A program made the translations under genes and the position numbers. From an uncultured archaeon (GTDB lineage: Archaea; Thermoproteota; EX4484-205; JAAOZP01): DNA of 64,000 nt. The stretch is from NCBI GenBank assembly GCA_938045545.1, contig CALIBN010000007.1, positions 80,073-144,072 of the forward strand. The letters run 5' to 3'. Every line of letters begins with the position of its first letter. Positions within the stretch are counted from its first letter, which is position 1. This document shows positions 1 to 64,000 of this stretch, piece after piece. The notes below the pieces were generated by a model. That model searched no databases. It saw only the letters and a program-made list of their open reading frames with translations, and was not told the DNA's origin.

Positions 1-11
1 TTTTAAAACTT

Positions 12-221
12 CTATCTAACCCTTAAACTTGGAAACCTGTCTCTCACGAAGTTTTCAGAAGACCTGTCGTATGTTTTCTCAGCCCCCTTGGAGAAGAAGC
101 ATGCTGGAAGCTCTCCGCGTGCCCTATGGTAACTTATGCATTCGCAGCATATCCCCTTCTTGGGGCAATCGGGCCATGTGCAAGGACAGTTCTTCAAGTT
201 TTTTTCTCTTTTGCAATCCAT
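12..221 (-). CDS. Small cysteine-rich protein, DUF6485-like
   Basis: A 69-residue protein with eight cysteines (C3, C12, C14, C19, C25, C26, C28, C41 from the ATG at 221). The core 'CPCTWPDC ... CCECISYH ... GELPACFF' matches my memory of the DUF6485 family, small proteins of unknown function in anaerobic bacteria and archaea that probably bind a metal or Fe-S cluster. The frame opens at a TTG at 242, but the ATG fits the usual family N-terminus (Met-x-Cys-Lys-x-x-Lys-Asn). An A/T-rich stretch at about 247-262 could be its promoter. No partner gene is evident: the next gene, a glycosidase, is divergent. The function is unknown; the family call rests on the cysteine pattern. Confidence 0.7.
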
Positions 222-288
222 GGTGGAAAAGCTGAGCCTCAAGTATTTTAATTTTTAGTTTAGTTTTTGAACTTGGCTGACAAATAAG

Positions 289-299
289 TTTATAATAAT
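289..299 (+). promoter_or_regulatory. TATA box of the GH4 gene
   Basis: TTTATAATAAT is centred about 33 bases before the ATG at 327. Archaeal transcription normally starts about 26 bases after the box centre, which would leave a leader of only a few bases. Confidence 0.5.
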
Positions 300-326
300 C
301 GAAACCTCATCTGAAAACGAGTAATC

Positions 327-1691
327 ATGGTTAAGATAACTGTTATTGGAGCAGGAAGCCTAGCTTGGTCGGCGACGCTGGTTCGCGACTTATGTTTGAC
401 TCCGAGCCTGAGAGGTTCAACAGTAGTGTTCATGGATATAAACAAGGAAAGGCTGAGCCTGATTGACGCTTTCGCTAAGAGGTATGCTTCTGAGGTTGAA
501 GCCAACCTGGTTTTTGAGAAAACAACCGACAGGAGGGCTGCGTTAAAGGATTCAGACGTGGTGATAAACACAGCCATGGCTGGGGGCCACTCTTACTATG
601 AAAACATGAGAAGGATCTCAGAGAAGCATGGCTACTATAGGGGAATAAACAGTGTTGAGTGGAACATGGTTTCAGACTACCATACCATATGGGGCTACTA
701 CCAGTTTAAACTTGCCTTGGATATCGCGAGGGATATTGAGGAATTAAGCCCAGAAGCATGGCTTCTCCAGCTCGCCAACCCTGTTTTCGAGCTAACCACT
801 CTAATAAGCAGGGAGACTAAGACAAGAGTCATAGGACTTTGCCACGGCCACCTGGGTTATCTAGAGATATCCAGTATCCTAGGGCTTAACCCTAGGAATA
901 TTGATTTCGAGGCCATAGGCTTTAACCACGTTATCTGGCTAACCAGGTTTAAACATAATGGGGAGGATGCTTACCGTTTCATAGACGACTGGATTAGAAA
1001 CAAGGCTGAAGAATACTGGAAGATATGGCGCGAGGATCAAGTAAACCCGTTCGACATACAGATGTCTCCAGCAGCCGTCGACATGTACAGGACCTACGGG
1101 CTTTTCCCGGTAGGGGACACTGTTAGGAGTGGAACGTGGAAGTATCATTGGAACCTTGAGACTAAGAGAAAATGGTACGGCTCTCTAGCGGGCCCGGATT
1201 CTGAAACCGGTTGGAAAGTATACTTAGATATGCTTCAGTACAACTTTGACACGATAGCTGAGGCGATAAAGGATCCGGCGCCTTTGACAAGAATGCTCCC
1301 CCCAAATCTTAGCCGGGAATCAGTTGTCCCAATAATAGACTCGTTGATGAACGATAAGGTGGGAGTCTACCAGGTTAACGTTTTAAACATGGGTGTGATT
1401 GCTGATTTGCCTGATGACGTTGCTGTCGAGATTCCGGCTAAGGTTGACGGGAAAGGCGTGCACAGGATGAGGGTTGAAAAACTGCCTAGGCGAATAGTAA
1501 ACTATGTTCTCCGGCCAAGAATGATGAGGATGGAGTGGGCTCTTGAAGCGTTCTTAGATGGTGGTCGTGACACTCTTTTCGAATGGCTGGTGACAGACAC
1601 TAGGACAAAGTCTACAGAGCAGGTTAACCGGGTCATAGACGACGTTCTTTCAATGCCGGAGAACCTGGAGATGGCGAAACATTTCAAGTGA
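327..1691 (+). CDS. Glycoside hydrolase family 4 (NAD- and metal-dependent glycosidase)
   Basis: A 454-residue GH4 enzyme, the usual family size. GH4 glycosidases cleave alpha- or beta-linked sugars by transient oxidation at C3, using NAD+ and Mn2+. The N-terminal Rossmann motif GAGSLAWS is at residues 8-15. The conserved NP pair is at 151-152, the metal-binding Cys is in 'CHGHLG' (C172), and the metal-binding His is in 'GFNHVIWL' (H201). The His after the Cys and the 'GFNH' motif resemble the alpha-galactosidase/alpha-glucuronidase branch more than the 6-phospho-glucosidase branch, but I cannot assign a substrate. There is no signal peptide, so it acts in the cytoplasm. It appears to be monocistronic, followed by a short out-of-frame coding remnant and then convergent ABC genes. 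Confidence 0.9.
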   Translation: MVKITVIGAGSLAWSATLVRDLCLTPSLRGSTVVFMDINKERLSLIDAFAKRYASEVEANLVFEKTTDRRAALKDSDVVINTAMAGGHSYYENMRRISEKHGYYRGINSVEWNMVSDYHTIWGYYQFKLALDIARDIEELSPEAWLLQLANPVFELTTLISRETKTRVIGLCHGHLGYLEISSILGLNPRNIDFEAIGFNHVIWLTRFKHNGEDAYRFIDDWIRNKAEEYWKIWREDQVNPFDIQMSPAAVDMYRTYGLFPVGDTVRSGTWKYHWNLETKRKWYGSLAGPDSETGWKVYLDMLQYNFDTIAEAIKDPAPLTRMLPPNLSRESVVPIIDSLMNDKVGVYQVNVLNMGVIADLPDDVAVEIPAKVDGKGVHRMRVEKLPRRIVNYVLRPRMMRMEWALEAFLDGGRDTLFEWLVTDTRTKSTEQVNRVIDDVLSMPENLEMAKHFK

Positions 1692-1707
1692 ATCCTTGCT
1701 TGCTAAA

Positions 1708-1809
1708 GTGTTTTCTGCCGCGTGGTCCAAGCGTTTTTTGACTGAAAGAAGGTTCGGCGGGAGAGTTAACATTGAAAAAGATGGGAAGCGTTACAGGATG
1801 AGTGAGTAA
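1708..1809 (+). other. Possible 33-residue ORF or coding remnant
   Basis: A GTG-initiated frame of 33 codons lies between the GH4 stop and the convergent ABC permease. Its composition (basic, with 'RRFGGRVNIEKDGKRY') looks protein-like, and the open frame extends a few codons upstream of the GTG. I do not recognise it. It may be the C-terminal relic of a lost gene. No ribosome binding site or promoter is evident. Confidence 0.2.
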
Positions 1810-1810
1810 A

Positions 1811-2617
1811 CTACGCTAGGGCAAGACCCTCCTTCTTAGCCTTTCTCTCCAAATGGAATATTGCAGCTTTCGCTAGAAGGCCGAAACCTAGTGTGAAGGC
1901 GAGTAGCATTCCGATCTCAACTTCCACAGGCCACACGGTGCTGGCTCCCATTATGAAGTGGCGTGAAAGATCAATCCCGTGGGTTAGAGGTATGAAGAAT
2001 GCGATGATTTTCAACGGGTCAGGCATAAACTGGAGGGGTACGAACATTCCCGTGGCTATTTGAAAGAGGAAATTAAGGATGGACATTACTGCTGAAACAT
2101 CTTTGAAAAGCAGTATGGCGCTGGACATTATAACACCTATCTGGCATAGGGCTAGGAAGGTTAGGAGTAGCGTGATGCAGGTCATTAAGAAAGCAGGTAG
2201 AGGTGGAAAACTGCCTAGGAGGATGAATGCTGTCGCAAACATAGGTATTATGCCGAACAATGTTCCAACAACAGCTTGGGAGACGGATGAGGAAAGCATG
2301 TAGACATATCTGGAGACTGGCGAGGCAAACGTGTACTCGATCTGACCCCTAGTTAACTCGTCCCTTATCTCCCAGGCTCCCCAGGTTGCAGCGCCCTGAT
2401 AGTTTTGGAAAGCAACCCCGATTAATAGAAATACGGCGTAATTCGTGCTTCCAATCGAGCCGAGTTTAGCAGGGTCTATTACGAACCCGAAGATCATGAG
2501 GCCAAGACCCCATATGAAGCTCATTATCAACTCGACTGTGAAATTCAGCTTGTAACGCGTTATCTCCCTTATTCTCCTCCAGACTGTCATCCTGATCATT
2601 GTCAGAATATTGCTCAT
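1811..2617 (-). CDS. ABC-2 type transporter permease
   Basis: A 268-residue integral membrane protein with about six hydrophobic segments and an amphipathic N-terminus (MSNILTMIRMTVWRRIRE). This is the usual plan of ABC-2 export permeases of the DrrB/NodJ type. It overlaps the upstream ATPase gene by four bases (ATGA), so the two are translationally coupled and form one exporter. The substrate is unknown: these half-transporters commonly export drugs, lipids or polysaccharide precursors, and nothing nearby singles one out. The basic C-terminal tail (ERKAKKEG) is predicted to be cytoplasmic. Confidence 0.85.
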   Translation of the reverse strand: MSNILTMIRMTVWRRIREITRYKLNFTVELIMSFIWGLGLMIFGFVIDPAKLGSIGSTNYAVFLLIGVAFQNYQGAATWGAWEIRDELTRGQIEYTFASPVSRYVYMLSSSVSQAVVGTLFGIIPMFATAFILLGSFPPLPAFLMTCITLLLTFLALCQIGVIMSSAILLFKDVSAVMSILNFLFQIATGMFVPLQFMPDPLKIIAFFIPLTHGIDLSRHFIMGASTVWPVEVEIGMLLAFTLGFGLLAKAAIFHLERKAKKEGLALA

Positions 2618-3624
2618 CCTTCCCCACCCTCAACCATTATTTTAAACGCTTCTTCAAGCGTTAGATTCTCTATCCTTATTCCAGGCCTCTGCCCTTTGTC
2701 TTTCAAAAGCTTGATCACAACCGGCAGGGTTTCATAAGCATCCTTACAGTAAATCCTAAGATCAGAGTTCTCCCGTTGAACACTGATAACTCCCTCGACA
2801 TGGGTCAGCTTCTTCACGAGCTCTTCGTGAATATTGTTCCCGTTTATCTGAATGACCTCAGTTCTAGTGACTGATTCCCTCATTTTCTCCGGCGCCCCGT
2901 CGAACATAATCTTGCCCTTGTTCATCATGATAACCCTATCACCTAGCTCTTCAGCCTCCTTCATGTTGTGGGTTGTGACGATTATGGCTGCCCCTCTATT
3001 CTGAGCGTAATCCTTCAAATATTTTCTAACTTTAGAGGCAGTAAGAGGATCAAGAGATTTAGAAGGCTCATCCATGAACACGATCCTCGGCCGGGTTATT
3101 AGAGACCTCATTATTACGAAAGTCTGCTTCTGTCCTCCTGAAAGAGCAATGAAATACTGGTCTAGACAATCTTTAAAATCGAACTCCCTAGCCATCTCCT
3201 CAATCCTCTCGTTAGCCTCAGACCTGTGTAACCCGTGGAAAGCAGTAGCGAAGAAAATCAGGTTCTCCCTAGCGGTCAACCTGAAGAAAGCGGATCTCTC
3301 ACTATCTTGGCCAGCGTAACCAATTATTCTCCTAACACTGTCGGCCTGAGAAACCACGTCGTAGCCGCCGACCCATGCTTGCCCCTCGTCTGGAAACAGG
3401 AGGGTGCTCAATATCTTTACTAAAGTAGTCTTACCGGCTCCATTAGGCCCGAGAAGACAGACTATTTCCCCCTGTCTGACACTGAAGCTGACGCCTTGAA
3501 GCGCAACCGTCTGCTTTCCACCGGACCTATATGTCTTGCGAAGACCCGTAGCCTGAACTAGGGTTCTCAAAACCGGTTTTTCCATGGTAGTTGTCTCTGC
3601 CGCGGCTCTTGCCTTAACACCCAT
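2614..3624 (-). CDS. ABC transporter ATP-binding protein, DrrA/CcmA-like
   Basis: A 336-residue ATPase subunit. Walker A (GPNGAGKT) is at residues 59-66, the signature LSGGQ at 161-165, Walker B (IVFMDE) at 181-186 and the H-loop TTH shortly after. After the nucleotide-binding domain there is a C-terminal extension of about 90 residues, as in DrrA-type exporters. The first 20 residues precede the domain and may be a mis-called start; Met15 is an alternative, but the ATG at 3624 has a GGTGAT ribosome-binding-like sequence just upstream. It pairs with the overlapping ABC-2 permease. A gap of 235 bases with an A/T-rich promoter-like run (3651-3662) separates it from the rhomboid gene, so it is probably a separate transcript. 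Confidence 0.9.
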   Translation of the reverse strand: MGVKARAAAETTTMEKPVLRTLVQATGLRKTYRSGGKQTVALQGVSFSVRQGEIVCLLGPNGAGKTTLVKILSTLLFPDEGQAWVGGYDVVSQADSVRRIIGYAGQDSERSAFFRLTARENLIFFATAFHGLHRSEANERIEEMAREFDFKDCLDQYFIALSGGQKQTFVIMRSLITRPRIVFMDEPSKSLDPLTASKVRKYLKDYAQNRGAAIIVTTHNMKEAEELGDRVIMMNKGKIMFDGAPEKMRESVTRTEVIQINGNNIHEELVKKLTHVEGVISVQRENSDLRIYCKDAYETLPVVIKLLKDKGQRPGIRIENLTLEEAFKIMVEGGEG

Positions 3625-3859
3625 GTTTTCATCACCAGACCGATAAAACTATTTTTAAAAATGACTCGCGAAATGTGAATTCTAAATGTAATTGTCTGAA
3701 GAGAGTCGCCCAATGCCTTCTAGGGTTGTTTCCCGCCATTTCAGAAATGCTTCTCTATGAATGCTTTTAAGAATTTTGCAACTTTTTACCCAAGTATTTG
3801 CCCACCCCACCCGGCGCGTGCTGCATTATGAATGACGATTATCTACCTCGATCTAACTT

Positions 3860-5266
3860 TTACCTTTCTTCCACGAGTGTTAACTCTCCGTCCTTTTTAA
3901 TCACCACGAATAGTGCTGCCAGAGCTGTGGATGCCGATAGCGCTCCCATGTATCGCGTAAGGCCAGTTAAATCAACCGTCTGAGACACTACTTTGAACAC
4001 GTAGTTGATCGGCTCGCTCTCCACAATCCGGTATAGCTGTCCATATAGGACGATGCTTACTGCCCGCGTTGTCAGGTTTCCCTCGCCACTGCTCAGGAAC
4101 CCGTCGGAATCATAGGCTCCAGTAAAATAATGTATAGTCGTATTCACGTTGACAACGCTGACTGTCGAACCCGCTTTCACCATTACTGGGAGTCTAATGC
4201 TCTTACTGCTTAAAATTATCTGTCTGTTAGAATTGGCTGCATTGTAAAGCAATCCAGCCGCGTTCAACCTGTTTAGCAATATTCTCGTAGTGTCCAAAGA
4301 TACCCTTGCAATCTGAGACTCCAGGTCTGGCAGCTGTATGCCCACGTAGTCAACGTAGGGGGTTCCTTCACACGTATATTGAATTGTTGTTGACTTTACA
4401 GTGTCTTGAACAGCCAACCCTGAGGAGGCGTAGGCTGCTCCAGCTAAAAGCAAAACCATGAAAACTGTGGTAATGGTTTTTGAGAAAAAGCCTAGTCCCC
4501 TCGTCTTCAGGTTGATAGGCATCAAGTAGGGGAAGAGGCTGTATAGCCGCAGCATTCTAAACATGGCAATCCTCCTTTTATCGACAATGAGCGGAAGCAA
4601 CGCTATTCCCATTACGAACCCTCCTGCGTGAGCAAAAACCGCTGTGCTTCCCGCGGTCCTGGTGAAGCCGTAAATCACCTGTGTTGCAAACCAGAATATT
4701 ATGTAGTAGGCGGCCTTGATCCTGAAAAACATTGGGAAGAGTATGAAGCTCCAGCCCACTACGAGATATGTACCCGGGTAAAGTATGAGGTACGCCCCCA
4801 GGATTCCGCTGATCGCTCCAGACGCGCCGATTGCAGGAACCGTGTATGCTGAAAAACCGCCTAGAAAGCTAAACGCGGTGTGGAATATGGATGCTGCAAC
4901 TCCTGCAGTCAAGTATAAAAGTAGGAATCTTAACTTGCCTAGGATGCTTTCAACAGCCCTGCCGAAAACATATAGGAAATACATGTTGAAGAGTATGTGG
5001 AAGAAATCGGCGTGGAGAAACATTGATGTAAAAACCCTATACCACTGGAAGGGGGTTTCTATAAGCGAAGGGATGAAACCACCAATGCTCACCCAGTATT
5101 CACTGGTCTCTATGAAGAAACTCTCGTAGGAGGTTAAGACGTATATTAAAACATTAACCATTATTATGATTATTGTAACCGTCGGCTTGGTTTTGAAACC
5201 AGCTGGACTACCAATCGGTATGCCGAAGCTCGTTCTAAATCCGCCGGAAGCCATTTCCCTACTCAT
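3860..5266 (-). CDS. Rhomboid-family intramembrane serine protease with C-terminal ectodomain
   Basis: A 468-residue rhomboid. The conserved 'HADFFHILFNM' (H90, N94) in TM2 and the catalytic Ser149 in 'GASGAISG' are present. The catalytic His213 sits in 'HAGGF'. All dyad residues are intact, so it should cleave transmembrane helices inside the membrane. After the six-helix core (about residues 28-235) comes a further TM segment near 265-290, a polar domain of about 150 residues and a final TM segment near the C-terminus (about 438-458). This tail is not part of the standard fold and I do not recognise it. The gene overlaps the upstream MacB-like permease by eight bases, as the last member of the PadR operon. 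That link to ABC exporters suggests it processes or monitors an exported or membrane protein (inference). Confidence 0.85.
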   Translation of the reverse strand: MSREMASGGFRTSFGIPIGSPAGFKTKPTVTIIIIMVNVLIYVLTSYESFFIETSEYWVSIGGFIPSLIETPFQWYRVFTSMFLHADFFHILFNMYFLYVFGRAVESILGKLRFLLLYLTAGVAASIFHTAFSFLGGFSAYTVPAIGASGAISGILGAYLILYPGTYLVVGWSFILFPMFFRIKAAYYIIFWFATQVIYGFTRTAGSTAVFAHAGGFVMGIALLPLIVDKRRIAMFRMLRLYSLFPYLMPINLKTRGLGFFSKTITTVFMVLLLAGAAYASSGLAVQDTVKSTTIQYTCEGTPYVDYVGIQLPDLESQIARVSLDTTRILLNRLNAAGLLYNAANSNRQIILSSKSIRLPVMVKAGSTVSVVNVNTTIHYFTGAYDSDGFLSSGEGNLTTRAVSIVLYGQLYRIVESEPINYVFKVVSQTVDLTGLTRYMGALSASTALAALFVVIKKDGELTLVEER

Positions 5267-6536
5267 ACCTCAGTGCATCGACAGGTTTAAGTTTTGAGGC
5301 TTTCCAAGCAGGGTAGAGGGCGAACACCATGGTGACAGTCAAACCGAAGACGAGGGCTCCAAGTATAACTGTTGGAGTTAAGACCGGTGTTATCGTGATG
5401 CCGTTTGATACTGCAGCCCGGTTTCCCTGCCGTATGATGCCCACTCTATCCGAGGAGCCGAATATCCTTAAAACAATTTGCGCTAAGCTCCATCCTGCGC
5501 CGATCCCGATTAAAGTCCCTAGCAAACCTATTATGGCTGCCTCGCACAAGAATATCAGTAGCACTTGATGATTCTTCATACCTAAAGCCTTCAGTATGCC
5601 TATTTCCCTGGTTCGCTCCATTACAGATACGATCATAATGTTCATTATGCCTATTCCTGCTACAAGAAGCGAGATTGCCGCGATCCCCGCTAGGAAGAGC
5701 TCAACCGTTGAGAATACGCTTGAAATAATGTTTAAGATGGCTGTTGAAGAAGTGACTGATACACGGCCTCCTAAGGCTTCCCTTATGGCCTTCGTCGCAC
5801 TGTCGATTGTAGCCCTATCGTCATTCCTCAACTTAACGATTATCATCTCGCAGGTTTCAGTTCCGAAGAAGCTTTGAGCCTTCGAAATCGGAATATATAT
5901 CCTGTTGTCTGAGGGGCCACCGATGGTGAATCCCCCGATCTCACGGAGAACAGCCGCAACTCTGCCTACATACGTTTCGTTTCTAAGTGGTCTTGCGGTC
6001 GTGTTGGTCCAAAGTATCTCTAACGTGTCGCCAGTCCTGCAGAGAATTGTTCCATTACCCCAAGGGTCGCTCACCTGCTTTCCTATTACGATAGCGTTGT
6101 CTTCAGGGTTTAACGGGATTTCCCCCTCCTCGGCTGCGAACGCGCTGCTGTAAATCTCCCTGTAGGCGGCAAAATCGACGCCAGTTACCGTAACTCGACG
6201 CGTCTGCCCGTTTGGCATTCTTATATAGCATATTCTTTGAATCACTGCTATTGAGGCAGTAACGTTATCCATCTCTTTTATTGTTTGAGCATCCTTAACC
6301 AACAAGTTGAACTCGTTTACGCCACCCAAACCCCCGCCTGCGGCGACGATTAGAGTGTCTGTTGCGAAACCTCTCTGAAGCTGTGCGGATATTGCTACTT
6401 GAAGCCCCTGAGTTATTGAAAGCAGTGCCACTATTGCGGCTATTCCAATGACTACGCCTAGCGTCGTTAAACCTGCTCTGAGTTTACGCAGCTTTATCGC
6501 GCTGAAAGCATATGAAAACAAGTCTATTATCCTCAT
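5259..6536 (-). CDS. MacB/FtsX-type ABC transporter permease
   Basis: A 425-residue permease with the MacB topology. One TM helix lies near residues 22-42, followed by a large extracytoplasmic MacB_PCD-like domain. Three TM helices follow at about 280-300, 325-355 and 393-418. The C-terminal FtsX signature 'RTREIGILKALGM' is clear. Such permeases work by mechanotransmission, extracting or extruding lipoproteins, lipids or peptides rather than moving solute through a pore. It starts one base after the end of the LolD-like ATPase gene, its evident partner, and overlaps the rhomboid gene. It is fifth in the PadR-controlled operon. The substrate is unknown. Confidence 0.88.
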   Translation of the reverse strand: MRIIDLFSYAFSAIKLRKLRAGLTTLGVVIGIAAIVALLSITQGLQVAISAQLQRGFATDTLIVAAGGGLGGVNEFNLLVKDAQTIKEMDNVTASIAVIQRICYIRMPNGQTRRVTVTGVDFAAYREIYSSAFAAEEGEIPLNPEDNAIVIGKQVSDPWGNGTILCRTGDTLEILWTNTTARPLRNETYVGRVAAVLREIGGFTIGGPSDNRIYIPISKAQSFFGTETCEMIIVKLRNDDRATIDSATKAIREALGGRVSVTSSTAILNIISSVFSTVELFLAGIAAISLLVAGIGIMNIMIVSVMERTREIGILKALGMKNHQVLLIFLCEAAIIGLLGTLIGIGAGWSLAQIVLRIFGSSDRVGIIRQGNRAAVSNGITITPVLTPTVILGALVFGLTVTMVFALYPAWKASKLKPVDALRYE

Positions 6537-6537
6537 T

Positions 6538-7224
6538 TCAACTCACCGTCTCCCTGACAATCATGCCGTCAAGCATGTACACTATTCTCTTAGCTTCCGC
6601 AGCCAGCTGCTGATCATGGGTAACCATTATTATTGTTACACCCTTATCCTCATTAAGCCTTTTTACGAGCCTTATTATTTCGTAAGCGTTTTTAGAATCT
6701 ATGTTTCCAGTGGGTTCATCCATAAGCAAGAATCTCGGGTTGTTGGCTAGGGCTCTGGCAATCGCGACGCGTTGCTGCTCGCCCCCACTGAGCTCCGTCG
6801 GCTTGTGATTCATCCTGCTTGCTAAACCAACCATTTGCAAGAGTTCCTCAGCACGTTTTCTCCTCTCGCCCTTGCTTAAGCCGGCAATCGACATGGGTAG
6901 TTCAACGTTCTCCCTTGCTGTGAACCTCGGAATAAGGTTGAAGAATTGGAAGACAAACCCTATTTTAATCCTTAAATCCGCAAGCTGGTTATCATTCAGG
7001 GCTGACACATCAATGTTTTCGATGAAAAGCTTTCCCCCCGTAGGCTTGTCTAAAGCTCCTATCAGGTTTAGGAGAGTCGACTTTCCGCTTCCCGAGGGCC
7101 CTAGTACTGAGAGAAACTCGCCCTCCCTCACTTCAAGGTTTACTTCACGAAGAGCCTCAACCGGAATCCTGCCCTGCATGTAGGTTTTCCTGAGATCAAC
7201 AGTTTTAATGATGGTCTTAGCCAT
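6538..7224 (-). CDS. LolD/MacB-type ABC transporter ATPase
   Basis: A compact 228-residue ATPase, the full length for LolD-type subunits. Walker A (GPSGSGKS) is at residues 42-49, the signature LSGGE at 145-149, Walker B (FLLMDE) at 165-170 and the H-loop histidine at 203. The spacing and the '[14 protein letters not shown]' form are typical of the MacB/LolD/FtsE class rather than DrrA. It energises the adjacent FtsX-type permease. It begins 15 bases after the upstream ABC-2 permease gene, so it belongs to the same transcript. Confidence 0.9.
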
Positions 7225-7239
7225 TTCTCCAACACCATC

Positions 7240-8199
7240 CTACTTAGACAGGTATCTCCAGGAAAGCACTATTCCTATTGAAGAAAGCACGGTGGCGAAG
7301 AAACCTAGGTACATAAAGTCAGTGGTAAGCTTAGAAACGTCTAAAGTCAGGATTGTCAACTGCCTTAAAGCGTCTGTCAGATAGCTAAGCGGGTTTACAT
7401 AAGCCACTGCCTGCAACCAGTCCGGCATTAAAGTGATTGGGAATAAAGTGTTGCTCGCAAACATCAGCGGCATAGTGATTAAGCTTATGAATTGCATGGG
7501 CCTCTCCAACTTAGTTGATCTTAGGGAGAATGCTAGGAAAACCGATGAAAGCCCTACGCTGAGAAGGAATATTGCAGCGTAAACCCCAAACATGTTAATC
7601 AGGGTGAAGCTTGGGCTCAACTGCAACCCGAATATTGTTGCAAGGGTCAGGATTATCGTGGCCTGAAGCATCGCTCTTAAAGTCGCGTTAAGAACCTTCG
7701 AAAAGATTATGGCACCGCGGGGCACAGGCGTGCTCAAAACTTTATCTAGGAACCCTAGACGCCTATCCCAAACTATAGACATTCCGCTGAACATAGTCGT
7801 GGTCATAACTATCATTGAAATCATGCCGATGGACATGTAGCTGAAGTAATCCGTTACCCCGAAAACGTTCCTCATAACGTTAGCACCAATATCTGAAACC
7901 GTCTGCTGGATTATCTGGGAAACCATTGTACCGCTAACATATATTACTCCGTTAGCCGGAGGAATCACGTAGTTTCCCGGTATCGGAATTTTCTCCGGAA
8001 CCTCTATGTTGCCCAGGTTGCCTGCTGAGAACATTGCAGCCAGGTTCATCGACTTCCCTAGAAGCCCCATCCAGATTAAAGGCTGGATCACGAGCATTAG
8101 AAGCATTATGGGGTCGTTTAACCATTTTTTAAGCTCCCTGACCGTTAAAGCCCACAGGCCGCGGAGAAGGCTCGGATGATACTCTTTCACTCTGCTCAT
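7240..8199 (-). CDS. ABC-2 type transporter permease, DrrB-like
   Basis: A 319-residue membrane protein with an N-terminal cytoplasmic segment and one TM near residues 30-50. A polar loop of about 70 residues lies outside, and about five TM segments follow. The phrase 'GFLDKVLSTPVPRGAIIFSK' matches the ABC2_membrane family of drug exporters (daunorubicin-resistance type). It overlaps the upstream ATPase gene by four bases. The pair forms a complete half-size exporter and is third in the PadR operon. The operon therefore encodes two different ABC exporters under one regulator. Confidence 0.88.
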   Translation of the reverse strand: MSRVKEYHPSLLRGLWALTVRELKKWLNDPIMLLMLVIQPLIWMGLLGKSMNLAAMFSAGNLGNIEVPEKIPIPGNYVIPPANGVIYVSGTMVSQIIQQTVSDIGANVMRNVFGVTDYFSYMSIGMISMIVMTTTMFSGMSIVWDRRLGFLDKVLSTPVPRGAIIFSKVLNATLRAMLQATIILTLATIFGLQLSPSFTLINMFGVYAAIFLLSVGLSSVFLAFSLRSTKLERPMQFISLITMPLMFASNTLFPITLMPDWLQAVAYVNPLSYLTDALRQLTILTLDVSKLTTDFMYLGFFATVLSSIGIVLSWRYLSK

Positions 8200-9200
8200 C
8201 TTGCCCTCGCCCTCCTAATGGTCATCCTCTGGCTTCGGAAAGCCTCTTTAGACTCCTCCGTGTCTCGCATAGACCTGCCCGTGTATTCCAGGTAAACCTC
8301 GTTTAAAGTTGGTTCTGTAAGCGAAAGCCTGGTCACAGTATAGCCGTTCCTTCTGAGAGCCTCGATTATCAGAGGAGCGGTTTCCTCCCCCGACTCCACC
8401 TTGATCCTGTAGGAACCATTCTCGTTTCTAACCTCCTTAACGTTTTCAACGCTGCGAATTATGCTACTGATGTCAACATCCTCCTTTATGCTTATCGTAA
8501 TGATGTCGCCGCCTAAACTATGCTTCAATTCTTCGGGGTCTCCGGTTATGATGATTTTCCCATAGTCGATTATTGCTATACGGTCGCAAAGGGTGTCAGC
8601 CTCCTCCAAGTAGTGCGTCGTCATGAAAATAGTCATGTCATATTCCTCTTTCAAACGCTTAATGTAGTTCCATGTTGCAGCCCTGGTTTGGACATCTAGA
8701 CCTAGCGTCGGCTCGTCTAGGAAAAGAACCCTCGGCCGGTTTATCAGGCCACTTGCGAGCTCGAGTCTTCGCCTCATCCCCCCGGAATAGGTTTCAACCT
8801 TCTTATCTTTGAAGCTGGTGAGTTCAACGAGCTCCAGCAGCTCAACAGCCCTCTTCTTCGAGACTTCGCGTGGAATGCCGTAGAGGTCTGCACATAGAAT
8901 GATGTTCTCGTAGCCTGTTAAATCCTCGTCTGCCGTGTACTCTTGTGGAACAACGCCTATAACCTTCCTAACCTCGTTAGCCTGCTTCACAACGTCGTAT
9001 CCTAGAATGGAGGCTGTACCTTCTGTCGGCCTTAAAACAGTTATCAGCATATTTATGGTGGTTGTCTTACCGGCGCCATTGGGACCGAGGAAACCGAAGA
9101 TTTCACCGTGTTTAACGCTGAAGCTCACATGGTCGACTGCAACCAGATTCTTGTTGAAAACCTTAGTAAGGCCTGTAGCAACTATGACTTCCTTAGACAC
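8196..9200 (-). CDS. DrrA-type ABC exporter ATPase
   Basis: A 334-residue ATPase with Walker A (GPNGAGKT) at residues 39-46, the signature YSGGM at 138-142 and Walker B (VLFLDE) at 158-163. The H-loop is 'TTHYLEEAD'. The C-terminal domain (about residues 230-334) matches the DrrA extension. It starts seven bases after the end of the PadR gene and overlaps the permease gene by four bases. PadR next to a DrrAB-type exporter is a well-known arrangement for inducible multidrug or antibiotic export (LadR/LmrA-like logic), which supports an efflux role. The ligand is not predictable. Confidence 0.9.
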   Translation of the reverse strand: MSKEVIVATGLTKVFNKNLVAVDHVSFSVKHGEIFGFLGPNGAGKTTTINMLITVLRPTEGTASILGYDVVKQANEVRKVIGVVPQEYTADEDLTGYENIILCADLYGIPREVSKKRAVELLELVELTSFKDKKVETYSGGMRRRLELASGLINRPRVLFLDEPTLGLDVQTRAATWNYIKRLKEEYDMTIFMTTHYLEEADTLCDRIAIIDYGKIIITGDPEELKHSLGGDIITISIKEDVDISSIIRSVENVKEVRNENGSYRIKVESGEETAPLIIEALRRNGYTVTRLSLTEPTLNEVYLEYTGRSMRDTEESKEAFRSQRMTIRRARAR

Positions 9201-9207
9201 TCTGAAT

Positions 9208-9744
9208 CTACCCCCTAATCCTCTTGTTTAACTCTTCTATTTTTCCTGCAGCTTCCTCAAGCACCCTGACTACTTCTGCAAGATCCTCCTTAGTCGCCCT
9301 GCCTCTTGAAAGAATCATGAATTCCCTGAAGGCGGAGAAAAGACGTTTAATAGGATCGTGAAGCCCCCCAAGTCTATCCTCTGGAAACCTGCCGACGAAA
9401 GGAGGCGGTGGAAGTAGGAGAGGGAAGGAAACCATTCTTTCGACGAGCCTTTCCCTTATCTTACCCTTCTCCTCAAGGAGTTTTCTACCCTTGTCAGTCA
9501 ACTCGTAGCGTTTAACCCCTGTCTCATCCCTTGGAAGAGCCTTTATGAACCCTTTTTCATGCAGCCATGTGAGCAGGGGGTAGATTGAGCCTGGGCTCGG
9601 TCTCCAAGCCCCGTGGCTTTCCTCCTCAATCCTATCCATTATTTCAGAGCCGGACATGGGCTTCTCACTCAGCTTTTCTAGAACCAAGTATCTTAGAAGA
9701 CCCTTTGGCGCGTAAGCCATATGCCTCATCCAGTGCCTAAACAT
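9208..9744 (-). CDS. PadR-family transcriptional regulator
   Basis: A 178-residue PadR protein. The winged helix spans about residues 15-95 with the family hallmark 'SPGSIYPLLTWLHEKGFI', followed by a C-terminal helical region for dimerisation. PadR regulators usually repress an exporter or detoxification operon, and often themselves, until a ligand binds. The ATG at 9744 was chosen because a TATA box is centred 27 bases upstream, which predicts a leaderless mRNA. Met6 and Met9 are alternatives. It is the first gene of the six-gene operon running to 3860. A palindrome overlapping its TATA box is a good candidate autoregulatory operator. Confidence 0.9.
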   Translation of the reverse strand: MFRHWMRHMAYAPKGLLRYLVLEKLSEKPMSGSEIMDRIEEESHGAWRPSPGSIYPLLTWLHEKGFIKALPRDETGVKRYELTDKGRKLLEEKGKIRERLVERMVSFPLLLPPPPFVGRFPEDRLGGLHDPIKRLFSAFREFMILSRGRATKEDLAEVVRVLEEAAGKIEELNKRIRG

Positions 9745-9754
9745 GTCGCTGTCG

Positions 9755-9775
9755 ATATCGATAACGATATATAAA
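9755..9775 (-). promoter_or_regulatory. PadR operon promoter with overlapping palindrome
   Basis: Read on the minus strand, TTTATATAT (9775-9767) is centred 27 bases before the ATG at 9744. The inverted repeat ATATCG-ataa-CGATAT occupies 9755-9770 and overlaps the TATA box by four bases. A perfect 10-base palindrome, TCGATATCGA, lies at 9752-9761. A protein bound here would block TBP or polymerase, so this is the likely PadR operator (inference). Confidence 0.55.
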
Positions 9776-9822
9776 CTTTACTGTTCTCCAAATTTATTTC
9801 TTACGAGTAGGCTCACGCTAAA

Positions 9823-9831
9823 GATATAAAC
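9823..9831 (+). promoter_or_regulatory. TATA box of the LarA-like gene
   Basis: GATATAAAC is centred 25 bases before the ATG at 9852, predicting a leaderless transcript. It diverges from the PadR operon promoter about 50 bases away, so PadR binding could influence both. Confidence 0.5.
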
Positions 9832-9851
9832 CCTTAAAACAAATAGTCGCC

Positions 9852-11114
9852 ATGCTAGTTAAGATACCTTTCGGAAAGGGCTTTGAAGAGTGTGAGATTG
9901 AGGATTCCAGGATCCATGCTCATCTCGAGCCATCTTGGCCCACGCCTGGTAACCCTGATTTTTTCATTGAAAACGCTTTATCGAATCCGATAGGGTCTAA
10001 AAGCCTTGATGAGCTTGCCGAGAGTGCGGGCAGGATACTAATTATTACTAGTGATAACACTAGGCCCGTCCCGAGTAAAACTACTCTTCCAAGGCTTATC
10101 TCAAAAATGAAGAAGGCGTCGCCACAGGCTTCTATACGGCTGCTAGTGGCTACCGGGCTACACGAATGGTCTCCCAGTGGAAGCGAGTTGAAAGAGAAGT
10201 TCGGTCAGGCGCTGGACTATTTAGATGAGTTTGTTATTCACTCGGCTAAAAACGTTGGTTCGCTGGTTAACCTCGGCTCGTTGTCAACCGGCAACAGGCT
10301 TTACGTAAACACTCTTTTAAAAGAGGCCGACCTAGTGGTTTCTGAGGGATATATTGAGGGCCACTTCTTCGCAGGCTTCACCGGGGGGCCGAAGAGTGTT
10401 CTCCCCGGCGTTTCAGGGGTTGAGACCATAATGAACAATCACTCTCCGAGAAACATTGATCATCCGAACGCCAGGTGCGGTGTTGCTGAGGGAAACCCTA
10501 TATACGAGGAGATGCTGGAGGCAGCAAACATGGCAAGACTCCGCTTCATTCTGAACGTCGTGTTAGACGGTAGGAAGCGGATGCTTTCAGCCTTCGCAGG
10601 AGACCCGATTGAAGCGCATAGAAGTGGCCGTGTCTTCACTTTAAAATACTGCGGTGTGAAGCCAGTCCCAGGGGATATAGTAATAACTTCAAACGGCGGT
10701 TATCCTCTAGACCGAAACCTCTACCAGCTTGTTAAAGGTATTTCAAACGGTGCCCTGACGGCTAGGGAGGACGGTGTAATCGTGGCGTGCGGCGAATGCG
10801 TAGACGGGGTTGGGCACCAAGGGTTCTACGAGATGCTTGCCTCCTCAAGCAGCCCAGGCGAGTTTCTAAGGAGACTTAGGTCTGGAGAAATATGGAGGGA
10901 GGCGCAATGGGAGGCCCAGGTTTTGGCGAGAGTCTTAGAGAAGTTTCGCGTGATAGTTGTCTCAAGAGGCGTGGATTCGAAAACAGTTGAATCCATGCAT
11001 ATGATGCATGCGAAAAGCCTGAAGGAGGGTTTGGAAATCGCTCTTAGCCTCAAGCCTCTGGGGAGGATAACTCTTCTCCCCGACGGCCCTTCCACAATAC
11101 CTCTTCCACAATAA
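9852..11114 (+). CDS. larA-like: LarA-family nickel-pincer 2-hydroxyacid racemase/epimerase
   Basis: A 420-residue LarA/DUF2088 protein. LarA enzymes use a nickel pincer nucleotide bound to a lysine to racemise or epimerise 2-hydroxy acids by hydride transfer. Key residues can be placed against Lactobacillus LarA: 'SDNTRP' (D68, R71), H104 in 'ATGLHEWS', and H171 and K181 in 'GHFFAGFTGGPKSVLPG'. H197 in 'NNHSP' also fits. K181 matches the pincer-bearing lysine and H197 the nickel ligand, with constant offset. The substrate may be lactate, but homologues act on malate, phenyllactate and sugar acids. The larB/larC/larE cofactor genes are not in this window. A class II aldolase lies convergent downstream and an AOR beyond it. 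Confidence 0.88.
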   Translation: MLVKIPFGKGFEECEIEDSRIHAHLEPSWPTPGNPDFFIENALSNPIGSKSLDELAESAGRILIITSDNTRPVPSKTTLPRLISKMKKASPQASIRLLVATGLHEWSPSGSELKEKFGQALDYLDEFVIHSAKNVGSLVNLGSLSTGNRLYVNTLLKEADLVVSEGYIEGHFFAGFTGGPKSVLPGVSGVETIMNNHSPRNIDHPNARCGVAEGNPIYEEMLEAANMARLRFILNVVLDGRKRMLSAFAGDPIEAHRSGRVFTLKYCGVKPVPGDIVITSNGGYPLDRNLYQLVKGISNGALTAREDGVIVACGECVDGVGHQGFYEMLASSSSPGEFLRRLRSGEIWREAQWEAQVLARVLEKFRVIVVSRGVDSKTVESMHMMHAKSLKEGLEIALSLKPLGRITLLPDGPSTIPLPQ

Positions 11115-11155
11115 GCGGTTAGCAGCATACTGTCTATGCGGATTATCTGCCTACA

Positions 11156-11779
11156 TTACCATCTGGTGAATTCAACCGTCTTATCTCTCTTAGGCGGGAT
11201 GCCGGATGTGTGCACAAGATACCGGATCTGTGAGGAAGCCTCGATCATACAGGTGACGTGGTAAGCCTCTTCCAGGAGCTTAGCCGCGGCGAATGTTCCG
11301 TGACCCCTCACCACAACCCCCTTATAGTGTTTAAGCGCCTCCGAAACCTTTTCCTCAAGCTCCTTGGAGCCGCTCACTTCTTTAACAACAAGCACAGGTA
11401 CTTTTCTAAGCACGTAGTCTCCCTCGGCATCCATCGGAATTATCTCGTCGAAAATCAGTGAGCAGACTATCGAGTAGGGTGGGTGAGCATGTACAACGGC
11501 CAGTGCTGAAGTATTAAGATATATGGCCCTGTGAACCATGGTTTCAGAAGAGCTTAATAGTATGGAACTATCCTCCTCGAAAAGGTCTACTTCAACAATG
11601 TCCTCAGGCCCTATCTCGTCGGCAGCCGCACCCCTCCTTTTAATATACATCTTATCGCCAACCCTAACGCTTATGTTTCCGCTATGGCTAACCATGTAGC
11701 CTTTGTCGAAAAGCTTCTTGCCATACTTGCTTATCTCCTTCCAAACCTCGCTTACACCACTAATGTTCAATTCTCTCAA
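11156..11779 (-). CDS. Class II aldolase / fuculose-phosphate aldolase family
   Basis: A 207-residue zinc aldolase of the AraD/FucA family, of normal length. The family motifs are 'HSGNISVR' (32-39), E79, the zinc ligands H97 and H99 in 'VVHAHPPYS', and H160 in 'VVRGHGTFA'. These correspond to E73, H92, H94 and H155 of FucA. The family cleaves fuculose-1-P or rhamnulose-1-P into DHAP and lactaldehyde, epimerises ribulose-5-P, or decarboxylates related acids. The start is a TTG: no ATG fits the family N-terminus, and a TATA-like AAATATTA lies about 25 bases upstream. It faces LarA convergently. Lactaldehyde formed here could feed AOR-1 and then LarA (inference). Confidence 0.85.
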   Translation of the reverse strand: MRELNISGVSEVWKEISKYGKKLFDKGYMVSHSGNISVRVGDKMYIKRRGAAADEIGPEDIVEVDLFEEDSSILLSSSETMVHRAIYLNTSALAVVHAHPPYSIVCSLIFDEIIPMDAEGDYVLRKVPVLVVKEVSGSKELEEKVSEALKHYKGVVVRGHGTFAAAKLLEEAYHVTCMIEASSQIRYLVHTSGIPPKRDKTVEFTRW

Positions 11780-11849
11780 TTTTCCTTCTCATTAAAAGTA
11801 ATATTTAAAGACTCTGGGCGTTATTACGCAACTCTTTCCCCATCTTGTT

Positions 11850-12160
11850 TGCAATAATCTGCCTGAGCTAGTCTTACTCCTCCTCGATAAAGATGAGGAG
11901 TTCGCTATGCTGGGAGACTAGGGTTATCTGAAATCTTAAAGAGGCTTGATAGGCTTGAAAAACTAGGTTAGGCCGTGGGAGGATCAGAATAAGCTTTGGG
12001 AAGAGGTTAGGAGCATAAGGAGCGAGATCCGATACATGAGAGCCGAGTTAAGAGCTTCGGAAGAGCTGTTGGAAGGACTTTACAACGGCATTCGTGGAAA
12101 TCATCCTGGAAGAGAGGGTTACGCTAGGGCGCGCTCCAATAATCTTCAAACAGCACCAAC
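11850..12160 (+). pseudogene. Decayed DUF3782-like coiled-coil protein gene
   Basis: Three short frames read in order as 'LPELVLLLLDKDEEF', then 'GLSEILKRLDRLEKLG', then 'WEDQNKLWEEVRSIRSEIR' and about 35 further residues. Stops or frameshifts separate them near 11919 and 11970. This is the N-terminal and coiled-coil part of a family common in Thermoproteota (DUF3782-like, often linked to a PD-(D/E)XK nuclease domain). The nuclease part is absent or unrecognisable. With at least two separate lesions and a missing 3' part, it is a dead gene. The family call is from memory of the pattern. Confidence 0.5.
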
Positions 12161-12221
12161 TAAAGGTTTACACTCCCCAACTCCCATGGATTTAAGCATA
12201 GCTATTTTTTAATTTTTTAAT

Positions 12222-12323
12222 TCACATAAAGAATCGTATACGTTGCATTGGAAGCTCATTCATTTTTTTAAAAGAAGCTATCACCTCAGCTTCTGGAAGC
12301 AAGCTTGTTGCCCCTGTAAGCAT
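12222..12323 (-). other. Possible 33-residue ORF downstream of AOR-1
   Basis: An ATG frame begins 24 bases after the AOR-1 stop on the same strand and encodes 33 residues ('MLTGATSLLPEAEVIASFKK...'). The open frame extends upstream into the AOR tail in another phase. It resembles no family I know and could be a chance ORF or a truncated relic. The rest of 12160-12346 holds only T/A-rich sequence (two T-runs at 12205-12219). Confidence 0.15.
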
Positions 12324-12346
12324 GATTTCCAGTTTAACCCTTCTGT

Positions 12347-14125
12347 CTAACCATCCAAGTCCAATTTCTCAATTGTTCTCCTAGTTGGGCGCCCCTCATT
12401 ATCCCATCCTCTTGCCCTATAATACTCGTTAAGCATTAGGTCGAGCTCAACAACCTGCCCCTTTGTTGGTCCATCAGCCAATGGCTCGCTTAGAAGCCTC
12501 TTAGGAAGAGTATCATCCCTCCTGCTAAACCCCTCTCTTATGTTGAAAAGCCTCTCGAGGTTCCATATTCTCTCGCCTACGAGCATGAGGTCTTCAGCCG
12601 TATACTTTACGCCGGTTGCAGCTGAAAGCATCCTTGAGTAGTATTCTTCGTCAAGCCCGTATCCTGTGAACCTGCATGCTACGAGCGTATCCATGGCTGC
12701 GTAAAGGTTCTGCTGGTATATCACTAGGCCGGCCTTGTTGACCGTCGAAAACCTGTCTATCCTCTTCGGAACCCCAAGTATTTCCAAGCCTATCATATAC
12801 GACCTTAGGTGGCAGCCTCCCCTGTTGCTTGTGGCGTATGCTAGCCCCTGCCCCTTCGCTCCCCGGGGGTCGTAGGCGGGCAGCTCCAAGCCTTTAACAT
12901 GCATGGCTGCATCTGGATCCCCGTATTTCTCAGCGAGCCTACGCGAGCCCTCTGCAAGATCGTTTCCGAAGCCCTTCCTGTAAGCGGTTTCCTCAATCAG
13001 CTCCATGATTTTATCCCCGTCGCCCCACTTTACTTCCTCAGGCGTCAAACCCTTCTCGCTAAGCTCCATCGCGCAGGCTATCGTAACGCCTGTTGAAATA
13101 GTGTCCAGCCCAAGGTCGTTGCACAAATTGTTTGCCCTCCAAATCGTCTCAAGGTCCCAAAGCAGGCAGCAGGAGCCAAGTGAGAAGACTGTCTCATACT
13201 CCGGCCCCTCGCCCTCAGCACTGTCTAGACGAGTCCTCCTGCCGCACGAGATCCCGCATCCGAAGCATGCCTTAGGTTTAACAAGCAGCCTCCTGGTTAT
13301 CTCCTCTCCAGCAATATTCCTTGCCTCAGGCACGAAAGTTGCCTGGAAGTTTTTAGCCGGCAGCACGCCAAGCTCGTTCATAAGATTTACTAAAACAGCC
13401 GTCCCAAACCTGGGTAGGGCTTTACTCGTAATAGGGTTCTGGCCGAAAACCCTGTTGCATTCTCTGACTACGAAGAGAAAATTCTCCTTGTCGGCGATTT
13501 CAACTGTCTTGCTTCCTTTTGCGACGATTGCTTTCAGCTTCTTCGAACCCATTACTGCGCCGACCCCGCCTCTCGCAGCAGCCCTGTAGTAGTCGTTCAT
13601 TATTCCCGCTATTCTCACAAGGTTTTCCCCCGCAGGGCCTATGCACGCTACCCTGGCTTCCTTCCCGAACTTTTCAGTCAACATGCTCGTGGCTTCAAAC
13701 ACTCTCATACCCCAGTATTTTTCACCGTCTAGAACCTGAATATCCTTATCATCCATGTATATTATCACCGGGTTTTGAGCTGCTCCCCGGATTACGAGCA
13801 CATCGATGCCGCATGCTTTGAACCTGGTTGCGAAAAATCCTCCCGAGTTTGCGTCGAATATCGTGCCTGTCAACGGGGATTTGGTTGACACGGAGAACCT
13901 GCCTGAAGTCGGCGCAGCCGTTGCCGTAAGCGGGCCGACTGCGAAAACCAGCACGTTATTCTTGCTTAAAGGGTCAACTTCAGGGCCAACGTTGTCGTAG
14001 ACGATTTTAGCTCCTATTCCTCTTCCACCGATAAACCTGAGCTTCTCATCCTCATTCCACGTGCGAAAAGTTATCTTTGAACTAGACAGGTCTACCTCGG
14101 CGATTGATCCCATCCAGCCTGCCAT
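12347..14125 (-). CDS. aor: Aldehyde:ferredoxin oxidoreductase (tungsten), AOR-1
   Basis: A 592-residue AOR, close to the usual size of about 605. AORs oxidise aldehydes to carboxylic acids at a tungsten bis-pterin centre and reduce ferredoxin. The N-terminal 'IGGRGIGAKIVYD' and 'GPLTATAAPTSGRFSV' regions bind the pterins. The [4Fe-4S] ligands are C287, C290 and C294 in 'CFGCGISC' plus C484 in 'DTLVACRF'. No ferredoxin-like partner is adjacent, so free ferredoxin is the likely acceptor. It is divergent from a MoaD-like gene across 97 bases. The TATA box lies about 34 bases before the ATG. Substrate range is not readable; aldehydes from the nearby class II aldolase are candidates. Confidence 0.92.
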   Translation of the reverse strand: MAGWMGSIAEVDLSSSKITFRTWNEDEKLRFIGGRGIGAKIVYDNVGPEVDPLSKNNVLVFAVGPLTATAAPTSGRFSVSTKSPLTGTIFDANSGGFFATRFKACGIDVLVIRGAAQNPVIIYMDDKDIQVLDGEKYWGMRVFEATSMLTEKFGKEARVACIGPAGENLVRIAGIMNDYYRAAARGGVGAVMGSKKLKAIVAKGSKTVEIADKENFLFVVRECNRVFGQNPITSKALPRFGTAVLVNLMNELGVLPAKNFQATFVPEARNIAGEEITRRLLVKPKACFGCGISCGRRTRLDSAEGEGPEYETVFSLGSCCLLWDLETIWRANNLCNDLGLDTISTGVTIACAMELSEKGLTPEEVKWGDGDKIMELIEETAYRKGFGNDLAEGSRRLAEKYGDPDAAMHVKGLELPAYDPRGAKGQGLAYATSNRGGCHLRSYMIGLEILGVPKRIDRFSTVNKAGLVIYQQNLYAAMDTLVACRFTGYGLDEEYYSRMLSAATGVKYTAEDLMLVGERIWNLERLFNIREGFSRRDDTLPKRLLSEPLADGPTKGQVVELDLMLNEYYRARGWDNEGRPTRRTIEKLDLDG

Positions 14126-14222
14126 GTTAAGTGTCGGGAAAGATGTCTTGTAAGTATTTATAAGTGTATTGTAGGAATACTCGGTAAAAACATATAAGCA
14201 TGAGGAGGCTGGAAGAAACGGA
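14126..14222. promoter_or_regulatory. Divergent AOR-1 / MoaD promoter region
   Basis: Two opposed TATA boxes lie in 97 bases: ACTTATAAATAC on the minus strand (14165-14154) for AOR-1, and AACATATAAG on the plus strand (14188-14197) for the MoaD-like gene. Between them is a perfect inverted repeat GTATT-gtagg-AATAC (14166-14180). It is well placed to control both genes. Confidence 0.5.
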
Positions 14223-14465
14223 ATGAAGATTCTGGTTAAGTATTTCGCCTCCTACAGGGAGGCTGTGGGAAAATACGAGGAGGAACTGGAGCTTACACCC
14301 GGCTCAACCGTTAAGGAGGTTCTCGAAGAGATAGTTTCGAAGCATCCTGGAGTTGAGGTTGATAAGGAGGCAATAATTGTCTTAAACCAGAAGATAGTTA
14401 GGGATAATCCGGAAGTTAAAGATGGCGATGTTCTGGCAATTTTCCCGCAGCTGGGTGGCGGGTGA
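14223..14465 (+). CDS. moaD: MoaD/ThiS-family sulfur carrier
   Basis: An 80-residue beta-grasp ubiquitin-like protein ending in Gly-Gly ('FPQLGGG' with one extra Gly). 'DGDVLAIFPQLGGG' is the typical MoaD tail that is adenylated and thiocarboxylated to donate sulfur to molybdopterin. A MoaD divergent from a tungsten AOR is a recurrent archaeal arrangement, so it most likely serves pterin cofactor synthesis for the AORs here. In archaea such proteins can also act as protein modifiers (SAMPs), which cannot be excluded. The final extra Gly would need trimming if a strict C-terminal GG is required. Its transcript is predicted to be leaderless. Confidence 0.85.
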   Translation: MKILVKYFASYREAVGKYEEELELTPGSTVKEVLEEIVSKHPGVEVDKEAIIVLNQKIVRDNPEVKDGDVLAIFPQLGGG

Positions 14466-14558
14466 CAGTTAAGCCTGTTGACGGATGTTAGCCGGAATAA
14501 GCCTCGTGTTTCTATGGAAAGTAAAGTTAAAAAGTGACTGAAAAGAGTTAAGTGGGAA

Positions 14559-15344
14559 ATGAAGTTCTCAGTCCAAGAGAATCTTGTTCCCGGTGCTAAT
14601 TTAGAGGAGAAGCTTAGGAAGCTTGAAAACTATGGTTATGACGGTATTGAGCTTTGGGGGAGACAGGAGCTCGGCGGGGTTCTAAAGAATGTTTTGGATG
14701 CGTTATCCACCACTAGCGTTAAGGTGAGCACTATTTGTTCAGGATACTCGGGAAGCCTGCTTTCTCCAAGAAGAGAAGACAGGGAGGCGGCATTAAAAGG
14801 GATAAAGGAGAGGCTCGAGTGGGCTAATAGGCTTGGTGCGGTAGGGGTTATAACGGTACCGGTCTTTGGGGAGGCAACTGTTCCAGACCTTTCTCCTCTT
14901 TTCAAAGACAAGTTTGAACTGGAGTGGAAGCTGGCTGTAGAAGAATACAGGATTCTTGGGAGGCATGCGAGGGATGTTGGAAGCATAGTGATTGTGGAGC
15001 CGCTTAACAGGTATGAGACTCACTTCCTCAAGACGCTTTCTCAAGCCGCCTCGCTCTGTGAAGAAGTCGGCTTAGACGAGGTGAGAATAATGGCTGACTA
15101 TTTCCACATGAGTATTGAGGAGGTTGACATCGGGTCAAGCCTGAGGAAACATCTTGAAAAGATTGTTCACGTGCACCTTGCTGACAGCAACAGGTTGACG
15201 CCAGGAAGAGGACATACTGATTTCAGTTCTTTGAGGATTCTGAGAGAAGGAGGCTATAAGCATTATCTTACCTTGGAGTGCGGCGTACCCGGCGAGCCTG
15301 ATGAGGAGTTGAGAAGAACGCTAAGCTTCCTTAAATCATTCTGA
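14559..15344 (+). CDS. Sugar isomerase/epimerase, AP-endonuclease-2-like TIM barrel
   Basis: A 261-residue xylose-isomerase-like TIM barrel. The metal-binding residues can be placed against D-tagatose/psicose 3-epimerases: E147 in 'VEPLNRYE', D180 in 'ADYFHM', H206 in 'HVHLADS' and E240 in 'LTLEC'. Both the order and the spacing agree well. Arg217 in 'PGRGHTDF' also fits the family. The likely reaction is ketose C3 epimerisation or a related isomerisation in the cytoplasm; the exact sugar is unknown. The gene lies between MoaD and a URO-D-family gene, 33 bases before the latter, and is probably cotranscribed with it. A decayed relative is at 39053-39843. Confidence 0.82.
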   Translation: MKFSVQENLVPGANLEEKLRKLENYGYDGIELWGRQELGGVLKNVLDALSTTSVKVSTICSGYSGSLLSPRREDREAALKGIKERLEWANRLGAVGVITVPVFGEATVPDLSPLFKDKFELEWKLAVEEYRILGRHARDVGSIVIVEPLNRYETHFLKTLSQAASLCEEVGLDEVRIMADYFHMSIEEVDIGSSLRKHLEKIVHVHLADSNRLTPGRGHTDFSSLRILREGGYKHYLTLECGVPGEPDEELRRTLSFLKSF

Positions 15345-15377
15345 TAAAGTAATCCGGGTTAAGAGGTAAGACAAGAG

Positions 15378-16409
15378 TTGAAGCCTGTTGATCGCGTGCT
15401 CACTACGCTTAATCATGAGGAGCCCGACATGGTTCCCTGCCTCTGGGCTGTTGCAGACGGCCTCAAACAGCTTCAAGAAGCTTTCAGGGCCAGAGAAATG
15501 CCCCAGGATCTTGTGGGCGTAGGAAGCATTCCGGAGACAAGGGTTTTAGAGCAGGGTTCTGAACACAGGCTTTTAGAATCCGTTTTCGGAGACGTGCATC
15601 GCGTCTCTTACAAAGTGTATTATGGTTACAGGGAGTTAGTTAAGCCAGCCGTCTCAAAGCCGGAGGATCTTAATAGGCTTGAAGAACTACGGTTCGAATT
15701 ATCTAGAGAAAATGTTAAGAGGATCAGGGTGAATGTTGAGAAAAACAGTGATCGCTTCACCTTCATAAGTCACGAGAGCCCTTTCGGCTTAGCAGCATAC
15801 TCCTTAAGGGGTTTCAAACAGTTTCTAACAGACATAGTTGTTAACCCGGGTTTCGCCAAAAAGATTCTCAGTTTCGGAGTTAAGGTGCTTATGGAAATGT
15901 CAAGGCAAATAATAGAGGAAACAGGTGTTAATGCTGTCTGGCTTTCAGGCGACCTGGGTGATCGCAACGGCCCATTCGTGTCGCCAAACCTCTACAGGGA
16001 AATTCTAGAGCCATTTGACCGTGAGCTTTGCAGGATCTACCATAAGCTGGGGACCTATGTTTTCATCCACAGTCATGGTAATCTGAACCTTATTCTTGAC
16101 AGGCTGGTTGACGCGGGGTTTGACGGCTTAAACCCTTTGGATGAGGCTGAAAACATGGTTCTCGCTTCTGTGAAGGAGAAATACGGGAGCAAGGTGACCC
16201 TAATACCTCAGCCGTCTACCTATAAATTGGAGAAGATGCCTAGAAGCCTGATAGAGAAATATGTTGCAAACCAGCTTCACGCCGGGGCTCATGGCGGAGG
16301 TTTCATATACTACGGTGTAATAGTTAACATGCCTCTTGAAAACGCTGAGGAATACGTTAAGGCTTTTTTAAAATTGAGGAGTTACCCGTTGCGGTGCTGC
16401 AGGAGGTGA
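15378..16409 (+). CDS. Uroporphyrinogen decarboxylase-family protein
   Basis: A 343-residue URO-D-fold protein. 'GDLGDRNGPFVSP' (191-203) and 'HSHGN' (231-235) are the family active-site loops. The N-terminal 'KPVDRVLTTLNHEEPDMVPC' matches the normal family start, which supports the TTG at 15378. It is not a haem-pathway HemE: it lacks the HemE N-terminal signature and sits in a sugar cluster. Relatives include MtaA/MtbA-type methyltransferases, but the Zn motif His-x-Cys...Cys of those enzymes is absent. The reaction is unknown; methyl transfer or decarboxylation are the options. It follows the epimerase gene by 33 bases. Confidence 0.8.
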   Translation: MKPVDRVLTTLNHEEPDMVPCLWAVADGLKQLQEAFRAREMPQDLVGVGSIPETRVLEQGSEHRLLESVFGDVHRVSYKVYYGYRELVKPAVSKPEDLNRLEELRFELSRENVKRIRVNVEKNSDRFTFISHESPFGLAAYSLRGFKQFLTDIVVNPGFAKKILSFGVKVLMEMSRQIIEETGVNAVWLSGDLGDRNGPFVSPNLYREILEPFDRELCRIYHKLGTYVFIHSHGNLNLILDRLVDAGFDGLNPLDEAENMVLASVKEKYGSKVTLIPQPSTYKLEKMPRSLIEKYVANQLHAGAHGGGFIYYGVIVNMPLENAEEYVKAFLKLRSYPLRCCRR

Positions 16410-16510
16410 GTTGCTGTATATTGTCGTCGGTTAACGGCTCAGCCTCTGCTTTACGCATTTCTAAGCAAAAGGCTTAAAAGATTATCGTGGATTTTTGAAA
16501 CGATGTCTTC

Positions 16511-17089
16511 ATGAGCATGATTGAGAAAACCATAGTCTACTTTAGCACGCCTGGGAGGATCAATACTGAGACTGTTCTAGTTTTAGCGAGAAAGAGGGCT
16601 GAGGAGCTCGGCATAAGAAGCATCGTCGTCGCGTCTACAACGGGCGAAACTGGAGTTAAGGCCTCGCAGCTGTTTAAGGGCTTCAACCTGGTTGTCGTAA
16701 CCCATCATACGGGCTTCAAAGAGCTTGGGCAACAGGAGTTGACTGAGGAGAACCGTAGAATAATAGAGGCAAACGGCGCTAAGGTTTACACCGGGACGCA
16801 TGTCTTCATGAATGTTGAGAGGGCGATAAGAAGCAAGTTTAACACCGCTTACCCTGCTGAGATAATGGCTCAGACCCTTAGGCTTTTCTGCGAGGGCATG
16901 AAGGTGGCTGTCGAGATCGCAGCAATGGCTGCTGACGCTGGCCTAATACCTGTGGACAGGGATGTGGTGAGCATAGCTGGAACCGGTAGGGGTGCTGACA
17001 CCGCTATAGTTGTCCAGCCTGCTAACTCTTCTAGGATATTCGACATGATTATTAAAGAGATCATAGCTAAGCCTCTGAGCAAGGCATGA
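16511..17089 (+). CDS. Free-standing pyruvate kinase C-terminal-like domain protein
   Basis: A 192-residue protein made only of the alpha/beta domain that forms the C-terminus of pyruvate kinase ('INTETVLVLARKRAEELGI ... VVASTTGETG ... VVVTHHTGF'). No kinase barrel is present. In pyruvate kinase this domain binds allosteric effectors. Free copies are common in archaea and in anaerobes and have no established activity. A TATA-like GGCTTAAAAG (16471-16480) precedes the gene with a short leader. It is followed 15 bases later by the first aldolase-like gene, so it heads a four-gene unit ending in AOR-2. A regulatory or phosphosugar-sensing role is an inference. Confidence 0.75.
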   Translation: MSMIEKTIVYFSTPGRINTETVLVLARKRAEELGIRSIVVASTTGETGVKASQLFKGFNLVVVTHHTGFKELGQQELTEENRRIIEANGAKVYTGTHVFMNVERAIRSKFNTAYPAEIMAQTLRLFCEGMKVAVEIAAMAADAGLIPVDRDVVSIAGTGRGADTAIVVQPANSSRIFDMIIKEIIAKPLSKA

Positions 17090-17104
17090 GGAGTAAAAAG
17101 GCGG

Positions 17105-17938
17105 ATGGTTGAACATGGCTTTGCTGAAGCCTGTGATAAAAAAGAATTTGGAGGGCGTAGCGCCTTGTTCAGCCAGGTAGGGAAAGGGCTTAGGTTAAGC
17201 AGGATTTTCTCTAAAGACGGGAAAACGCTGATCATCGGTCTTGACTCTACTTTCGCAGGCGGACAGGTTGAAAACCTGTGGAGAACGCGAAGCATCCTGA
17301 CAAGCGTTTTAAAGTCTAATCCGGATGCCGTCATCCTTAGCAAGGGACAGGTCACCGGGCTGGAAAGCCTGATCGGAGGCAGAGGGCCCTCTGTTATAAT
17401 AAGGTCTGATTTCACGAATGCTGCGGTGGGCTATTCGACACTGCCCCGTAAAAAACTCGAGCATGTTAAACTAGTTAACCCTAGAGAGGCTTTGACATTG
17501 GGTGTTGAAGGTGTTGCCGCTTATCTTCTCGTCGGGGATGAGGATGAGGAGGCTAGAAGTATTAGAATTGTTTCAACACTCGTCTCGGGCTGCCGAAAGC
17601 TGGGGCTTCCACTCCTCGTGGAGACAATAGCATTAGGTGAGCGTGTCACTCAGGCTAACCGCCTAGACTGTTTAAAGCTTGCCGTCAGGATGGCTATTGA
17701 AGCGGGTGCCGACCTGGTTGCAGCACCATATGTTGGAGACGAGAAGTCTATGCGCTCCATAGTCGAGGTGTCTGGTCAAACCCCGGTTGTCGCAGTTGAC
17801 GATGCTGGGACTCCTCTATCAGAGCTTAGGAACGCTCTCTCAGCAGGATGCCTAGGCCTTCTTTTAAGGGAGAGACTGGCCTCGGGCGACGTTGAGGAGA
17901 CTGTTGCGGAAGCCAGGCTTCTAGTCCACGGGTGTTAA
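17105..17938 (+). CDS. DhnA-type aldolase paralogue lacking the Schiff-base lysine
   Basis: A 277-residue protein of the DeoC/LacD/DhnA class I aldolase fold. It aligns along its whole length with the aldolase half of the next gene ('GKGLRLSRIFSKDGKT', 'DEDEEARSIRIV', 'LGERVTQANRLD'). At the catalytic position, where the neighbour has Lys in 'ADALKVPY', this protein reads 'ADLVAAPY' (Ala206). The conserved 'DHG' loop is changed to 'DST' (D47 kept, His lost). A normal class I aldolase mechanism is therefore excluded. It may be a scaffold, a regulatory subunit or an enzyme with another chemistry. A purine-rich sequence (AGGAGTAAAAAGGCGG) before the ATG may act as ribosome binding site. The next gene follows after two bases. 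Confidence 0.8.
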   Translation: MVEHGFAEACDKKEFGGRSALFSQVGKGLRLSRIFSKDGKTLIIGLDSTFAGGQVENLWRTRSILTSVLKSNPDAVILSKGQVTGLESLIGGRGPSVIIRSDFTNAAVGYSTLPRKKLEHVKLVNPREALTLGVEGVAAYLLVGDEDEEARSIRIVSTLVSGCRKLGLPLLVETIALGERVTQANRLDCLKLAVRMAIEAGADLVAAPYVGDEKSMRSIVEVSGQTPVVAVDDAGTPLSELRNALSAGCLGLLLRERLASGDVEETVAEARLLVHGC

Positions 17939-17940
17939 GA

Positions 17941-19176
17941 ATGCAGATCGGCAAGAGGCTTAGGCTGAAAAGAATATTTGGCGAAGACGGGAGAGCCGTG
18001 GTCGTCGCCGCTGACCATGGGCTTATGCTTGGACCAATAAGGGGCGTTGTCAACCTGAGGGAAACACTTACCAGGGTTATTCAAGGGGGTCCAGACGCCA
18101 TTCTTCTAACCCCTGGGCAAGCATCCAGTCTAATAGACCTTTTCTACGGAAAGGATGCCCCTGCACTCTTGGTAAGAGCCGATTGGACGAACGCGTTCAG
18201 GGACAAGACCTACACTCTCCCGGCCAGAGTCATACGCGACGTAGACACAGTGAGGGTGGAGGATGCTTTAGCCCTAGGAGCCACCGGAATAGTAGTATAC
18301 CTTTTCATGGGTTTGGGCGACGAAGACGAGGAGGCTAGAAACATTGAAATGGTATCGGTGTTTTCACGCGAATGCGAGAAACAAGGCATGCCCCTCATAG
18401 TTGAGCCCCTCCCAATGGGTGAACGGGTAACGAAGGCGAACTACGTCGACCTCGTAGCTCTTTCAGTGAAGATCGCCGCTGAGCTTGGTGCGGATGCGCT
18501 TAAAGTCCCATACACAGGCGACCCGTACACTTTTGAAAAGGTTGTTAAAACTGCCGGTGGAATACCGGTGCTAGCCTTAGGTGGCTACAGTGGAGTCACC
18601 GTAAGAGACTCGCTGGAGGTTGTTGAAGAGGTCATGCAGGCGGGTGGTTCCGGAATCGTCTACGGAAGGAACATAGTGCAGGCCCAAGATCCCGGGGAGA
18701 TGGTAAGGCTCGTAAGGAGCATAGTGCACGAGGGTAGGAGCGCCTTGGAGGTGGTTGGAGCCGCCAAGAAGGGGAGGATTTCCCTCAGGGTTGAGCCAGC
18801 CCTCTGCGTCGGCTGCAGCCTGTGTGCCGCTGTCTGCAGCCTCTACCATGATGGGAGCATAGATATTGGGCGTGCTAGGCTCAGAGTTTTACAGGAGTGG
18901 CCAAGCGGAGCCAAGCCGGTTGTATGTGTTCAATGCGGGAAATGCATATCCGTCTGTCCAACTGGAGCCTTAAAATGGGGCTCGAAAGGTAATGTTGAGC
19001 TTGAGGAGAAGCTTTGCACATCCTGCATGGCTTGCGTGGAAACATGCCCGCAGAAGGTCATCGTGTTCGACGAGAAGAGGAATATTCCTCTGTTTTGCGA
19101 CCTTTGCGGCGGGGTTCCCCAGTGCTCGGAGTGGTGCGGCACAGCAGCCATAAGGATCGTAGAGGAGGATGCTTAA
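17941..19176 (+). CDS. DhnA-type class I aldolase fused to a 4x[4Fe-4S] ferredoxin domain
   Basis: A 411-residue fusion. Residues 1 to about 270 form a class I aldolase of the archaeal FBP-aldolase/DhnA/LsrF type, with D25 in 'VVAADHG' and the Schiff-base K188 in 'ADALKVPYTG'. Residues about 283-411 hold four cysteine groups: C289/292/295/299, C329/332/335/339, C359/362/365/369 and C386/389/395/399. This is the polyferredoxin subunit that accompanies many AORs. The ATG at 17941 matches the family N-terminus; a GTG at 17932 is possible. The gene overlaps AOR-2 by eight bases, so aldolase, electron carrier and AOR are translated together. The layout suggests that an aldehyde made by the aldolase is passed to AOR-2, with electrons leaving through the fused clusters (inference). 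Confidence 0.88.
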   Translation: MQIGKRLRLKRIFGEDGRAVVVAADHGLMLGPIRGVVNLRETLTRVIQGGPDAILLTPGQASSLIDLFYGKDAPALLVRADWTNAFRDKTYTLPARVIRDVDTVRVEDALALGATGIVVYLFMGLGDEDEEARNIEMVSVFSRECEKQGMPLIVEPLPMGERVTKANYVDLVALSVKIAAELGADALKVPYTGDPYTFEKVVKTAGGIPVLALGGYSGVTVRDSLEVVEEVMQAGGSGIVYGRNIVQAQDPGEMVRLVRSIVHEGRSALEVVGAAKKGRISLRVEPALCVGCSLCAAVCSLYHDGSIDIGRARLRVLQEWPSGAKPVVCVQCGKCISVCPTGALKWGSKGNVELEEKLCTSCMACVETCPQKVIVFDEKRNIPLFCDLCGGVPQCSEWCGTAAIRIVEEDA

Positions 19177-20989
19177 AATGAAGGGTGGCTACACGGGCAG
19201 GGTTCTAAGCTTCGACCTCTCCTTAGAAAAGGCTAAAGTTGGGGACTTGAACGAGAAGGAGGCTTTCCTACTGCTCGGTGGAAAGGGTCTTGGAGCCCTT
19301 CTCCTCTACAGGAGTCTGCGAGGTAAAGAGGATCCTCTCTCCCCTGAAAACCCTCTCATAGTTTCAACAGGGCCCTTGACAGGGACGATTGCTCCAACAG
19401 GCACTAAGTTCAGTGTTCTAACTAAAAGCCCACAGACAGGTGTTTTCCTCGATTCAAACTGCGGAGGAATGTTTGGAGTGCAGCTTAAGAGAGCCGGCTA
19501 CGATATGCTTATTGTCAAAGGGGCTGCTGAAGAACCCTCCATGCTAATAGTTGATGAAAACGGTGCTGAGCTTAGGCCCTGCAGGCTATGGGGCGTGACG
19601 ACGTTTGAAACAATCGCGGAGCTTAAGAAGGAGTTTCCCAACCGCGGCATCCTAGTAATCGGGCCCGCGGGTGAAAGGCTTGCTCCAATATCCGGATTGT
19701 TGACGGACGACGCGAGGTCTGCAGGCCGTGGCGGCTCTGGTGCAGTAATGGGCTCTAAAAGGCTTAAAGCAATAGTAGCGGGAGGCAGGAGACCAATAGA
19801 GGTTTATGATGCTGAGGGGATGAAGAGGGCTGCCTGGGTGGTCAGGAGGATGCTCAGGCTGCATGAGGTTACTGCGAGAAGCCTTCCGAGACACGGGACG
19901 GTGAACATAATAGAGGCTGTCAACGAGATGGGGGCTCTCCCAACGAGAAACTTTCAAAAAGGCAGGTTCGACGGCGCGGGCGAGCTTTCAGGGGAGAAAT
20001 GGAGGTCCGGTCTTTGGAGGAGGGATAAGGGTTGCTACGGCTGCACTATAAGGTGCGGGAAAATCGCTGTTTTAAACGGCTCATGGGTCGACGGGCCGGA
20101 CTACGAGACCATCTGGGCGTTCGGTCCAAACTGCGGTATCAAAGATACTAAAACAATAGCTATGGCTAACTATCTTTGCGACGACTACGGCTTAGACACG
20201 ATAAGCACCGGCGTCACGATAAGCTTCCTAATGGAGCTCTACGAGAAAGGCTTCATCCAAGACTTGGACGGGTTGAAGCCCATGTGGGGGGACGAGGATG
20301 TCTTTCTCAAGCTTGTGGAGAAAGCGTGTAAGGGCGAGGGGTGTGGAAGAATGATTGAGCAGGGTGTAGCCAGGGTGAGCGGAAAGTTCCCGGGCAGCGA
20401 GGCCTTCGCAATGCACGTGAAAGGATTGGAAATGCCTGCTTACGAGCCGAGGGCCGCTAAAGGAATGGGTCTTGGCTACGCGACCAGCGACCGGGGGGCG
20501 TGCCATCTTAGAGGATACACTGCTGGGCAGGAGCTGCTTGGGTACGGTGGGGGCGTAGACCCGTACACTATTGAGGGCAAGGCTAGGCTAGTGATAGATA
20601 GGCAGGACGAGAAGGCTGTGATAGACTCTTCAGGCCTATGCTTCTTCGCGTTTTACGCAATAACTCTTAAAGAGCTGCACCGCATGATTGTTGCCTGCAC
20701 CGGGCTCCCCTATAAAGACTGGTATGAATTAATGAGGATAGGGGAGAGAATCTACAACTTGACGAGGCTTTTCAACATTAGGGAGGGGTTAACCAGGAAG
20801 GATGACACTCTGCCCAGCAGATTCTTAAAGGAACCCATGCCCGAGGGACCTGGAAAAGGACAGGTGGTTGAGCTTGAACAGATGCTTTCCGAATACTATA
20901 GGCTCAGGGGTTGGAACGAGAAAGGTGAGCCTAAAAAGGAAACTCTTGATAGTCTAGGGTTAAACGAGCTTCTTAAGACGAACGAATAG
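19169..20989 (+). CDS. aor: Aldehyde:ferredoxin oxidoreductase (tungsten), AOR-2
   Basis: A 606-residue AOR, full length. The pterin-binding N-terminal region ('LGGKGLGALLLY', 'GPLTGTIAPTGTKFSV') is intact. The [4Fe-4S] ligands are C289, C292 and C296 in 'CYGCTIRC' plus C491 in the canonical 'DSSGLC' motif. It shares its general plan with AOR-1 but differs in many places, including the C-terminal motif. Two starts three codons apart (19169 and 19178) are possible; the first overlaps the upstream fusion gene. Its electron partner is almost certainly the fused ferredoxin domain upstream. A T-rich sequence just after the stop probably ends the transcript that starts at 16511. Confidence 0.92.
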   Translation: MLKMKGGYTGRVLSFDLSLEKAKVGDLNEKEAFLLLGGKGLGALLLYRSLRGKEDPLSPENPLIVSTGPLTGTIAPTGTKFSVLTKSPQTGVFLDSNCGGMFGVQLKRAGYDMLIVKGAAEEPSMLIVDENGAELRPCRLWGVTTFETIAELKKEFPNRGILVIGPAGERLAPISGLLTDDARSAGRGGSGAVMGSKRLKAIVAGGRRPIEVYDAEGMKRAAWVVRRMLRLHEVTARSLPRHGTVNIIEAVNEMGALPTRNFQKGRFDGAGELSGEKWRSGLWRRDKGCYGCTIRCGKIAVLNGSWVDGPDYETIWAFGPNCGIKDTKTIAMANYLCDDYGLDTISTGVTISFLMELYEKGFIQDLDGLKPMWGDEDVFLKLVEKACKGEGCGRMIEQGVARVSGKFPGSEAFAMHVKGLEMPAYEPRAAKGMGLGYATSDRGACHLRGYTAGQELLGYGGGVDPYTIEGKARLVIDRQDEKAVIDSSGLCFFAFYAITLKELHRMIVACTGLPYKDWYELMRIGERIYNLTRLFNIREGLTRKDDTLPSRFLKEPMPEGPGKGQVVELEQMLSEYYRLRGWNEKGEPKKETLDSLGLNELLKTNE

Positions 20990-21000
20990 TGTACTGGAAA

Positions 21001-21035
21001 CTTTTTCCATTATTTTTTAATCGCTTTTCAATGAT
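21001..21035 (+). terminator. T-rich terminator after AOR-2
   Basis: Runs of five, six and four T (21002-21006, 21012-21017, 21024-21027) follow 12 bases after the AOR-2 stop. T-runs are the usual archaeal intrinsic terminator. Confidence 0.45.
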
Positions 21036-21057
21036 GCTTTAATACACTTGTAGGATT

Positions 21058-21636
21058 ATATTGAAAACGGTTGGGTCTCAGCTAGATTCACGTCATTCCC
21101 CAGATTAAGCCATATGTTTGGTGAATGCAATAGGCCTCTGCCGTCAAGCGTATACTCCTATGATATCCATCATCATAGACAAATCTGAAAGAGCCCGCAA
21201 TGAATTCTAGTGTAATGATCCTTGAGAAGGTTATTGATGCAAAAACGACAACTGAGATTGTTTATGAGCCATGGGGCATGAAATGTATAAGTACAATCTA
21301 TAAATCTAAGATCGAGCGGGTAATAAAAAGGAGAAGTTAATGTTGGCGAAGTCATAGAGTTAGCTCTTTCTGGATGCACAGTTAATGGAAAGCCAAGGAT
21401 GGTTATAAAAGAAGACCCTCTGTCAAAAGTTGGGGAGCAACTCATATTATTTTCTGAAGCGTGTCAAAGAACTTGAAGGAAGGTTTAGAATTCTGGGTCC
21501 ATGGAGAAGGTTCATTGTAATTTCTAACAAGGTATATTCTTTGGGTGCCCTTTACCCGGATTCAAAAGAAAGCTCATTGAATGTAAACGGAGTAGACTTG
21601 GAAAAATTCTTAAAAGAAGTACAAGAAAACATGTAA
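21058..21636 (+). pseudogene. Decayed gene of unknown family
   Basis: Coding-like segments lie in successive frames over about 580 bases. They include 'ENGWVSARFTSFPRLS' with 'YSYDIHHHRQI' (21060-21183) and 'VMILEKVIDAKTTTEIVYE' (from an ATG at 21200). Later segments are 'GEVIELALSGCTVNGKPRM' (about 21345) and finally a 68-codon frame ending at 21636. The joins at about 21185, 21335 and 21440-21470 each need a frame change. Together they look like one gene of roughly 190 codons that has decayed. I do not recognise the family. The rest of 20990-21058 shows nothing beyond the T-rich sequence. Confidence 0.4.
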
Positions 21637-21647
21637 AACAATTCTCT

Positions 21648-22673
21648 TTAGCACGAAAACAGTTGCCCTGCATTGTTTCGAAACGTATTCCCAATGATGC
21701 GTGGATTGTTTTTTACTGCTTTAATCATCGTCTTAACATTCTCTACTGGAGTTTTCGGATGCAGGGCACAGGCTGGAGCCACTATTCTGATTCCGAGGTT
21801 TAGGCATGAGAGCGAGGCTTCAACAATGCTCTTCTCATCACCTTCCAGCAGTAGAAATGTACTTACTCCTCCTGCTAACGTTACGCCTCGGATCAAGTCT
21901 TTCGCAACCCTGAGGTTGGTTTTAGGGTCTACGTGGAAGACTTTAACACCTGTCTCAGGTATGTCTTTCAAAATCTTTAAAGTGTCTCCGCATATGTGTA
22001 GTATACAGGGGACATTTAACATTGAGGTCAACCGTTTAAGAGGCTCTACTTCGACAGTTCTGAAGATCATGGGGTTAAGCACGTCCGGTGATGAAGCCAT
22101 GTCCTCAATCACGATAGCATCCGCCCCGGCGGAAACAATTTCCATGGCGTAATTCGCTATGGATGCTGAAAGCTGGTAAGTGTAATCCTTAATGAGATCC
22201 GGATCCCTTCTACTTAGCAACATGGTTTTAGCAGGGCCAAGCAGATAGTTGAGAAGGGTGAAAGGACCCGTGACGCCGCCGAGTATAGGAAAACCCGGTC
22301 CAACCGCTTCCCTAAGGTCTCCGATTACGTCTAAAACCATACTCGTCCTACCTCTCCCCATAAAGTTGAACTCTTTTATCTTCTCCAAGAGTGTCCTTGG
22401 TTTAGGGTAATGACCCTCGAAGTCTAGCTCAACGCCGAGGGCTTCGGCTTCAACACACTGGTCGAAAGGGACCCGTATCGTTTCAAAACCAATTACTTGC
22501 TTAGCTGCTAAGGCGGCTTTAACCATGTGTTCACGGCTCCTGTGGACTGATGGCCATGTTGAGCCGCATATATTGAGTAACTCTTCAGTTAAAGGGCTAG
22601 TTATTGCAGTTGCCATCGGTCTCACCATGTTTTCACCGCGCACTAGTGAGAGGAAGAGGCTTCTCCGATCCAA
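21648..22673 (-). CDS. MtaA/MtbA-like cobamide:coenzyme M methyltransferase family (URO-D fold)
   Basis: A 341-residue URO-D-fold protein and the only one of five here with the complete zinc-thiol motif of MtaA/MtbA: H226-x-C228 in 'ILHICGD' and C302 in 'APACAL'. In methanogens this site binds zinc and activates coenzyme M to accept methyl from a methylated corrinoid protein. In non-methanogens, relatives use other acceptors such as tetrahydrofolate-type carriers. The N-terminus 'DRRSLFLSLVRGENMVRPMA' matches the family, which supports the TTG start at 22673, with a TATA-like TAATAATAAG about 27 bases upstream. No corrinoid protein or substrate methyltransferase is adjacent; the neighbours are pseudogenes. 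Confidence 0.82.
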   Translation of the reverse strand: MDRRSLFLSLVRGENMVRPMATAITSPLTEELLNICGSTWPSVHRSREHMVKAALAAKQVIGFETIRVPFDQCVEAEALGVELDFEGHYPKPRTLLEKIKEFNFMGRGRTSMVLDVIGDLREAVGPGFPILGGVTGPFTLLNYLLGPAKTMLLSRRDPDLIKDYTYQLSASIANYAMEIVSAGADAIVIEDMASSPDVLNPMIFRTVEVEPLKRLTSMLNVPCILHICGDTLKILKDIPETGVKVFHVDPKTNLRVAKDLIRGVTLAGGVSTFLLLEGDEKSIVEASLSCLNLGIRIVAPACALHPKTPVENVKTMIKAVKNNPRIIGNTFRNNAGQLFSC

Positions 22674-22712
22674 ATCGCTAAATAAAATGTTGGCTTATTA
22701 TTAGCTTTTATC

Positions 22713-22847
22713 GTGGTATCAGCTGGAAAGAGAATTAAACAAAAAGGTATTCCGGATGAAGGTCTTAGGGCTGTTTTCGAGTTAGCTGGTCATAAACACG
22801 GGCATGGCTTCTTTCCAAGAGGATTCGTAGTTGAGTATAGTCCTTAA
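22713..22847 (+). other. Short coding remnant (44 codons)
   Basis: A GTG-initiated frame encodes a His/Gly-rich peptide ('ELAGHKHGHGFFPRGFVVEY') that looks protein-derived but matches no family I know. It sits between the MtaA-like gene and the ArsR-like pseudogene and is probably a relic. The rest of 22674-22963 contains the MtaA promoter and nothing else recognisable. Confidence 0.2.
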
Positions 22848-22963
22848 GATACTGATGGTGTTCCACACGCATAGAATCAAGGGCTGTCAATATTCTTGAC
22901 AGCCAGTCAATGTCGATAGAATTATATTTGCCACTCTAGCATTTGTTTAACAGGTGATGTTGC

Positions 22964-23388
22964 ATGAGTCCGGATGAAGACCTTTTTGAGACTCTGTCGC
23001 ATCCCCTGCGGATTGAAATACTTAAGCTACTGGCCAAAGGTTCTATGCGTTTCGCTGAGATAAAAAGGAGCTCAGGATTAATAGTAGCGGCCTCCTAGAT
23101 TTTCATTTAAAGAAGCTTGACAATCTGATAGGCGTAGATGGTGAAGGCCATTACGTCTTGAATGAGAAGGGGGTTGCAGCATTACAAGCGGTTGAAATTA
23201 TATCTAAATATGGTTGGCAGAAAAGGGTGTTCTTCATAAACCTTTTAATATATATTCTAATGAATTCATATGTCTTTTTAACAGACATAAAGTTAGCTTC
23301 AATAGTACTGGCTACAAGTACATTATGGATAGTATTCTACAGTTATTGGACATTCTTCAAAAGGCGTGTACATCTTAAAAACATATAA
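22964..23388 (+). pseudogene. ArsR-like winged-helix regulator, frameshifted
   Basis: The first frame (ATG at 22964, with GGTGAT ten bases upstream) gives 'LFETLSHPLRIEILKLLAKG'. This is the ArsR-type winged helix common in archaeal regulators. It stops near 23097. Shifting by one base at the A-run near 23061-23065 restores the typical continuation 'NSSGLLDFHLKKLDNLIG ... YVLNEKGVAAL'. Two TM helices then follow to 23388, as in archaeal membrane-anchored ArsR-like regulators. One extra A would give a single uninterrupted protein of about 141 residues. The change is in a homopolymer, so it may be a sequencing error. The gene precedes an ABC exporter and probably regulates it. Confidence 0.7.
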
Positions 23389-23444
23389 GAAGGCAGCCTT
23401 ATTCATGATCATGAAAAGAATGATAAAAATAGGGTGCTTGAAAC

Positions 23445-24219
23445 ATGACGTATTCACCCCCAGTTTTCGTTAAAGAGCTCGTGGTTAAATATGGTTCTTT
23501 CGTTGCTGTCGACGGTATTTCATTCACCGTTGAACCCGGGGAAATATACGGACTTCTCGGTCCCAACGGGGCTGGTAAAACCAGCACTTTGAAAAGTGTT
23601 AACCGGGCTTTTAAAGCCTGCTTCCGGGAGAGTTGAAATATTCGGCAGGCCTCTTTCAGACGAGGTTGCTGTGAAAAGCATGATGGGCTATGTTCCGGAG
23701 GAGGTCATTCTGATGGATTCACTAACCCCAAGGGAATTCCTAGAATTCGTCGCCTCCATTAGGCGTCTAAACGCAGACACGGTTAACACGCGGCTTGAGA
23801 AACTGGTTTCAGCGTTTCAACTCAGAGAGTATTTCGACACACCTATCGCAGCCCTTTCCAAGGGGAATAAGCAGAAGGTCGCGGTAGTAGCGGCTCTGAT
23901 GCACGAGCCAAAGCTCCTAATTCTAGACGAGCCCCTGATAGGGCTTGACGCGTTCTCATCTAAAATACTCAAGGAACTGTTGACTTTCCACGCGAGCAAG
24001 GGTGGTGCAGTGATTTTTTCAACACACATCATGGAGGTTGCTGAAAGACTCTGCACGAGAGTGGGTATAATAAACAGGGGGAGGATGGTTGGTGAGGGCA
24101 CAGTCGATGGTCTTCGAAAACTGGTTAAGAGCGCGGAAGGCTCCTTAGAGGAAATATTCTTGAAGGTGACTGAGCAGGAGGCTGGAGTCCAGGAGATAGT
24201 TAAAGCATTGGAGGCGTAG
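23445..24219 (+). pseudogene. ABC transporter ATPase, frameshifted after Walker A
   Basis: The first frame holds Walker A (GPNGAGKTS) and runs out after 'TLKSVNRAF'. The second frame resumes exactly where expected with '[17 protein letters not shown]' (from 23596) and carries 'LSKGNKQK' (signature), 'LLILDE' (Walker B) and 'STH' (H-loop). Removing one A from the AAAA run at 23592-23595 joins them into a full ATPase of about 257 residues. The signature motif is the unusual LSKGN form. The C-terminal frame ends six bases before the permease start. It is disrupted as given; a homopolymer error is a serious alternative. Confidence 0.75.
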
Positions 24220-24224
24220 GGTTA

Positions 24225-25883
24225 ATGAATACTTCTGAACTCTGACAGCTGTCGAAAAAGGTTTACAGGGAGATAGTTTTCCAATCGTTCTTCTCACTCC
24301 GCGTAGGCGGGACCCTGCCTCAAACGGGTGACGTTGAGAAAAACATTGCGAAACTAGTCAGTAGTGCCGAGGTTAACGCTACCTTCAGTAAGCTCATGAT
24401 GGCTTTTTTCATAGGTGTAATAGGTGTTTTCACTTTCTTCTCAGGCGTTCTGCTTGAAATGGACAGGGAGCTTGCTGCCGCATGCGGTGTTTCATCAATG
24501 CTCAGCATAGTCCTCTTCATGATAGTTTTCATGGGGTTACAGGTTGCGACATCCTTTGTCTCCTCCAGGGTTGCAGAGTTCCTCATCCCCCTACCAGTTT
24601 CAAGCGGGGATGTTTCAAAAATCCTCCTAATGTGCTTCATAAGGATCTTCGACATTCCATTAATAGCGGCGGTCTTTATACTCCCAATAGCATACGGGGT
24701 CTCATACGGCTCTATCTCGGGTGCTTTAACCGTCCTTCTTAGCGTCGTAACTACGGAGATATTCGCATTGACTATAGCTGTTTTCCTAGCCCTATCCTTC
24801 TACTCTAAAGTGGTTAAGGGAGGAGGAGGCTCAGCGTTGAGAACCCTCATGAGGCTCTTCTACATGCTGGTCTGGATTATTCCGATGTTTCTCATGTACG
24901 CGGTCACGAGTTTCGCGATGCAGATGGTTAACCTGATGAAAACCCTTACTCGGAGCCTCTCTCACCTGCTTACATTGCTATACCCTTTTTCACTCGGCTT
25001 CTTAGCTTCATTAGCTACCTTCTTTAAAATCGATGACCCTAGTATTGCTGCCCTATCAGTAGGCTCCTCGCTTCTCTACCTCGCCCTGGCAACATACTCT
25101 TTCAAATGGCTTGTCAAGAGGGTGGTTGGGATAGGCTTTGGAAGTGTTGCCGCAGGCAGTAGGGTGGAGGTTAAAGAAGTCTCCATAAATCCTGGGCCAC
25201 CTTGGCTCGGGGTTCTTAAGAAGGATCTTAGGATCGCTTCAAGGTCTCCCTCCTACTTCAGCATACTTATAATGCCGGTTATACAGGTCATAATTTTCAG
25301 CTTCTCCTTCAGCTCCCTATATTCAGATGTGAGCGGCGCTCCAGCGGAGCTCCTATCTTCCATGCTTCTGCCCCTATTCATGTTCATGGTTTCTTTACTT
25401 ATAATACTATTACTTCCTCCCATGCTTCTAAACACTGAGAGCATTGCTTATTCCTACGTTGGAAGCCTGCCTTTAAGAAGCAGGACGCTGATTCTTGCTA
25501 AGACAATCCTAACGTCAATCGTATACCTGCTTTCGCTCCTCGTATCGTTGACGATAACTATGTTAAGAGCACCAGGACTCATACGCATATTCGCGCTTTT
25601 CGGAGGTGTTTCCACCTTCTCCGCCGCTGCTTCAATAATGTTTGAAACCCTTCTGATCTCAAGAATACTTGGGCAAACCGTCTCATCGGGAAACCTTTAT
25701 TCAAAATTCCACTATTATATTCTCCCATTGATACTGGGCTTCATGGTTGCAATGGTTCCAACCCTAGTATACTTCATGACACTGCTTCTAACAGCTTCCT
25801 TTGTTCTAGGCATAATCTGTTTAACAGCTACCTCGATCCTGGAGTTTTTAATCGCAGTTCTGCTTCTAGTTAGAAAGGGATAG
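24225..25883 (+). pseudogene. ABC-2-like transporter permease with in-frame TGA at codon 7
   Basis: The frame from the ATG at 24225 reads 'MNTSEL', TGA (24243-24245), then 'QLSKKVYREIVFQSFFSLRV' and on without interruption to 25883, about 546 codons after the stop. The ATG lies six bases after the ATPase stop, where an operon start is expected, and no ATG, GTG or TTG follows the TGA until 24396. A truncated start there would lose the N-terminal cytoplasmic segment and alter the first membrane helix. The protein has about 12 hydrophobic segments in two halves, like large archaeal ABC-2 exporter permeases. A TGG-to-TGA change would explain the stop. Unlike the neighbouring lesions, this is not a homopolymer slip. 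Confidence 0.65.
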
Positions 25884-25921
25884 TCGAAAAACTTAAATAG
25901 ATGACTTTTACATAGATAAAG

Positions 25922-28018
25922 ATGGTGAAAGGCATGAGTGAGGAAAAAGAATTCCTCCTCGGCAAATTTTTGAAGTCTCGAGGATTCATAGTTGGCCTAG
26001 TAATCTCCATAGTGATGATGCTAATACAGCTTTCAATAGACTGGACCAACGTTAATCTGACGCTGTGGGGTATGAATGCTGGCGCATTTCTAGTCCTATT
26101 TGTGCTGGCAATACTTGGCTACTTTCTCAGTTCCCTGAGGCTCAGGGCAGACGAATACGCTATCGTTTTCGCCATGGTGACGGTGAGCCTTGGCTTCGCC
26201 TGGTCTGTAGCCGTACCATTTTCAATATCGATTTTCAACACAGCTTGGGAAAAACAATGGTGGTACATGGGATACTGGGTGTCCACAATACCGGGAGCCC
26301 TGGAGATGAGCCCCCTTTTCGGAGTAAAGGACGCAGAGGCGGCTTTAGCTGCTTTCACCGGGGGAACCTCTGTTCCTTGGGCGGCTTGGGCGCCTGCGTT
26401 AGGCTACTGGATCGTCTTCACGATAGTCTTGGTAGTATTCATGATTTCAATGGGGATGATACTTCGGAAACTATGGATAGACATTGAGAAACTTCCGTTC
26501 CCATATTTGAACATTACTAATGAGCTTATCAATTTGGGTCTTGGCGTAACCGAGAAGCCCCGCGTGAAAAAGATACTGATAGGCATACTCATAGGCTTTC
26601 TACTAATGCTCGGGAACCTAATAGATGCCTTGGCACCCGGGAGAGGATGGAACCTGTGGCAGACCTACCACATTGAAGCCTTGGAGGTCGCATTGCCCAA
26701 TTCAAGCTGGTTCTTCAGCGTTTCACCATCTCAGCTAAGCTTATGGTATCTCGCACCGCTGGATGTTCTCTTCACCGCCGTAATCGCCTGGTTTATATTC
26801 GCAGACATTATTCCAGCCATATCAGCTTGGGCAGGATACGCGGCGCTGCAGGCACCTTGGGGAAGCTCCGGGGGAGCATGGCACAACATGGCTTCAGGCG
26901 CTATCGCACCTGTTTCCGGCGGTATGATCGGATGGGGCGCGATGATCGGCTTAGGCCTCTGGCTTCTCGTCTACGCAAGGAAATACATTGTTTCCACGCT
27001 TAAAAACGCGTTTGGCAAGAAGGTGCTGGACGAGTCTAACGAGCCGTTCTCGTACAGAACTCTCTGGCTGGCCTTCATAGTTTCAATCGTGCTGCTCATA
27101 GTGCTCATGGTCGCCGTCTACATTCCAGTCTGGGCAGCAGGTATAATCGTAGTATATACTTGTCTCCAGTATGTTGCGACATCCAGGATCCGTGGTGAAA
27201 GCATAGCGAAGGGTGACATTCCCTGGGAATCACAGGAGGTTTTGGCCACGCTATTGTCTCAAGCAGGCCTCTACTCGCTCGTCGGACCCCAAGCATCGGC
27301 AGCGTCTCAAGCTGCATACGGGCCAGGTGCCTACACGGCTTGGAACATGGGTTACGTGGTGACTGGGCACTACACGTGGTACTGGGGCGGCGCGGGCACG
27401 CCTCAGAGCGCTCAGCTTGAAGCCTTCAAATTGGCGACTTTAACCAAAACACATAACAGGGCTATGGCTATTTCAACCATTGTGGCCATGGTCCTCGCTG
27501 TCCTCATATGTCTCCCGCTGTGGCTGGTCTTCACGTACATGATTGGGATTGACAAGGGCTTCGGGCATGGCGGCACCCTCTACAGCCAGTGGGTCAGCCC
27601 AGCATGGTGGAGTCAAGAAGCCATTTTTAACGCTGCTTTTAACCAAGCTCAAGGCTGTTCCTGGTTTAACTGGAACAAGGACCTGCTGGGACTTGAGCTG
27701 GCGAACTGGGCTGCAGGCTTCTTCCTCGCCGGAGTTCTTCTCTGGGCTAGGGTTGCATTCGCCCGGTTTCCATTGAATCCGGTGGGTCTCATCATAGGCT
27801 TGTGCCAGCCTGCACACTGGCTTTGGGGCTACCTTCTTGTCGCATGGGTTTTGAAGTTTATAACGTTTAGAATAGGCGGCTCAAAGCTCTATGAAGAAAA
27901 AGGCGTGCCGCTGGCGATAGGGATATTCCTAGGCTCATTCATAGTATCCATAATTACCGACATATTCCTGCCGGTTGCACAAGCAGGAATAGAATGGGCT
28001 CCTGCTGTTCCAGGTTGA
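25922..28018 (+). CDS. OPT-like (DUF6785-type) polytopic membrane transporter
   Basis: A 698-residue membrane protein with about 14 hydrophobic segments. 'VPWAAWAPALGYW' followed by 'RKLWIDIEKLPFP' near residues 144-192 is typical of the OPT-related DUF6785/DUF6784 family. OPT proteins import oligopeptides or metal chelates; the role of DUF6785 members is unproven. The ATG at 25922 is 27 bases from the centre of a TATA box (ACTTAAATAG, 25891-25900), so the transcript should be leaderless. Met5 has no better support. It precedes the M28/FtsX fusion, and a second OPT-like gene follows that fusion, which suggests a joint uptake function (inference). Confidence 0.7.
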   Translation: MVKGMSEEKEFLLGKFLKSRGFIVGLVISIVMMLIQLSIDWTNVNLTLWGMNAGAFLVLFVLAILGYFLSSLRLRADEYAIVFAMVTVSLGFAWSVAVPFSISIFNTAWEKQWWYMGYWVSTIPGALEMSPLFGVKDAEAALAAFTGGTSVPWAAWAPALGYWIVFTIVLVVFMISMGMILRKLWIDIEKLPFPYLNITNELINLGLGVTEKPRVKKILIGILIGFLLMLGNLIDALAPGRGWNLWQTYHIEALEVALPNSSWFFSVSPSQLSLWYLAPLDVLFTAVIAWFIFADIIPAISAWAGYAALQAPWGSSGGAWHNMASGAIAPVSGGMIGWGAMIGLGLWLLVYARKYIVSTLKNAFGKKVLDESNEPFSYRTLWLAFIVSIVLLIVLMVAVYIPVWAAGIIVVYTCLQYVATSRIRGESIAKGDIPWESQEVLATLLSQAGLYSLVGPQASAASQAAYGPGAYTAWNMGYVVTGHYTWYWGGAGTPQSAQLEAFKLATLTKTHNRAMAISTIVAMVLAVLICLPLWLVFTYMIGIDKGFGHGGTLYSQWVSPAWWSQEAIFNAAFNQAQGCSWFNWNKDLLGLELANWAAGFFLAGVLLWARVAFARFPLNPVGLIIGLCQPAHWLWGYLLVAWVLKFITFRIGGSKLYEEKGVPLAIGIFLGSFIVSIITDIFLPVAQAGIEWAPAVPG

Positions 28019-28020
28019 TA

Positions 28021-28048
28021 TTTCCCCCTTTTTTCTATACTTTTTTAA
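28021..28048 (+). terminator. T-rich tract after the first OPT-like gene
   Basis: Seven T (28029-28035 region) and six T (28041-28046) follow the stop directly. They may end or attenuate transcription before the downstream fusion gene, which starts 30 bases later with its own ribosome-binding-like AAGGTGAG. Confidence 0.35.
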
Positions 28049-28077
28049 ACAGGATTAGGCATGAAGGTGAGTAGGGA

Positions 28078-31000
28078 ATGCCTCTGCAGAGAAAAATCCT
28101 GCTTCGAAGAATATTGAGAGTAAAGCTTAATCAGCTGCCGATTATCTTCTTCTTATGCTCAACGATCGTTTTTAACGCTGTTTATAAAGTGGAGGCAGAC
28201 GGCCTGCAGGCCTTTAAAAATGGCGATATTTTAAACACCATTAACGTAGACGCTATTCGCGGGCACGTAAAGTATCTATCCGGCCTAGGATGCAGGACTC
28301 CCGGTCACCCGGGCTATGAAGCCGCTGCGAAGTACATCTATGAAAACTTCGTGAAAACTGGTCTTAAACCGGGTCCTTACGGTTACTTTGAAAACTTCAC
28401 GGTTCTAGTCCCCGTGGTTCACGAGGCAAGGGTTCAAGTATTATCCCCGTTCCAGTTTACTCTTGACAATGTTTTAACAATGTACCCGATGGGTCTAAAC
28501 CCGGGTGTGACTCCCCCGGAGGGTATTGAGGGGAGGCTGGTCTACGTTGGGAAAGCATCCCTGTCGGAGCTTGATGGAAAAAACCTTAATGACACGATAG
28601 TGCTTGTGGACTATGAAAACAGCGGGAATTGGATTCGCACGGTGATGTTTGGTGCTAAAGCAGTGCTGTTCGTTGAACCCGAAGCCTATAATAACGTTCA
28701 AAGTTCTTTAAACGCTAGGCTTCCGGATGCACCTCGATTAGCTTTCAGGGGAGGAGTCAACTACCTAGGCATCCCGCTAAATATTCCTAGGCTTGTGGTT
28801 TCAAGAAGGGATGCGGAGAATCTGATCGATCTTCAGGCAAGCGGTGAGGTTAAAGTAAGAATTAGGCTGAATGCTTCCTGGGAGGAAAAGCCAGCTTGGA
28901 ATATTTTAGGCGTAATACCTGGAAGGAGAGAAGAGGTTGTGATTTTAAGCGCATACTATGATTCACAATCATACGTAGTTGGGATGGCTCCTGGAGCAGA
29001 TGAGGCCATAGGCATTGCGACGATCATGGAGCTGGCTTCCTGCTTTAAGGATAATCCCCCGGAGAGAACCGTATGGTTTCTTGCTATAGGCTCTCACTAC
29101 GGAGGGTTAAAGGGCTCTAGAGATTTTGTGGAACGGCACTTCGAGGAAACGGGCAAGAAGATCAGCATGTGGATAAACTTCGATCTGGCTTCCGACGTGA
29201 GCGATCTAGGAGTGTTCTTCTGCGGGTACAACTATTATTTCGAAGCCTCCCTCTTAAGGTATACTTGGCTCCGTGATAGATTATTCGGGTCGCGGTCCGA
29301 GGTGAAGAATATCCTGCAGAACCTGGGCCTCGACATAAATGTTGAAGACGGTTTACGCGTGAGGGAATGGAGAACATACTTGCCAACTAACCTTGCTTTC
29401 GACCATGAACCGTATGTTGTGGCGGGAGGAGTCGGCATAACAGTAGCTACCGCAAATTCTTTCAGAACCTTCCGCTCCACGCCTTCTGACACCTATGAGA
29501 ATAGTCTCGGCTCTCAGAGAAGGTTTGAAAACACTAGGAAACAGGTTAGGTTTATTGCAGCCTTAGCATCAAGCCTGATAAACGGTCCTGACTTCGGAAG
29601 CAAGGGCATTGGGCCAACGAGGTACGCTTTACAGCCAAATGCAGGCGGGTTCGTTACTTTAACTGGGAAAGTTGTTACATATGATTATGCGAAGGGATGG
29701 TTTAAGGAGGTGCCTCACGCACTGGTTTCAGTCCGCCTGTCTTATATGGAAGGAGGGTATTCTCCACATTTCTACTCTTTATGTAAAACGGATGAGAACG
29801 GCGTTTTTGTGGTTCACGGACTGCCTTCAGAGACAACCTATACGGGTGCGCAACAGCTGGGCGTGGGAGTTGCTGAGGTCGCGGTTCCAAAAGTTATTGT
29901 TGAGGCATTCGTCTTCAACGATAATGGAAGCATTATGTATGCCCCAGAGCTGTGGCAGCAAAGATCCGACGTATACCCTATTTCTTTCCAGGTTGACAGT
30001 GGGCGTATCGGGACCCCGGATGCACCCCGCTATTTTCCAGTCTTCCCATGCGGCTCAATAGTCTTATTCAACCTTGTTCCGCCGGTAAACCTGCTCGGGA
30101 GCATCTCTATTCTAGATTCGCGTGGTCACACTCCACCTACTTCCTACGGCTATGTTCGCGACAGCTTCATTGAGGGCGAAGACATAACTATGATATTTGT
30201 CCCCGAAGACGTGCCTATTGAGGTTATAGCCTACAGCCCGGGAATACCTTTTCCCCAGGGAGTTTTGAAAAGTATTACTGAAGAGAATCGCGAGGGGCGA
30301 GGCTTCTCGGTTAAACAGGGTGAGACGTTAATCATCCTAGCCACTCCTTTAAGGCTTGTTAAGGATTTTCATCTTTTGAACAAGTATAGGCTTGACTTGG
30401 CGTCAAGCTACTTGGCTGCGAGCGCTCCCGCCTTAGAGTTCTCCAAAAATACGGGTAGTCTGTTAAACGAGGCTTCAAGATGTTTCTCGGCTGAAGCCAG
30501 GTTTAATTATTCTCGCCTCGTTTACGCTACTTATGCTGCTTGGCAGAGCGAGATAAACGCTTACATGTTTACTAGGGGCCTAATTTTTGAAATAATTTCG
30601 TCAACCCTGTTCTTTTTCATACTTTTAGTTCCGTTTTCAATACTCTTTGTCGAACTCGTGTTCTCGCCGAGAAGCGGCCTGCAGAGAATATCATATGCGT
30701 GCGGGGCCTTCGCGCTTTTTACATTTCTGCTCTACTGGTTTCACCCTGGTTTCCACTTGGCGACAAACATCTATATAATGCTGGTTGGCATAGCGATCCT
30801 GGTTTTCGTCACCCCCGTCATAGGAATACTGTGGGGCAGAATATCAGGCTTTATCAAAGCGTTTAGAGAAGAGATAATCGGCAAACATTTCGCCGAGATA
30901 AGCCGGTTCGGTGCAGTTCTCATAGCTTTCTCAATGGGCATATCTAACATGAGGAAGAGAAGGCTGCGGACTACTCTTACGCTTGTAACAATCACGTTGA

Positions 31001-32640
31001 TAGTGTTCTCCCTTATTTCGCTAACATCCATATACTTGATATCAATAGTCAGAACCATTCCGAAACCCGGGAAAACCTACTATGACGGAATACTAATAAG
31101 TGAATTCAGGTACCTGCCATCATATCTGGAGGGCCTTCTCAAAACGGAGATAGGAGACGAAGCAGTGATATGTCCAAGAAGCTGGATCTATACTTCCAGC
31201 GGCTACGTGTCAGTCTTGGGAGGGCAGGTTCCGGGGGCGAAGATAAAGGTTACTAAGATCACGGGTAACCTGTCTGAAACGCAATACGTCTTCTCCGCTT
31301 TGCTTGCAGTCGTGCCGGAGGACCCTATCTTCGAGCAGGGCATTACTCTTCCTGGTTCCTATGGGCTACTCGGTTCTTACACGACCATAATACCGAGGGA
31401 GGCTGCAGATGCCTGCGGCTGGAGAATAGGCGATATAATTTATGTTGGCGAAGCCAATCTGACTATCGTCGGAATATTCGACTCTTCCATTCTCAACAGC
31501 CTAGTGGATTTAAACCTGCACAAGGTGACGCCCATCAACTGGGGTGTCCAATGGGCAGGCGGCATTCAGCATATTCCCGCCCAATCCGTGCTTATAGTTC
31601 CGTACTCGCTTGCAGAAAGGTTAGGCTATCCTCCGATGCAGATAGTCGCTAAATTCCGTAATCAAAGCAGGGTTTTCGAATTTGCCCAAAGCCTGTCTAA
31701 CAGGCTGCCGTTTGTCGTTTACGCTAGCGCCGGGGGCCAGAGGGCCAATTTCCAGCAGCAAGCATGGTTCTCGCTCAGAGGAATAGAGCACCTTGTTTTC
31801 CCGATTGTCATTGCAGCTCTGGCAATCTTGGATGCGATGCTGGCCAACGTGTATGAACGTGTTAGAGAGATCGGTATTTTTAGCTCACTGGGGCTCTCGC
31901 CCCTGCATGTTGCCGGTCTCTTTCTGTCGGAAGCGTTAGTATATTCTGTTGTTGCTGCAGTCCTAGGGTATGTTGTAGGACTTGTGGGAACTAATATCCT
32001 CTATATGTTTCAATTAATGCCGAAGGACTTTTACCCTAACTTCTCCTCAACGATCGTAATTTTAACAGTTTCAATATCGATATTAACAACGATAGCGTCC
32101 TCCGTCTATCCTGTTATGAAGGCTTCAAGGCTGGTCACGCCCTCGGTGGAAAGGGTTTGGAGGCTTAAAACCAAGCCTCAGGGCGACGTCTGGGACATAC
32201 CGTTACCCTTCACCTCCTCGCCTGAGGAAACCGACGGAATCATAATGTTTTTAGTCGAGTTTTTCAAGGCTTTCACAACGGCTGAGGTGGGCGCCTTTAG
32301 AACGGACAATCTCACATTGTCTGAAAAGGTTGAAGAAGGGGCTGTTGAGAAGATCATAATCGTTGACACCACTCTGCCTCCTTTCGACATGGGGATCTCG
32401 CAGAGGGCTGAAATACTGATTCGTAAAGATGCTGGCGAAACCAATTTCAAATACGCTCTTCGTCTAAATAGAAAATCCGGTACGCTTTACATGTGGCAGA
32501 AAGCAGGATACAGGTTTGTAGACAGTCTCCGCAAACAACTACTCATTTGGAGGACCCTTCCCGCGGCAGACAAGCTGGAAGTGATTAAGAAAGCCTGCGA
32601 AATACGAGAGACATTTAAGGAGGCGAGGAACCATGAGTAG
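28078..32640 (+). CDS. Giant fusion: M28-like (metal ligands lost) ectodomain plus FtsX-type permease
   Basis: A 1520-residue membrane protein. A signal-anchor TM lies at about residues 18-35. Residues about 55-510 follow the M28 aminopeptidase fold, including the PA-like insert. The metal site is gutted, however: 'SAHYDS' has become 'SAYYDS' (Y293), only the Asp in 'PGADEA' (D308) remains, and the catalytic 'EE' is 'SH' (339-340). A carboxypeptidase-regulatory-like beta domain follows (about 520-605). The C-terminal half has TM segments near 838-860 and 875-925, an MacB-like 'NMRKRRLRTTLTLV' segment (about 960) and an FtsX block with 'RVREIGIFSSLGLS' (about 1260). A polar tail of about 150 residues ends it. 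The ectodomain probably binds peptides or glycopeptides rather than cutting them (inference). The gene overlaps the next OPT-like gene by eight bases. Confidence 0.75.
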   Translation: MPLQRKILLRRILRVKLNQLPIIFFLCSTIVFNAVYKVEADGLQAFKNGDILNTINVDAIRGHVKYLSGLGCRTPGHPGYEAAAKYIYENFVKTGLKPGPYGYFENFTVLVPVVHEARVQVLSPFQFTLDNVLTMYPMGLNPGVTPPEGIEGRLVYVGKASLSELDGKNLNDTIVLVDYENSGNWIRTVMFGAKAVLFVEPEAYNNVQSSLNARLPDAPRLAFRGGVNYLGIPLNIPRLVVSRRDAENLIDLQASGEVKVRIRLNASWEEKPAWNILGVIPGRREEVVILSAYYDSQSYVVGMAPGADEAIGIATIMELASCFKDNPPERTVWFLAIGSHYGGLKGSRDFVERHFEETGKKISMWINFDLASDVSDLGVFFCGYNYYFEASLLRYTWLRDRLFGSRSEVKNILQNLGLDINVEDGLRVREWRTYLPTNLAFDHEPYVVAGGVGITVATANSFRTFRSTPSDTYENSLGSQRRFENTRKQVRFIAALASSLINGPDFGSKGIGPTRYALQPNAGGFVTLTGKVVTYDYAKGWFKEVPHALVSVRLSYMEGGYSPHFYSLCKTDENGVFVVHGLPSETTYTGAQQLGVGVAEVAVPKVIVEAFVFNDNGSIMYAPELWQQRSDVYPISFQVDSGRIGTPDAPRYFPVFPCGSIVLFNLVPPVNLLGSISILDSRGHTPPTSYGYVRDSFIEGEDITMIFVPEDVPIEVIAYSPGIPFPQGVLKSITEENREGRGFSVKQGETLIILATPLRLVKDFHLLNKYRLDLASSYLAASAPALEFSKNTGSLLNEASRCFSAEARFNYSRLVYATYAAWQSEINAYMFTRGLIFEIISSTLFFFILLVPFSILFVELVFSPRSGLQRISYACGAFALFTFLLYWFHPGFHLATNIYIMLVGIAILVFVTPVIGILWGRISGFIKAFREEIIGKHFAEISRFGAVLIAFSMGISNMRKRRLRTTLTLVTITLIVFSLISLTSIYLISIVRTIPKPGKTYYDGILISEFRYLPSYLEGLLKTEIGDEAVICPRSWIYTSSGYVSVLGGQVPGAKIKVTKITGNLSETQYVFSALLAVVPEDPIFEQGITLPGSYGLLGSYTTIIPREAADACGWRIGDIIYVGEANLTIVGIFDSSILNSLVDLNLHKVTPINWGVQWAGGIQHIPAQSVLIVPYSLAERLGYPPMQIVAKFRNQSRVFEFAQSLSNRLPFVVYASAGGQRANFQQQAWFSLRGIEHLVFPIVIAALAILDAMLANVYERVREIGIFSSLGLSPLHVAGLFLSEALVYSVVAAVLGYVVGLVGTNILYMFQLMPKDFYPNFSSTIVILTVSISILTTIASSVYPVMKASRLVTPSVERVWRLKTKPQGDVWDIPLPFTSSPEETDGIIMFLVEFFKAFTTAEVGAFRTDNLTLSEKVEEGAVEKIIIVDTTLPPFDMGISQRAEILIRKDAGETNFKYALRLNRKSGTLYMWQKAGYRFVDSLRKQLLIWRTLPAADKLEVIKKACEIRETFKEARNHE

Positions 32641-34510
32641 CGTTAAAGGCGTCTCAGGGTTAACCTGGAGGTCCTTCCTAGTGATACTCTATGGCATAGT
32701 GGTTCTTTTGCCGGCGGCAATATGGTACCAACTTTACAGCGGCGGTAACCTTAGCTCTGGGATCCAGTATACGCTACTATTGTTTGCCGTTGAACTCGGG
32801 TTTCTGGCTGGACACCCGTTAAGCAGGCAAGAGGCATTCCTAATATGGATGATGGGGCATCAAATCTGCTTTGAGGTTGTAAGCATCCAGTGGATATATG
32901 CAACCTGGTTTAGAACCAGCCCCTATGCCTATGGGTTGAACATACCGGATTGGTGGGCTCCTGCTCCAGAGACAAACCTGTTTATCTACAGAACATTTTT
33001 CTCACCCAGCTTCATCACACCTATTTTCATATCTCTAGTAGGAGGGCTACTTTGGAAACTTGCAGACATGTCTATGGCGTTCATTGCGAAAAGCATGTTC
33101 ATCGAGGTCGAAGATTTGCCGTTTCCAACCGCTCAGGTCGGGGCTGATGCAATTCTGACGCTTTCGGAGAGGACGGATCCTAGGAGAACCCGGATTTTTA
33201 CACTGTCGGCGGCACTGGGCTTTGTCTACGGTCTTCTAGTCTATTTGCCGGCACTAGTGCTGGGTTATACGACGATTCCAATCCCATGGATAGACCTGAC
33301 TAGCAGAATAGAGCCGTTTCTACCTGGAGCCTCGTTCGGCGTAGCGACTGATATCATAAGCATCGTGACAGGGTTCATACTTCCGGTGAGAGTAGTCCTA
33401 ACCCTGTTTGCAAGCGGAATGGCTTTCTACTTCTTCGGATGTTTCCTCACCAGTTCCGAATCACCGTTGCCAGCCCTTAGGGGGCTGTTCAGCTATTGGT
33501 CTCCAGGCTCCTCTCTTTCAACAATATACCAGCATTCGCTTTTCGAGCTCTGGGTAAGCCCAATAATAGGCTTAGCCATAGCTGCGGGGGTCCTCCCAAT
33601 ATTAAGGAACCCTCAAATTTTCATTAACTCTCTGAAAAGTCTCTTGAGAATAAGGGTCGGCAAGGGTGTTGACAATTACCCATTATGGTTCCTTCTAGCA
33701 CTGTTCTTCGGCTCAACCGTTGGGTCGGTTGCTCTTTTCACCTACCTGATACCTGGTCTCCCAGTAACTTTTATACTGCTGCTTCTTGCTCTTTCCTCAG
33801 GATGGTCATTCATATACACTTTAGTGGGCACAAGATCCTATGGTATAGTTGGTTTTAAGCAGGATGTTCCATATCTTAAGGAGGGAGTATTCCTCGCATA
33901 CATGGGTGCAACAGGCTTTAACGATACCAGAATATGGTTCGGCCCACTTATTATCACTACTTTCGGGGCTGATTTTTGCTACTTCATGAAGATCGGTCAA
34001 CTTTGCAACACGCCTTCAAAGACCATGTATAAGACATACTTCCTGGTTTTCCCAATCGTCTGGCTGGTTGGCTTCATCTACGTGTCTGCCTTCTGGAACA
34101 TCGCGCCAATGCCATCCAACGTTTACCCTGGTACGAATATTTACTGGCCTATTCAGGCTCGATGGCTCCGCCTGTTCGCTTCAGGGGGTGCGGCTGGCCT
34201 GCTCAACCCGCTTCTCGTAGCCGGCTTCTTCACGATTGGCCTAATTGTTTTCGCCGTCTCCGAGGCGACGCGCCTAGGCATTCCTGTCATAGCTTTGTCT
34301 GCAGGCACGGCGCAACCATTACCTTACTCTGTCTCCCTACTGATAGGGATGATTATTGGAAAACTGGTTGAAAAAAGAATAGGACGAGACTTCTGGTCGC
34401 GCTACAGGAATGCGATAGTCGCCGGGATTTCCCTGGGGGTTGGCTTAATTATAACGATTAGCGTGGCTATAGGGCTGATTTTGAAAAACATGTGGATACT
34501 TCCATACTAG
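32633..34510 (+). CDS. OPT-like polytopic membrane transporter (second copy)
   Basis: A 625-residue membrane protein with about 14 hydrophobic segments. 'ADMSMAFIAKSMFIEVEDLPFP' (split here as residues of one conserved loop near 145-165) parallels 'RKLWIDIEKLPFP' of the copy at 25922 and marks the OPT-like/DUF6785-related fold. 'SERTDPRRTR' then precedes the next TM block. The start overlaps the end of the M28/FtsX fusion by eight bases, so the two are translationally coupled. The substrate is unknown; peptide or small glycoside uptake would suit the context. A T-run follows the stop. Confidence 0.65.
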   Translation: MSSVKGVSGLTWRSFLVILYGIVVLLPAAIWYQLYSGGNLSSGIQYTLLLFAVELGFLAGHPLSRQEAFLIWMMGHQICFEVVSIQWIYATWFRTSPYAYGLNIPDWWAPAPETNLFIYRTFFSPSFITPIFISLVGGLLWKLADMSMAFIAKSMFIEVEDLPFPTAQVGADAILTLSERTDPRRTRIFTLSAALGFVYGLLVYLPALVLGYTTIPIPWIDLTSRIEPFLPGASFGVATDIISIVTGFILPVRVVLTLFASGMAFYFFGCFLTSSESPLPALRGLFSYWSPGSSLSTIYQHSLFELWVSPIIGLAIAAGVLPILRNPQIFINSLKSLLRIRVGKGVDNYPLWFLLALFFGSTVGSVALFTYLIPGLPVTFILLLLALSSGWSFIYTLVGTRSYGIVGFKQDVPYLKEGVFLAYMGATGFNDTRIWFGPLIITTFGADFCYFMKIGQLCNTPSKTMYKTYFLVFPIVWLVGFIYVSAFWNIAPMPSNVYPGTNIYWPIQARWLRLFASGGAAGLLNPLLVAGFFTIGLIVFAVSEATRLGIPVIALSAGTAQPLPYSVSLLIGMIIGKLVEKRIGRDFWSRYRNAIVAGISLGVGLIITISVAIGLILKNMWILPY

Positions 34511-34530
34511 TTTTCAAGCTATCTTTTTTC
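34511..34530 (+). terminator. T-rich terminator after the second OPT-like gene
   Basis: TTTT directly after the stop and a six-T run at 34523-34529 mark a likely transcript end. The next gene has its own A/T-rich promoter at about 34550-34560. Confidence 0.4.
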
Positions 34531-34596
34531 TAGCCAAAACTTTCAGAAAATACTTTTAAGCCAGTTTATCGAATACATCTGCTCGTGGTGTAGACC

Positions 34597-35655
34597 ATGA
34601 TTATCGGTGCATGGTTTCACCCTTCCGGTGTCAGAAGGGTTGAGAACTCGGGTTTTAGCGAGGCTGCGAAGACTGGTATTAACGCCGTCAGAACCTATAA
34701 CTACGAACATTCTGAAAAAATTGCAGGAATCATTAAGAAGCTGAATATGAGCCTGTACGCAGGGATATATGTAGATTCTGAAAATCTTCTGAAAGATTGG
34801 CATAATGAAATAAAGCAGGAACATATTCTGGGAACACATAAATTGAGCATTCCTTTAACTGCAATATGTTTGGGAAATGAACTTAGAGAATACATGAAGG
34901 GTGAACCGCCCAACTGGAAGTTTACGGGAAGATTAGCGTTCGCGCTTTCGAACTTAATCACTGCGACTAGGAAACTTATTCAGGAATATGGATTCAATAC
35001 GCCAGTTACCTACGCTATGGAAGGATTTGGTTTAGATTTTGATGGGAAGATAAAAGAATGGGTTGTGCCGATTGTCGAAGCTGTCGACATATATTCTGTT
35101 AACTGCTATCCTATGGAGGCAAAGGACTGGTTCACGCTGGATGCTTTTGAACACAATAAGAGGTTTCTTACGGATGCTAGGGAAGCTAATTTAAGACTAG
35201 CCAGGTTTGAATTTATGCTTCGCAGTCTTTTGAACGAGCTTGAAAAGTACGATAAGCCCCTTATAATAAGCGAAACAGGTCTTCACGCTGGAGTTGGCTT
35301 TAGAGTGGTAAAGACGAAGGTAAAGGCGAAAACTAATAGCATTGAGACGCTGGATGGAAAGAAGATAATTCCTATTCAGGATACGAATAACTTTATGAGA
35401 GTCTATTTACAATTATCTGAAGTAATAAGTCGGGTCAACAGGGATTACTCGGGTAGAATACATGGCATATTCATATATGAGTGGAGGGACAACCCGTTTC
35501 ACAGGAAAATAAAAAGTGAGAACAGCCCTGTACACGCATGTTTCGGTCTCTGTTATGTCGATGGAACTCCAAAATTCGAGATTTCTCGGGTGATGTCAAT
35601 CCTGAGAGGAGAGAAAAAGAATCAAACTCTACAAATCAATGGCTTAAGCCATTAA
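34597..35655 (+). CDS. GH17-like TIM-barrel glycosidase
   Basis: A 352-residue clan-A TIM barrel. The probable acid/base is E95 in 'CLGNELRE' and the nucleophile E226 in 'LIISETGLH'. The 'GNE' and 'SETG' pair at this spacing is the pattern of GH17 beta-1,3-glucanases and their relatives ('VGNE', 'ETGWP'). The start 'GAWFHPSGV' and the length also fit a single-domain enzyme. There is no signal peptide, so it is cytoplasmic and would act on imported oligosaccharides. The specificity is uncertain; beta-1,3- or beta-1,4-glucosides are possible. It is probably monocistronic, with the MFS transporter gene 131 bases downstream in the same direction. Confidence 0.65.
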   Translation: MIIGAWFHPSGVRRVENSGFSEAAKTGINAVRTYNYEHSEKIAGIIKKLNMSLYAGIYVDSENLLKDWHNEIKQEHILGTHKLSIPLTAICLGNELREYMKGEPPNWKFTGRLAFALSNLITATRKLIQEYGFNTPVTYAMEGFGLDFDGKIKEWVVPIVEAVDIYSVNCYPMEAKDWFTLDAFEHNKRFLTDAREANLRLARFEFMLRSLLNELEKYDKPLIISETGLHAGVGFRVVKTKVKAKTNSIETLDGKKIIPIQDTNNFMRVYLQLSEVISRVNRDYSGRIHGIFIYEWRDNPFHRKIKSENSPVHACFGLCYVDGTPKFEISRVMSILRGEKKNQTLQINGLSH

Positions 35656-35786
35656 TATTTAGTCCAGCTCCTCTGTAAATGCCATAAGAATAGCATGTTG
35701 ATGTAAAAAGTTTTAGACTCTGAAGACTCTAGATTTTTCAAAAGTTTATATCCACTAGTTTAGCGAGGAGTCTGAAGCCAGTCATT

Positions 35787-36981
35787 ATGAACCTCCAAAG
35801 TGGAAATATTGCGGGAAAAACTCGCATTAAACCATTACTCGTCATATTCGCCTACAACATACTGTTCATGGCTGCATCCGGGCTTTTAGTACCGGGTACT
35901 CCACTATATCTTTCTACGAACGGTTTTGACGGGGGCTCCGTCAACCTGCTACTGTCCTCCATAGCAGTATCAAGCCTCATAGGGCAGGTGGCATGGGGAT
36001 ACTTGTCTGACAAGGCTATGGACAGGTTGTTTTTCCTGAAGCTTGGAACCGCGGGCTACGCGCTCGGATACTTGGCTATAGTTTTGCTAAAGAATAGGCT
36101 TGCCCTCGCAATTCTACTCGTTGCAACGAGCTTTGTAGGTTCAGCGTCATACCCGGCTGCAATGGCGCTCCTGTCAGAAACCTCTTCTACCAAGAACCGT
36201 GGCAGGTCGATGGGCGTTTTTTTGGTCAGCCGCCTCCCTGGGTTGGGCCATTTCAGTCGCGTTCACAGGATTCGTAATAAACGAGTTGGGTGGAGGATAC
36301 TTTTTCGGCCTCTGTTCACTCCTCTATTCTGCTTCACTCGCCCTCGTCCACCTGTTTTTAAGGATTGAAGACAGGCATGCTTCAGACGATAAGAGGAGTA
36401 GAGGGGTTTCTTTGAGCTCCCTCTTCAGACTGGGAACACCTTTTCTAGCGTTTCTCTCCGGAAGCATTATCTTCTTCATGGCTGATTTCGCGAAAAATGT
36501 GTACGTGCTGATGTTCTACGCTTTTGAGCTGGGGCTTGGCATGGTAACAGCCACGCTGCTTCTGAGCCTCACCAGCTGGCTTGAGATACCGGTCAACGTG
36601 ATCTTCGGATACCTCTCGGATATGCTTGGTCGAAAAACCGTAGTGCTGGTTGCATACGTGCTGTGCAGCGCCTACATGTTCATCAATTCCATGGTCAGCG
36701 GTTTTGAGGGGGCTCTGCTTACCATGGCTTTCTACGGCTTTGTCTGGGGTGCTTTTTCAGGAGCGAGTTCAGCATTTGCCTCTGAACTTGTCAATGAAGA
36801 TAAAAAGGGTGTTGCTCTAGGCCTTTTCAACTCTTCTTGGAACATAGCGAGTATGCTCGCCCTAGTGTCGATCGGAATGCTTAGCCAAGCCTACGGGTAT
36901 CGGTTAATGTTCAACACCATGGGCGTCTTAATGCTCCTAGCGTGCCTCATCATCATCTTCGGGATACGGGGCAGAGCTTAA
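35787..36981 (+). pseudogene. MFS transporter, frameshifted
   Basis: Frame 1 gives the N-terminal half of a major facilitator protein: 'LLVPGTPLYLSTNGFDGG', 'LIGQVAWGYLSDKAMDR' (loop 2-3 motif A) and 'SSTKNRGRSMGVF'. Frame 2 continues with 'WSAASLGWAISVAFTGF' and then six or more helices to 36981, including a second motif-A-like 'FGYLSDMLGRKTV'. The switch is in a seven-T run (36217-36223). With six T the protein reads through as about 398 residues. As given it is broken, but a homopolymer error is likely enough that a working sugar or oligosaccharide importer should not be ruled out. Confidence 0.75.
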
Positions 36982-36985
36982 CATT

Positions 36986-37714
36986 CTAAGTATATTTCAA
37001 CTCTTCTAGCTTCCGTTCAACCAGTTTAACCAGATGGTCTACAATTATGTCTACAGCCTTTCTTCCAAGCTCCCTTGAGGAAACCGCCTTAATGTCCTCT
37101 TTCCACTCCCAAACCGGGTTTTCACGATAGTAGTTGTACGGTGCATCAGGGTAAGTGTGCACCTTAATCTTTCCAGGCTTGAACTCCTCGAGTGCTGTAA
37201 GCTGAGGATACATGTACCAGAACATGGATGTCTCCCACTTGCCAGCGTGGTCCGCGGGCACTTCTCCATCAATCTCGACACCCTCATACTCGGGTTGGAC
37301 GATAACACAGGCATCCGGATAGCACCTGTTGAAATCCTCCGCCACCCCTTTAAGACAGTCGACCTGGCAGGGACCATAGTGGCCCGTAACAACAAGTATT
37401 AGCTTTGCACCAACCTTCCTCAATTGTTCAAAGAGCTCCCAGAAGAGTGTTCGAATCAACCCGTCGCTGAAGGTTAGGGTTCCAACATACGTTGAAAAGC
37501 CGGGTCTCCCCCAATAGTTGGGTGGAAGAACTATTCCTCCCCCAAGCTTTTCAGCAACCCGTAGACATATGCCGTAGGCCTTCAACGCATCCTGCCCAAG
37601 GGGAAGATGGTCACCGTGCCATTCGAGAAGACCTGTTGGAACTATGAAAACAGGCATCTTTCCAATTGCTTCCAGAAACTCTTTCGGAGTCATTTCCTCA
37701 TACTTTATTTTCAT
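36986..37714 (-). CDS. Creatininase-family amidohydrolase
   Basis: A 242-residue metal hydrolase of the creatininase/MftE/FAPy-deformylase family. The metal and catalytic residues are E31 and H33 in 'LLEWHGDHLPLGQD', D42, H112 in 'VTGHYGP', and H156 and E161 in 'DHAGKWETS'. The usual 'EQHG' is 'EWHG' here. Family members open cyclic amides or remove formyl or acyl groups. In carbohydrate clusters of bacteria such proteins are frequent but mostly uncharacterised. It is convergent with the MFS gene and divergent from the Gfo/Idh oxidoreductase, with which it may share regulation. Confidence 0.82.
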   Translation of the reverse strand: MKIKYEEMTPKEFLEAIGKMPVFIVPTGLLEWHGDHLPLGQDALKAYGICLRVAEKLGGGIVLPPNYWGRPGFSTYVGTLTFSDGLIRTLFWELFEQLRKVGAKLILVVTGHYGPCQVDCLKGVAEDFNRCYPDACVIVQPEYEGVEIDGEVPADHAGKWETSMFWYMYPQLTALEEFKPGKIKVHTYPDAPYNYYRENPVWEWKEDIKAVSSRELGRKAVDIIVDHLVKLVERKLEELKYT

Positions 37715-37847
37715 GGGGTTTTAATTTCAGGGTTCGACTTAAATTTTTAATACTGTTCTAAAGCGGTGTAAAGGGTTCCAAACCATTGTCGCTAATAACT
37801 ATATAGCTTTAAATAAATCCTCATGCTAGCGTGTGAAAGGTGAGAAA
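37715..37847. promoter_or_regulatory. Divergent promoters, creatininase / oxidoreductase
   Basis: The minus-strand box is AAAAATTTAAG (around 37741-37752), giving a leader of a few bases. The plus-strand box is CTTTAAATAA (around 37807-37816). The oxidoreductase ATG at 37848 is preceded by AAAGGTGAG, one of the clearer ribosome binding sites in the window. Confidence 0.45.
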
Positions 37848-38990
37848 ATGGGGGATAAGAAGGTGAAGTGTGGTGTTGTAGGATGTGGAGTTATCGCCAA
37901 CGAAGCCTATTTTCCAGCGATAATTGAGAAGGGCGAGCTGGTTGCGACATGCGACAGGATTGAGAAGAGGGCTAGGAGAAGCATGGAGCTGTGGGGTGCT
38001 AAAGAATATTATACGGATGTTGACGAGATGCTTAGGAAATCAGACATAGACGCTGTTTTCATACTTTCAGGCATGGGGATGCATGCGGATCATGCGGCAA
38101 GGGCGGCGAAAGCTGGAAAACACGTTTTGGTTCAGAAACCGTTAGCGACTAACATGAGGGATTTGAGGAAAGTTTTCAACGCGGTTAAGAAAGCACGTGT
38201 CAAGGCGCTTGTCGAGCCAAATGTTCAGATGAATCCGCTGTACTTAAGGGTTAAAAGCGTACTGGAGGAGGGAAGTATAGGCGAGGTCTACTGGTTTAGA
38301 GCTGGACTGGGAAGAGGTGCACCAATTTGGGGGGAGGAGACTTTTTTCACCAAGCAAGCCGGAGGCCCTCTTTTCGACCTCGGTGTATACCAGATAGCTG
38401 CACTAACCTTTCTCCTGGGCCCCGCCTCGTCGGTAGCAGGCATGGCAAAGCTATCTATACCGGATAGGTTCATTGTTCCCGATGAGTTTTTCACCGAGCA
38501 TCTCTCCCATAAGCCTTACGAGTCATTTTGGCCGAAGCTTGCAACCGTTAAGCCGGCTAGACGGATAAGGATGGAGGCTGAGGATAACACGTTCACACTG
38601 CTCAACATGAAAAGCGGAAGCCTGGGGTGTGTTATCGCGAACTTCGTAACTCCCGACGGTCTCAGGACAGGTATTGGGAACATGCCTGACATAGAGATAT
38701 ACGGCAGCGAGGGTGCCATACTCGTAGGCGGGCCGGCGGCAATATCCATCATAACGAAACGCAAGGAAAGCAAGTACTACTCGCCAGATGGCTGGTACTG
38801 TATACCTAAGCAGGATTTTCCGCCTTGGAACTATTATAAGGCTTCCACTGAACACTTTTTCGACTGCATATTGAACGATAAAGAGCCCCTGCCGAGTTTA
38901 AAATGGGGCATGCACGTCAGCGAAATAATGATAAAGTCGATACAGTCTTCGAGAACAGGCAGTCGCCTAAGTGTTTCCTCAACCTTCTGA
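37848..38990 (+). CDS. Gfo/Idh/MocA-family NAD(P)-dependent oxidoreductase
   Basis: A 380-residue oxidoreductase from the ATG at 37848, chosen over the upstream GTG at 37833 because of the AAAGGTGAG site between them. The Rossmann motif 'GVVGCGVIA' is at residues 10-18, and the cofactor/active-site motif, normally EKP, is QKP at 96-98. 'GGPLFDLGVYQI' is the catalytic-region motif with Asp and Tyr in place of the more usual D...H. The family oxidises or reduces sugars, inositols and sugar acids, and some members hydrolyse glycosides with NAD. In this glycan cluster a 3-keto-sugar or inositol-like role is plausible but not proven. It is followed convergently by a decayed epimerase. Confidence 0.85.
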   Translation: MGDKKVKCGVVGCGVIANEAYFPAIIEKGELVATCDRIEKRARRSMELWGAKEYYTDVDEMLRKSDIDAVFILSGMGMHADHAARAAKAGKHVLVQKPLATNMRDLRKVFNAVKKARVKALVEPNVQMNPLYLRVKSVLEEGSIGEVYWFRAGLGRGAPIWGEETFFTKQAGGPLFDLGVYQIAALTFLLGPASSVAGMAKLSIPDRFIVPDEFFTEHLSHKPYESFWPKLATVKPARRIRMEAEDNTFTLLNMKSGSLGCVIANFVTPDGLRTGIGNMPDIEIYGSEGAILVGGPAAISIITKRKESKYYSPDGWYCIPKQDFPPWNYYKASTEHFFDCILNDKEPLPSLKWGMHVSEIMIKSIQSSRTGSRLSVSSTF

Positions 38991-39052
38991 AAAACGTGAG
39001 ACCAGAATGCGGCGTGAAAAGCGTATGCGTCAAAGGATGTAACATTTGGCTT

Positions 39053-39843
39053 TCAGTATTTTTCTAAGAATGCTTTACCCCGTTTAATAGACTCTACAAC
39101 ATCTATGCCTGTTTCATCCTGATCGCAAACCATCCTGAGTAGTTTACTGATTTAAGCGTGCTTATATAGTCATCCCAGGGCACAAGGCCTTCGCCGACTG
39201 TTGCACGCTTCGTAACTGGGTTATAGTCCTTGGCATGAGTATGCACGATCCATGGGGCAAGGGTTCTCACACCCTCAACCACGCCATACTTAAGCATGTT
39301 GGCCGGATCATAGTTTACCTTTAGCCCTTCCCTTCCAACATCCTCCAGAAGACTTGTGAGGACTTCAGCCGTCTCCTCACCGTCTCTATGCAAAACACAG
39401 CTCCAACCTGCTTAGTGTGTCTCGATTGTGTCTTGCATGAGTCAAGCATAACTGCATACTTTTCGCTTGAAATTTGCAGAGCCCGTGTCTGAGGCAAGCT
39501 CAACCCTCATGGTTTTTTCAATCCTCTTCTCAAGGCTCCTTGGATCGCTGAGAGCGGAACCAGGCCACGGCATGCCGGGTTCCATAGGTCCAGTGAGTTG
39601 AGCACAGAACCCGGTTATCTTAAGCCCATAGGATTCCACGATCTCCTTAACCCTTCTTCTATCACTGCCTACGCGCCTATCTGGATCCAAGAAGCAGGGT
39701 TCCGAGGGAGAGTAGTCTACGCACCAGAGTTGAACACCCCGAACCCCGATTTCTCTCGCTGTTTCAAGAACATTCTTAAACTCGGTCTCGTTCCTAGTTG
39801 GCCCTAACGACCATAATGCTAAACCTATCTTCAAGCCCCCCAT
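39053..39843 (-). pseudogene. Decayed sugar isomerase/epimerase (TIM barrel)
   Basis: The N-terminus (from 39843) reads 'KIGLALWSLGPTRNETEF', a typical xylose-isomerase-like start, and is intact to about 39480. It then breaks into other frames: 'EKYAVMLDSCKT' and 'VGAVFCIET', 'GEETAEVLTSLLEDVG', 'WIVHTHAKDYN' and a last piece 'DVVESIKRGKAFLEKY' ending at 39053. At least three frame changes are needed, and about 15 residues of the conserved loop before the metal-binding region appear deleted. This is true decay, not one homopolymer slip. The intact relative is at 14559. Confidence 0.75.
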
Positions 39844-40006
39844 AGTTCATCTCGTCTTAGCTTTTAAAGGATATTAATCTTTCCCAAGTTTCTAACCGCT
39901 AATTTTTTCAACGGAAATTACAAGGGGGTGATACAGCTCTTCCAAGCTTAGATAAACATTTAAGGATAATGCTCTTACTTAAAATTGAAGGGCGGAGGAA
40001 GCGGGG

Positions 40007-41437
40007 ATGAGTGAAAAGGAGTATCTTTACCAGGAGCGGTTAAAACGCTACTTGACTGCTATGCGTAACGAGAAACCTGATTGCATTCCAATTCGACCTT
40101 TTGTAGCTGAGTTTACTGCAAAGTACGCTGGCTACACTTGTCAAGAGGTGACGCATGACTACAGGAAGGCTTTTGACGCTGTTTTGAAGTGTGCTAGGGA
40201 TTTCGACTGGGATGCGATGGTCCCCAACATGGTATATGTTTGGACAGGCCTTACTCAGGCCCTTGGCCTGAAATACTACGCTATACCAGGTATCCACATC
40301 CCTCCTGACACGGCATTCCAGTATCTTGAGCCGCCTGAGCAGAAAGCGTTCATGAAGCCTGAAGAATATAACATGCTGATAGATGATCCGACAGCGTTTC
40401 TTTACACCGTCTGGTTGCCCCGCGTCTCCAGCGAGATTTCTAGAGACGGGTTTCAATCCCCGTATCGAACCATGCTTGCTCTCGTGAAAGGGGCTATGGC
40501 GATGAGCGATTATTTTAACGCTTTTGGGCCTCAGGTTGAGAGAATGAGGAGGGAGGCTGGGACTGTTTCCGCCATAGCGGGCATTCTCAAGGCCCCGCTT
40601 GACATTATCGCCGACAAGCTCCGCGGATATGTTGGTTTAGCTAAGGATCTTCATAGGCAGCCTGAGAAAGTGCTTGAAGCATGTGAAGCCCTCGCCCCGC
40701 ATTTGACTCAGGTTGCTCGGATGACTGCCGACCCGGAGAAAAAGGTTCCAATAGGCTTCTGGATGCATCGCAGCGCGGTGCCGTTCATCAGTATGAACCA
40801 TTTTTCGAATATTCACTGGCGCACGCTGAAACCAATTATTGAGGAGCTCTGGTCCCATAGGCTGAGAGTGCTTTTCTACGCGGAGGGGGACTGGACCCCG
40901 CATCTAGACAGTTTCGCCGAATTGCCTGAGGGCAGCATAGTCTTCCATATTGACAGGAGCGATGTTTTCGAGGCCCATAGGAAGCTGGGTCGCAAGTTCT
41001 GTCTAAGCGGGGGGCTGCCTAACTGGCTGCTGAACCTTGGAACACCAGACGAGGTGCGCCGCTACTGTAAGAAAATCATCGACAGTATTGCCTCGGACGG
41101 AGGGTATATCATGGATGCGTCAGCCATAATTCAGAACGATGCTAAGGTCGAAAATGTGAAGGCGATGACTGATTTCACCCGCAGCTACGGGAAGTATGGG
41201 GAGAGAGGTTTTGAAGGTTTAAAGAATCGCCGTCAGGATTTGGGGGAAGCTGGCGAGTGCAAGCCGGCAACAGGCCTTAAGAATCTAAAAGTTAAACCGG
41301 GATCCTGCGTTCCGTGGGATGAGAAGCGCAAGGAGATCGAAAGGGTTTCTGGAGACGAGGACCTATTAAAAAGAGTCTGGGAGGAAATCGACTCACTCGG
41401 ATACCTGTTCATCTGGCAAGTGTTGTTGTCCTTCTAA
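40007..41437 (+). CDS. Uroporphyrinogen decarboxylase-family protein, long form
   Basis: A 476-residue URO-D-fold protein, about 120 residues longer than the classic family, with 'RLKRYLTAMRNEKPDCIPI' at the N-terminus. The extra length lies partly in the middle (the 'AVPFISMNHFSNIHW' region) and at the C-terminus after residue 400. The active-site loop is 'FYAEGDWTPHLDSF' instead of His-x-Asp-Gly-Asn. The Zn-binding Cys motif of MtaA is absent. A strong GGAGG lies about ten bases before the ATG, unlike most genes here. Bacterial proteins of this length occur in O-demethylase-type methyltransferase systems, but the substrate and reaction cannot be read from the sequence. Confidence 0.78.
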   Translation: MSEKEYLYQERLKRYLTAMRNEKPDCIPIRPFVAEFTAKYAGYTCQEVTHDYRKAFDAVLKCARDFDWDAMVPNMVYVWTGLTQALGLKYYAIPGIHIPPDTAFQYLEPPEQKAFMKPEEYNMLIDDPTAFLYTVWLPRVSSEISRDGFQSPYRTMLALVKGAMAMSDYFNAFGPQVERMRREAGTVSAIAGILKAPLDIIADKLRGYVGLAKDLHRQPEKVLEACEALAPHLTQVARMTADPEKKVPIGFWMHRSAVPFISMNHFSNIHWRTLKPIIEELWSHRLRVLFYAEGDWTPHLDSFAELPEGSIVFHIDRSDVFEAHRKLGRKFCLSGGLPNWLLNLGTPDEVRRYCKKIIDSIASDGGYIMDASAIIQNDAKVENVKAMTDFTRSYGKYGERGFEGLKNRRQDLGEAGECKPATGLKNLKVKPGSCVPWDEKRKEIERVSGDEDLLKRVWEEIDSLGYLFIWQVLLSF

Positions 41438-41448
41438 GCATCGGATTC

Positions 41449-44196
41449 CTATTGGTTAACCGCTGCGTAAAGTTTTTCTGAAAACATCATGTCAACCAGC
41501 GAGCAGAAAAGCGCGGTTGAAACAGGGTCTTTAACCAGGTTTTTCATGAGCCTGAAGGTACATAGGACTGCAATCCCTGCTCCAATCTTCACTGGAAGTA
41601 TTGTGGCCGCGGGCTCCCGAATCCAGCCGACGAAAACTCCTCCGAAAGCGCTCCTAGAATTTCTAGGGTTCAACCCCTCTAAAACCATGCTGGGGATGCA
41701 CTCTATAAACGGCATTCCTAAGTGACCCTCGTAGAAAAGCCTGTTTGCAACATCCTTCTTAAGCCAGAGGAATGCTGTACACCAGTCTCCCCAGCGACCC
41801 TTTTCTCCTCTCTCAACTAAGCGTAAACCACCGAATATTATGGAGCCTGCTTCAGACTCTTCAAGGAGAAAGAGCACCCTACCCCCTTTCTCAGCAAATT
41901 TTAAAGCATTCTCATTAACTCCCAGAGACACGGCTACACTGGATTCACCGGGCTCAACAATGGTTAAACCTATTTCCCCAATCTTCTCCAACATGCTTGC
42001 GTCAGCCCCGAACACGATAATCCTCCTACTAGTCTTGACGGACCAAGCTGGAAGTACAAGAACTTCCTGATAGTTTCGACAGACCTCTCTCCCATCATTG
42101 TCGAGCAGCCTAGCCCATACTGTCAGCTTTCCCGGCTCGCCTATTTCTGGAATCCTGAAACACGCCTCACCCGCCTCAACGCAGCAGGCCCTCTCAACAC
42201 CCGTCAGCTTCAAAACTCCGCCAACCGGAATGTTTTCGACCCACCATTCGACAGCTTTCGGCTCAATGGCTGAAAATCTAGAAACGTGGATTTTTACCTT
42301 CGCTTCCTCGCCCTCAATATAGCTCCATTTTCCGGGCCTTATTACGACGACATCCTGCGCTTGAAAGAATCTCAGGAAACGGTGTAGAATCTTCTCCCCC
42401 CTACACATATCCATGAGTCCATTGCTCTCACTGTTCAAGTCTGTAAACTGCGTTATGACGTAGCCAACTATCTCTGGGTGAAGCCTCATTGTTTCAACCT
42501 CGAACTTTAGGGAGTCAAGCTGATGTTTTTGAGCGGCTTCTGCAAGCTTCTTCAACGAGCCGTAAGCCTCATCCAGCCCCAGCCTGAAGAACTCGTTAAT
42601 ACCCGTGCGAACCGGCCCCCCGTAGCTCGCCTGATTAAACCAGTACGGGTCCCTCCAATCATAGTAGCGGAGAACCTCCTCAACATCAGGAAGCCCCCAG
42701 TTGCCGAACTCTGAAACCATCAAGGGTTCTAAACCCCTTCTCTCAGACTCTGGGAACCTAAAAGTCCAAGCGGGGTGTTTAGAAAAATCCTCCACCCAGT
42801 CTTCGAACTCTCGAGCATGATCGGGTATCGCCTTATAGACATGCTGGTCCTCAATATCGCTCACAACATGCCCCGCGTTCGCAGGAGAATTGTCAACCAC
42901 AAGCCTGGTGGGGTCGAGCCTTTTAACCAAGTGCCACATCTCCTTAAGCCACCTTCTCGCCTCCTCCTCTTCGGCAAGCGGAACACCCCACTCCTCATTC
43001 ACCAGACACCAGCAGAAGACTGACGGATGGTTAAAATCCCTCCAAACCCATTCTTCAAGCTCCCTCCTCATCCTTTCCCTCGCCTCAAAGGTGAACCTGT
43101 AGAAGCTCGGAAAATCTATCCAAAGCATGATTCCAATCCTGTCGGCCCATTCAAGATAATTCTGACAAGGGATCTTGATATGGGTCCTCAGAAAATTAAG
43201 CCCCAGTTCCTTGGCTTTGAGAAACTGGTTGCGAAGCATCTCTTCTGAAGGCGTGCCATATATTACGTCCGGGTAGAAATCTTGGTCGAGCGCCCCCATA
43301 AGGTATAGGGGCTCGCCGTTAAGGAGAATCCTGTTCTCACACACCTCAACCTTTCTCATGCCGAAATCTACGAAACAGGCGTCTTCAACCCCTTCCCCGG
43401 AGAGAACGATTTCAAGCCTGTATAGGAAGGGAGAATCTGGAGACCATAGTCTCATCCCCCGAATAGGTATTTCAACGTCGTAAACAGACTCGCCTTTAAC
43501 CACTTTGAAGACTTTTTCTTCCCCGCTTGGAGAAACCTTAAGAGTTAATCTAAGACCATCCTCAGGAGCCTCGTCAACGTGGGAAAGAATTATGCGAACC
43601 CTAATTCTTGAATTATCAACCTCCGGCACTATGAACGCTGAATGCACGTAAATCCTTCCCCTGACGAGGAGGCTGACTCCCTGCCATAGGCCGCCAATAT
43701 TGCAGTAGTGAGACTGCTTACCGTTAGGGATTTCAGAGCAATCCTGAGGGTCGTAAACCCTAACCATAAGCTCGTTCTCCTCGTCGAATTTCACGATGCC
43801 TGTTACGTCGAATTCAAATGGAGTATAGCCTCCCTCATGGGAGCCAAGCTCAACGCTGTTCAACCATACTTTAGCCTCGTAATCAGCAGCGTCAAATCGG
43901 AGGATGATCCTCTTACCCGCCAGCATGCGTGGAATTCTAAATCTACGCCAATACCATGCAACCCCGTCATAATTTATAAGGTCTGGGAACTGTGCCTCCC
44001 AAGGTAAGCCTGCCCTTGCTTTTCTCACATCCCTGACGGAGCGAACACTCTCCGGAGTAAGCTTTCCCTCAGGGTCAACAGCGAACATCCAGTCTTCATT
44101 AAGAATAATAGTATGTTTAACGGAAAGCTTAACGTTTGACGCAAAGCCTTCGACTCGACTCCCCATTTCCCAGCTTCCCGTAAGCAAGCCGGTCAT
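41449..44196 (-). CDS. Glycoside hydrolase family 2 enzyme
   Basis: A 915-residue GH2 protein. An N-terminal jelly-roll sugar-binding domain ('YWRRFRIPRMLAGKR ... NIGGLWQGVSL') spans about residues 30-185, followed by an immunoglobulin-like domain (190-285). The TIM barrel has acid/base E401 in 'CWCLVNEEW' and nucleophile E496 in 'MVSEFGNWG'. A further 350 residues of beta domains and a possible amidotransferase-like module complete it. GH2 covers beta-galactosidase, beta-glucuronidase and beta-mannosidase. 'NEEWG' and 'SEFGNWG' do not settle which, though two mannosidases nearby favour a mannose-containing glycan. There is no signal peptide. A TATA box (AATTTTTAAAT) is centred 29 bases before the ATG. 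Confidence 0.88.
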   Translation of the reverse strand: MTGLLTGSWEMGSRVEGFASNVKLSVKHTIILNEDWMFAVDPEGKLTPESVRSVRDVRKARAGLPWEAQFPDLINYDGVAWYWRRFRIPRMLAGKRIILRFDAADYEAKVWLNSVELGSHEGGYTPFEFDVTGIVKFDEENELMVRVYDPQDCSEIPNGKQSHYCNIGGLWQGVSLLVRGRIYVHSAFIVPEVDNSRIRVRIILSHVDEAPEDGLRLTLKVSPSGEEKVFKVVKGESVYDVEIPIRGMRLWSPDSPFLYRLEIVLSGEGVEDACFVDFGMRKVEVCENRILLNGEPLYLMGALDQDFYPDVIYGTPSEEMLRNQFLKAKELGLNFLRTHIKIPCQNYLEWADRIGIMLWIDFPSFYRFTFEARERMRRELEEWVWRDFNHPSVFCWCLVNEEWGVPLAEEEEARRWLKEMWHLVKRLDPTRLVVDNSPANAGHVVSDIEDQHVYKAIPDHAREFEDWVEDFSKHPAWTFRFPESERRGLEPLMVSEFGNWGLPDVEEVLRYYDWRDPYWFNQASYGGPVRTGINEFFRLGLDEAYGSLKKLAEAAQKHQLDSLKFEVETMRLHPEIVGYVITQFTDLNSESNGLMDMCRGEKILHRFLRFFQAQDVVVIRPGKWSYIEGEEAKVKIHVSRFSAIEPKAVEWWVENIPVGGVLKLTGVERACCVEAGEACFRIPEIGEPGKLTVWARLLDNDGREVCRNYQEVLVLPAWSVKTSRRIIVFGADASMLEKIGEIGLTIVEPGESSVAVSLGVNENALKFAEKGGRVLFLLEESEAGSIIFGGLRLVERGEKGRWGDWCTAFLWLKKDVANRLFYEGHLGMPFIECIPSMVLEGLNPRNSRSAFGGVFVGWIREPAATILPVKIGAGIAVLCTFRLMKNLVKDPVSTALFCSLVDMMFSEKLYAAVNQ

Positions 44197-44420
44197 GCTT
44201 AACTGAAAGGTTAAACAGACATTTAAAAATTACTTTCCTCCATGTAAATCTTTAACATAAACTGGGGAAGATTTTAAGCCAAGCCTGCATATCCTTACGA
44301 TTTGGCGTTCTCAACACATCGTGCTTTAATGCAGCCTGTTTTCCATTTCAACTTAAAACAGTCATGCTTAAATATTGTTTAACGAATCAGAATCTGGTGT
44401 AATGGAGCTTGAGGCTCTGG

Positions 44421-45513
44421 ATGTTTGGAATTCCAAGGCTCGAATACGCTGACTTCCTTCTTGAAAAAGGTTTTAAAGATATTGTTGTTAGTTATGATCC
44501 GGGGCTGGTCAAAGGATTACGGGATAAGGGCTTTTCGGATTGACAACGAGTTTCGAGATCCGAAGTTTCTAGCGGAGGACCCGTATGGTAGGAAGAACAT
44601 ATGGTTTGGATCTGGATGCCCTAATAATCCTGACATAAGGCGTAAGACACTCCAGCAGGTTTCCGAGATCCTTGAGAAACATGATGTCAGCAGCATTTTG
44701 CTTGACGGAATCCGATTTGCATCTGTGGGCAGTGGGATTGAGGCTTTCGCGACGTGTTTCTGTGAAAATTGTAGGAATAAGGCTGAGGAATACGGCTATC
44801 GTTTTGAAGAGATGAAGCAGTCGGTTGAAAAAATGCTCAATGCTTTCCACGATTTTAAACAGGCTTGGGAGGTTTGCAAGCATACCGTTCTTCCCCAGTA
44901 GGTTTCATGGATCTTGTCACAGAGGGGCGTGGCCTGTTTGATTGGCTTGAGTTTCGAGAACGCAGTGTTGTGGAGTTCATAATAAGTTAGAAACATGATC
45001 AAGTCGTACAGTAGGAAGACTGGCCTTGGTGCCTACGTTTTCACTCCTTCACTAGCCTTTCTGGTCGGCCAGAACTACCGGAAGTTTTGGCGCTACCTGG
45101 ATATCGTTAAACCCATGGTTTACAGGAAGGGGCGTGGTGTCGCCTGCCTAAACTTTGAACTGGCTAAACTCGCTGAAGACTTGCTCCGTTGGAATCCATG
45201 GCTGGCTGAGGCTGAGCTTATAGACATGCTCTACCGGATTTTCGGCTTCCGAGGAGAGGAGTATCCTCTAAGCGTCAATAGGCTGTTTGAAGATTGCCTA
45301 CCCGTATCTGTGCTTAAAGTCGAGTTTCAAGCCGCTAAAAAGCTAATAGCGGGCAGGAGCGAGCTTCACCCCATTACAATGCTGGACGACCCGCAAATCG
45401 AACAGGCTGTTAAACTCGCTACAGAAACAGGATTGGATGGGATCGACTTCTTTTCCTTCCGAGAGGAGGAGAAAAACAGGATTAGCAGGATTTCGGAGGC
45501 AATTGGGAAATGA
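44421..45513 (+). pseudogene. Decayed TIM-barrel glycosidase-like gene (copy of the next gene)
   Basis: The ATG at 44421 gives 'FGIPRLEYADFLLEKGFKD', which shifts frame near 44520 to 'FRIDNEFRDPKFLAEDPYG ... SILLDGIRFAS ... CFCENC'. After 44901 the match continues in another frame with 'MDLVTEGRGLFDWLEF'. It shifts again at about 44985 to 'GLGAYVFTPSLAFLVGQNYRKF' and on to 45513. The order and motifs match the intact protein that follows ('VVLDFIRFES', 'CFCPSC', 'LLAGQNYRAL'), so this is a broken paralogue from a tandem duplication. The pseudogene stop overlaps the start codon of the intact copy. Confidence 0.75.
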
Positions 45514-46790
45514 AACCCATAGGTGCTTTCATCAGCCTTAAAACTCTGAAAGAGTGTGGAAACAGGCTTCTGGAGGATTACGGGATAGAGTATGCGCATA
45601 CGCACCTGCCTGTTTTCCCAGACGAGGTTAAAGAGCTCTACAACGGTGTGAGGTGTCTCCCGGAAAACTTTGAGAAAGAATCCTACAGTGATCTTAAGAG
45701 GCTTCTCGAAGAGTTACGCGGAGTAGGCTTGAAATTCTTCGCCAGCTATCCTGTTTTCAGCAGGCCCGAGATAGCTAGAAGAGGACCCGAGTATTCCGCA
45801 TGGACCATGCTTGGAAAGCCTCATTATGCTAGAGCCTGTCCGACAAACCCTGATGTTTTAAGAAGAATAGTCGCGGATCTTCGAAGCCTCGTGAGACTAT
45901 ACGGGGTGGATGGGGTTGTGCTCGACTTCATCAGGTTTGAAAGCCCAATGGCTGGCTTAGACTATTTTCTAACATGCTTCTGCCCTAGTTGCTGTGAAGA
46001 AATGAAGAGCCTAGGTTACGACCCGGTTTCCATCAAGAGAGACTGGCTAGGCATGATAGACTTCCTTGGCAAGGGAGAGTTTCCTAAGGAGATAGTTAGG
46101 CAGGGAACCTTAAGCACGCCGGATGTTCTGGACCTTTACAATGAGTTTCCAGGGGTGTTTGAATGGTTCAAGTATAGGAGCGAATATATTGAGAACGTTG
46201 TTAAGATTTTCTCTTCAGCAGTCAAGGAGGAAGGTGGTTGTGGAACAGTCATCGGCGCCAATCTTTTATCACCGTGGTGGAGCCTGCTGGCCGGCCAAAA
46301 CTATAGGGCTCTCAGCCGAATTCTCGACATTGTTGAGCCGATGCTCTATTTTGACTGGATGCAGTGGGAGGGGTTGACAGCGGTCAAGGAGCTCAGCCAT
46401 ACTTACGGCGTCGACAAGGATCTTCTCAGCAAGTTTTACTACGTGGCTACAGGGTTGAGCACCATAGTTCAGCCACGTAACTACGATGAAACAAGGCTCT
46501 CAGGACTACCTTCAAGTTCAATAGAGGCAGGCCTTATGAAAATCTCCTGCTGGAATGTTGGGGGAGCTAGAATATGGCCGGTCGTGTTGATCCTCCGCAC
46601 TGACTTCGTGCATCATCTGCTTGGTGAACGTATTTCAAACATCTCTATGGCCACTAGAGAGTTCTTTGCGGAGAGTGTTAAGTCGGCGGTACGCGGCCAT
46701 GCCGACGGGCTAGTATACTGGAACTTTGACGGTGCTGAGAAAGATGTTGTACGGGAGCTTTACACTGTTTGGAGGACTGAAAGCCTGTAA
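45510..46790 (+). CDS. TIM-barrel glycosidase-like protein with CxCxxC motif
   Basis: A 426-residue protein. 'VDGVVLDFIRFESP' resembles the 'D-x-x-x-x-D-x-x-R' strand of the putative glycosidase families GHL10 and DUF4015, and 'TCFCPSCCEEM' provides a C-x-C-x-x-C group. This is a frequent structural or metal site in such barrels and in GH42. 'VEPMLYFDWMQWEG' would form a later strand. I cannot place it in a numbered GH family or name catalytic acids with confidence; the Asp of 'VLDFIRF' is a candidate. There is no signal peptide. The start codon overlaps the stop of its decayed tandem copy. Confidence 0.6.
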   Translation: MKPIGAFISLKTLKECGNRLLEDYGIEYAHTHLPVFPDEVKELYNGVRCLPENFEKESYSDLKRLLEELRGVGLKFFASYPVFSRPEIARRGPEYSAWTMLGKPHYARACPTNPDVLRRIVADLRSLVRLYGVDGVVLDFIRFESPMAGLDYFLTCFCPSCCEEMKSLGYDPVSIKRDWLGMIDFLGKGEFPKEIVRQGTLSTPDVLDLYNEFPGVFEWFKYRSEYIENVVKIFSSAVKEEGGCGTVIGANLLSPWWSLLAGQNYRALSRILDIVEPMLYFDWMQWEGLTAVKELSHTYGVDKDLLSKFYYVATGLSTIVQPRNYDETRLSGLPSSSIEAGLMKISCWNVGGARIWPVVLILRTDFVHHLLGERISNISMATREFFAESVKSAVRGHADGLVYWNFDGAEKDVVRELYTVWRTESL

Positions 46791-46799
46791 GCATAGCTG

Positions 46800-49727
46800 C
46801 TAAAGTATTTTTAAAGTGATTATTTCCCTGTTGCAATAAGTAAACTCTAAGCAATTTCTATATGCCTTAACATCCCTGTCAACCTCGTTTAATTCAAGCA
46901 GATCTAGGGATTCTACGCTCCGCACCTTGGTGGAAAGGTCGATACGCGTCCTACCCCTCGCATTATAGAACTCGTAAAGCCTTAAAACAATACCGTCCCC
47001 ATCCTCTGCTGCTTTCACAGCCTCCAGCATCAGGTTGTCAGAGCCTATTTTCAAGAAGCTTTTACTGTTTTTCTTCCCCGTAACCACCCTCAATGGAACA
47101 TTGAGCTCGTATGCCCTCCTTAATACTCCTGCATCCTTCCAGTCTCCAACATGAGGGTATATGGAGTAGGTGAAGACTGTTTCCTCAAGGTCTGTCGAGG
47201 GGTCTGGAAAAACAGGTGTTCTTGTGAGCGAAAGCCCTATTGAAGAGCCTTCTATAGAGACCCCGTATTTCCCATCGTTCAACAACGCTACACCATAGCT
47301 GTGCTCAGAAAGATCAACCATTTTCTGCATCGCCACCTCGTATTTCGCCTTCTCCCACGAAGTATTCCTAGTTGTAGGTCTTTCAGTAACTCCGAATGGA
47401 ACGTCTGAAACAGCCTTCTCCGTGTTCACGTCGAAGTCAAACCAGGTTTTAACCAGCAGCTCCCTATCCCTCATGTTAATAGTGGTTTTGAAATCAATCC
47501 TTCTAGAGTCCGAGAAGATTCTAACCTCCTGTTTGATCTCAGACCTTCTGAACGGATAAATAAAGCATATGGACACCATTAACGGGCCTTTGCAGGCAAT
47601 CCAACTCCTCGAGGCAGTTATTTCGAAAGAGGTTTCCTTATAACCCTTTTCGATATTCCAAGCATCAGCCCACCCCGGGATATTCTCGTAAGCAACAAGC
47701 TTGTTCCCAGGGTTTTTCAAAACTTCTCTACAGGCTTCCTTATCCAATATGGAAATAAGCCTTCCATTTTTCGAAACCCTTATCGTGAAAAACTTGTTCT
47801 CAACCAAGTAGGAATCATCTTCCTCCGTAATCCCCACGTGAGACGCTGGAGCCATGTTGAGCGGGGCATAACCGAGTGAGGGTGCTCTCACCCTCAGCAA
47901 GAAGCCTTCGGGAATCTTCTGAGAGCCCTCAACTTCCTCTTCTAGAATAACGTAGTCCTCCCTGTCCCAGGGCAGAGAGTTGAAAACCAGTTTCGAGCGT
48001 CCTTCTCCCGCTATTTTGCTCAAGGCTTCTCCAGCAATCCTCTCCGCCTCAGAGACCACTTTTTCAAGCTCAGGATAAGCCTCGCTATAAACCTCCCTTA
48101 TAGAGGAGCCCGGCAGGACATCGTGAAACTGGTTTTTAAGCAGGGTTTTCCAAAGCCTTGAAAACTTTTCCCTATCATAGGTTCCGGCAAAAGTTGCCCA
48201 TGTTTCCGCCTCCCTTAAAGACAGCTCCGCCCTCCTGTTTAAAAGCTTCATCTTAGAATGAGAAGTGAAAACACCCCTGTGATCCTCAAGATAGAGCTCC
48301 CCTCTCCATTCTTCAGAAACAGGTTCGTGCACTATTGCTTCCAATGATCCTTTAAGCTCCACCCTAGGTAAGATCGGGAGCGAGCCTACCGCCTCCGCTC
48401 TCAAAAGCATTTCTTCAGTAGGGCCGCCTCCACCGTCTCCATAGCCGTAAGAGTAAAGCATAGGGTGATCCTTGTTAACCCAGTTTTGCCACTGCTCGTA
48501 AACACTGTCTGCTGTGAAATCAGAATTGTAGCCACCCTTCCCGTGGCCGAATGCAACTGCCTTAAGCCTGCTGTTGTCTGGGCCGATCCAGAGGAACACG
48601 TTGTAGGGGAAAGTATTCGTATCATTCCAGAATACCTTATGGGTTGCGAAAACCTTAACGCCTCCAAGCCTGGCTGCCTGGGGAAGTGTAGGTGAAAATC
48701 CGAAAGTGTCTGGAAGCCAGAGCACCTCGGCGGTCCTTCCGAAATTCTCAATGTAAAACCTTTGAGAATATAAGAGTTGTCTAGCAAGCGATTCGCCGGA
48801 TATCATTTGAGTGTCGAACTCCACCCAGCCTGCTCCAAGTATCCACTTCCCCTCTGTGATTTTCTCCCTGACTCTCTCGAAGATCGAAGGCTCATCGCTC
48901 TTGATCCAGTCGTAATATATGGCAGCGCTCTGAATATACTTAAAATCATAATGCTCCATCAGAGTTAACAATGTGGAAAATGTTCTGAAAACCTTTCTCT
49001 TAGTCTCCTCGAAGGGCCAGAGCCACGCGGTGTCGATGTGTGCGTGAGCAAGCGCAACCATGTCTCCCCTCTTACCGTATTTTTCAACAAGATTTTTCAG
49101 ACTATTCTTAAGCAGGCTGAGAGCCCTCCCGTATTTTTCCAGACCCTGCTCCTCGAAGAAAATCGGGGCAATATCGTCGGACAATAATCTTGGAACACTA
49201 TCGAGCCCTCCTATCATCGCCTTGAAAGCAGTGGCTAAGGAAACCTGCTCTTTAGAAACAGTTTCAAAAGGTGCTTCTCTGAGAGCGTTGCTCAACACCC
49301 TTAGAAGATCCTGCTTAAGCTCCTCATCCTTAGTTGCGCGAATCAGCTCTAAAATGGATCTTCCATAAGCCCAGAGCCTTAAAGCCTCCATGTTTCTGTT
49401 TACGCCAACAGGCTTGCCCGGGTGAACATCCACTTTTTCACCGAAAGCGAGGAAAGGTGAGAACTCGGCTTCCACCAGGTGATTGCCCTCCGGTATCGGT
49501 ATGGCGTAATGATACCCGTCGAGGGAGAAATATGGTTTCGAATCCAGTTTTACCAATGCAGAACCCTTGTACTCCAGCACTACGAGCTGAAAGTTTTCCC
49601 CCGCGGCGTTTAAAGCTATTTTCGCCCTGTTATTATCGAAAGAATCCCATTCGAGCATTATGATGTTCCTAAAGGAGGCGGCGTGCAAGAGGGCGAGTCT
49701 TGCTTCAAGTTCTTGAATAGTCCGCAT
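46800..49727 (-). CDS. GH38 alpha-mannosidase (first)
   Basis: A 975-residue class II alpha-mannosidase. The zinc-binding motif 'HAHIDTAWLWP' gives H228 and D232 as ligands, and the nucleophile is D340 in 'LPDTFGFSPTLPQ'. 'GYGDGGGGPT' is the third family motif with the remaining metal-site region. The C-terminal beta domains (about residues 560-975) are typical. The enzyme removes alpha-mannose from glycans or stored oligosaccharides in the cytoplasm; no signal peptide is present. A palindromic TATA box at 49747-49758 predicts leaderless mRNA from the ATG at 49727. It is convergent with the TIM-barrel gene and shares only moderate similarity with the second GH38 at 56828. Confidence 0.92.
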   Translation of the reverse strand: MRTIQELEARLALLHAASFRNIIMLEWDSFDNNRAKIALNAAGENFQLVVLEYKGSALVKLDSKPYFSLDGYHYAIPIPEGNHLVEAEFSPFLAFGEKVDVHPGKPVGVNRNMEALRLWAYGRSILELIRATKDEELKQDLLRVLSNALREAPFETVSKEQVSLATAFKAMIGGLDSVPRLLSDDIAPIFFEEQGLEKYGRALSLLKNSLKNLVEKYGKRGDMVALAHAHIDTAWLWPFEETKRKVFRTFSTLLTLMEHYDFKYIQSAAIYYDWIKSDEPSIFERVREKITEGKWILGAGWVEFDTQMISGESLARQLLYSQRFYIENFGRTAEVLWLPDTFGFSPTLPQAARLGGVKVFATHKVFWNDTNTFPYNVFLWIGPDNSRLKAVAFGHGKGGYNSDFTADSVYEQWQNWVNKDHPMLYSYGYGDGGGGPTEEMLLRAEAVGSLPILPRVELKGSLEAIVHEPVSEEWRGELYLEDHRGVFTSHSKMKLLNRRAELSLREAETWATFAGTYDREKFSRLWKTLLKNQFHDVLPGSSIREVYSEAYPELEKVVSEAERIAGEALSKIAGEGRSKLVFNSLPWDREDYVILEEEVEGSQKIPEGFLLRVRAPSLGYAPLNMAPASHVGITEEDDSYLVENKFFTIRVSKNGRLISILDKEACREVLKNPGNKLVAYENIPGWADAWNIEKGYKETSFEITASRSWIACKGPLMVSICFIYPFRRSEIKQEVRIFSDSRRIDFKTTINMRDRELLVKTWFDFDVNTEKAVSDVPFGVTERPTTRNTSWEKAKYEVAMQKMVDLSEHSYGVALLNDGKYGVSIEGSSIGLSLTRTPVFPDPSTDLEETVFTYSIYPHVGDWKDAGVLRRAYELNVPLRVVTGKKNSKSFLKIGSDNLMLEAVKAAEDGDGIVLRLYEFYNARGRTRIDLSTKVRSVESLDLLELNEVDRDVKAYRNCLEFTYCNREIITLKIL

Positions 49728-49746
49728 GAGGCCCCTCAGTTGCAGG

Positions 49747-49758
49747 ATTTATATAAAT
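49747..49758 (-). promoter_or_regulatory. TATA box of the first GH38 gene
   Basis: The palindrome ATTTATATAAAT is centred 25-26 bases before the ATG at 49727 on the minus strand. The PIG-L gene ends 32 bases upstream of it on the same strand, so the mannosidase may also be transcribed by read-through. Confidence 0.55.
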
Positions 49759-49789
49759 CTTTTGAGAGTAGCCCATGCTAGCTGCTTTA

Positions 49790-50563
49790 TTATTCTCTTA
49801 TGAAATGGCCTGCCCCCACTCTAAACATTCTCATGGGTTCTACGCATCTTCCTTTTTTCCTATTCTTTCTCCTCAAGTTTCTAACCAACTCCTTTTTCAC
49901 TTCCTCTAAACCCTTCTTCGTAAGATCCACCGGAAACGATAAGGACAGTTGGCTCTCATGTCTCATGATTGCCTCAGCTTTCTTATCTACATGTTTGGCG
50001 ATGTCGATGAAAAGATTTGGGCTATCCGTAGCGAACAAGAGTATGAAATCAGGCTTATGAGCTTCAATTCCTGAAAGAATTTGCTCCTTGTAGAAGTTCG
50101 GCATGCCAGCGAAAACCGTCGCCTCCGAAGCCATAAGTCCAGTAACCCTGTGGTCAGGATGTATTTCGTAAGGAAGCCAAGCGTCCAGCGTCATGACAAT
50201 TTTCGGCTTAACCGTTCTTATTATTTCAATAAGCCTCCCTCTTAATTCGAGAGAAGGATATAGGTCGCCATCAGGATATCCTAGGAAGAACAGGTCCTTT
50301 ACGCCAAGCACATCTGCCGCGGCCCTCTGCTCCCTCCTCCTAGTCTCGCTTAAAACCTTAGGATCTACGTTCACGTCGAAAGTTCCCTTGCTTCCATCAG
50401 TCACAGTAGCGTAATTTACAACGCATCCTTCTTCAACCATCCTCGCTATGGTTCCGCCAACATAGTACTCCGCATCGTCAGGATGAGCTTGAATAACTAA
50501 GACTATGTCTCCTTTCCCCCATATCTTTTTTGATCCGGCTCTCGCCATGACTGTGGCGGGCAT
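49790..50563 (-). CDS. PIG-L/LmbE-family N-acetylglucosaminyl deacetylase-like
   Basis: A 257-residue zinc deacetylase of the PIG-L family (BshB, MshB, DIG/DAC). The zinc motif 'AHPDDAE' (26-32, with H27 and D30) and the second motif 'HPDH' (135-138) are both present. The family removes acetyl groups from GlcNAc-containing molecules such as glycolipids, chitobiose or thiol precursors. In this glycan island, deacetylation of an N-acetylhexosamine is the most likely role. The ATG at 50563 was used, although Met6 (50548) is equally possible. It precedes the GH38 gene on the same strand and is divergent from the helical glycosidase-like gene across 69 bases. Confidence 0.88.
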   Translation of the reverse strand: MPATVMARAGSKKIWGKGDIVLVIQAHPDDAEYYVGGTIARMVEEGCVVNYATVTDGSKGTFDVNVDPKVLSETRRREQRAAADVLGVKDLFFLGYPDGDLYPSLELRGRLIEIIRTVKPKIVMTLDAWLPYEIHPDHRVTGLMASEATVFAGMPNFYKEQILSGIEAHKPDFILLFATDSPNLFIDIAKHVDKKAEAIMRHESQLSLSFPVDLTKKGLEEVKKELVRNLRRKNRKKGRCVEPMRMFRVGAGHFIRE

Positions 50564-50602
50564 AAGGCAAGTAAAAAATCTTCCGCCGATGGCTGAAAAT
50601 AT

Positions 50603-50613
50603 GCTTAAATAAG
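50603..50613 (+). promoter_or_regulatory. TATA box of the gene at 50633
   Basis: GCTTAAATAAG is centred 25 bases before the ATG at 50633, predicting leaderless transcription. The same A/T block read in reverse (CTTATTTAAGC) could serve the divergent PIG-L gene with a longer leader. Confidence 0.5.
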
Positions 50614-50632
50614 ACTGTAAAAGCGAAAAACC

Positions 50633-52576
50633 ATGGGAAGGCTAATACTGTGTTGTTCGCCTGAAAACGACCTGCACATGATACTCGGCGAAACCGGAAA
50701 ACCCTTGTCACGTCATGACTGCTTAAACAAGGCGGTTGACAATGCTTCTCACGGTGACGGGGTACTTGCCCTATCCGACTCGTATCCTGTTTCAAGGCTT
50801 AGGTTGGAGCCAACTCTGCTGGAAAAGATTGAAGAAAAGGATTTAAAGCTCTACGTAGAGTATCCATTAGCTCTTCCTGGTATTGTGTTCGGTGAGCCGA
50901 GGACTGTGGAGTGGGAAAGACTGGTTGTCACATCCAGGTTTTTCGAACCGGAGCTCCCTCGCATGAGCATATTGAACATGCATGACTGCTGGTTCCTGCC
51001 TGTTGAAGAAATGGACTCTCACCTAATGCTGGCGAAGGTTGCAGGATACGATAAAGCGGTTTTCGGCCTTCCTGAGGACTCGCATCCCGTTCTCTTCGAG
51101 CATTCTAAAAACATAATGGTTTCAACAAGTAAGCTGAGCCAGTTTAGAACAGGAAGATACGCCCCCAGCGTGGCTTGGAAGCAGGTGTGGATCAAGCTGT
51201 TGAAATGGTTAACTGGAGAAACATATGATTTATCCTGGGTCCCGACGGTTAGAACAGCATTTGGAAAAAGCGAACCGTTGCCCGCGCATGTTGAGAAAGA
51301 GGCTTACAGGAGGTCTGTAGAATGGTTCCGTAAACATGTTCTCTTCAGCGTTGAGAGAAACAGGGGGGTGATTGAGGGATACCAATCCAATATAGATTAC
51401 GAGGGGCATCAGCTTAAGAGGGTGCTGATACGTTCAGACTGCTTGGCTGAGGCAGCCATGGTGTTCGCCTACGACTGGAGGCTAACAGGAAACCCGAGGA
51501 GCAGGCTGATTGCCACCAGGATCCTCGACTACGTATGGTCCTTTCAACAGTCTGAAAAGAACAGTCCCGCATACGGATTGGTAAACTGGATGGAGGGGCT
51601 CCCCGTCTTCTACGGGGATGACAATGCGAGAGTAATTCTTTCAACGCTTTCAGCCAGCAACAGTCTAGGGGAGGACAGGTGGGATAGACCCCTAGCCCTC
51701 TGTCTTCTCGCAAACCTTAGGACGACTGGCCCACTGGGGTTCAGAAGGAACAGGATCGACCTCCCGGACCTGGTTGGAAACGGTTGGGAATACTACTGGA
51801 AAAACCCTATCACCTCTTATTCTCCGCACTACCAGGCCTATCTCTGGGCTTGTTTCCTATGGGGTTTCCTACTAACCGGGTGCCAGGGTTTCCTTGAGAA
51901 AACTGTCAACGCGATCCGGATGACTGTTGAGAAATACCCGGATTGGAGGTGGACGAATGGGCTTACCCAAGAACTCGCCAGGATGACTCTGCCTTTAGCA
52001 TTCCTGATTCGGGTTGAAGATAATCCTGAACACCGGGAGTGGGTTGATAAAATAGGCGGGGAACTCGTCTCCCAGCAGCAGTCTTGTGGCGCTATTAGAG
52101 AACTGCTGGGCCCCGAGGGGAAGGGGCAGTACCCGCCGCCCAGCTCAAACGAGCAGTATGGCACGACGGAGGCTCCGGTAATCCAGGAGAACGGGGATCC
52201 GGCGTGCGACCTGCTTTACACCTCCAACTTTGCTTTTCTCGGCTTACACGAGCTGGCTTCCGCATGCGAAAGCCTAAGGTTTAAACAGGCGGAAGACCGG
52301 TTGGCAGAATTCCTATGCAGGATACAGCTTCGTTCAGAAGACCACCCTTATTTAGAGGGCTGCTGGATGCGGAGTTTCGACTACGAGAAATGGGAGTACT
52401 GGGGAAGCTCGTCGGACACAGGCTGGGGCGCGTGGAGCGTTGAATCAGGCTGGACGAGCAGCTGGATTACTGCCGTCTTTGCAATGCGTCTGCTTAATGA
52501 GTCCCTCTTTAACCTTAAAAGGAGGAGCGAGTTTAAACAAGAGTTTGAAGAGGTCTTCAACACCATGTTACCGTGA
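50633..52576 (+). CDS. Putative six-hairpin (alpha/alpha) glycosidase-like protein
   Basis: A 647-residue cytoplasmic protein of no family I can name. Residues 1 to about 200 look like an alpha/beta domain ('GRLILCCSPENDL', 'HGDGVLALSDSYP'), perhaps ThuA- or amidotransferase-like. Residues about 225-640 are rich in Trp/Tyr-containing helical repeats: 'SVEWFRKHVLFSVE', 'EAAMVFAYDWRLTGNPR', 'HYQAYLWACFLWGFLLTG' and 'SDTGWGAWSVESGWTSSWI'. That pattern is typical of (alpha/alpha)6 barrels in glycosidases and lyases. 'EGYQSNIDYEGHQ' may hold active-site acids. It lies between the PIG-L/GH38 pair and a flavoprotein, so a role in the same glycan pathway is likely. Confidence 0.5.
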   Translation: MGRLILCCSPENDLHMILGETGKPLSRHDCLNKAVDNASHGDGVLALSDSYPVSRLRLEPTLLEKIEEKDLKLYVEYPLALPGIVFGEPRTVEWERLVVTSRFFEPELPRMSILNMHDCWFLPVEEMDSHLMLAKVAGYDKAVFGLPEDSHPVLFEHSKNIMVSTSKLSQFRTGRYAPSVAWKQVWIKLLKWLTGETYDLSWVPTVRTAFGKSEPLPAHVEKEAYRRSVEWFRKHVLFSVERNRGVIEGYQSNIDYEGHQLKRVLIRSDCLAEAAMVFAYDWRLTGNPRSRLIATRILDYVWSFQQSEKNSPAYGLVNWMEGLPVFYGDDNARVILSTLSASNSLGEDRWDRPLALCLLANLRTTGPLGFRRNRIDLPDLVGNGWEYYWKNPITSYSPHYQAYLWACFLWGFLLTGCQGFLEKTVNAIRMTVEKYPDWRWTNGLTQELARMTLPLAFLIRVEDNPEHREWVDKIGGELVSQQQSCGAIRELLGPEGKGQYPPPSSNEQYGTTEAPVIQENGDPACDLLYTSNFAFLGLHELASACESLRFKQAEDRLAEFLCRIQLRSEDHPYLEGCWMRSFDYEKWEYWGSSSDTGWGAWSVESGWTSSWITAVFAMRLLNESLFNLKRRSEFKQEFEEVFNTMLP

Positions 52577-52598
52577 GAAGAATAGTGTTCAACGGAGT

Positions 52599-53927
52599 CT
52601 ATTTCAACGATACTCTTGCAGCAACTATTAAAGGATCCCAAACAGGGTTGAAAGGCGGAGCATAGGGTAAGTCTGAGAAGACGAGTTGTTTCGGAGTAAA
52701 CCTGTTCATGATTGCCAGCGTTAATGCCGCGATCCTTCCCCAAACACCCTCGTAACCAACTACCTGCCCGCCTATGATTACATTGCTAGACTTCTCAAGG
52801 ATCAGCTTAACCCATAGATCCCTGCCACCCGGATAGTAGCCGGCTCTTGACCTCGCCTTAATTAAGACACTCTTTGTTTCAACACCATACTTCTTAGCCT
52901 CCTCCTCTCCCAAGCCTGTTCTGCCTATTTCAAGGTCGAAAACTTTGGTGATGGCGCTCCCAACCACGCCTGGGAACTCCTCGCTTCCACCCGCCGCGTT
53001 AGCACCCGCAACATACCCCATTTTGTTAGCGGTTTGAGCCAGAGGAATATAGACAGGCTGGTTTAACACTATATGGTTCGCCTCACTATTGTCGCCCGCA
53101 GCGAAAACTCCCTTCACGCTGGTCTCCATCCTGCTGTTAGTCTTTATCGCCCCGCTTTCACCGAGCTCGACACCGATTCTCTTGGCTAAGGCAACATTCG
53201 GCTTCACGCCGACAGCAATGACTGCAAGATCCGTTTCGTATTCAACATCCTCGGTAACAACCTTTTCAACCCTCCCGTCCCCCTTTAAGCCGACAACCCT
53301 CTTATTCAACTCAAGCCTGACACCATTCTTTTTAAGCTCCCGGCTTACTATCTCGGCCAACTCAGGGTCGATATTGGGCATTGGACGCGGCAGAAGCTCG
53401 AGGACAGTAACCTCTCTGCCCGCTCTTTTAAAGTTCTCGGCCAGCTCAAGCCCTATGTAGCCAGCACCAATTATCGTCACTCTCTTTGAGCGAGCAAGGT
53501 CTTCCTTCAGCTTAACTGCGCCATCCAGGAAGCGAACAGTGTAAACGCCGTTAAGACCCAACCCCTCAATTTTAGGAACAACAGGCCTAGCCCCGGTGGC
53601 TAGAACAAGAGTATCAAACCCAACCTCCCTTTCCTCGCCTTTTTCAGAAACGTAAACCACCCTTTTCGAAGAAACGTTAATGTCCTTAACGTAAGAGTTT
53701 GTAAGGACTTCCACCTTTCTGCTTCTCCTAAACTCCTCGGGAGTATATGTTACTAGTCTCGAAACATCTTCGACGAGACCTCCTAGATAATAGGGTATTC
53801 CGCAGGAACCATAGGAAACATGTCTCGAAGCCTCTAACAGGGTTATGTCTGCAGTAGGATTAACTCTCCTAGCGCTTGCCGCCGCAGCCATGCCGGCAGC
53901 CCCGCCTCCAATCACTACTATTTTCAA
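52599..53927 (-). CDS. CoA-disulfide reductase / NADH oxidase-like flavoprotein
   Basis: A 442-residue pyridine-nucleotide disulfide oxidoreductase of the Nox/CoADR group. The FAD motif 'GGGAAGMAAA' is at residues 7-16, the single redox Cys is C42 in 'SYGSCGIPYY', and the NAD motif 'IIGAGYIGLELAE' is near 150. The second FAD motif is 'GVFAAGD', and the C-terminal dimerisation domain is complete. Archaeal homologues reduce CoA disulfides, polysulfide or O2. The start is a TTG because 'LKIVVIGGG' is the exact family N-terminus and no ATG lies upstream. It is convergent with the helical protein gene, so functional linkage is weak; it may serve redox homeostasis. Confidence 0.88.
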   Translation of the reverse strand: MKIVVIGGGAAGMAAAASARRVNPTADITLLEASRHVSYGSCGIPYYLGGLVEDVSRLVTYTPEEFRRSRKVEVLTNSYVKDINVSSKRVVYVSEKGEEREVGFDTLVLATGARPVVPKIEGLGLNGVYTVRFLDGAVKLKEDLARSKRVTIIGAGYIGLELAENFKRAGREVTVLELLPRPMPNIDPELAEIVSRELKKNGVRLELNKRVVGLKGDGRVEKVVTEDVEYETDLAVIAVGVKPNVALAKRIGVELGESGAIKTNSRMETSVKGVFAAGDNSEANHIVLNQPVYIPLAQTANKMGYVAGANAAGGSEEFPGVVGSAITKVFDLEIGRTGLGEEEAKKYGVETKSVLIKARSRAGYYPGGRDLWVKLILEKSSNVIIGGQVVGYEGVWGRIAALTLAIMNRFTPKQLVFSDLPYAPPFNPVWDPLIVAARVSLK

Positions 53928-54184
53928 ACTATTGCTTCCGGCAATTGTTTATCCGGTTACTATTAAGTTTTAATCGAATTTCAAACTTAAATATCTTGAT
54001 GCTTAAACAAGATTCGCCTTTTTTCATAAAGCTTTTAGACGCCTCTACAAATGCTACTATGCTTTCCTCTCGAGTTGCTACCATATGTCGCGTCCCTGCT
54101 TGAAAGCCAGCGGTTATTTAGAATTAATATTATGCTGGTTCTTAGAATAAACTTAATAAATAAGTATTGGCGAAAAAAACGTAA

Positions 54185-55303
54185 ATGGCTCCTATTATAA
54201 GATGTTTGAAGCTTGAGGAATGGGATGTCTTCATGAGGTTTCTCGAAAGATGCTATGGACATTCAAGAAACTATTTCCCCCACTATTATCCGCAGCTCTA
54301 CAGGCGGGAAGAGGAGGCCTTATCCTCATTCATTGTTGCTGAAGAGGATGGGAAAATAGTTTCCCACGTTGGGCTGTTTCCTCTGGAGCTGGTTAGCCTT
54401 GGTACCCGTGTAACTGCTGGAGGGATTGGGGGCGTTGCCACCTTACCGGAGGAGAGGAATAAGGGATACATGTCCATGCTGTTAAAGCATGCGGGCAGTG
54501 TTATGAAGCGGAAGGGCTTGCCATTATCAGTCCTCTGGGGGGATAGGCAGAGATACTATCCTTTCGGATGGGATATCGCTGGAGTAAAATACTTGTTGAC
54601 AATAACCACCCGCTCTCTTGAACGGGCTGGGGTGAAGCCTGTTGCGGTCGAGGAGGTTTCTCCCGAGGATGCTATTTCCAAGGTGGAGAGCATTCACAGT
54701 TCTCTTAAAATGAGGGTTGAACGGAAAAACCACATTCTAACCTTGAAGAAACAGGGGGTAAGAATATGGTTGGCAAACGAGGGATACGTTATTTCCTCCG
54801 GAGAAATCGGCCCGCCCAAGATACTTGAAGTCGTTTCGAAAGAAGGAAGAGAGCCGGAACTAGTTATGGGTGTTATGGAACGCTGTTTCGGAGATTCTGC
54901 CTCCGTGGAGGTTAACGCGTTTGATGTGGAGCGGCTTGAACGCTTGCTTAACGCAGCCTCATACTGGGAAATAGTTCCCGAAGGACTGTTTAGGATTATT
55001 GATGTAACAAGCTTGCTTAAAGCTTTCGAAAAAGTTCTGTCAAGCAGGGCAGAGATGCTGAAGGACTGCGAACTCTCCCTCGGGTTAAAGCTTGGCGATA
55101 ATGTTGACACTACAACGATCTTCGTGAATAATGGTAGAGTTAATGTTGAAAAAGGCAGGCTTTCGAAAAACTATGTTGAGCTTGATGAGCGCGAGGCTGT
55201 ACGCATATTTCTAGGAGGCACCCCGCCAAACATCAAGAAATTAGGAGAATTGAGTATGCTGCTTCCATTACCGGTACACGTCCCGTCTCTAGATCACGTG
55301 TGA
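54185..55303 (+). CDS. Eis-like GNAT acetyltransferase
   Basis: A 372-residue protein. The N-terminal GNAT domain carries the acetyl-CoA motif 'IGGVATLPEERNKGYMSMLL' (about residues 80-99) and 'VLWGDRQRYYPFGW', which is typical of the Eis branch. The rest includes a second degenerate GNAT-like fold and a sterol-carrier-like C-terminus, as in Eis proteins. Eis enzymes acetylate amines such as aminoglycosides or polyamines at several positions. The substrate here is unknown. The upstream 257 bases (53928-54184) contain A/T-rich promoter sequence, ending with ATAAACTTAATAAATAAG before the gene, and no convincing gene. Confidence 0.82.
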   Translation: MAPIIRCLKLEEWDVFMRFLERCYGHSRNYFPHYYPQLYRREEEALSSFIVAEEDGKIVSHVGLFPLELVSLGTRVTAGGIGGVATLPEERNKGYMSMLLKHAGSVMKRKGLPLSVLWGDRQRYYPFGWDIAGVKYLLTITTRSLERAGVKPVAVEEVSPEDAISKVESIHSSLKMRVERKNHILTLKKQGVRIWLANEGYVISSGEIGPPKILEVVSKEGREPELVMGVMERCFGDSASVEVNAFDVERLERLLNAASYWEIVPEGLFRIIDVTSLLKAFEKVLSSRAEMLKDCELSLGLKLGDNVDTTTIFVNNGRVNVEKGRLSKNYVELDEREAVRIFLGGTPPNIKKLGELSMLLPLPVHVPSLDHV

Positions 55304-55584
55304 AAACCAGCCTAGGCTGTTGATTTAAAAGCTGCACAGCCAGGTCTGGCGAGAAGGAAGCCAGATCTCAATAGCTCCTGCAAGCCTAATGTTTACTAAA
55401 AACCTTCTTGAAACATATCGAGAAGAGGATGGCGGTGCGTATCGGAAAGCTGATCGAACAATAGAGTTTTGTAGAAACACATGGTTTAGCTCGACTTTCA
55501 ACTATCCTCTTAATTTAAAACTGAAACAAGCTTGCTACCATTAAGTTAATAAATAAGCGAGGGCTGTTTTTCGAAGTAAGCACC
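55304..55584 (+). other. Intergenic stretch, nothing identifiable
   Basis: No gene, RNA or repeat is visible here. A/T-rich runs near 55505-55560 may hold the promoter of the following small ORF and URO-D gene. Confidence 0.4.
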
Positions 55585-55713
55585 ATGAATGAGAACATAA
55601 TGAAAAGATGCTTTGAGGAAATTCCTACCACGATAAGTGCGGCTAGGAGAAGGTTAGCAGGCCCAATAAGATCAACAATACAGGACGAGCCTGCTAGTAG
55701 GTGGCGACTTTGA
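55585..55713 (+). other. Possible 42-residue ORF overlapping the URO-D gene start
   Basis: ATG frame 'MNENIMKRCFEEIPTTISAA...' ends 13 bases inside the URO-D gene (GTG at 55701). The peptide is Arg-rich at its C-terminus. It could be a leader ORF that couples translation to the next gene, or chance. I recognise no family. Confidence 0.2.
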
Positions 55714-56762
55714 ATAGGGTTGAAAGAGTCTATCGCGCTTTAAAGATTGAGGAGGCTGATAAAGTACCTAAAGGAGAACTGGGAATACATGACGAGCTTG
55801 TCTCCGCGCTTTTAGGCGAACCTGTTGGGAGCTCGTTTGAGGCTCACGTAAGGGTTCGGGAATTGCTTAACATGGATCTGGTGAACCTAGGGTTGGAAGG
55901 TGGGCCTAGGACTGAGTGCATAGGCGTGACGAAGGAGGGTTATCCGATATACAGGAACTGGCTTGGAGCGGAATGGGTTGAAAGTGGAAAAACGCAACGC
56001 TACTTGAAATACGCTCTTTCCACCGTAGAGGAGATGGAACAATTTCACATGCCCGACATAAGCCTATTCAACGCTTCAAGAATAAGGAAGTGGGTTGAGC
56101 AGACCGATTTCTGCGTGTTTGCTCAAGTAGGCGGGGTATTCGACTCGATTTACCCTTACATGGGTTTGACGAACTATGTTAAAGCACTCTACCTATATCC
56201 CAATGCTTTGAAGCATGTGATTGAAGAAGTCTATAGGTTTAACTTGGAGGTTATAAAAATGTTTGCTGAAACAGGGGCACACGTAATACTGGTCGGCGAC
56301 GATATAGCATATGATAACGGCCCCTTTCTACCTCCGAGTCTTCTCAGGAAATACGTTTTTCCATATTTGGCCGGCGAGGCTGAGGCTGCACATCGGCTTA
56401 ATCTTCCAGTTATACTACATTCGGACGGTAATATCACGCCATTAATGGAGGACATTGTTAAGGCTGGCTTCGATGGTCTACAGAGTCTTCAACCAAACGC
56501 TGGCGTTAACATAGTTGAGATTAAGAAGCGTTGGGGAAGCAGGCTGTGTTTAATGGGAAACGTTGACTTGGACTATCTGCTGCCGCTCGGTAAGCCTGAG
56601 GATGTAGAGGCAGAGGTTAAAAGGCTAATGCGTGAGGTGGCTCCTGGTGGAGGCTATATTTTAAGCACGACTAATGTGTTGACAAGATATGTGCCGCCTG
56701 AAAACGCTTTAGCGATGTACGGGGCTGCTGAGAAGTACGGCAAGTATCCAATTAATATTTAA
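55701..56762 (+). CDS. Uroporphyrinogen decarboxylase-family protein
   Basis: A 353-residue URO-D-fold protein. Active-site loops are 'GDDIAYDNGPFLPP' (about 199-212) and 'ILHSDGNITP' (about 240-249), followed by 'AGFDGLQSLQPNAGVNI' and 'LMGNVDLDYLLPLG'. This is the commonest form of the non-HemE family, with HSDGN and no zinc Cys motif. The family N-terminus fits the GTG at 55701 or the TTG at 55710. It precedes the second GH38 mannosidase by 65 bases, and that gene has its own TATA box. It is one of a pair of URO-D genes flanking the GH38 gene. Confidence 0.82.
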   Translation: MATLNRVERVYRALKIEEADKVPKGELGIHDELVSALLGEPVGSSFEAHVRVRELLNMDLVNLGLEGGPRTECIGVTKEGYPIYRNWLGAEWVESGKTQRYLKYALSTVEEMEQFHMPDISLFNASRIRKWVEQTDFCVFAQVGGVFDSIYPYMGLTNYVKALYLYPNALKHVIEEVYRFNLEVIKMFAETGAHVILVGDDIAYDNGPFLPPSLLRKYVFPYLAGEAEAAHRLNLPVILHSDGNITPLMEDIVKAGFDGLQSLQPNAGVNIVEIKKRWGSRLCLMGNVDLDYLLPLGKPEDVEAEVKRLMREVAPGGGYILSTTNVLTRYVPPENALAMYGAAEKYGKYPINI

Positions 56763-56795
56763 CATAAAAATCGGGTCAAAACCCTCTTACTCAAA

Positions 56796-56806
56796 CTTTA
56801 TATATG
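56796..56806 (+). promoter_or_regulatory. TATA box of the second GH38 gene
   Basis: CTTTATATATG is centred 27 bases before the ATG at 56828, predicting a leaderless transcript. It is among the clearest TATA boxes in the window. Confidence 0.6.
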
Positions 56807-56827
56807 TAAGCACGTTTTTGCAGGCCG

Positions 56828-59800
56828 ATGGACAGGCAAAGCAAGGTTGAGGATCTAAAGTTAAAGCTGGAGAACACTTATCGAAGACTGACTGACTATC
56901 GGTCTAAACTATCTTGGAAGTTCTTCCAAGGAGATGTAAAAGAAGCCCATAGGATAGATTTTGACGATTCCTCGTGGGGGACTGTTTCACTGCCTTTTCA
57001 ATGGGATCCTTCTCAAGGCGACGTGTGGCTGAGGTGTAAAATCAGGATCCCGAATGAGATAGAGGGGATTAAAGTATCTGGCTCTAAGGTTGAGATGTAT
57101 TCTTCAGCGATGATAACCGGCGGCGAGGTATATGTAGACTCTAAACTCGTCTTGAAGGAGGATTATTGGACTGACTTCCGGGGACCTAGGATAACTGTTG
57201 CGGAGGAAGCGAGACCCGGCAATGTCCACGTGGTGGCGATACACGCGTATGAGAAAAGACCGTTTTCCAAGGGGGAGAAAAAAGGAGTGCCCCTGTTCCA
57301 CATCGGGTATGACGTTGTTGACAATTTTGCATTTGAAATAGAGTCTTTTATTCAAGAGTTGAATTTTGCGCAAATCCTGCCCGGTGGGCTTGAAACATTA
57401 AACAGGGTTGTTGAAGAATTCAACTCCAGCGTTTTTTCACGTGATGCTGAAAGCATCCTGATGGAAATAGAGAAGGCACGGCAGAAACTAAAGGCCCTGT
57501 CTAAGCATGCTAAGGAGTTTAAGGTTCATCTTGTGGCGCATGCCCATATAGACATGAATTGGCTCTGGCCTTGGGAGGACACCGTGAAAGTTATAGAGAG
57601 AGACTTCTCCACGATGGTGTCTCTAATGAATCAATATACGGATTTCCATTTTTCTCAGAGTCAGGCAGCAACCTACAGAACTATGGAGGAGAAAAACCCT
57701 GCTCTATTCGAGAAAATGAGGGAGAAAATCCGTTCTGGAAACTGGGATGTTACTGCTTCGATGTGGGTTGAGGCGGACCTGAACATGATAGGGGAGGAGA
57801 CACTAGTAAGACAAATACTATATTCAAAGAGATACGTGATGGAGAAATTCGGCTTCGAAACGAGAGTAGGATGGGAACCCGATACCTTCGGCCACGTCTG
57901 GACACTGCCGCAGGTGCTAAAGAAAGCTGGAGTGGATTACTATTATTTCATGAGGTGTGGAAGAGGGTATCCGATGTTCTACTGGGAGGGGCCGGATGGC
58001 TCAAGGTTGCTCGCTTTCAACAGTGTTTACAACAACATGGTTACTTCAAAGAACATAGTTGAAACAGCGAAACTCTTCCATGAGAAATACGGGTTAAAGA
58101 CGAGTATGTTCGTCTACGGGGTTGGTGATCATGGTGGTGGCGCAACTATTGAGGACATTAAGGCCGCGATGAAAATAAGGGAGAAACCTGCTCTTCCCGA
58201 TTTAGTCTTCAGTTCAACGCACCAGTTTTTCGATAGGATTTCGAAAGAAAAACCGGAATTACCCGTAGTCAGGGATGAGCTTAACTTTACTTTCGACGGC
58301 TGCTATACGACTCACGCTGACATTAAGCGTTACAACAGGCTGTGCGAAAGATATTTGGTTGACGCTGAAAAGCTTTCAGCAATATCCGGAGACTATCCTC
58401 GAGAAAAACTCGAAGAGGCATGGAAGAAAACATTATTCAACCAGTTCCACGACATTCTGGATGGGAGTGCGTTCCACGAGGCATACTCCTACTCCGGCCG
58501 CTTAGCTGAGGAGGTGCTTGCAACGGCAAGAGAAGCTTTAGACAAATCCATGATGAAGATAGTTGAAAGAATAGAGTTTTCTCGAGAAGGGTTAGCAATA
58601 GTCGTGTTCAATACTCTCGCTTGGGATAGAAAGGATGTTGCAAGAGTTAAAATACCTAGAGAAATGGTTCCGAGAAACCCGGTTGTTATGGATGTACGTG
58701 GAAATCGACACCCAGCTCAGATCGATGGCGACGAGCTTGTTTTCATCGCTGAAGTACCAAGTTTAGGCTACTCAACCTACTATCTTATCGAAGGAGAAGA
58801 AGAGCCTCATCAACAAGGATCACAGCAGGCAGTGCTTGAAAACGAGTTTTTCAAGATTGAATTAGACCAGAGTTCTGGAGCAATAAGGTCGGTTTACGAT
58901 AAGAAAGCAGGCAGGTTTGTGGCAAAGGCTTTCAGACATGAGGCTACACGGCCAGAGTTCAGCAACCTGTTTCAAGTTCTCCACGAGGCTCCTCACGAGA
59001 TGTCAGCTTGGATAATAGGCCCCATAACTAGGGTTGAGAACCTGCTTACCGGAGCAGAGGTAAAGCCGGTTGAGAAAGGCCCGGTGGTGTCGAAGATTAG
59101 GACCGTAAGAAGATATAGGAATTCAACGATAATCCAAGAAATAATGTTGTACACCGGAATTTCCAGGATTGATTTTAACACGATTATCGACTGGAGGGAA
59201 GTGTCTGACGCGTTCACTGATGCTCCCATGTTGAAAGTATCCTTTACACCGATCCTAGGCCCGTCGACCGCAACTTTTGAAATACCGTTTGGAAGCATTT
59301 CGAGAACCCCTGACGGGAGGGAGTTCCCCGCTTTAAGATGGATTGACCTCTCAGACAAAGAGTATGGAGTAAGCCTGTTGAACGATTGCAAATACGGGTT
59401 TGACGTGTGCGGTAACACTATGAGGATGACGATAATTAGGACAAGCTATAGTCCAGACCCAAACCCGGATCAGGGCCGACACGAACTTAAATACTCGTTG
59501 TATCCTCACACAGGTGATTGGAGAAAAGCCCTTTCCTTCAGAAAAGGATACGAGCTTAATCATCCGCTTGAAGCACTTGTTACCACCGCCAAAGTATCGC
59601 AAGGAGATCTTCCGGAGGAAGCATCGTTCTTGAGAATAAAGCCTGAAAACATAGTGTTGTCCTGTCTTAAACTGGCCGAAGACTCGAGTGACATTATAAT
59701 TAGAATATATGATGCAACTGGAGATGGTGGCGAGGCGGATATCACTTTTGGTTTCCTGGTTACAGAGGCTGTTGAAAGCGATTTGCTTGAAAGAAGCTTG

Positions 59801-59893
59801 AGGAAGCTTAATGTTCAAGACAAAACGTTCAAAGTCCAACTTGGCCCGTGGGAAATAAAAACGTTCAGGTTAAAGAAGACAGGCCAGTGTTGA
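56828..59893 (+). CDS. GH38 alpha-mannosidase (second)
   Basis: A 1021-residue class II alpha-mannosidase. The metal site is H238/H240/D242 in 'VAHAHIDMNWLWPWE' and the nucleophile is D352 in 'WEPDTFGHVWTLPQ'. 'VYGVGDHGGGAT' completes the site with His in place of one Gly of the other copy. An N-terminal beta domain of about 225 residues contains 'WLRCKIRIPNEIEG', recalling a sugar-binding jelly roll. A typical C-terminal beta region completes the protein. The zinc-site differences from the first copy ('DMNW' against 'DTAW', 'PDTFGHVW' against 'PDTFGFSP') suggest a different linkage or substrate. It is cytoplasmic. URO-D genes lie directly on both sides. Confidence 0.92.
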   Translation: MDRQSKVEDLKLKLENTYRRLTDYRSKLSWKFFQGDVKEAHRIDFDDSSWGTVSLPFQWDPSQGDVWLRCKIRIPNEIEGIKVSGSKVEMYSSAMITGGEVYVDSKLVLKEDYWTDFRGPRITVAEEARPGNVHVVAIHAYEKRPFSKGEKKGVPLFHIGYDVVDNFAFEIESFIQELNFAQILPGGLETLNRVVEEFNSSVFSRDAESILMEIEKARQKLKALSKHAKEFKVHLVAHAHIDMNWLWPWEDTVKVIERDFSTMVSLMNQYTDFHFSQSQAATYRTMEEKNPALFEKMREKIRSGNWDVTASMWVEADLNMIGEETLVRQILYSKRYVMEKFGFETRVGWEPDTFGHVWTLPQVLKKAGVDYYYFMRCGRGYPMFYWEGPDGSRLLAFNSVYNNMVTSKNIVETAKLFHEKYGLKTSMFVYGVGDHGGGATIEDIKAAMKIREKPALPDLVFSSTHQFFDRISKEKPELPVVRDELNFTFDGCYTTHADIKRYNRLCERYLVDAEKLSAISGDYPREKLEEAWKKTLFNQFHDILDGSAFHEAYSYSGRLAEEVLATAREALDKSMMKIVERIEFSREGLAIVVFNTLAWDRKDVARVKIPREMVPRNPVVMDVRGNRHPAQIDGDELVFIAEVPSLGYSTYYLIEGEEEPHQQGSQQAVLENEFFKIELDQSSGAIRSVYDKKAGRFVAKAFRHEATRPEFSNLFQVLHEAPHEMSAWIIGPITRVENLLTGAEVKPVEKGPVVSKIRTVRRYRNSTIIQEIMLYTGISRIDFNTIIDWREVSDAFTDAPMLKVSFTPILGPSTATFEIPFGSISRTPDGREFPALRWIDLSDKEYGVSLLNDCKYGFDVCGNTMRMTIIRTSYSPDPNPDQGRHELKYSLYPHTGDWRKALSFRKGYELNHPLEALVTTAKVSQGDLPEEASFLRIKPENIVLSCLKLAEDSSDIIIRIYDATGDGGEADITFGFLVTEAVESDLLERSLRKLNVQDKTFKVQLGPWEIKTFRLKKTGQC

Positions 59894-59951
59894 AGCTCAT
59901 CGGAGAGAATAGAAGATTTATATTCATTCTCTTTTTATTTAATGGTTTACG

Positions 59952-61058
59952 TTGAACGACAGTAAAAGAATACTAGCAGTCTTTGAAGGCAAGCAGATTG
60001 ACAGAGTTCCTTGGAATATAAGGCATGAATTTTGGTATTATGTGGCAAGGGCAAGTGGAAGGCTGCCGCCGAAGTATAAGGATAAGAGCCTTGCAGAAGT
60101 TTGTAAAGATCTAGGAGCAAGCTGGAGGTGCTACTCGGGGTATTTTGTGAAAAACGCTGTCGAGGTTACGTATGAGAATGATGTTAAATTCAATGTGGAG
60201 AGAAGTGGAAACCTCATTAGGACAACAATTAATACTCCGGTGGGCTCGCTTCGGCAGGTGGCTAAAACCGATGAATGGGGCCTTTCTTCAAGGATAGAAG
60301 AATATTTTTTGAAAAGTATTGAAGATTTCAAAGCTCTCTCCTACATGCTGGATAGTGCAAGAGTCAGGTTCAACCAGCAAGTTTACGATGAACTGGAGAG
60401 AGAATTGAAGGGACAGGGAATAGTTATGTTTTTCTTTCCTCGCTCATCCCTCCAAGCTCTAATCCTGGACTATATGGGTTTCACCAGAACTATGAGATTC
60501 CTCTATATTGAGAGACAGCATAGGCTTGAGGAAATCATGAATGCAATAGAAAGGTATAACGATAAGTTTTTCGAGATTATGAGCAGTTCTCCAATTAAAA
60601 TATTCAATCTGGGCGAAAATATTGACGTGAGGATGACATCGCCAAAATTATTCGAGAAATTCTGCTTGCCGGTTTACCAGAGGAGATGCGAATACTTACA
60701 TAAAAGAGGAAAGTACGTTCACATACATGTGGATGGTTATGCGAAACCCCTGCTTCCACTCTTACGTATTTCCGGGGTGGACGGGATTGAAGCCTTAACA
60801 CCAGAACCTGTTGGAGATATGAGCATTGAAGACATTGTGATGCAGCTTAAAGATGAAATCGTTGTTCTGGATGGCATACCTTTCCTATTTTTCTTACCGA
60901 GTATACCATATGAAACATTGGAGAAATTCGTAAAGAAAATTGTTAACATTATTCCAAGACTGGTATTAGGCATATCTGATGAGCTTCCTCCTCCGGCAGA
61001 TGTTGAGAGAGTAAGAAGGGTTTCAAAACTGCTTGATGAACTCAGTTCACGAAAGTAG
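59952..61058 (+). CDS. Uroporphyrinogen decarboxylase-family protein
   Basis: A 368-residue URO-D-fold protein. The N-terminal 'SKRILAVFEGKQIDRVPWNI' is the standard family start, so the TTG at 59952 is right even though no ATG is available. 'HIHVDGYAKPLLPLL' replaces the HSDGN loop, and 'NLGENIDVRMTSPKLFEKFC' is the preceding active-site loop. There is no zinc Cys motif. A TATA-like GATTTATATTC (59911-59921) lies about 36 bases upstream. It lies 58 bases after the GH38 gene and 77 bases before the ADP-ribosylglycohydrolase-like gene. The reaction is unknown. Confidence 0.8.
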   Translation: MNDSKRILAVFEGKQIDRVPWNIRHEFWYYVARASGRLPPKYKDKSLAEVCKDLGASWRCYSGYFVKNAVEVTYENDVKFNVERSGNLIRTTINTPVGSLRQVAKTDEWGLSSRIEEYFLKSIEDFKALSYMLDSARVRFNQQVYDELERELKGQGIVMFFFPRSSLQALILDYMGFTRTMRFLYIERQHRLEEIMNAIERYNDKFFEIMSSSPIKIFNLGENIDVRMTSPKLFEKFCLPVYQRRCEYLHKRGKYVHIHVDGYAKPLLPLLRISGVDGIEALTPEPVGDMSIEDIVMQLKDEIVVLDGIPFLFFLPSIPYETLEKFVKKIVNIIPRLVLGISDELPPPADVERVRRVSKLLDELSSRK

Positions 61059-61135
61059 GTACATGCTACTTTAACGTCAGTTTCTTACCGACAAACCTTT
61101 TAAACTTAAATGTCGTAAACCAAACCTGACAGAAA

Positions 61136-62605
61136 ATGAAACAGTACCAGATAATAATTTCAAGATCTGAGTATTGGGATAAGGTCTATGCTTGCTGGCT
61201 CGGAAAGAATATTGGAGGAACCCTGGGCGCACCATTCGAAGGAAAGAAGTTTGTTAATGACCTTGATTTCTACGCAACGCTTGTGAGCGAGGCCGCTCCG
61301 AACGACGATCTTGACTTTCAACTGGTCTGGCTGAAGATGCTTGAGGACTGGGGGATTAATATTAAGCTTGAAAAGCTTGCAGAGTATTGGCTTAAGCATC
61401 TCTCGGCATACCCTTGGAACGAGTACGGGTTCTGCCAGAGGAACCTTAGAAGGGGTCTTCTACCCCCAGTTTCAGGATGTTTTGAAAACTATTATGTCGA
61501 CGAGATGGGTTCGCCTATAAGAAGCGAGATATGGGCCTGCATTGCCCCAGGTAACCCGCAGCTCGCAGCCTCGTATGCTTGGAAGGACTCCTGCTTGGAC
61601 CACTCTGGCGGTGAAGGTATGTATGGCGAGATGTTTTGGGCAGCTGTAGAGAGCGCAGCCTTCGTTATAAGTGATGTCGAGACACTTATAAGGATAGGTT
61701 TAAACATGATTCCATTGCATTCTCAGATCTCGAGAGTTATTAGGGAGGCTTTATGGTGTTATAAGAATAACGTGAGGTGGGCTGAAGCCAGGGAAAGGAT
61801 AGTACAGTGGTATGGGCATAATAGTGCTTGCCACGCCGTCCAAAACCATGGGTTCACTATACTGGGCCTGCTATACGGTAGGGATTTCGGCGACAAGCTT
61901 TGCAAGGCTGTGAACTGCGGTTACGATACTGATTGCACTGGAGCAACCCTCGGCTCACTTCTAGGAATGCTTCTTGGGACGAAAGGTATTCCAGACGAGT
62001 GGAAAAAGGGGGTTGGCGAGAAGATAGTTCTTCACAAGTACACTAGGCTGGATGATGCACCTAAAACAATAGCTGAGCTAACGGATAGGGTGATGACTGT
62101 TGCAGAAAAAGTCCTGGAGGAAAACCCAGGAGTCAAATTTGGAGAGCATACAGTGATTCCTGAAAACTGCGTGACGTTGCTGATGAGAAACGAGCTGGCA
62201 GTGAGCCTCTTGAAAAACGATGTTCAATCCTCTGTGAGAAGTGTTGGCGACTATGAGGTTTGGCTGCATTATAATGGTGAGCCAGTCATATACCCAGGTG
62301 TTGGGAAAACCTTGGGCGTGAGAGTTTTAAAGGACAATAGGGAAGTCGATTTGGAAGTCAGTCTGAGGGTTCCGCCAGATTGGAGAGTATTAGAGTTAGA
62401 AAGCATATTTGGCCATAAGCGTTTTCTGGTTGAAGCGTCTAGAGTCGAAGAAACTAACAAGCTTAGCGTCGAGTTTGAAAACAGTGCGGCGCAATTTATA
62501 ATCCTAGGACCCGGGGAGGCTAGGGGGTATCCGAGTGGGCAAAACGTACCCGCATGTCCCACCTGCCACGGTTACAAAGGTCACTGCCTATGTGTGAAAG
62601 AATAG
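61136..62605 (+). CDS. ADP-ribosylglycohydrolase-family protein with C-terminal domain
   Basis: A 489-residue protein. Residues 1 to about 330 form the all-alpha ADP-ribosylglycohydrolase fold. The first metal motif is 'NDDLDFQ' (56-62, in place of TDDT) and the second 'GYDTDCTGATLG' (about 261-272, in place of the usual 'GGDTDT'). Both keep the key aspartates, so a binuclear Mg site is plausible. In glycan clusters such proteins may cleave N- or O-ribosides or other glycosides rather than ADP-ribose. A beta-rich C-terminal domain follows (about 380-470). The tail has 'CPTCHGYKGHCLC', four cysteines that may bind zinc. A TATA-like CTTTTAAACTTAAATG precedes the ATG by about 31 bases. Confidence 0.78.
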   Translation: MKQYQIIISRSEYWDKVYACWLGKNIGGTLGAPFEGKKFVNDLDFYATLVSEAAPNDDLDFQLVWLKMLEDWGINIKLEKLAEYWLKHLSAYPWNEYGFCQRNLRRGLLPPVSGCFENYYVDEMGSPIRSEIWACIAPGNPQLAASYAWKDSCLDHSGGEGMYGEMFWAAVESAAFVISDVETLIRIGLNMIPLHSQISRVIREALWCYKNNVRWAEARERIVQWYGHNSACHAVQNHGFTILGLLYGRDFGDKLCKAVNCGYDTDCTGATLGSLLGMLLGTKGIPDEWKKGVGEKIVLHKYTRLDDAPKTIAELTDRVMTVAEKVLEENPGVKFGEHTVIPENCVTLLMRNELAVSLLKNDVQSSVRSVGDYEVWLHYNGEPVIYPGVGKTLGVRVLKDNREVDLEVSLRVPPDWRVLELESIFGHKRFLVEASRVEETNKLSVEFENSAAQFIILGPGEARGYPSGQNVPACPTCHGYKGHCLCVKE

Positions 62606-62631
62606 AATCATCGGATTTGAAACGGCAAGTA

Positions 62632-63366
62632 TTACTTACATGTTTTTATCAAGTATTCTAATAGTTTCGCGGTTTCATTAGCGAAAACTGTTCTTAACAG
62701 ACCCTCGGCATCCCCAAGGGCTTCCTCAACAGTCGGATCATACAATATTTCCCCCAGAAACTGGACGTTAAGCTTCAGAGATTCCTGTTGAATAACGCTT
62801 GGCCCTGTTTTCATATTTTCGACAATACCCACTATCGGTACGTTAAGTTCCTTCAGCATACCTACTAGTTTCTTAACTGTTTCAAAAGCTAGTGGAGAGG
62901 AGGTCGTAACCAATAGAAAACTCGGCCTCTTCATTAAACGTATGACGTCTAGCGTAGCATCCCCGATTCCAGGCGGCATGTCTAACAATAGGAAATCCAA
63001 GTCACCCCAGTTTGTAATGGAGAGCAGCTCGATGAACGCGTTTGAAAAATCCGTTCCCCTAAGAGGTGTTGCACGGCTGCTTGAATAGTAGATTATGGAC
63101 ATGTATCTTAAGCCGTTGACGATAGGCGGGATAATTCCCTTGTCTTCCACGGGGTGGGCTTCCTTAAGACCTAGAATAATGTGCGTAGAAGGGCTTGTAA
63201 AATCCAGGTCGAATAATCCAACCCTGTAACCCTTTCTAACCAGGATTAACGCGAGTGTCGAAGCTAACAGGCTCTTACCGACACCGCCTTTGCCGCTTGA
63301 AACAGCAATAATCCGTCTCACCCCTCTCATTCTTTCCTCAATAATGCTTATCCTCGGGTCAACCAT
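62632..63366 (-). CDS. hypB: Mrp/MinD-type P-loop ATPase, probable archaeal HypB
   Basis: A 244-residue deviant-Walker ATPase: 'SSGKGGVGKS' (23-32), 'DLDFTSPS' (switch I region) and 'LLDMPPGIGDATLD'. The C-terminal CxxC of Fe-S-carrying Mrp/NBP35 scaffolds is missing. The gene overlaps hypA by eight bases. In Thermococcus the nickel-inserting partner of HypA is such a Mrp/MinD-type HypB, so a nickel-maturation role is the best reading. An Fe-S scaffold role is less likely without the cysteines. No hydrogenase genes are in the window; nickel supply to hydrogenase elsewhere or to LarA are both possible. Confidence 0.8.
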   Translation of the reverse strand: MVDPRISIIEERMRGVRRIIAVSSGKGGVGKSLLASTLALILVRKGYRVGLFDLDFTSPSTHIILGLKEAHPVEDKGIIPPIVNGLRYMSIIYYSSSRATPLRGTDFSNAFIELLSITNWGDLDFLLLDMPPGIGDATLDVIRLMKRPSFLLVTTSSPLAFETVKKLVGMLKELNVPIVGIVENMKTGPSVIQQESLKLNVQFLGEILYDPTVEEALGDAEGLLRTVFANETAKLLEYLIKTCK

Positions 63367-63766
63367 TCTTCTCCAACCCCTTTATGCTCTCAATCCAAAC
63401 GCCCCTGCCCCCAACTATCTCGAAATCCGGGCTTCCACATTCAGGACACTTAACATAAGCGTGAGAAACCTCTGGAAGAAAGTGTATCGCTTCCAGCACG
63501 TCCTCCGCAAGCTCATCCCTTTGGAAAAACCATTTGAAACCGCAAACCCTACATTTCAACTCTGTTTTACCAACCTCTATTATAAACTTCGTATCCTTTA
63601 ATTCAATCGGTTTCAACTGTTCTAAGGCTGTTCTAAATATGTCATGCTCCACCTGCTGCATTTCGCCAACTTTAATTTTAACTTCAATAATCTTCTCAAT
63701 CCCTTTTTCCTCAACTATTCTTAGGATCGTTTTCACCACCGATTCGGCTAATGCCCATTCATGCAT
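63359..63766 (-). CDS. hypA: Hydrogenase nickel incorporation protein HypA
   Basis: A 135-residue HypA. The nickel-binding N-terminus is Met-His-Glu-Trp (H2, E3), and the structural zinc site is C72/C75 ('CRVC') and C107/C110 ('CPEC'). The stretch between the two Cys pairs is about 32 residues, longer than in bacterial HypA, as in archaeal forms such as Thermococcus HypA. It delivers nickel to [NiFe]-hydrogenase (or another Ni enzyme) with HypB, whose gene overlaps downstream. A TATA-like CGTTTTTAAGCT is centred 28 bases before the ATG, so the pair forms a short leaderless operon. Confidence 0.9.
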   Translation of the reverse strand: MHEWALAESVVKTILRIVEEKGIEKIIEVKIKVGEMQQVEHDIFRTALEQLKPIELKDTKFIIEVGKTELKCRVCGFKWFFQRDELAEDVLEAIHFLPEVSHAYVKCPECGSPDFEIVGGRGVWIESIKGLEKNG

Positions 63767-63846
63767 TAACGCTTATAGCGGTGACGCAGCTTAAAAACGT
63801 TTCAAAAATCAAGGGATAAAAATAATAAGTATTGCTAAAACTTTCT

Positions 63847-64000
63847 CTATGACAAATATTTTGCAACATCCTGAATCAGCTTACTGTATTCACTATAATC
63901 ATGTTTGCACGATGAATGAACCACTCTCTCTGAATCACTTCATAAAGCTTCTTTAAACAGCTAGCACCATCATACAGACCCTTGCCTAGGTTCAGATCCT
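63847..64000 (-). other. Possible 3' end of a gene cut by the window edge
   Basis: Read on the minus strand from the edge, one frame gives 'LGKGLYDGASCLKKLYEVIQ' and a few more residues. After a frame change near 63905, 'HDYSEYSKLIQDVAKYLS' runs to a stop at 63847. The two parts look like one C-terminus with a lesion, but both are short and I recognise no family. The remaining 63767-63846 holds the hypA promoter only. Confidence 0.25.

Follow-up and report, generated by a model that had tools for sequence, protein, structure and literature searches.

What is a class I aldolase doing in the same polypeptide as a four-cluster iron-sulfur domain, immediately upstream of a gene for a tungsten aldehyde oxidoreductase (AOR)? 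The question is raised by a stretch of 64,000 nucleotides (hereafter "the window") from a Brockarchaeota-like archaeon, in which the original prediction had noted this arrangement and suggested that the aldolase releases an aldehyde beside the tungsten site. On the best reading of the sequences, the module (Table 1) represents, under the published classification (PMC13328260), a class II tungsten oxidoreductase with an aldolase-fused small subunit and with a pseudo-enzyme as its third gene.

Table 1. Genes of the module and associated features in the window.
Feature	Coordinates	Strand	Basis or remark
PK_C protein (stand-alone pyruvate-kinase C-terminal domain)	16511..17089	+	Pfam PK_C 1.2e-11
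Short DhnA-type paralogue, predicted non-catalytic TIM barrel	17165..17938	+	Pfam DeoC 3.1e-10, homologue alignment
Fusion, DhnA-type class I aldolase + WorS/AorA-type four-[4Fe-4S] domain	17941..19176	+	Pfam, Cys groups
AOR-2, tungsten aldehyde oxidoreductase large subunit (WorL)	19178..20989	+	Pfam AFOR_N 8.5e-64, AFOR_C 3.7e-137
Class II aldolase and AOR-1	11156-11779 and 12347-14125	-	Second aldolase/AOR pair, outside core module

The union of a DhnA-type aldolase with a domain of 16 cysteines in four groups holds up: the fusion is a single open frame (17932/17941-19176, with GTG 17932 as an alternative start), and the Pfam domains and the cysteine pattern agree. The eight-base overlap that had been described between the fusion and AOR-2 is doubtful and probably a start-codon artefact. 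The longest AOR-2 frame opens at ATG 19169, which directly abuts a GGAGG motif at 19164-19168, while the in-frame ATG 19178 stands at a spacing of 9 nt from it; 19178 is therefore the likelier start, leaving a gap of one base after the fusion stop codon (19174-19176). For the short paralogue, whose longest frame runs from 17105, the probable start codon is TTG 17165, the position at which the homologues begin; a GGAGG at 17150-17154 precedes this codon. Two genes upstream of the fusion had been assigned to the same unit. The lysine-less aldolase paralogue belongs to the conserved core, but the PK_C protein does not: it was seen to adjoin the module only in genomes of the window's own genus (L035/L036) and was for that reason ruled out as a core member. 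The window's remaining neighbours of the module likewise accompany it only within that genus. Elsewhere in the window (9852-14125), AOR-1 shares a strand with a class II (fuculose-type) aldolase, and a LarA-type racemase is convergent to them; this group may constitute a lactaldehyde-to-lactate route.

The Fe-S half spans approximately residues 280-411 of the fusion, its Pfam Fer4 domains following the aldolase barrel after a linker of only a few residues, and it carries 16 cysteines in 12 of the 14 complete copies that we found (17 in one, 15 in one). A profile built from these 14 fusions matches, over residues 276-410, the small subunit of WOR5 (WOR5-S, 6X6U_B; 5.7e-36), AorA (8C0Z_C; 2.3e-30) and the 9MQX_E small subunit (1.1e-28). 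AOR small subunits are the best single-function-subunit matches of this half, and no solved chain spanning both halves of the fusion was among the matches listed for the profile. By homology, then, this half can be assigned specifically to the small subunits of AORs, those of the WorS/AorA type. It also always adjoins an AOR with an intact active site; together with the homology, this supports the proposal that the cysteine domain is the electron partner of an AOR. AOR-2 itself matches the Pyrococcus furiosus enzyme PfAOR (1AOR) at 2.6e-153, its large subunit being nearer to PfAOR than to WOR5. The AOR active-site residues E313, Y427 and H448 and the four cluster cysteines are kept in all sequence-complete copies, and the T243 position is Thr except for Ser in two copies. 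The AF2 model of the fusion has a pLDDT of 83.9 and a pTM of 0.76.

The aldolase half (approximately residues 1-276) matches Pfam DeoC/LacD over residues 23-250 (2.1e-35), and its fold matches that of MJ0400 (2QJG; Foldseek 1.9e-23). With the ADTH synthase MJ0400, the T. tenax FBP aldolase (1OJX) and LsrF it shares the TIM barrel, the DH motif, the Schiff-base lysine and the phosphate loops. Both D25 and K188, which had been singled out in the window copy, were found there along with H26 (counting from ATG 17941) and E155. No fusion deviates at the Asp or His of the DH motif, and the phosphate loops (GG, GRN/GRQ) have been retained. Twelve of the 14 copies carry the Schiff-base lysine, and exactly these 12 have Glu at the position of Trp144. 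The fused half nevertheless departs from the MJ0400/T. tenax type in several ways: besides the Glu in place of Trp144 and the C-terminal Fe-S domain, the catalytic Tyr (Y146 in T. tenax and also Tyr in MJ0400) is replaced by Leu, Val or Ile in all 14 fusions, and the fusions and short paralogues form a separate clan, split from all other DhnA proteins tested (tree support 100/99). NCBIfam scores of the fusion also fall below the cut-offs (167.3 vs. 299.45 for ADH synthase; 165.5 vs. 430 for archaeal FBPA). With the Tyr missing and the clan separate, a canonical archaeal FBP aldolase or ADTH synthase identity was rejected. A Tyr-type DhnA protein (L001) is encoded elsewhere in the window's genome.

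Where the T. tenax FBP aldolase and MJ0400 use Tyr, most class I aldolases use Glu, as set out in the LsrF paper (PMC2728841). In a profile alignment, the "IIEP...YKVE" of YihT falls on the "IVEP...LKVP" of the fusion, that is, on E155 and K188, the Glu lying on the strand before that of the Lys. YihT is a class I sulfofructose-1-phosphate aldolase; its cleavage of a ketose-1-phosphate yields DHAP together with a small aldehyde (PMC12890257). It has no Fe-S domain and is approximately 24% identical to the fusion over 143 columns; we take the likeness as one of mechanism only. The retained Lys/Glu/Asp set and loops, the alignment with YihT and the usual role of Glu in class I aldolases all contribute to our view that the fused domain looks catalytically competent, with a Glu/Lys site. 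Single-domain DhnA proteins of one other family, f21 ("IIEPLF"; L016-L018, L020-L022, L024, L025, L027, L029, L034), likewise combine the lysine with Glu at the Trp144 position and are possibly an unrecognised Glu-type DhnA subfamily.

The short paralogue has the same barrel as the fused domain in its AF2 model (pLDDT 81.8; best PDB match 2QJG), the Schiff-base lysine is absent from every copy and so are the GG/GRN phosphate loops, and it is predicted to be a non-catalytic aldolase pseudo-enzyme. Lysine is also missing from two of the fusions, both in second module copies (L043:1946-3175 in G056 and L044:9787-11016 in G032). Here Glu replaces the Lys and Thr replaces the Glu, a joint loss that was probably a single evolutionary event, and the Fe-S and AOR parts have stayed intact despite it. 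Aldolase chemistry thus appears to be dispensable in at least one lineage, and these two copies count, on the residues they carry, against an obligatory aldolase-to-AOR reaction.

They also lend weight, as does the short paralogue that never has the lysine, to a different role for the barrels: these might chiefly build a multimeric base on which several WorS-AOR units are brought together or electrically connected, with aldol chemistry secondary or lost. DhnA relatives form decamers (PMC2728841, PMC4881948), oligomerisation can be directed by AOR small subunits (PMC10413684), and a scaffold ring would match the role of the AorA C-terminal helix in the Aromatoleum AOR filament. On the other hand, the Asp, Glu and Lys and the GG and GRN/GRQ loops are retained in 12 of 14 fusions despite large divergence, which is hard to account for without catalysis. 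We regard a mainly structural role of this kind as unlikely.

Whether the fusion recurs beside AOR genes can be answered plainly: it does. Our search covered whole genomes of the window's phylum and of four of its classes, and one pattern scan looked beyond this archaeal phylum. The whole-genome search returned 14 complete fusions in 12 genomes, belonging to six families and four classes of the one archaeal phylum and 45-89% identical to the window copy; an additional genome (G077) holds only the C-terminal part of a fusion, at a contig edge. The fusion-bearing genomes, those of several uncultured heat-loving archaea, come from independent assemblies. Named matches include Candidatus Brockarchaeota DRTY-6.bins.80 and SJ3.Bin56 (89-90% identity, from the window's genus) as well as "Bathyarchaeota" B24 and QZM_A2_bin_24. 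The distribution is patchy: in one class the fusion occurs in 3 of 257 genomes, in another in 1 of 81. Every copy with readable flanks places the short DhnA gene first, then the fusion, then the AOR, all on one strand (in L098 the contig edge is reached before the short gene). The gaps between the longest reading frames run from -29 to +15 bp between the short gene and the fusion and from -49 to +21 bp between the fusion and the AOR, the latter junction being an overlap or a very short gap in all copies. Since the fusion recurs with this fixed order across independent assemblies, an assembly join or chimera is ruled out. Phage and plasmid relatives amounted to nothing but generic aldolase or partial matches, at less than 60% identity. 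The short gene and a truncated fusion also turn up on a 3.2-kb contig assigned to a Phycisphaerae MAG (L050:1588-3235), which is probably archaeal DNA in the wrong bin.

Among 301 genomes, 11 of the 12 relatives of AOR-2 at E<=1e-170 lie in the module; the twelfth (G076, 49%) adjoins a MoaD-like gene and has no fusion beside it. Pairwise distances among the aldolase half, the Fe-S half, the short gene and the AOR are correlated at r 0.80-0.91, part of which is owed to shared species history. Fusion and co-occurrence by themselves are no proof of a shared substrate; the aldolase might serve a sugar pathway and the WorS domain might serve AOR-2 on an unrelated aldehyde, the two being co-regulated with no transfer between them. 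The strict gene order and the way in which all parts, the short paralogue among them, diverge in correlation over four classes tell against such independence, which we consider quite improbable.

Glycoside hydrolases, PfkB/FGGY kinases, xylose-isomerase-like proteins and sugar dehydrogenases occur near the module in the window and in L037, L038, L039, L041 and L044, and no carbohydrate genes of that kind occur near L098 and L099 in the stretches read; these are raw gene contents of those stretches. Carbohydrate genes around most copies fit a reading in which the aldolase and the AOR act together in sugar cleavage. They sit poorly with the opposite direction, in which AOR-2 would draw low-potential electrons from ferredoxin through WorS to reduce a carboxylic acid, and the aldolase would capture the aldehyde so formed by joining it to DHAP or some other keto compound, giving a biosynthetic or acid-scavenging route. 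AORs are able to reduce acids at low potential (PMC9295118), and instant trapping by an aldolase would pull an otherwise unfavourable acid reduction; with sugar-degradation genes (glycoside hydrolases, kinases) in most neighbourhoods, however, we think operation in reverse very unlikely. Also in the vicinity of the module are DUF6785/6784 membrane proteins, which adjoin it or lie near it in the window (25922-28018) and in two other copies (L037:11074-13107; L044:6874-8913). Further along (41449-59893), the window encodes glycoside hydrolases of families GH2 and GH38, two of the latter, and several UroD-like methyltransferases.

Given the AOR-type small subunit, the adjoining intact AOR, the parallel divergence and the recurrence of the order across classes, an aldolase-WorS-AOR complex is the most economical explanation of the locus. 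We put the probability at roughly 0.55 that the three genes encode one complex, with AOR-2 as WorL, the WorS domain tethered to the aldolase and the dead paralogue as a partner barrel. It is from these features that we infer a physical complex, its direction, its substrate and any channelling. Fused and short barrels would mix in a DhnA-type, decamer-like core, where the Lys188/Glu155 site would use Schiff-base chemistry to cleave a ketose phosphate, or a keto sugar related to one, into DHAP and a small aldehyde; candidate aldehydes are those of the lactaldehyde, glycolaldehyde and glyceraldehyde types. AOR-2, kept alongside by the WorS domain, would oxidise this aldehyde to the acid, and the electrons would travel from the AOR cluster by way of the WorS domain, with its four clusters, to free ferredoxin. 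A more tentative proposal, whose chances we rate as somewhat less than even, is a covalently organised metabolon: active and dead barrels would form a decamer-like ring whose WorS arms each hold an AOR, aldehydes from aldol cleavage would be oxidised without first being released, and their electrons would leave directly as reduced ferredoxin.

In its electron-transfer parts, the proposed complex has known counterparts. Class II WOR consists of WorL and a four-cluster WorS and passes electrons to ferredoxin (PMC13328260), and the class II tungsten oxidoreductases WOR5/ASOR of P. furiosus and GOR of Caldicellulosiruptor bescii likewise combine an AOR-family large subunit with an adjoining four-[4Fe-4S] small subunit. 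There, however, WorS is unfused, whereas here it is joined to a class I aldolase and a second aldolase-like gene lies upstream. The A. aromaticum AorABC (8C0Z) and the 9MQX complex also pair an AOR-type large subunit with a homologous four-cluster small subunit, but neither small subunit has an aldolase, and AorABC has an FAD subunit for which no gene adjoins the module. PfAOR, the closest large subunit to AOR-2, acts without a small subunit, a point that speaks against the proposed complex. The text of the 2026 survey that classified tungsten oxidoreductases makes no mention of aldolases (PMC13328260), and we found no description of an aldolase-polyferredoxin fusion beside an AOR in the open papers searched.

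A physiological role has been defined in only 5 of 92 tungsten-oxidoreductase clades (PMC13328260). The conserved fusion of a small subunit to an aldolase thus offers a direct genetic clue to the source of the aldehyde for one AOR. Should the complex exist, cleavage of a sugar C-C bond and ferredoxin reduction would be coupled within one assembly, which would provide a physical handle on variants of glycolysis in uncultured archaea.

Follow-up and report, generated by a model that had tools for sequence, protein, structure and literature searches.

What might a membrane protein do that carries the shape of an aminopeptidase ahead of an FtsX-type permease core, with no cognate ATPase fused to it or encoded beside it? 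Such a protein, P0001, is encoded in a 64,000-nucleotide stretch of archaeal DNA, referred to here as the window, from a host genome (G000) of 2.03 Mb that is 92% complete. An ortholog of equal length and ~91% identity occurs in Candidatus Brockarchaeota DRTY-6.bins.80, and this near ortholog was the sole match when genome contigs were scanned for P0001. A first-pass annotation of the window had proposed that a dead hydrolase domain, set on a mechanotransmission permease, acts as a substrate sensor or capture module. The features that bear on this proposal are the following, all on the plus strand.

25922–28018, plus strand: OPT-superfamily carrier A (DUF6785/DUF6784), 698 aa (Pfam PF20581, E 5e-37; PF20580, E 2e-14)
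28078–32640, plus strand: P0001, M28-like pseudopeptidase (strongly supported by alignment) with FtsX-type permease, 1520 aa; family alignment of 43 members
28222–29577, plus strand: M28-like ectodomain with inserted apical domain, residues ~49–500 (model, Foldseek); ligand alignment indicates loss of the metallopeptidase site
29635–30342, plus strand: beta-rich ectodomain region, residues ~520–755 (strands in model)
30577–30852, plus strand: three extra transmembrane helices N-terminal of the FtsX core, residues ~834–925 (hydropathy, model helices)
30964–32157, plus strand: FtsX/MacB-type core with ERxREI cytosolic loop, residues ~963–1360 (Pfam, Foldseek matches to MacB/LolCDE, profile)
32167–32637, plus strand: conserved C-terminal tail, residues 1364–1520 (seven invariant residues in 29 members; Foldseek matches weak)
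32633–34510, plus strand: OPT-superfamily carrier B (OPT-like), 625 aa (Pfam OPT, E 6e-6)

The domain architecture of P0001 is supported by several lines of evidence. Pfam places M28 at residues 275–475 (E 7e-15) and FtsX at residues 1241–1351 (E 2e-13). An AlphaFold2 model of residues 40–838 (pLDDT 84.5, pTM 0.87) resembles M28 aminopeptidases, glutamate carboxypeptidase II (GCPII) and the transferrin receptor in Foldseek (E 1e-19 to 1e-24), which confirms the M28 aminopeptidase fold that had been read from the sequence. The fusion of a MacB/FtsX-type permease behind this domain was also borne out: the model of the C-terminal part (pLDDT 82, pTM 0.61) matches MacB and LolCDE in Foldseek, and the family profile matches MacB by sequence (E 7e-21). 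The four helices and the extracytoplasmic loop domain of an FtsX core are present according to Pfam, profile, model and Foldseek, and the ERxREI cytosolic loop is conserved across the M28-FtsX family. Between the two parts the first-pass annotation had placed a carboxypeptidase-regulatory-like domain, at about residues 515–750. This identity was dropped, as none of 29 members gave a Pfam match there or across residues 520–755 and a PDB profile search returned nothing significant; the region is predicted to consist of beta strands. The unassigned C-terminal tail of ~150 residues proved real and conserved, with the seven residues invariant among 29 members, and is predicted to lie on the cytosolic side. 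No match to it was found in the PDB by sequence. Its model weakly resembles helix-grip (START/Bet v1) folds (Foldseek E 0.03–0.09), and this resemblance together with its topology faintly suggests that the tail may be a START/Bet v1-like domain.

Whether the M28 domain could still act as an enzyme was addressed by mapping metal-site positions onto P0001 through alignments. The reference was the Vibrio aminopeptidase, whose site residues are H97, D99, D117, E151, E152, D179 and H256. The correspondences are H97 to Y293, D117 to D308, E151 to H340, E152 to Y341, D179 to D369 and H256 to S467, so that P0001 holds Y, D, Y, D and S at the five ligand positions (H, D, E, D and H) and His at the general base. 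The replacement of a ligand His by Tyr293 had been recognized earlier. The EE pair, previously thought to have become Ser-His, aligns without gaps to H340-Y341. D308 is retained as had been noted, but it is not the only survivor: with D369 also kept in the alignment, two ligand positions are left in P0001 rather than one. Across the family, E151, E152 and H256 are kept in 0 of 43 aligned members, and the trio H97, D117 and D179 is intact together in only six of the 43. D295, at the D99 position, is invariant (43/43), while position 340 is His and position 444 is Glu in 35 of 43 members each. None of the 43 aligned members keeps H, D and EE, and a wider alignment, in which three stand-alone M28 proteins retain the EE pair, gave an equal loss in the family. 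The alignments thus strongly support the view that the M28 domain of P0001 is a pseudopeptidase and that the loss is family-wide. Taken as a whole, the earlier account held for fold, fusion and loss of the site, including the strongly supported dead hydrolase, and failed for the identity of the EE replacement, the claim that only D308 is kept and the carboxypeptidase-regulatory domain. As a separate observation, two stand-alone M28-type proteins are encoded near a triad in locus L049 (11718–13742 and 3535–5607); the first retains the EE pair, and an active peptidase may therefore work beside the dead receptor at that locus.

The M28-FtsX family occurs in Brockarchaeota-like and some other Thermoproteota genomes and was found in 35 of 250 Thermoproteota genomes sampled. 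Three full-length members are encoded in G000, with more in several Brockarchaeota-like and related genomes. Related FtsX proteins of ~1000–1070 and 1660–1800 aa share the C-terminal half of the family and carry other ectodomains; at the loci L097 4398–7493, L013 8493–11708, L011 10214–15199, L093 8595–13970 and L094 5868–11246, no adjacent ATPase was seen.

The most consistent feature of the full-length members is the company they keep. An OPT-like gene lies within three genes of 56 of the 60 members and a DUF6785 gene equally close to 53; both are present in 52 and at least one in 57, counts that are biased for DUF6785 in the loci from L120 onward, which were retrieved through DUF6785 matches. 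The earlier loci, retrieved through the M28-FtsX protein, give the same triad pattern, and the members without partners are on short contigs or near contig ends. The two carriers are homologous to each other (hhalign probability 100, E 3e-42), and Pfam OPT is matched in 17 of 36 members of the OPT-like carrier family, with E-values as low as 1e-15. No solved structure related to the OPT-like or the DUF6785 partner was found by sequence. In the window the triad lies on a single strand, with a 59-bp gap between carrier A and P0001 and an 8-bp overlap between P0001 and carrier B, spacing of the kind expected within an operon. The pseudopeptidase status of the receptor and the existence of the triad are near certain. 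Neither a description of the triad nor a mention of DUF6785/6784 was found in the literature searched. At L127, L128 and L136, DUF6785 genes have neither a receptor nor an OPT-like gene in their vicinity, so this carrier may work in another setting as well. Elsewhere in the window, an MFS transporter gene at 35787–36981 is split into two overlapping frames; it is absent from the orthologous locus L043.

A permease of the MacB type would be expected to have an ATPase partner, and the first-pass annotation had pointed to a search for one. None is adjacent: an A/B-type (MacB-type) ATPase gene lies within three genes of the receptor in 0 of 60 full-length members, and an ABC ATPase of any kind in five of 60. 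An ATPase gene in the window, at ~23446–24219, was considered as the partner of P0001 and rejected, being of ABC-2 type and belonging with a 12TM permease downstream of it. In the present assembly a frameshift interrupts this gene near 23600; the copy in L043, a near relative, is intact and encodes 262 aa. Before the gene in the window lies a small winged-helix-like ORF (22965–23386) that is seemingly broken near 23090. The two may reflect assembly error or decaying genes.

Candidate partners are encoded elsewhere in the genome, in the form of MacB-type ATPases and a minimal FtsX protein. Four MacB-type ATPases are found in G000; three adjoin FtsX genes, and the fourth is an orphan, designated ATPase A, that is 97–100% identical across G000, G003, G004, G005 and G006 (one genus), 86–87% identical in two more genomes of the genus and ~66–79% identical in most other triad families. 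The gene for a further ATPase, B, is paired with that of a short FtsX protein of ~200 aa, which lacks an ectodomain and consists of roughly four helices. In G000, ATPase A is encoded at C18:13157–13879, the short FtsX at C11:21808–22440 and ATPase B at C11:22474–23169. Both A and B retain every ATPase motif intact. The distribution of these genes was tallied by hand across the 250 Thermoproteota genomes, with a threshold of E <= 1e-79 for A/B-type ATPases. The ATPase was present in 33 of 35 genomes with M28-FtsX and in 13 of 215 others (Fisher P ~3e-28, inflated by relatedness), the short FtsX in 31 of 35 and 10 of 215, respectively, and the ATPase in all 41 genomes with a short FtsX (P 7e-42, likewise inflated by relatedness). 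In families f6, f28 and f30, genera with the receptor have the ATPase and genera without the receptor lack it. Co-location provides support independent of co-distribution: in f6/g33, where only one triad occurs, the short FtsX and two ATPases are encoded within ~5 kb of its last gene, and in six genomes of f30/g51 an ATPase lies ~7 kb from DUF6785, with the short FtsX ~8 kb away on the opposite side and the M28-FtsX gene on a different contig from DUF6785 and the ATPase. In a different context, ATPase A adjoins a gene for a ~590-aa two-domain ABC protein, probably ABCE1/Rli1, in several genomes, at L200 5135–7880, L217 7311–10053, L207 and L208.

These arrangements suggest a mechanism in which P0001 would act as receptor-permease within a membrane machine built from modules. 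The outer M28-shaped domain would cut no peptides; its former catalytic cleft, or some other part of its surface, would capture a ligand. A change in conformation would be transmitted through the membrane by the FtsX core to the pair of OPT-type carriers encoded alongside, which would carry out or assist uptake. ATPase A, ATPase B and the short FtsX would form a shared module that powers the triads in trans, much as one module serves many substrate-binding components in group II ECF transporters. We infer that the parts assemble physically, that coupling to the carriers is driven by ATP, that transport runs inward and that a ligand is bound; the best reading of P0001 remains a mechanotransmission permease bearing a module that would sense or capture a substrate. 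A shared energizing module that serves the triads is likely, given the matching distribution and occasional co-location. Against it, ATPase B may belong to the short FtsX alone, or the module may serve the ~1000-aa FtsX cousins and not the M28 type. The ATPase/short-FtsX module occurs without M28-FtsX in G007, G025, G032, G247 and other genomes, and several of these encode a ~1000-aa FtsX that shares the C-terminal half, which suggests a possible role for the module in a broader family. The complete proposal, which joins receptor-permease, OPT carriers and a module shared in trans, comes close to an even chance while falling a little short of it; we know of no precedent for an FtsX core coupled to OPT carriers or for an ABC system working with OPT transporters.

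Other readings of the same evidence are possible. P0001 could be an ATPase-free receptor and scaffold that binds ligand outside and gates two OPT carriers driven by the proton gradient, its FtsX core being a leftover anchor. OPT proteins are secondary carriers, and carrier genes adjoin nearly all members whereas genes for FtsX-type ATPases never do; nevertheless, members of the family retain ERxREI, the loop that contacts the ATPase in MacB/LolCDE, and across genomes the receptor is tracked by both the orphan ATPase and the short FtsX, which leaves this reading unlikely, although it deserves serious consideration. Transport could instead run outward, with lipids, lipoproteins or glycans released or exported in a LolCDE/MacB-like manner and the M28 domain as a cargo chaperone. 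The FtsX relatives of known structure that come closest act in export or extraction and the tail is weakly similar to lipid-binding START-like folds, but OPT family carriers import where their direction is known, and the copy number per genome and the varied neighbours suggest nutrient specialization over a single housekeeping export; this reading is improbable. Somewhat more improbable still is FtsEX-like signalling, in which ligand sensing would activate enzymes or regulators with no transport involved: a large ectodomain is suited to sensing and FtsX proteins can act without transporting any substrate, as in FtsEX, yet two linked carrier genes indicate transport. That the M28 domain is still catalytic, through a metal site that is reduced or of another kind, to which the trio kept in a few members, the invariant D295 and the frequent H340 and E444 might lend themselves, is very improbable given that the general base E151 and the ligands E152 and H256 are gone from every aligned member and that P0001 also lacks H97.

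If the receptor-permease captures a nutrient, peptides or oligosaccharides would be the candidate substrates. Peptides are the natural guess because a dead aminopeptidase is combined with oligopeptide-type carriers. The neighbours of the triads include glycoside hydrolases (GH3, 10, 38, 42, 57, 106 and 130), a CBM protein, a fucose isomerase and TrmB. Among large neighbours, the share of GH/CBM proteins was 8/24 against 3/20 in control regions taken from those genomes (Fisher P 0.29). GH42 was in proximity in 8/29 cases, or ~4/20 after orthologous loci were collapsed by eye (P ~0.05 against a rough background of 7%), and a hand count of Gfo/Idh among the neighbours revealed no enrichment. A role in oligosaccharide or sugar uptake is accordingly offered as a suggestion from the glycoside hydrolase neighbours, for which the controls gave no significance.

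The family also bears on how archaeal genomes are interpreted. Brockarchaeota are described as having a broad repertoire of peptidases, some of them potentially extracellular and with substrates that could not be identified, and on these grounds as taking part in protein remineralization (PMC8065059). M28-FtsX proteins should be left out of such peptidase counts. The dead-peptidase receptor family and its carriers hint at an unrecognized modular nutrient-uptake machine. The wider claim, of a new modular import system in Thermoproteota with interchangeable receptors, their own OPT pairs and ABC-type energy coupled to OPT carriers by a single FtsX half-transporter and two ATPases that all triads share in trans, is tentative and rather doubtful. 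If the shared module is real, it would provide a testable energy source for ATPase-less archaeal FtsX permeases, and perhaps for acidobacterial orphan permeases, and would link the ABC and OPT classes of transporter.

Among known systems, the closest in kind to P0001 are the acidobacterial duplicated orphan permeases (ADOP, TIGR03434), which are likewise FtsX/MacB-type permeases without adjacent ATPase genes and form large paralogous sets. As many as 102 acidobacterial orphan permeases occur in one genome (PMC10564751). P0001 differs in scoring 38 bits against the TIGR03434 cut-off of 622, with the match confined to the FtsX core, and in having a single FtsX core, an M28-like ectodomain and OPT partners. 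The MacB/LolCDE/FtsX superfamily shares the FtsX core and the ERxREI loop, by both profile and structural matches, while P0001 lacks an adjoining ATPase and adds a very large M28-like ectodomain, three extra helices and a long cytosolic tail. The transferrin receptor, nicastrin and nicalin have an M28-like fold without peptidase activity, as P0001 probably does. The family profile matches the transferrin receptor and nicalin, the former being matched by structure as well, and nicastrin offers a parallel as a non-enzymatic M28-like ectodomain; these proteins are eukaryotic and have no fused FtsX core. The flanking carriers match the OPT family or DUF6785/6784, as well as each other, and to our knowledge OPT carriers have not been described with any FtsX receptor. 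In group II ECF transporters, a module made up of EcfT and two ATPases is shared among many substrate-binding components (PMC10662466). The gene numbers and distribution reported here, with one short FtsX and ATPases A and B for many triads, match that pattern in distribution and would correspond to similar sharing, although the module is of FtsX type and not EcfT type, the carriers are OPT-like and no homology to S-components is claimed.
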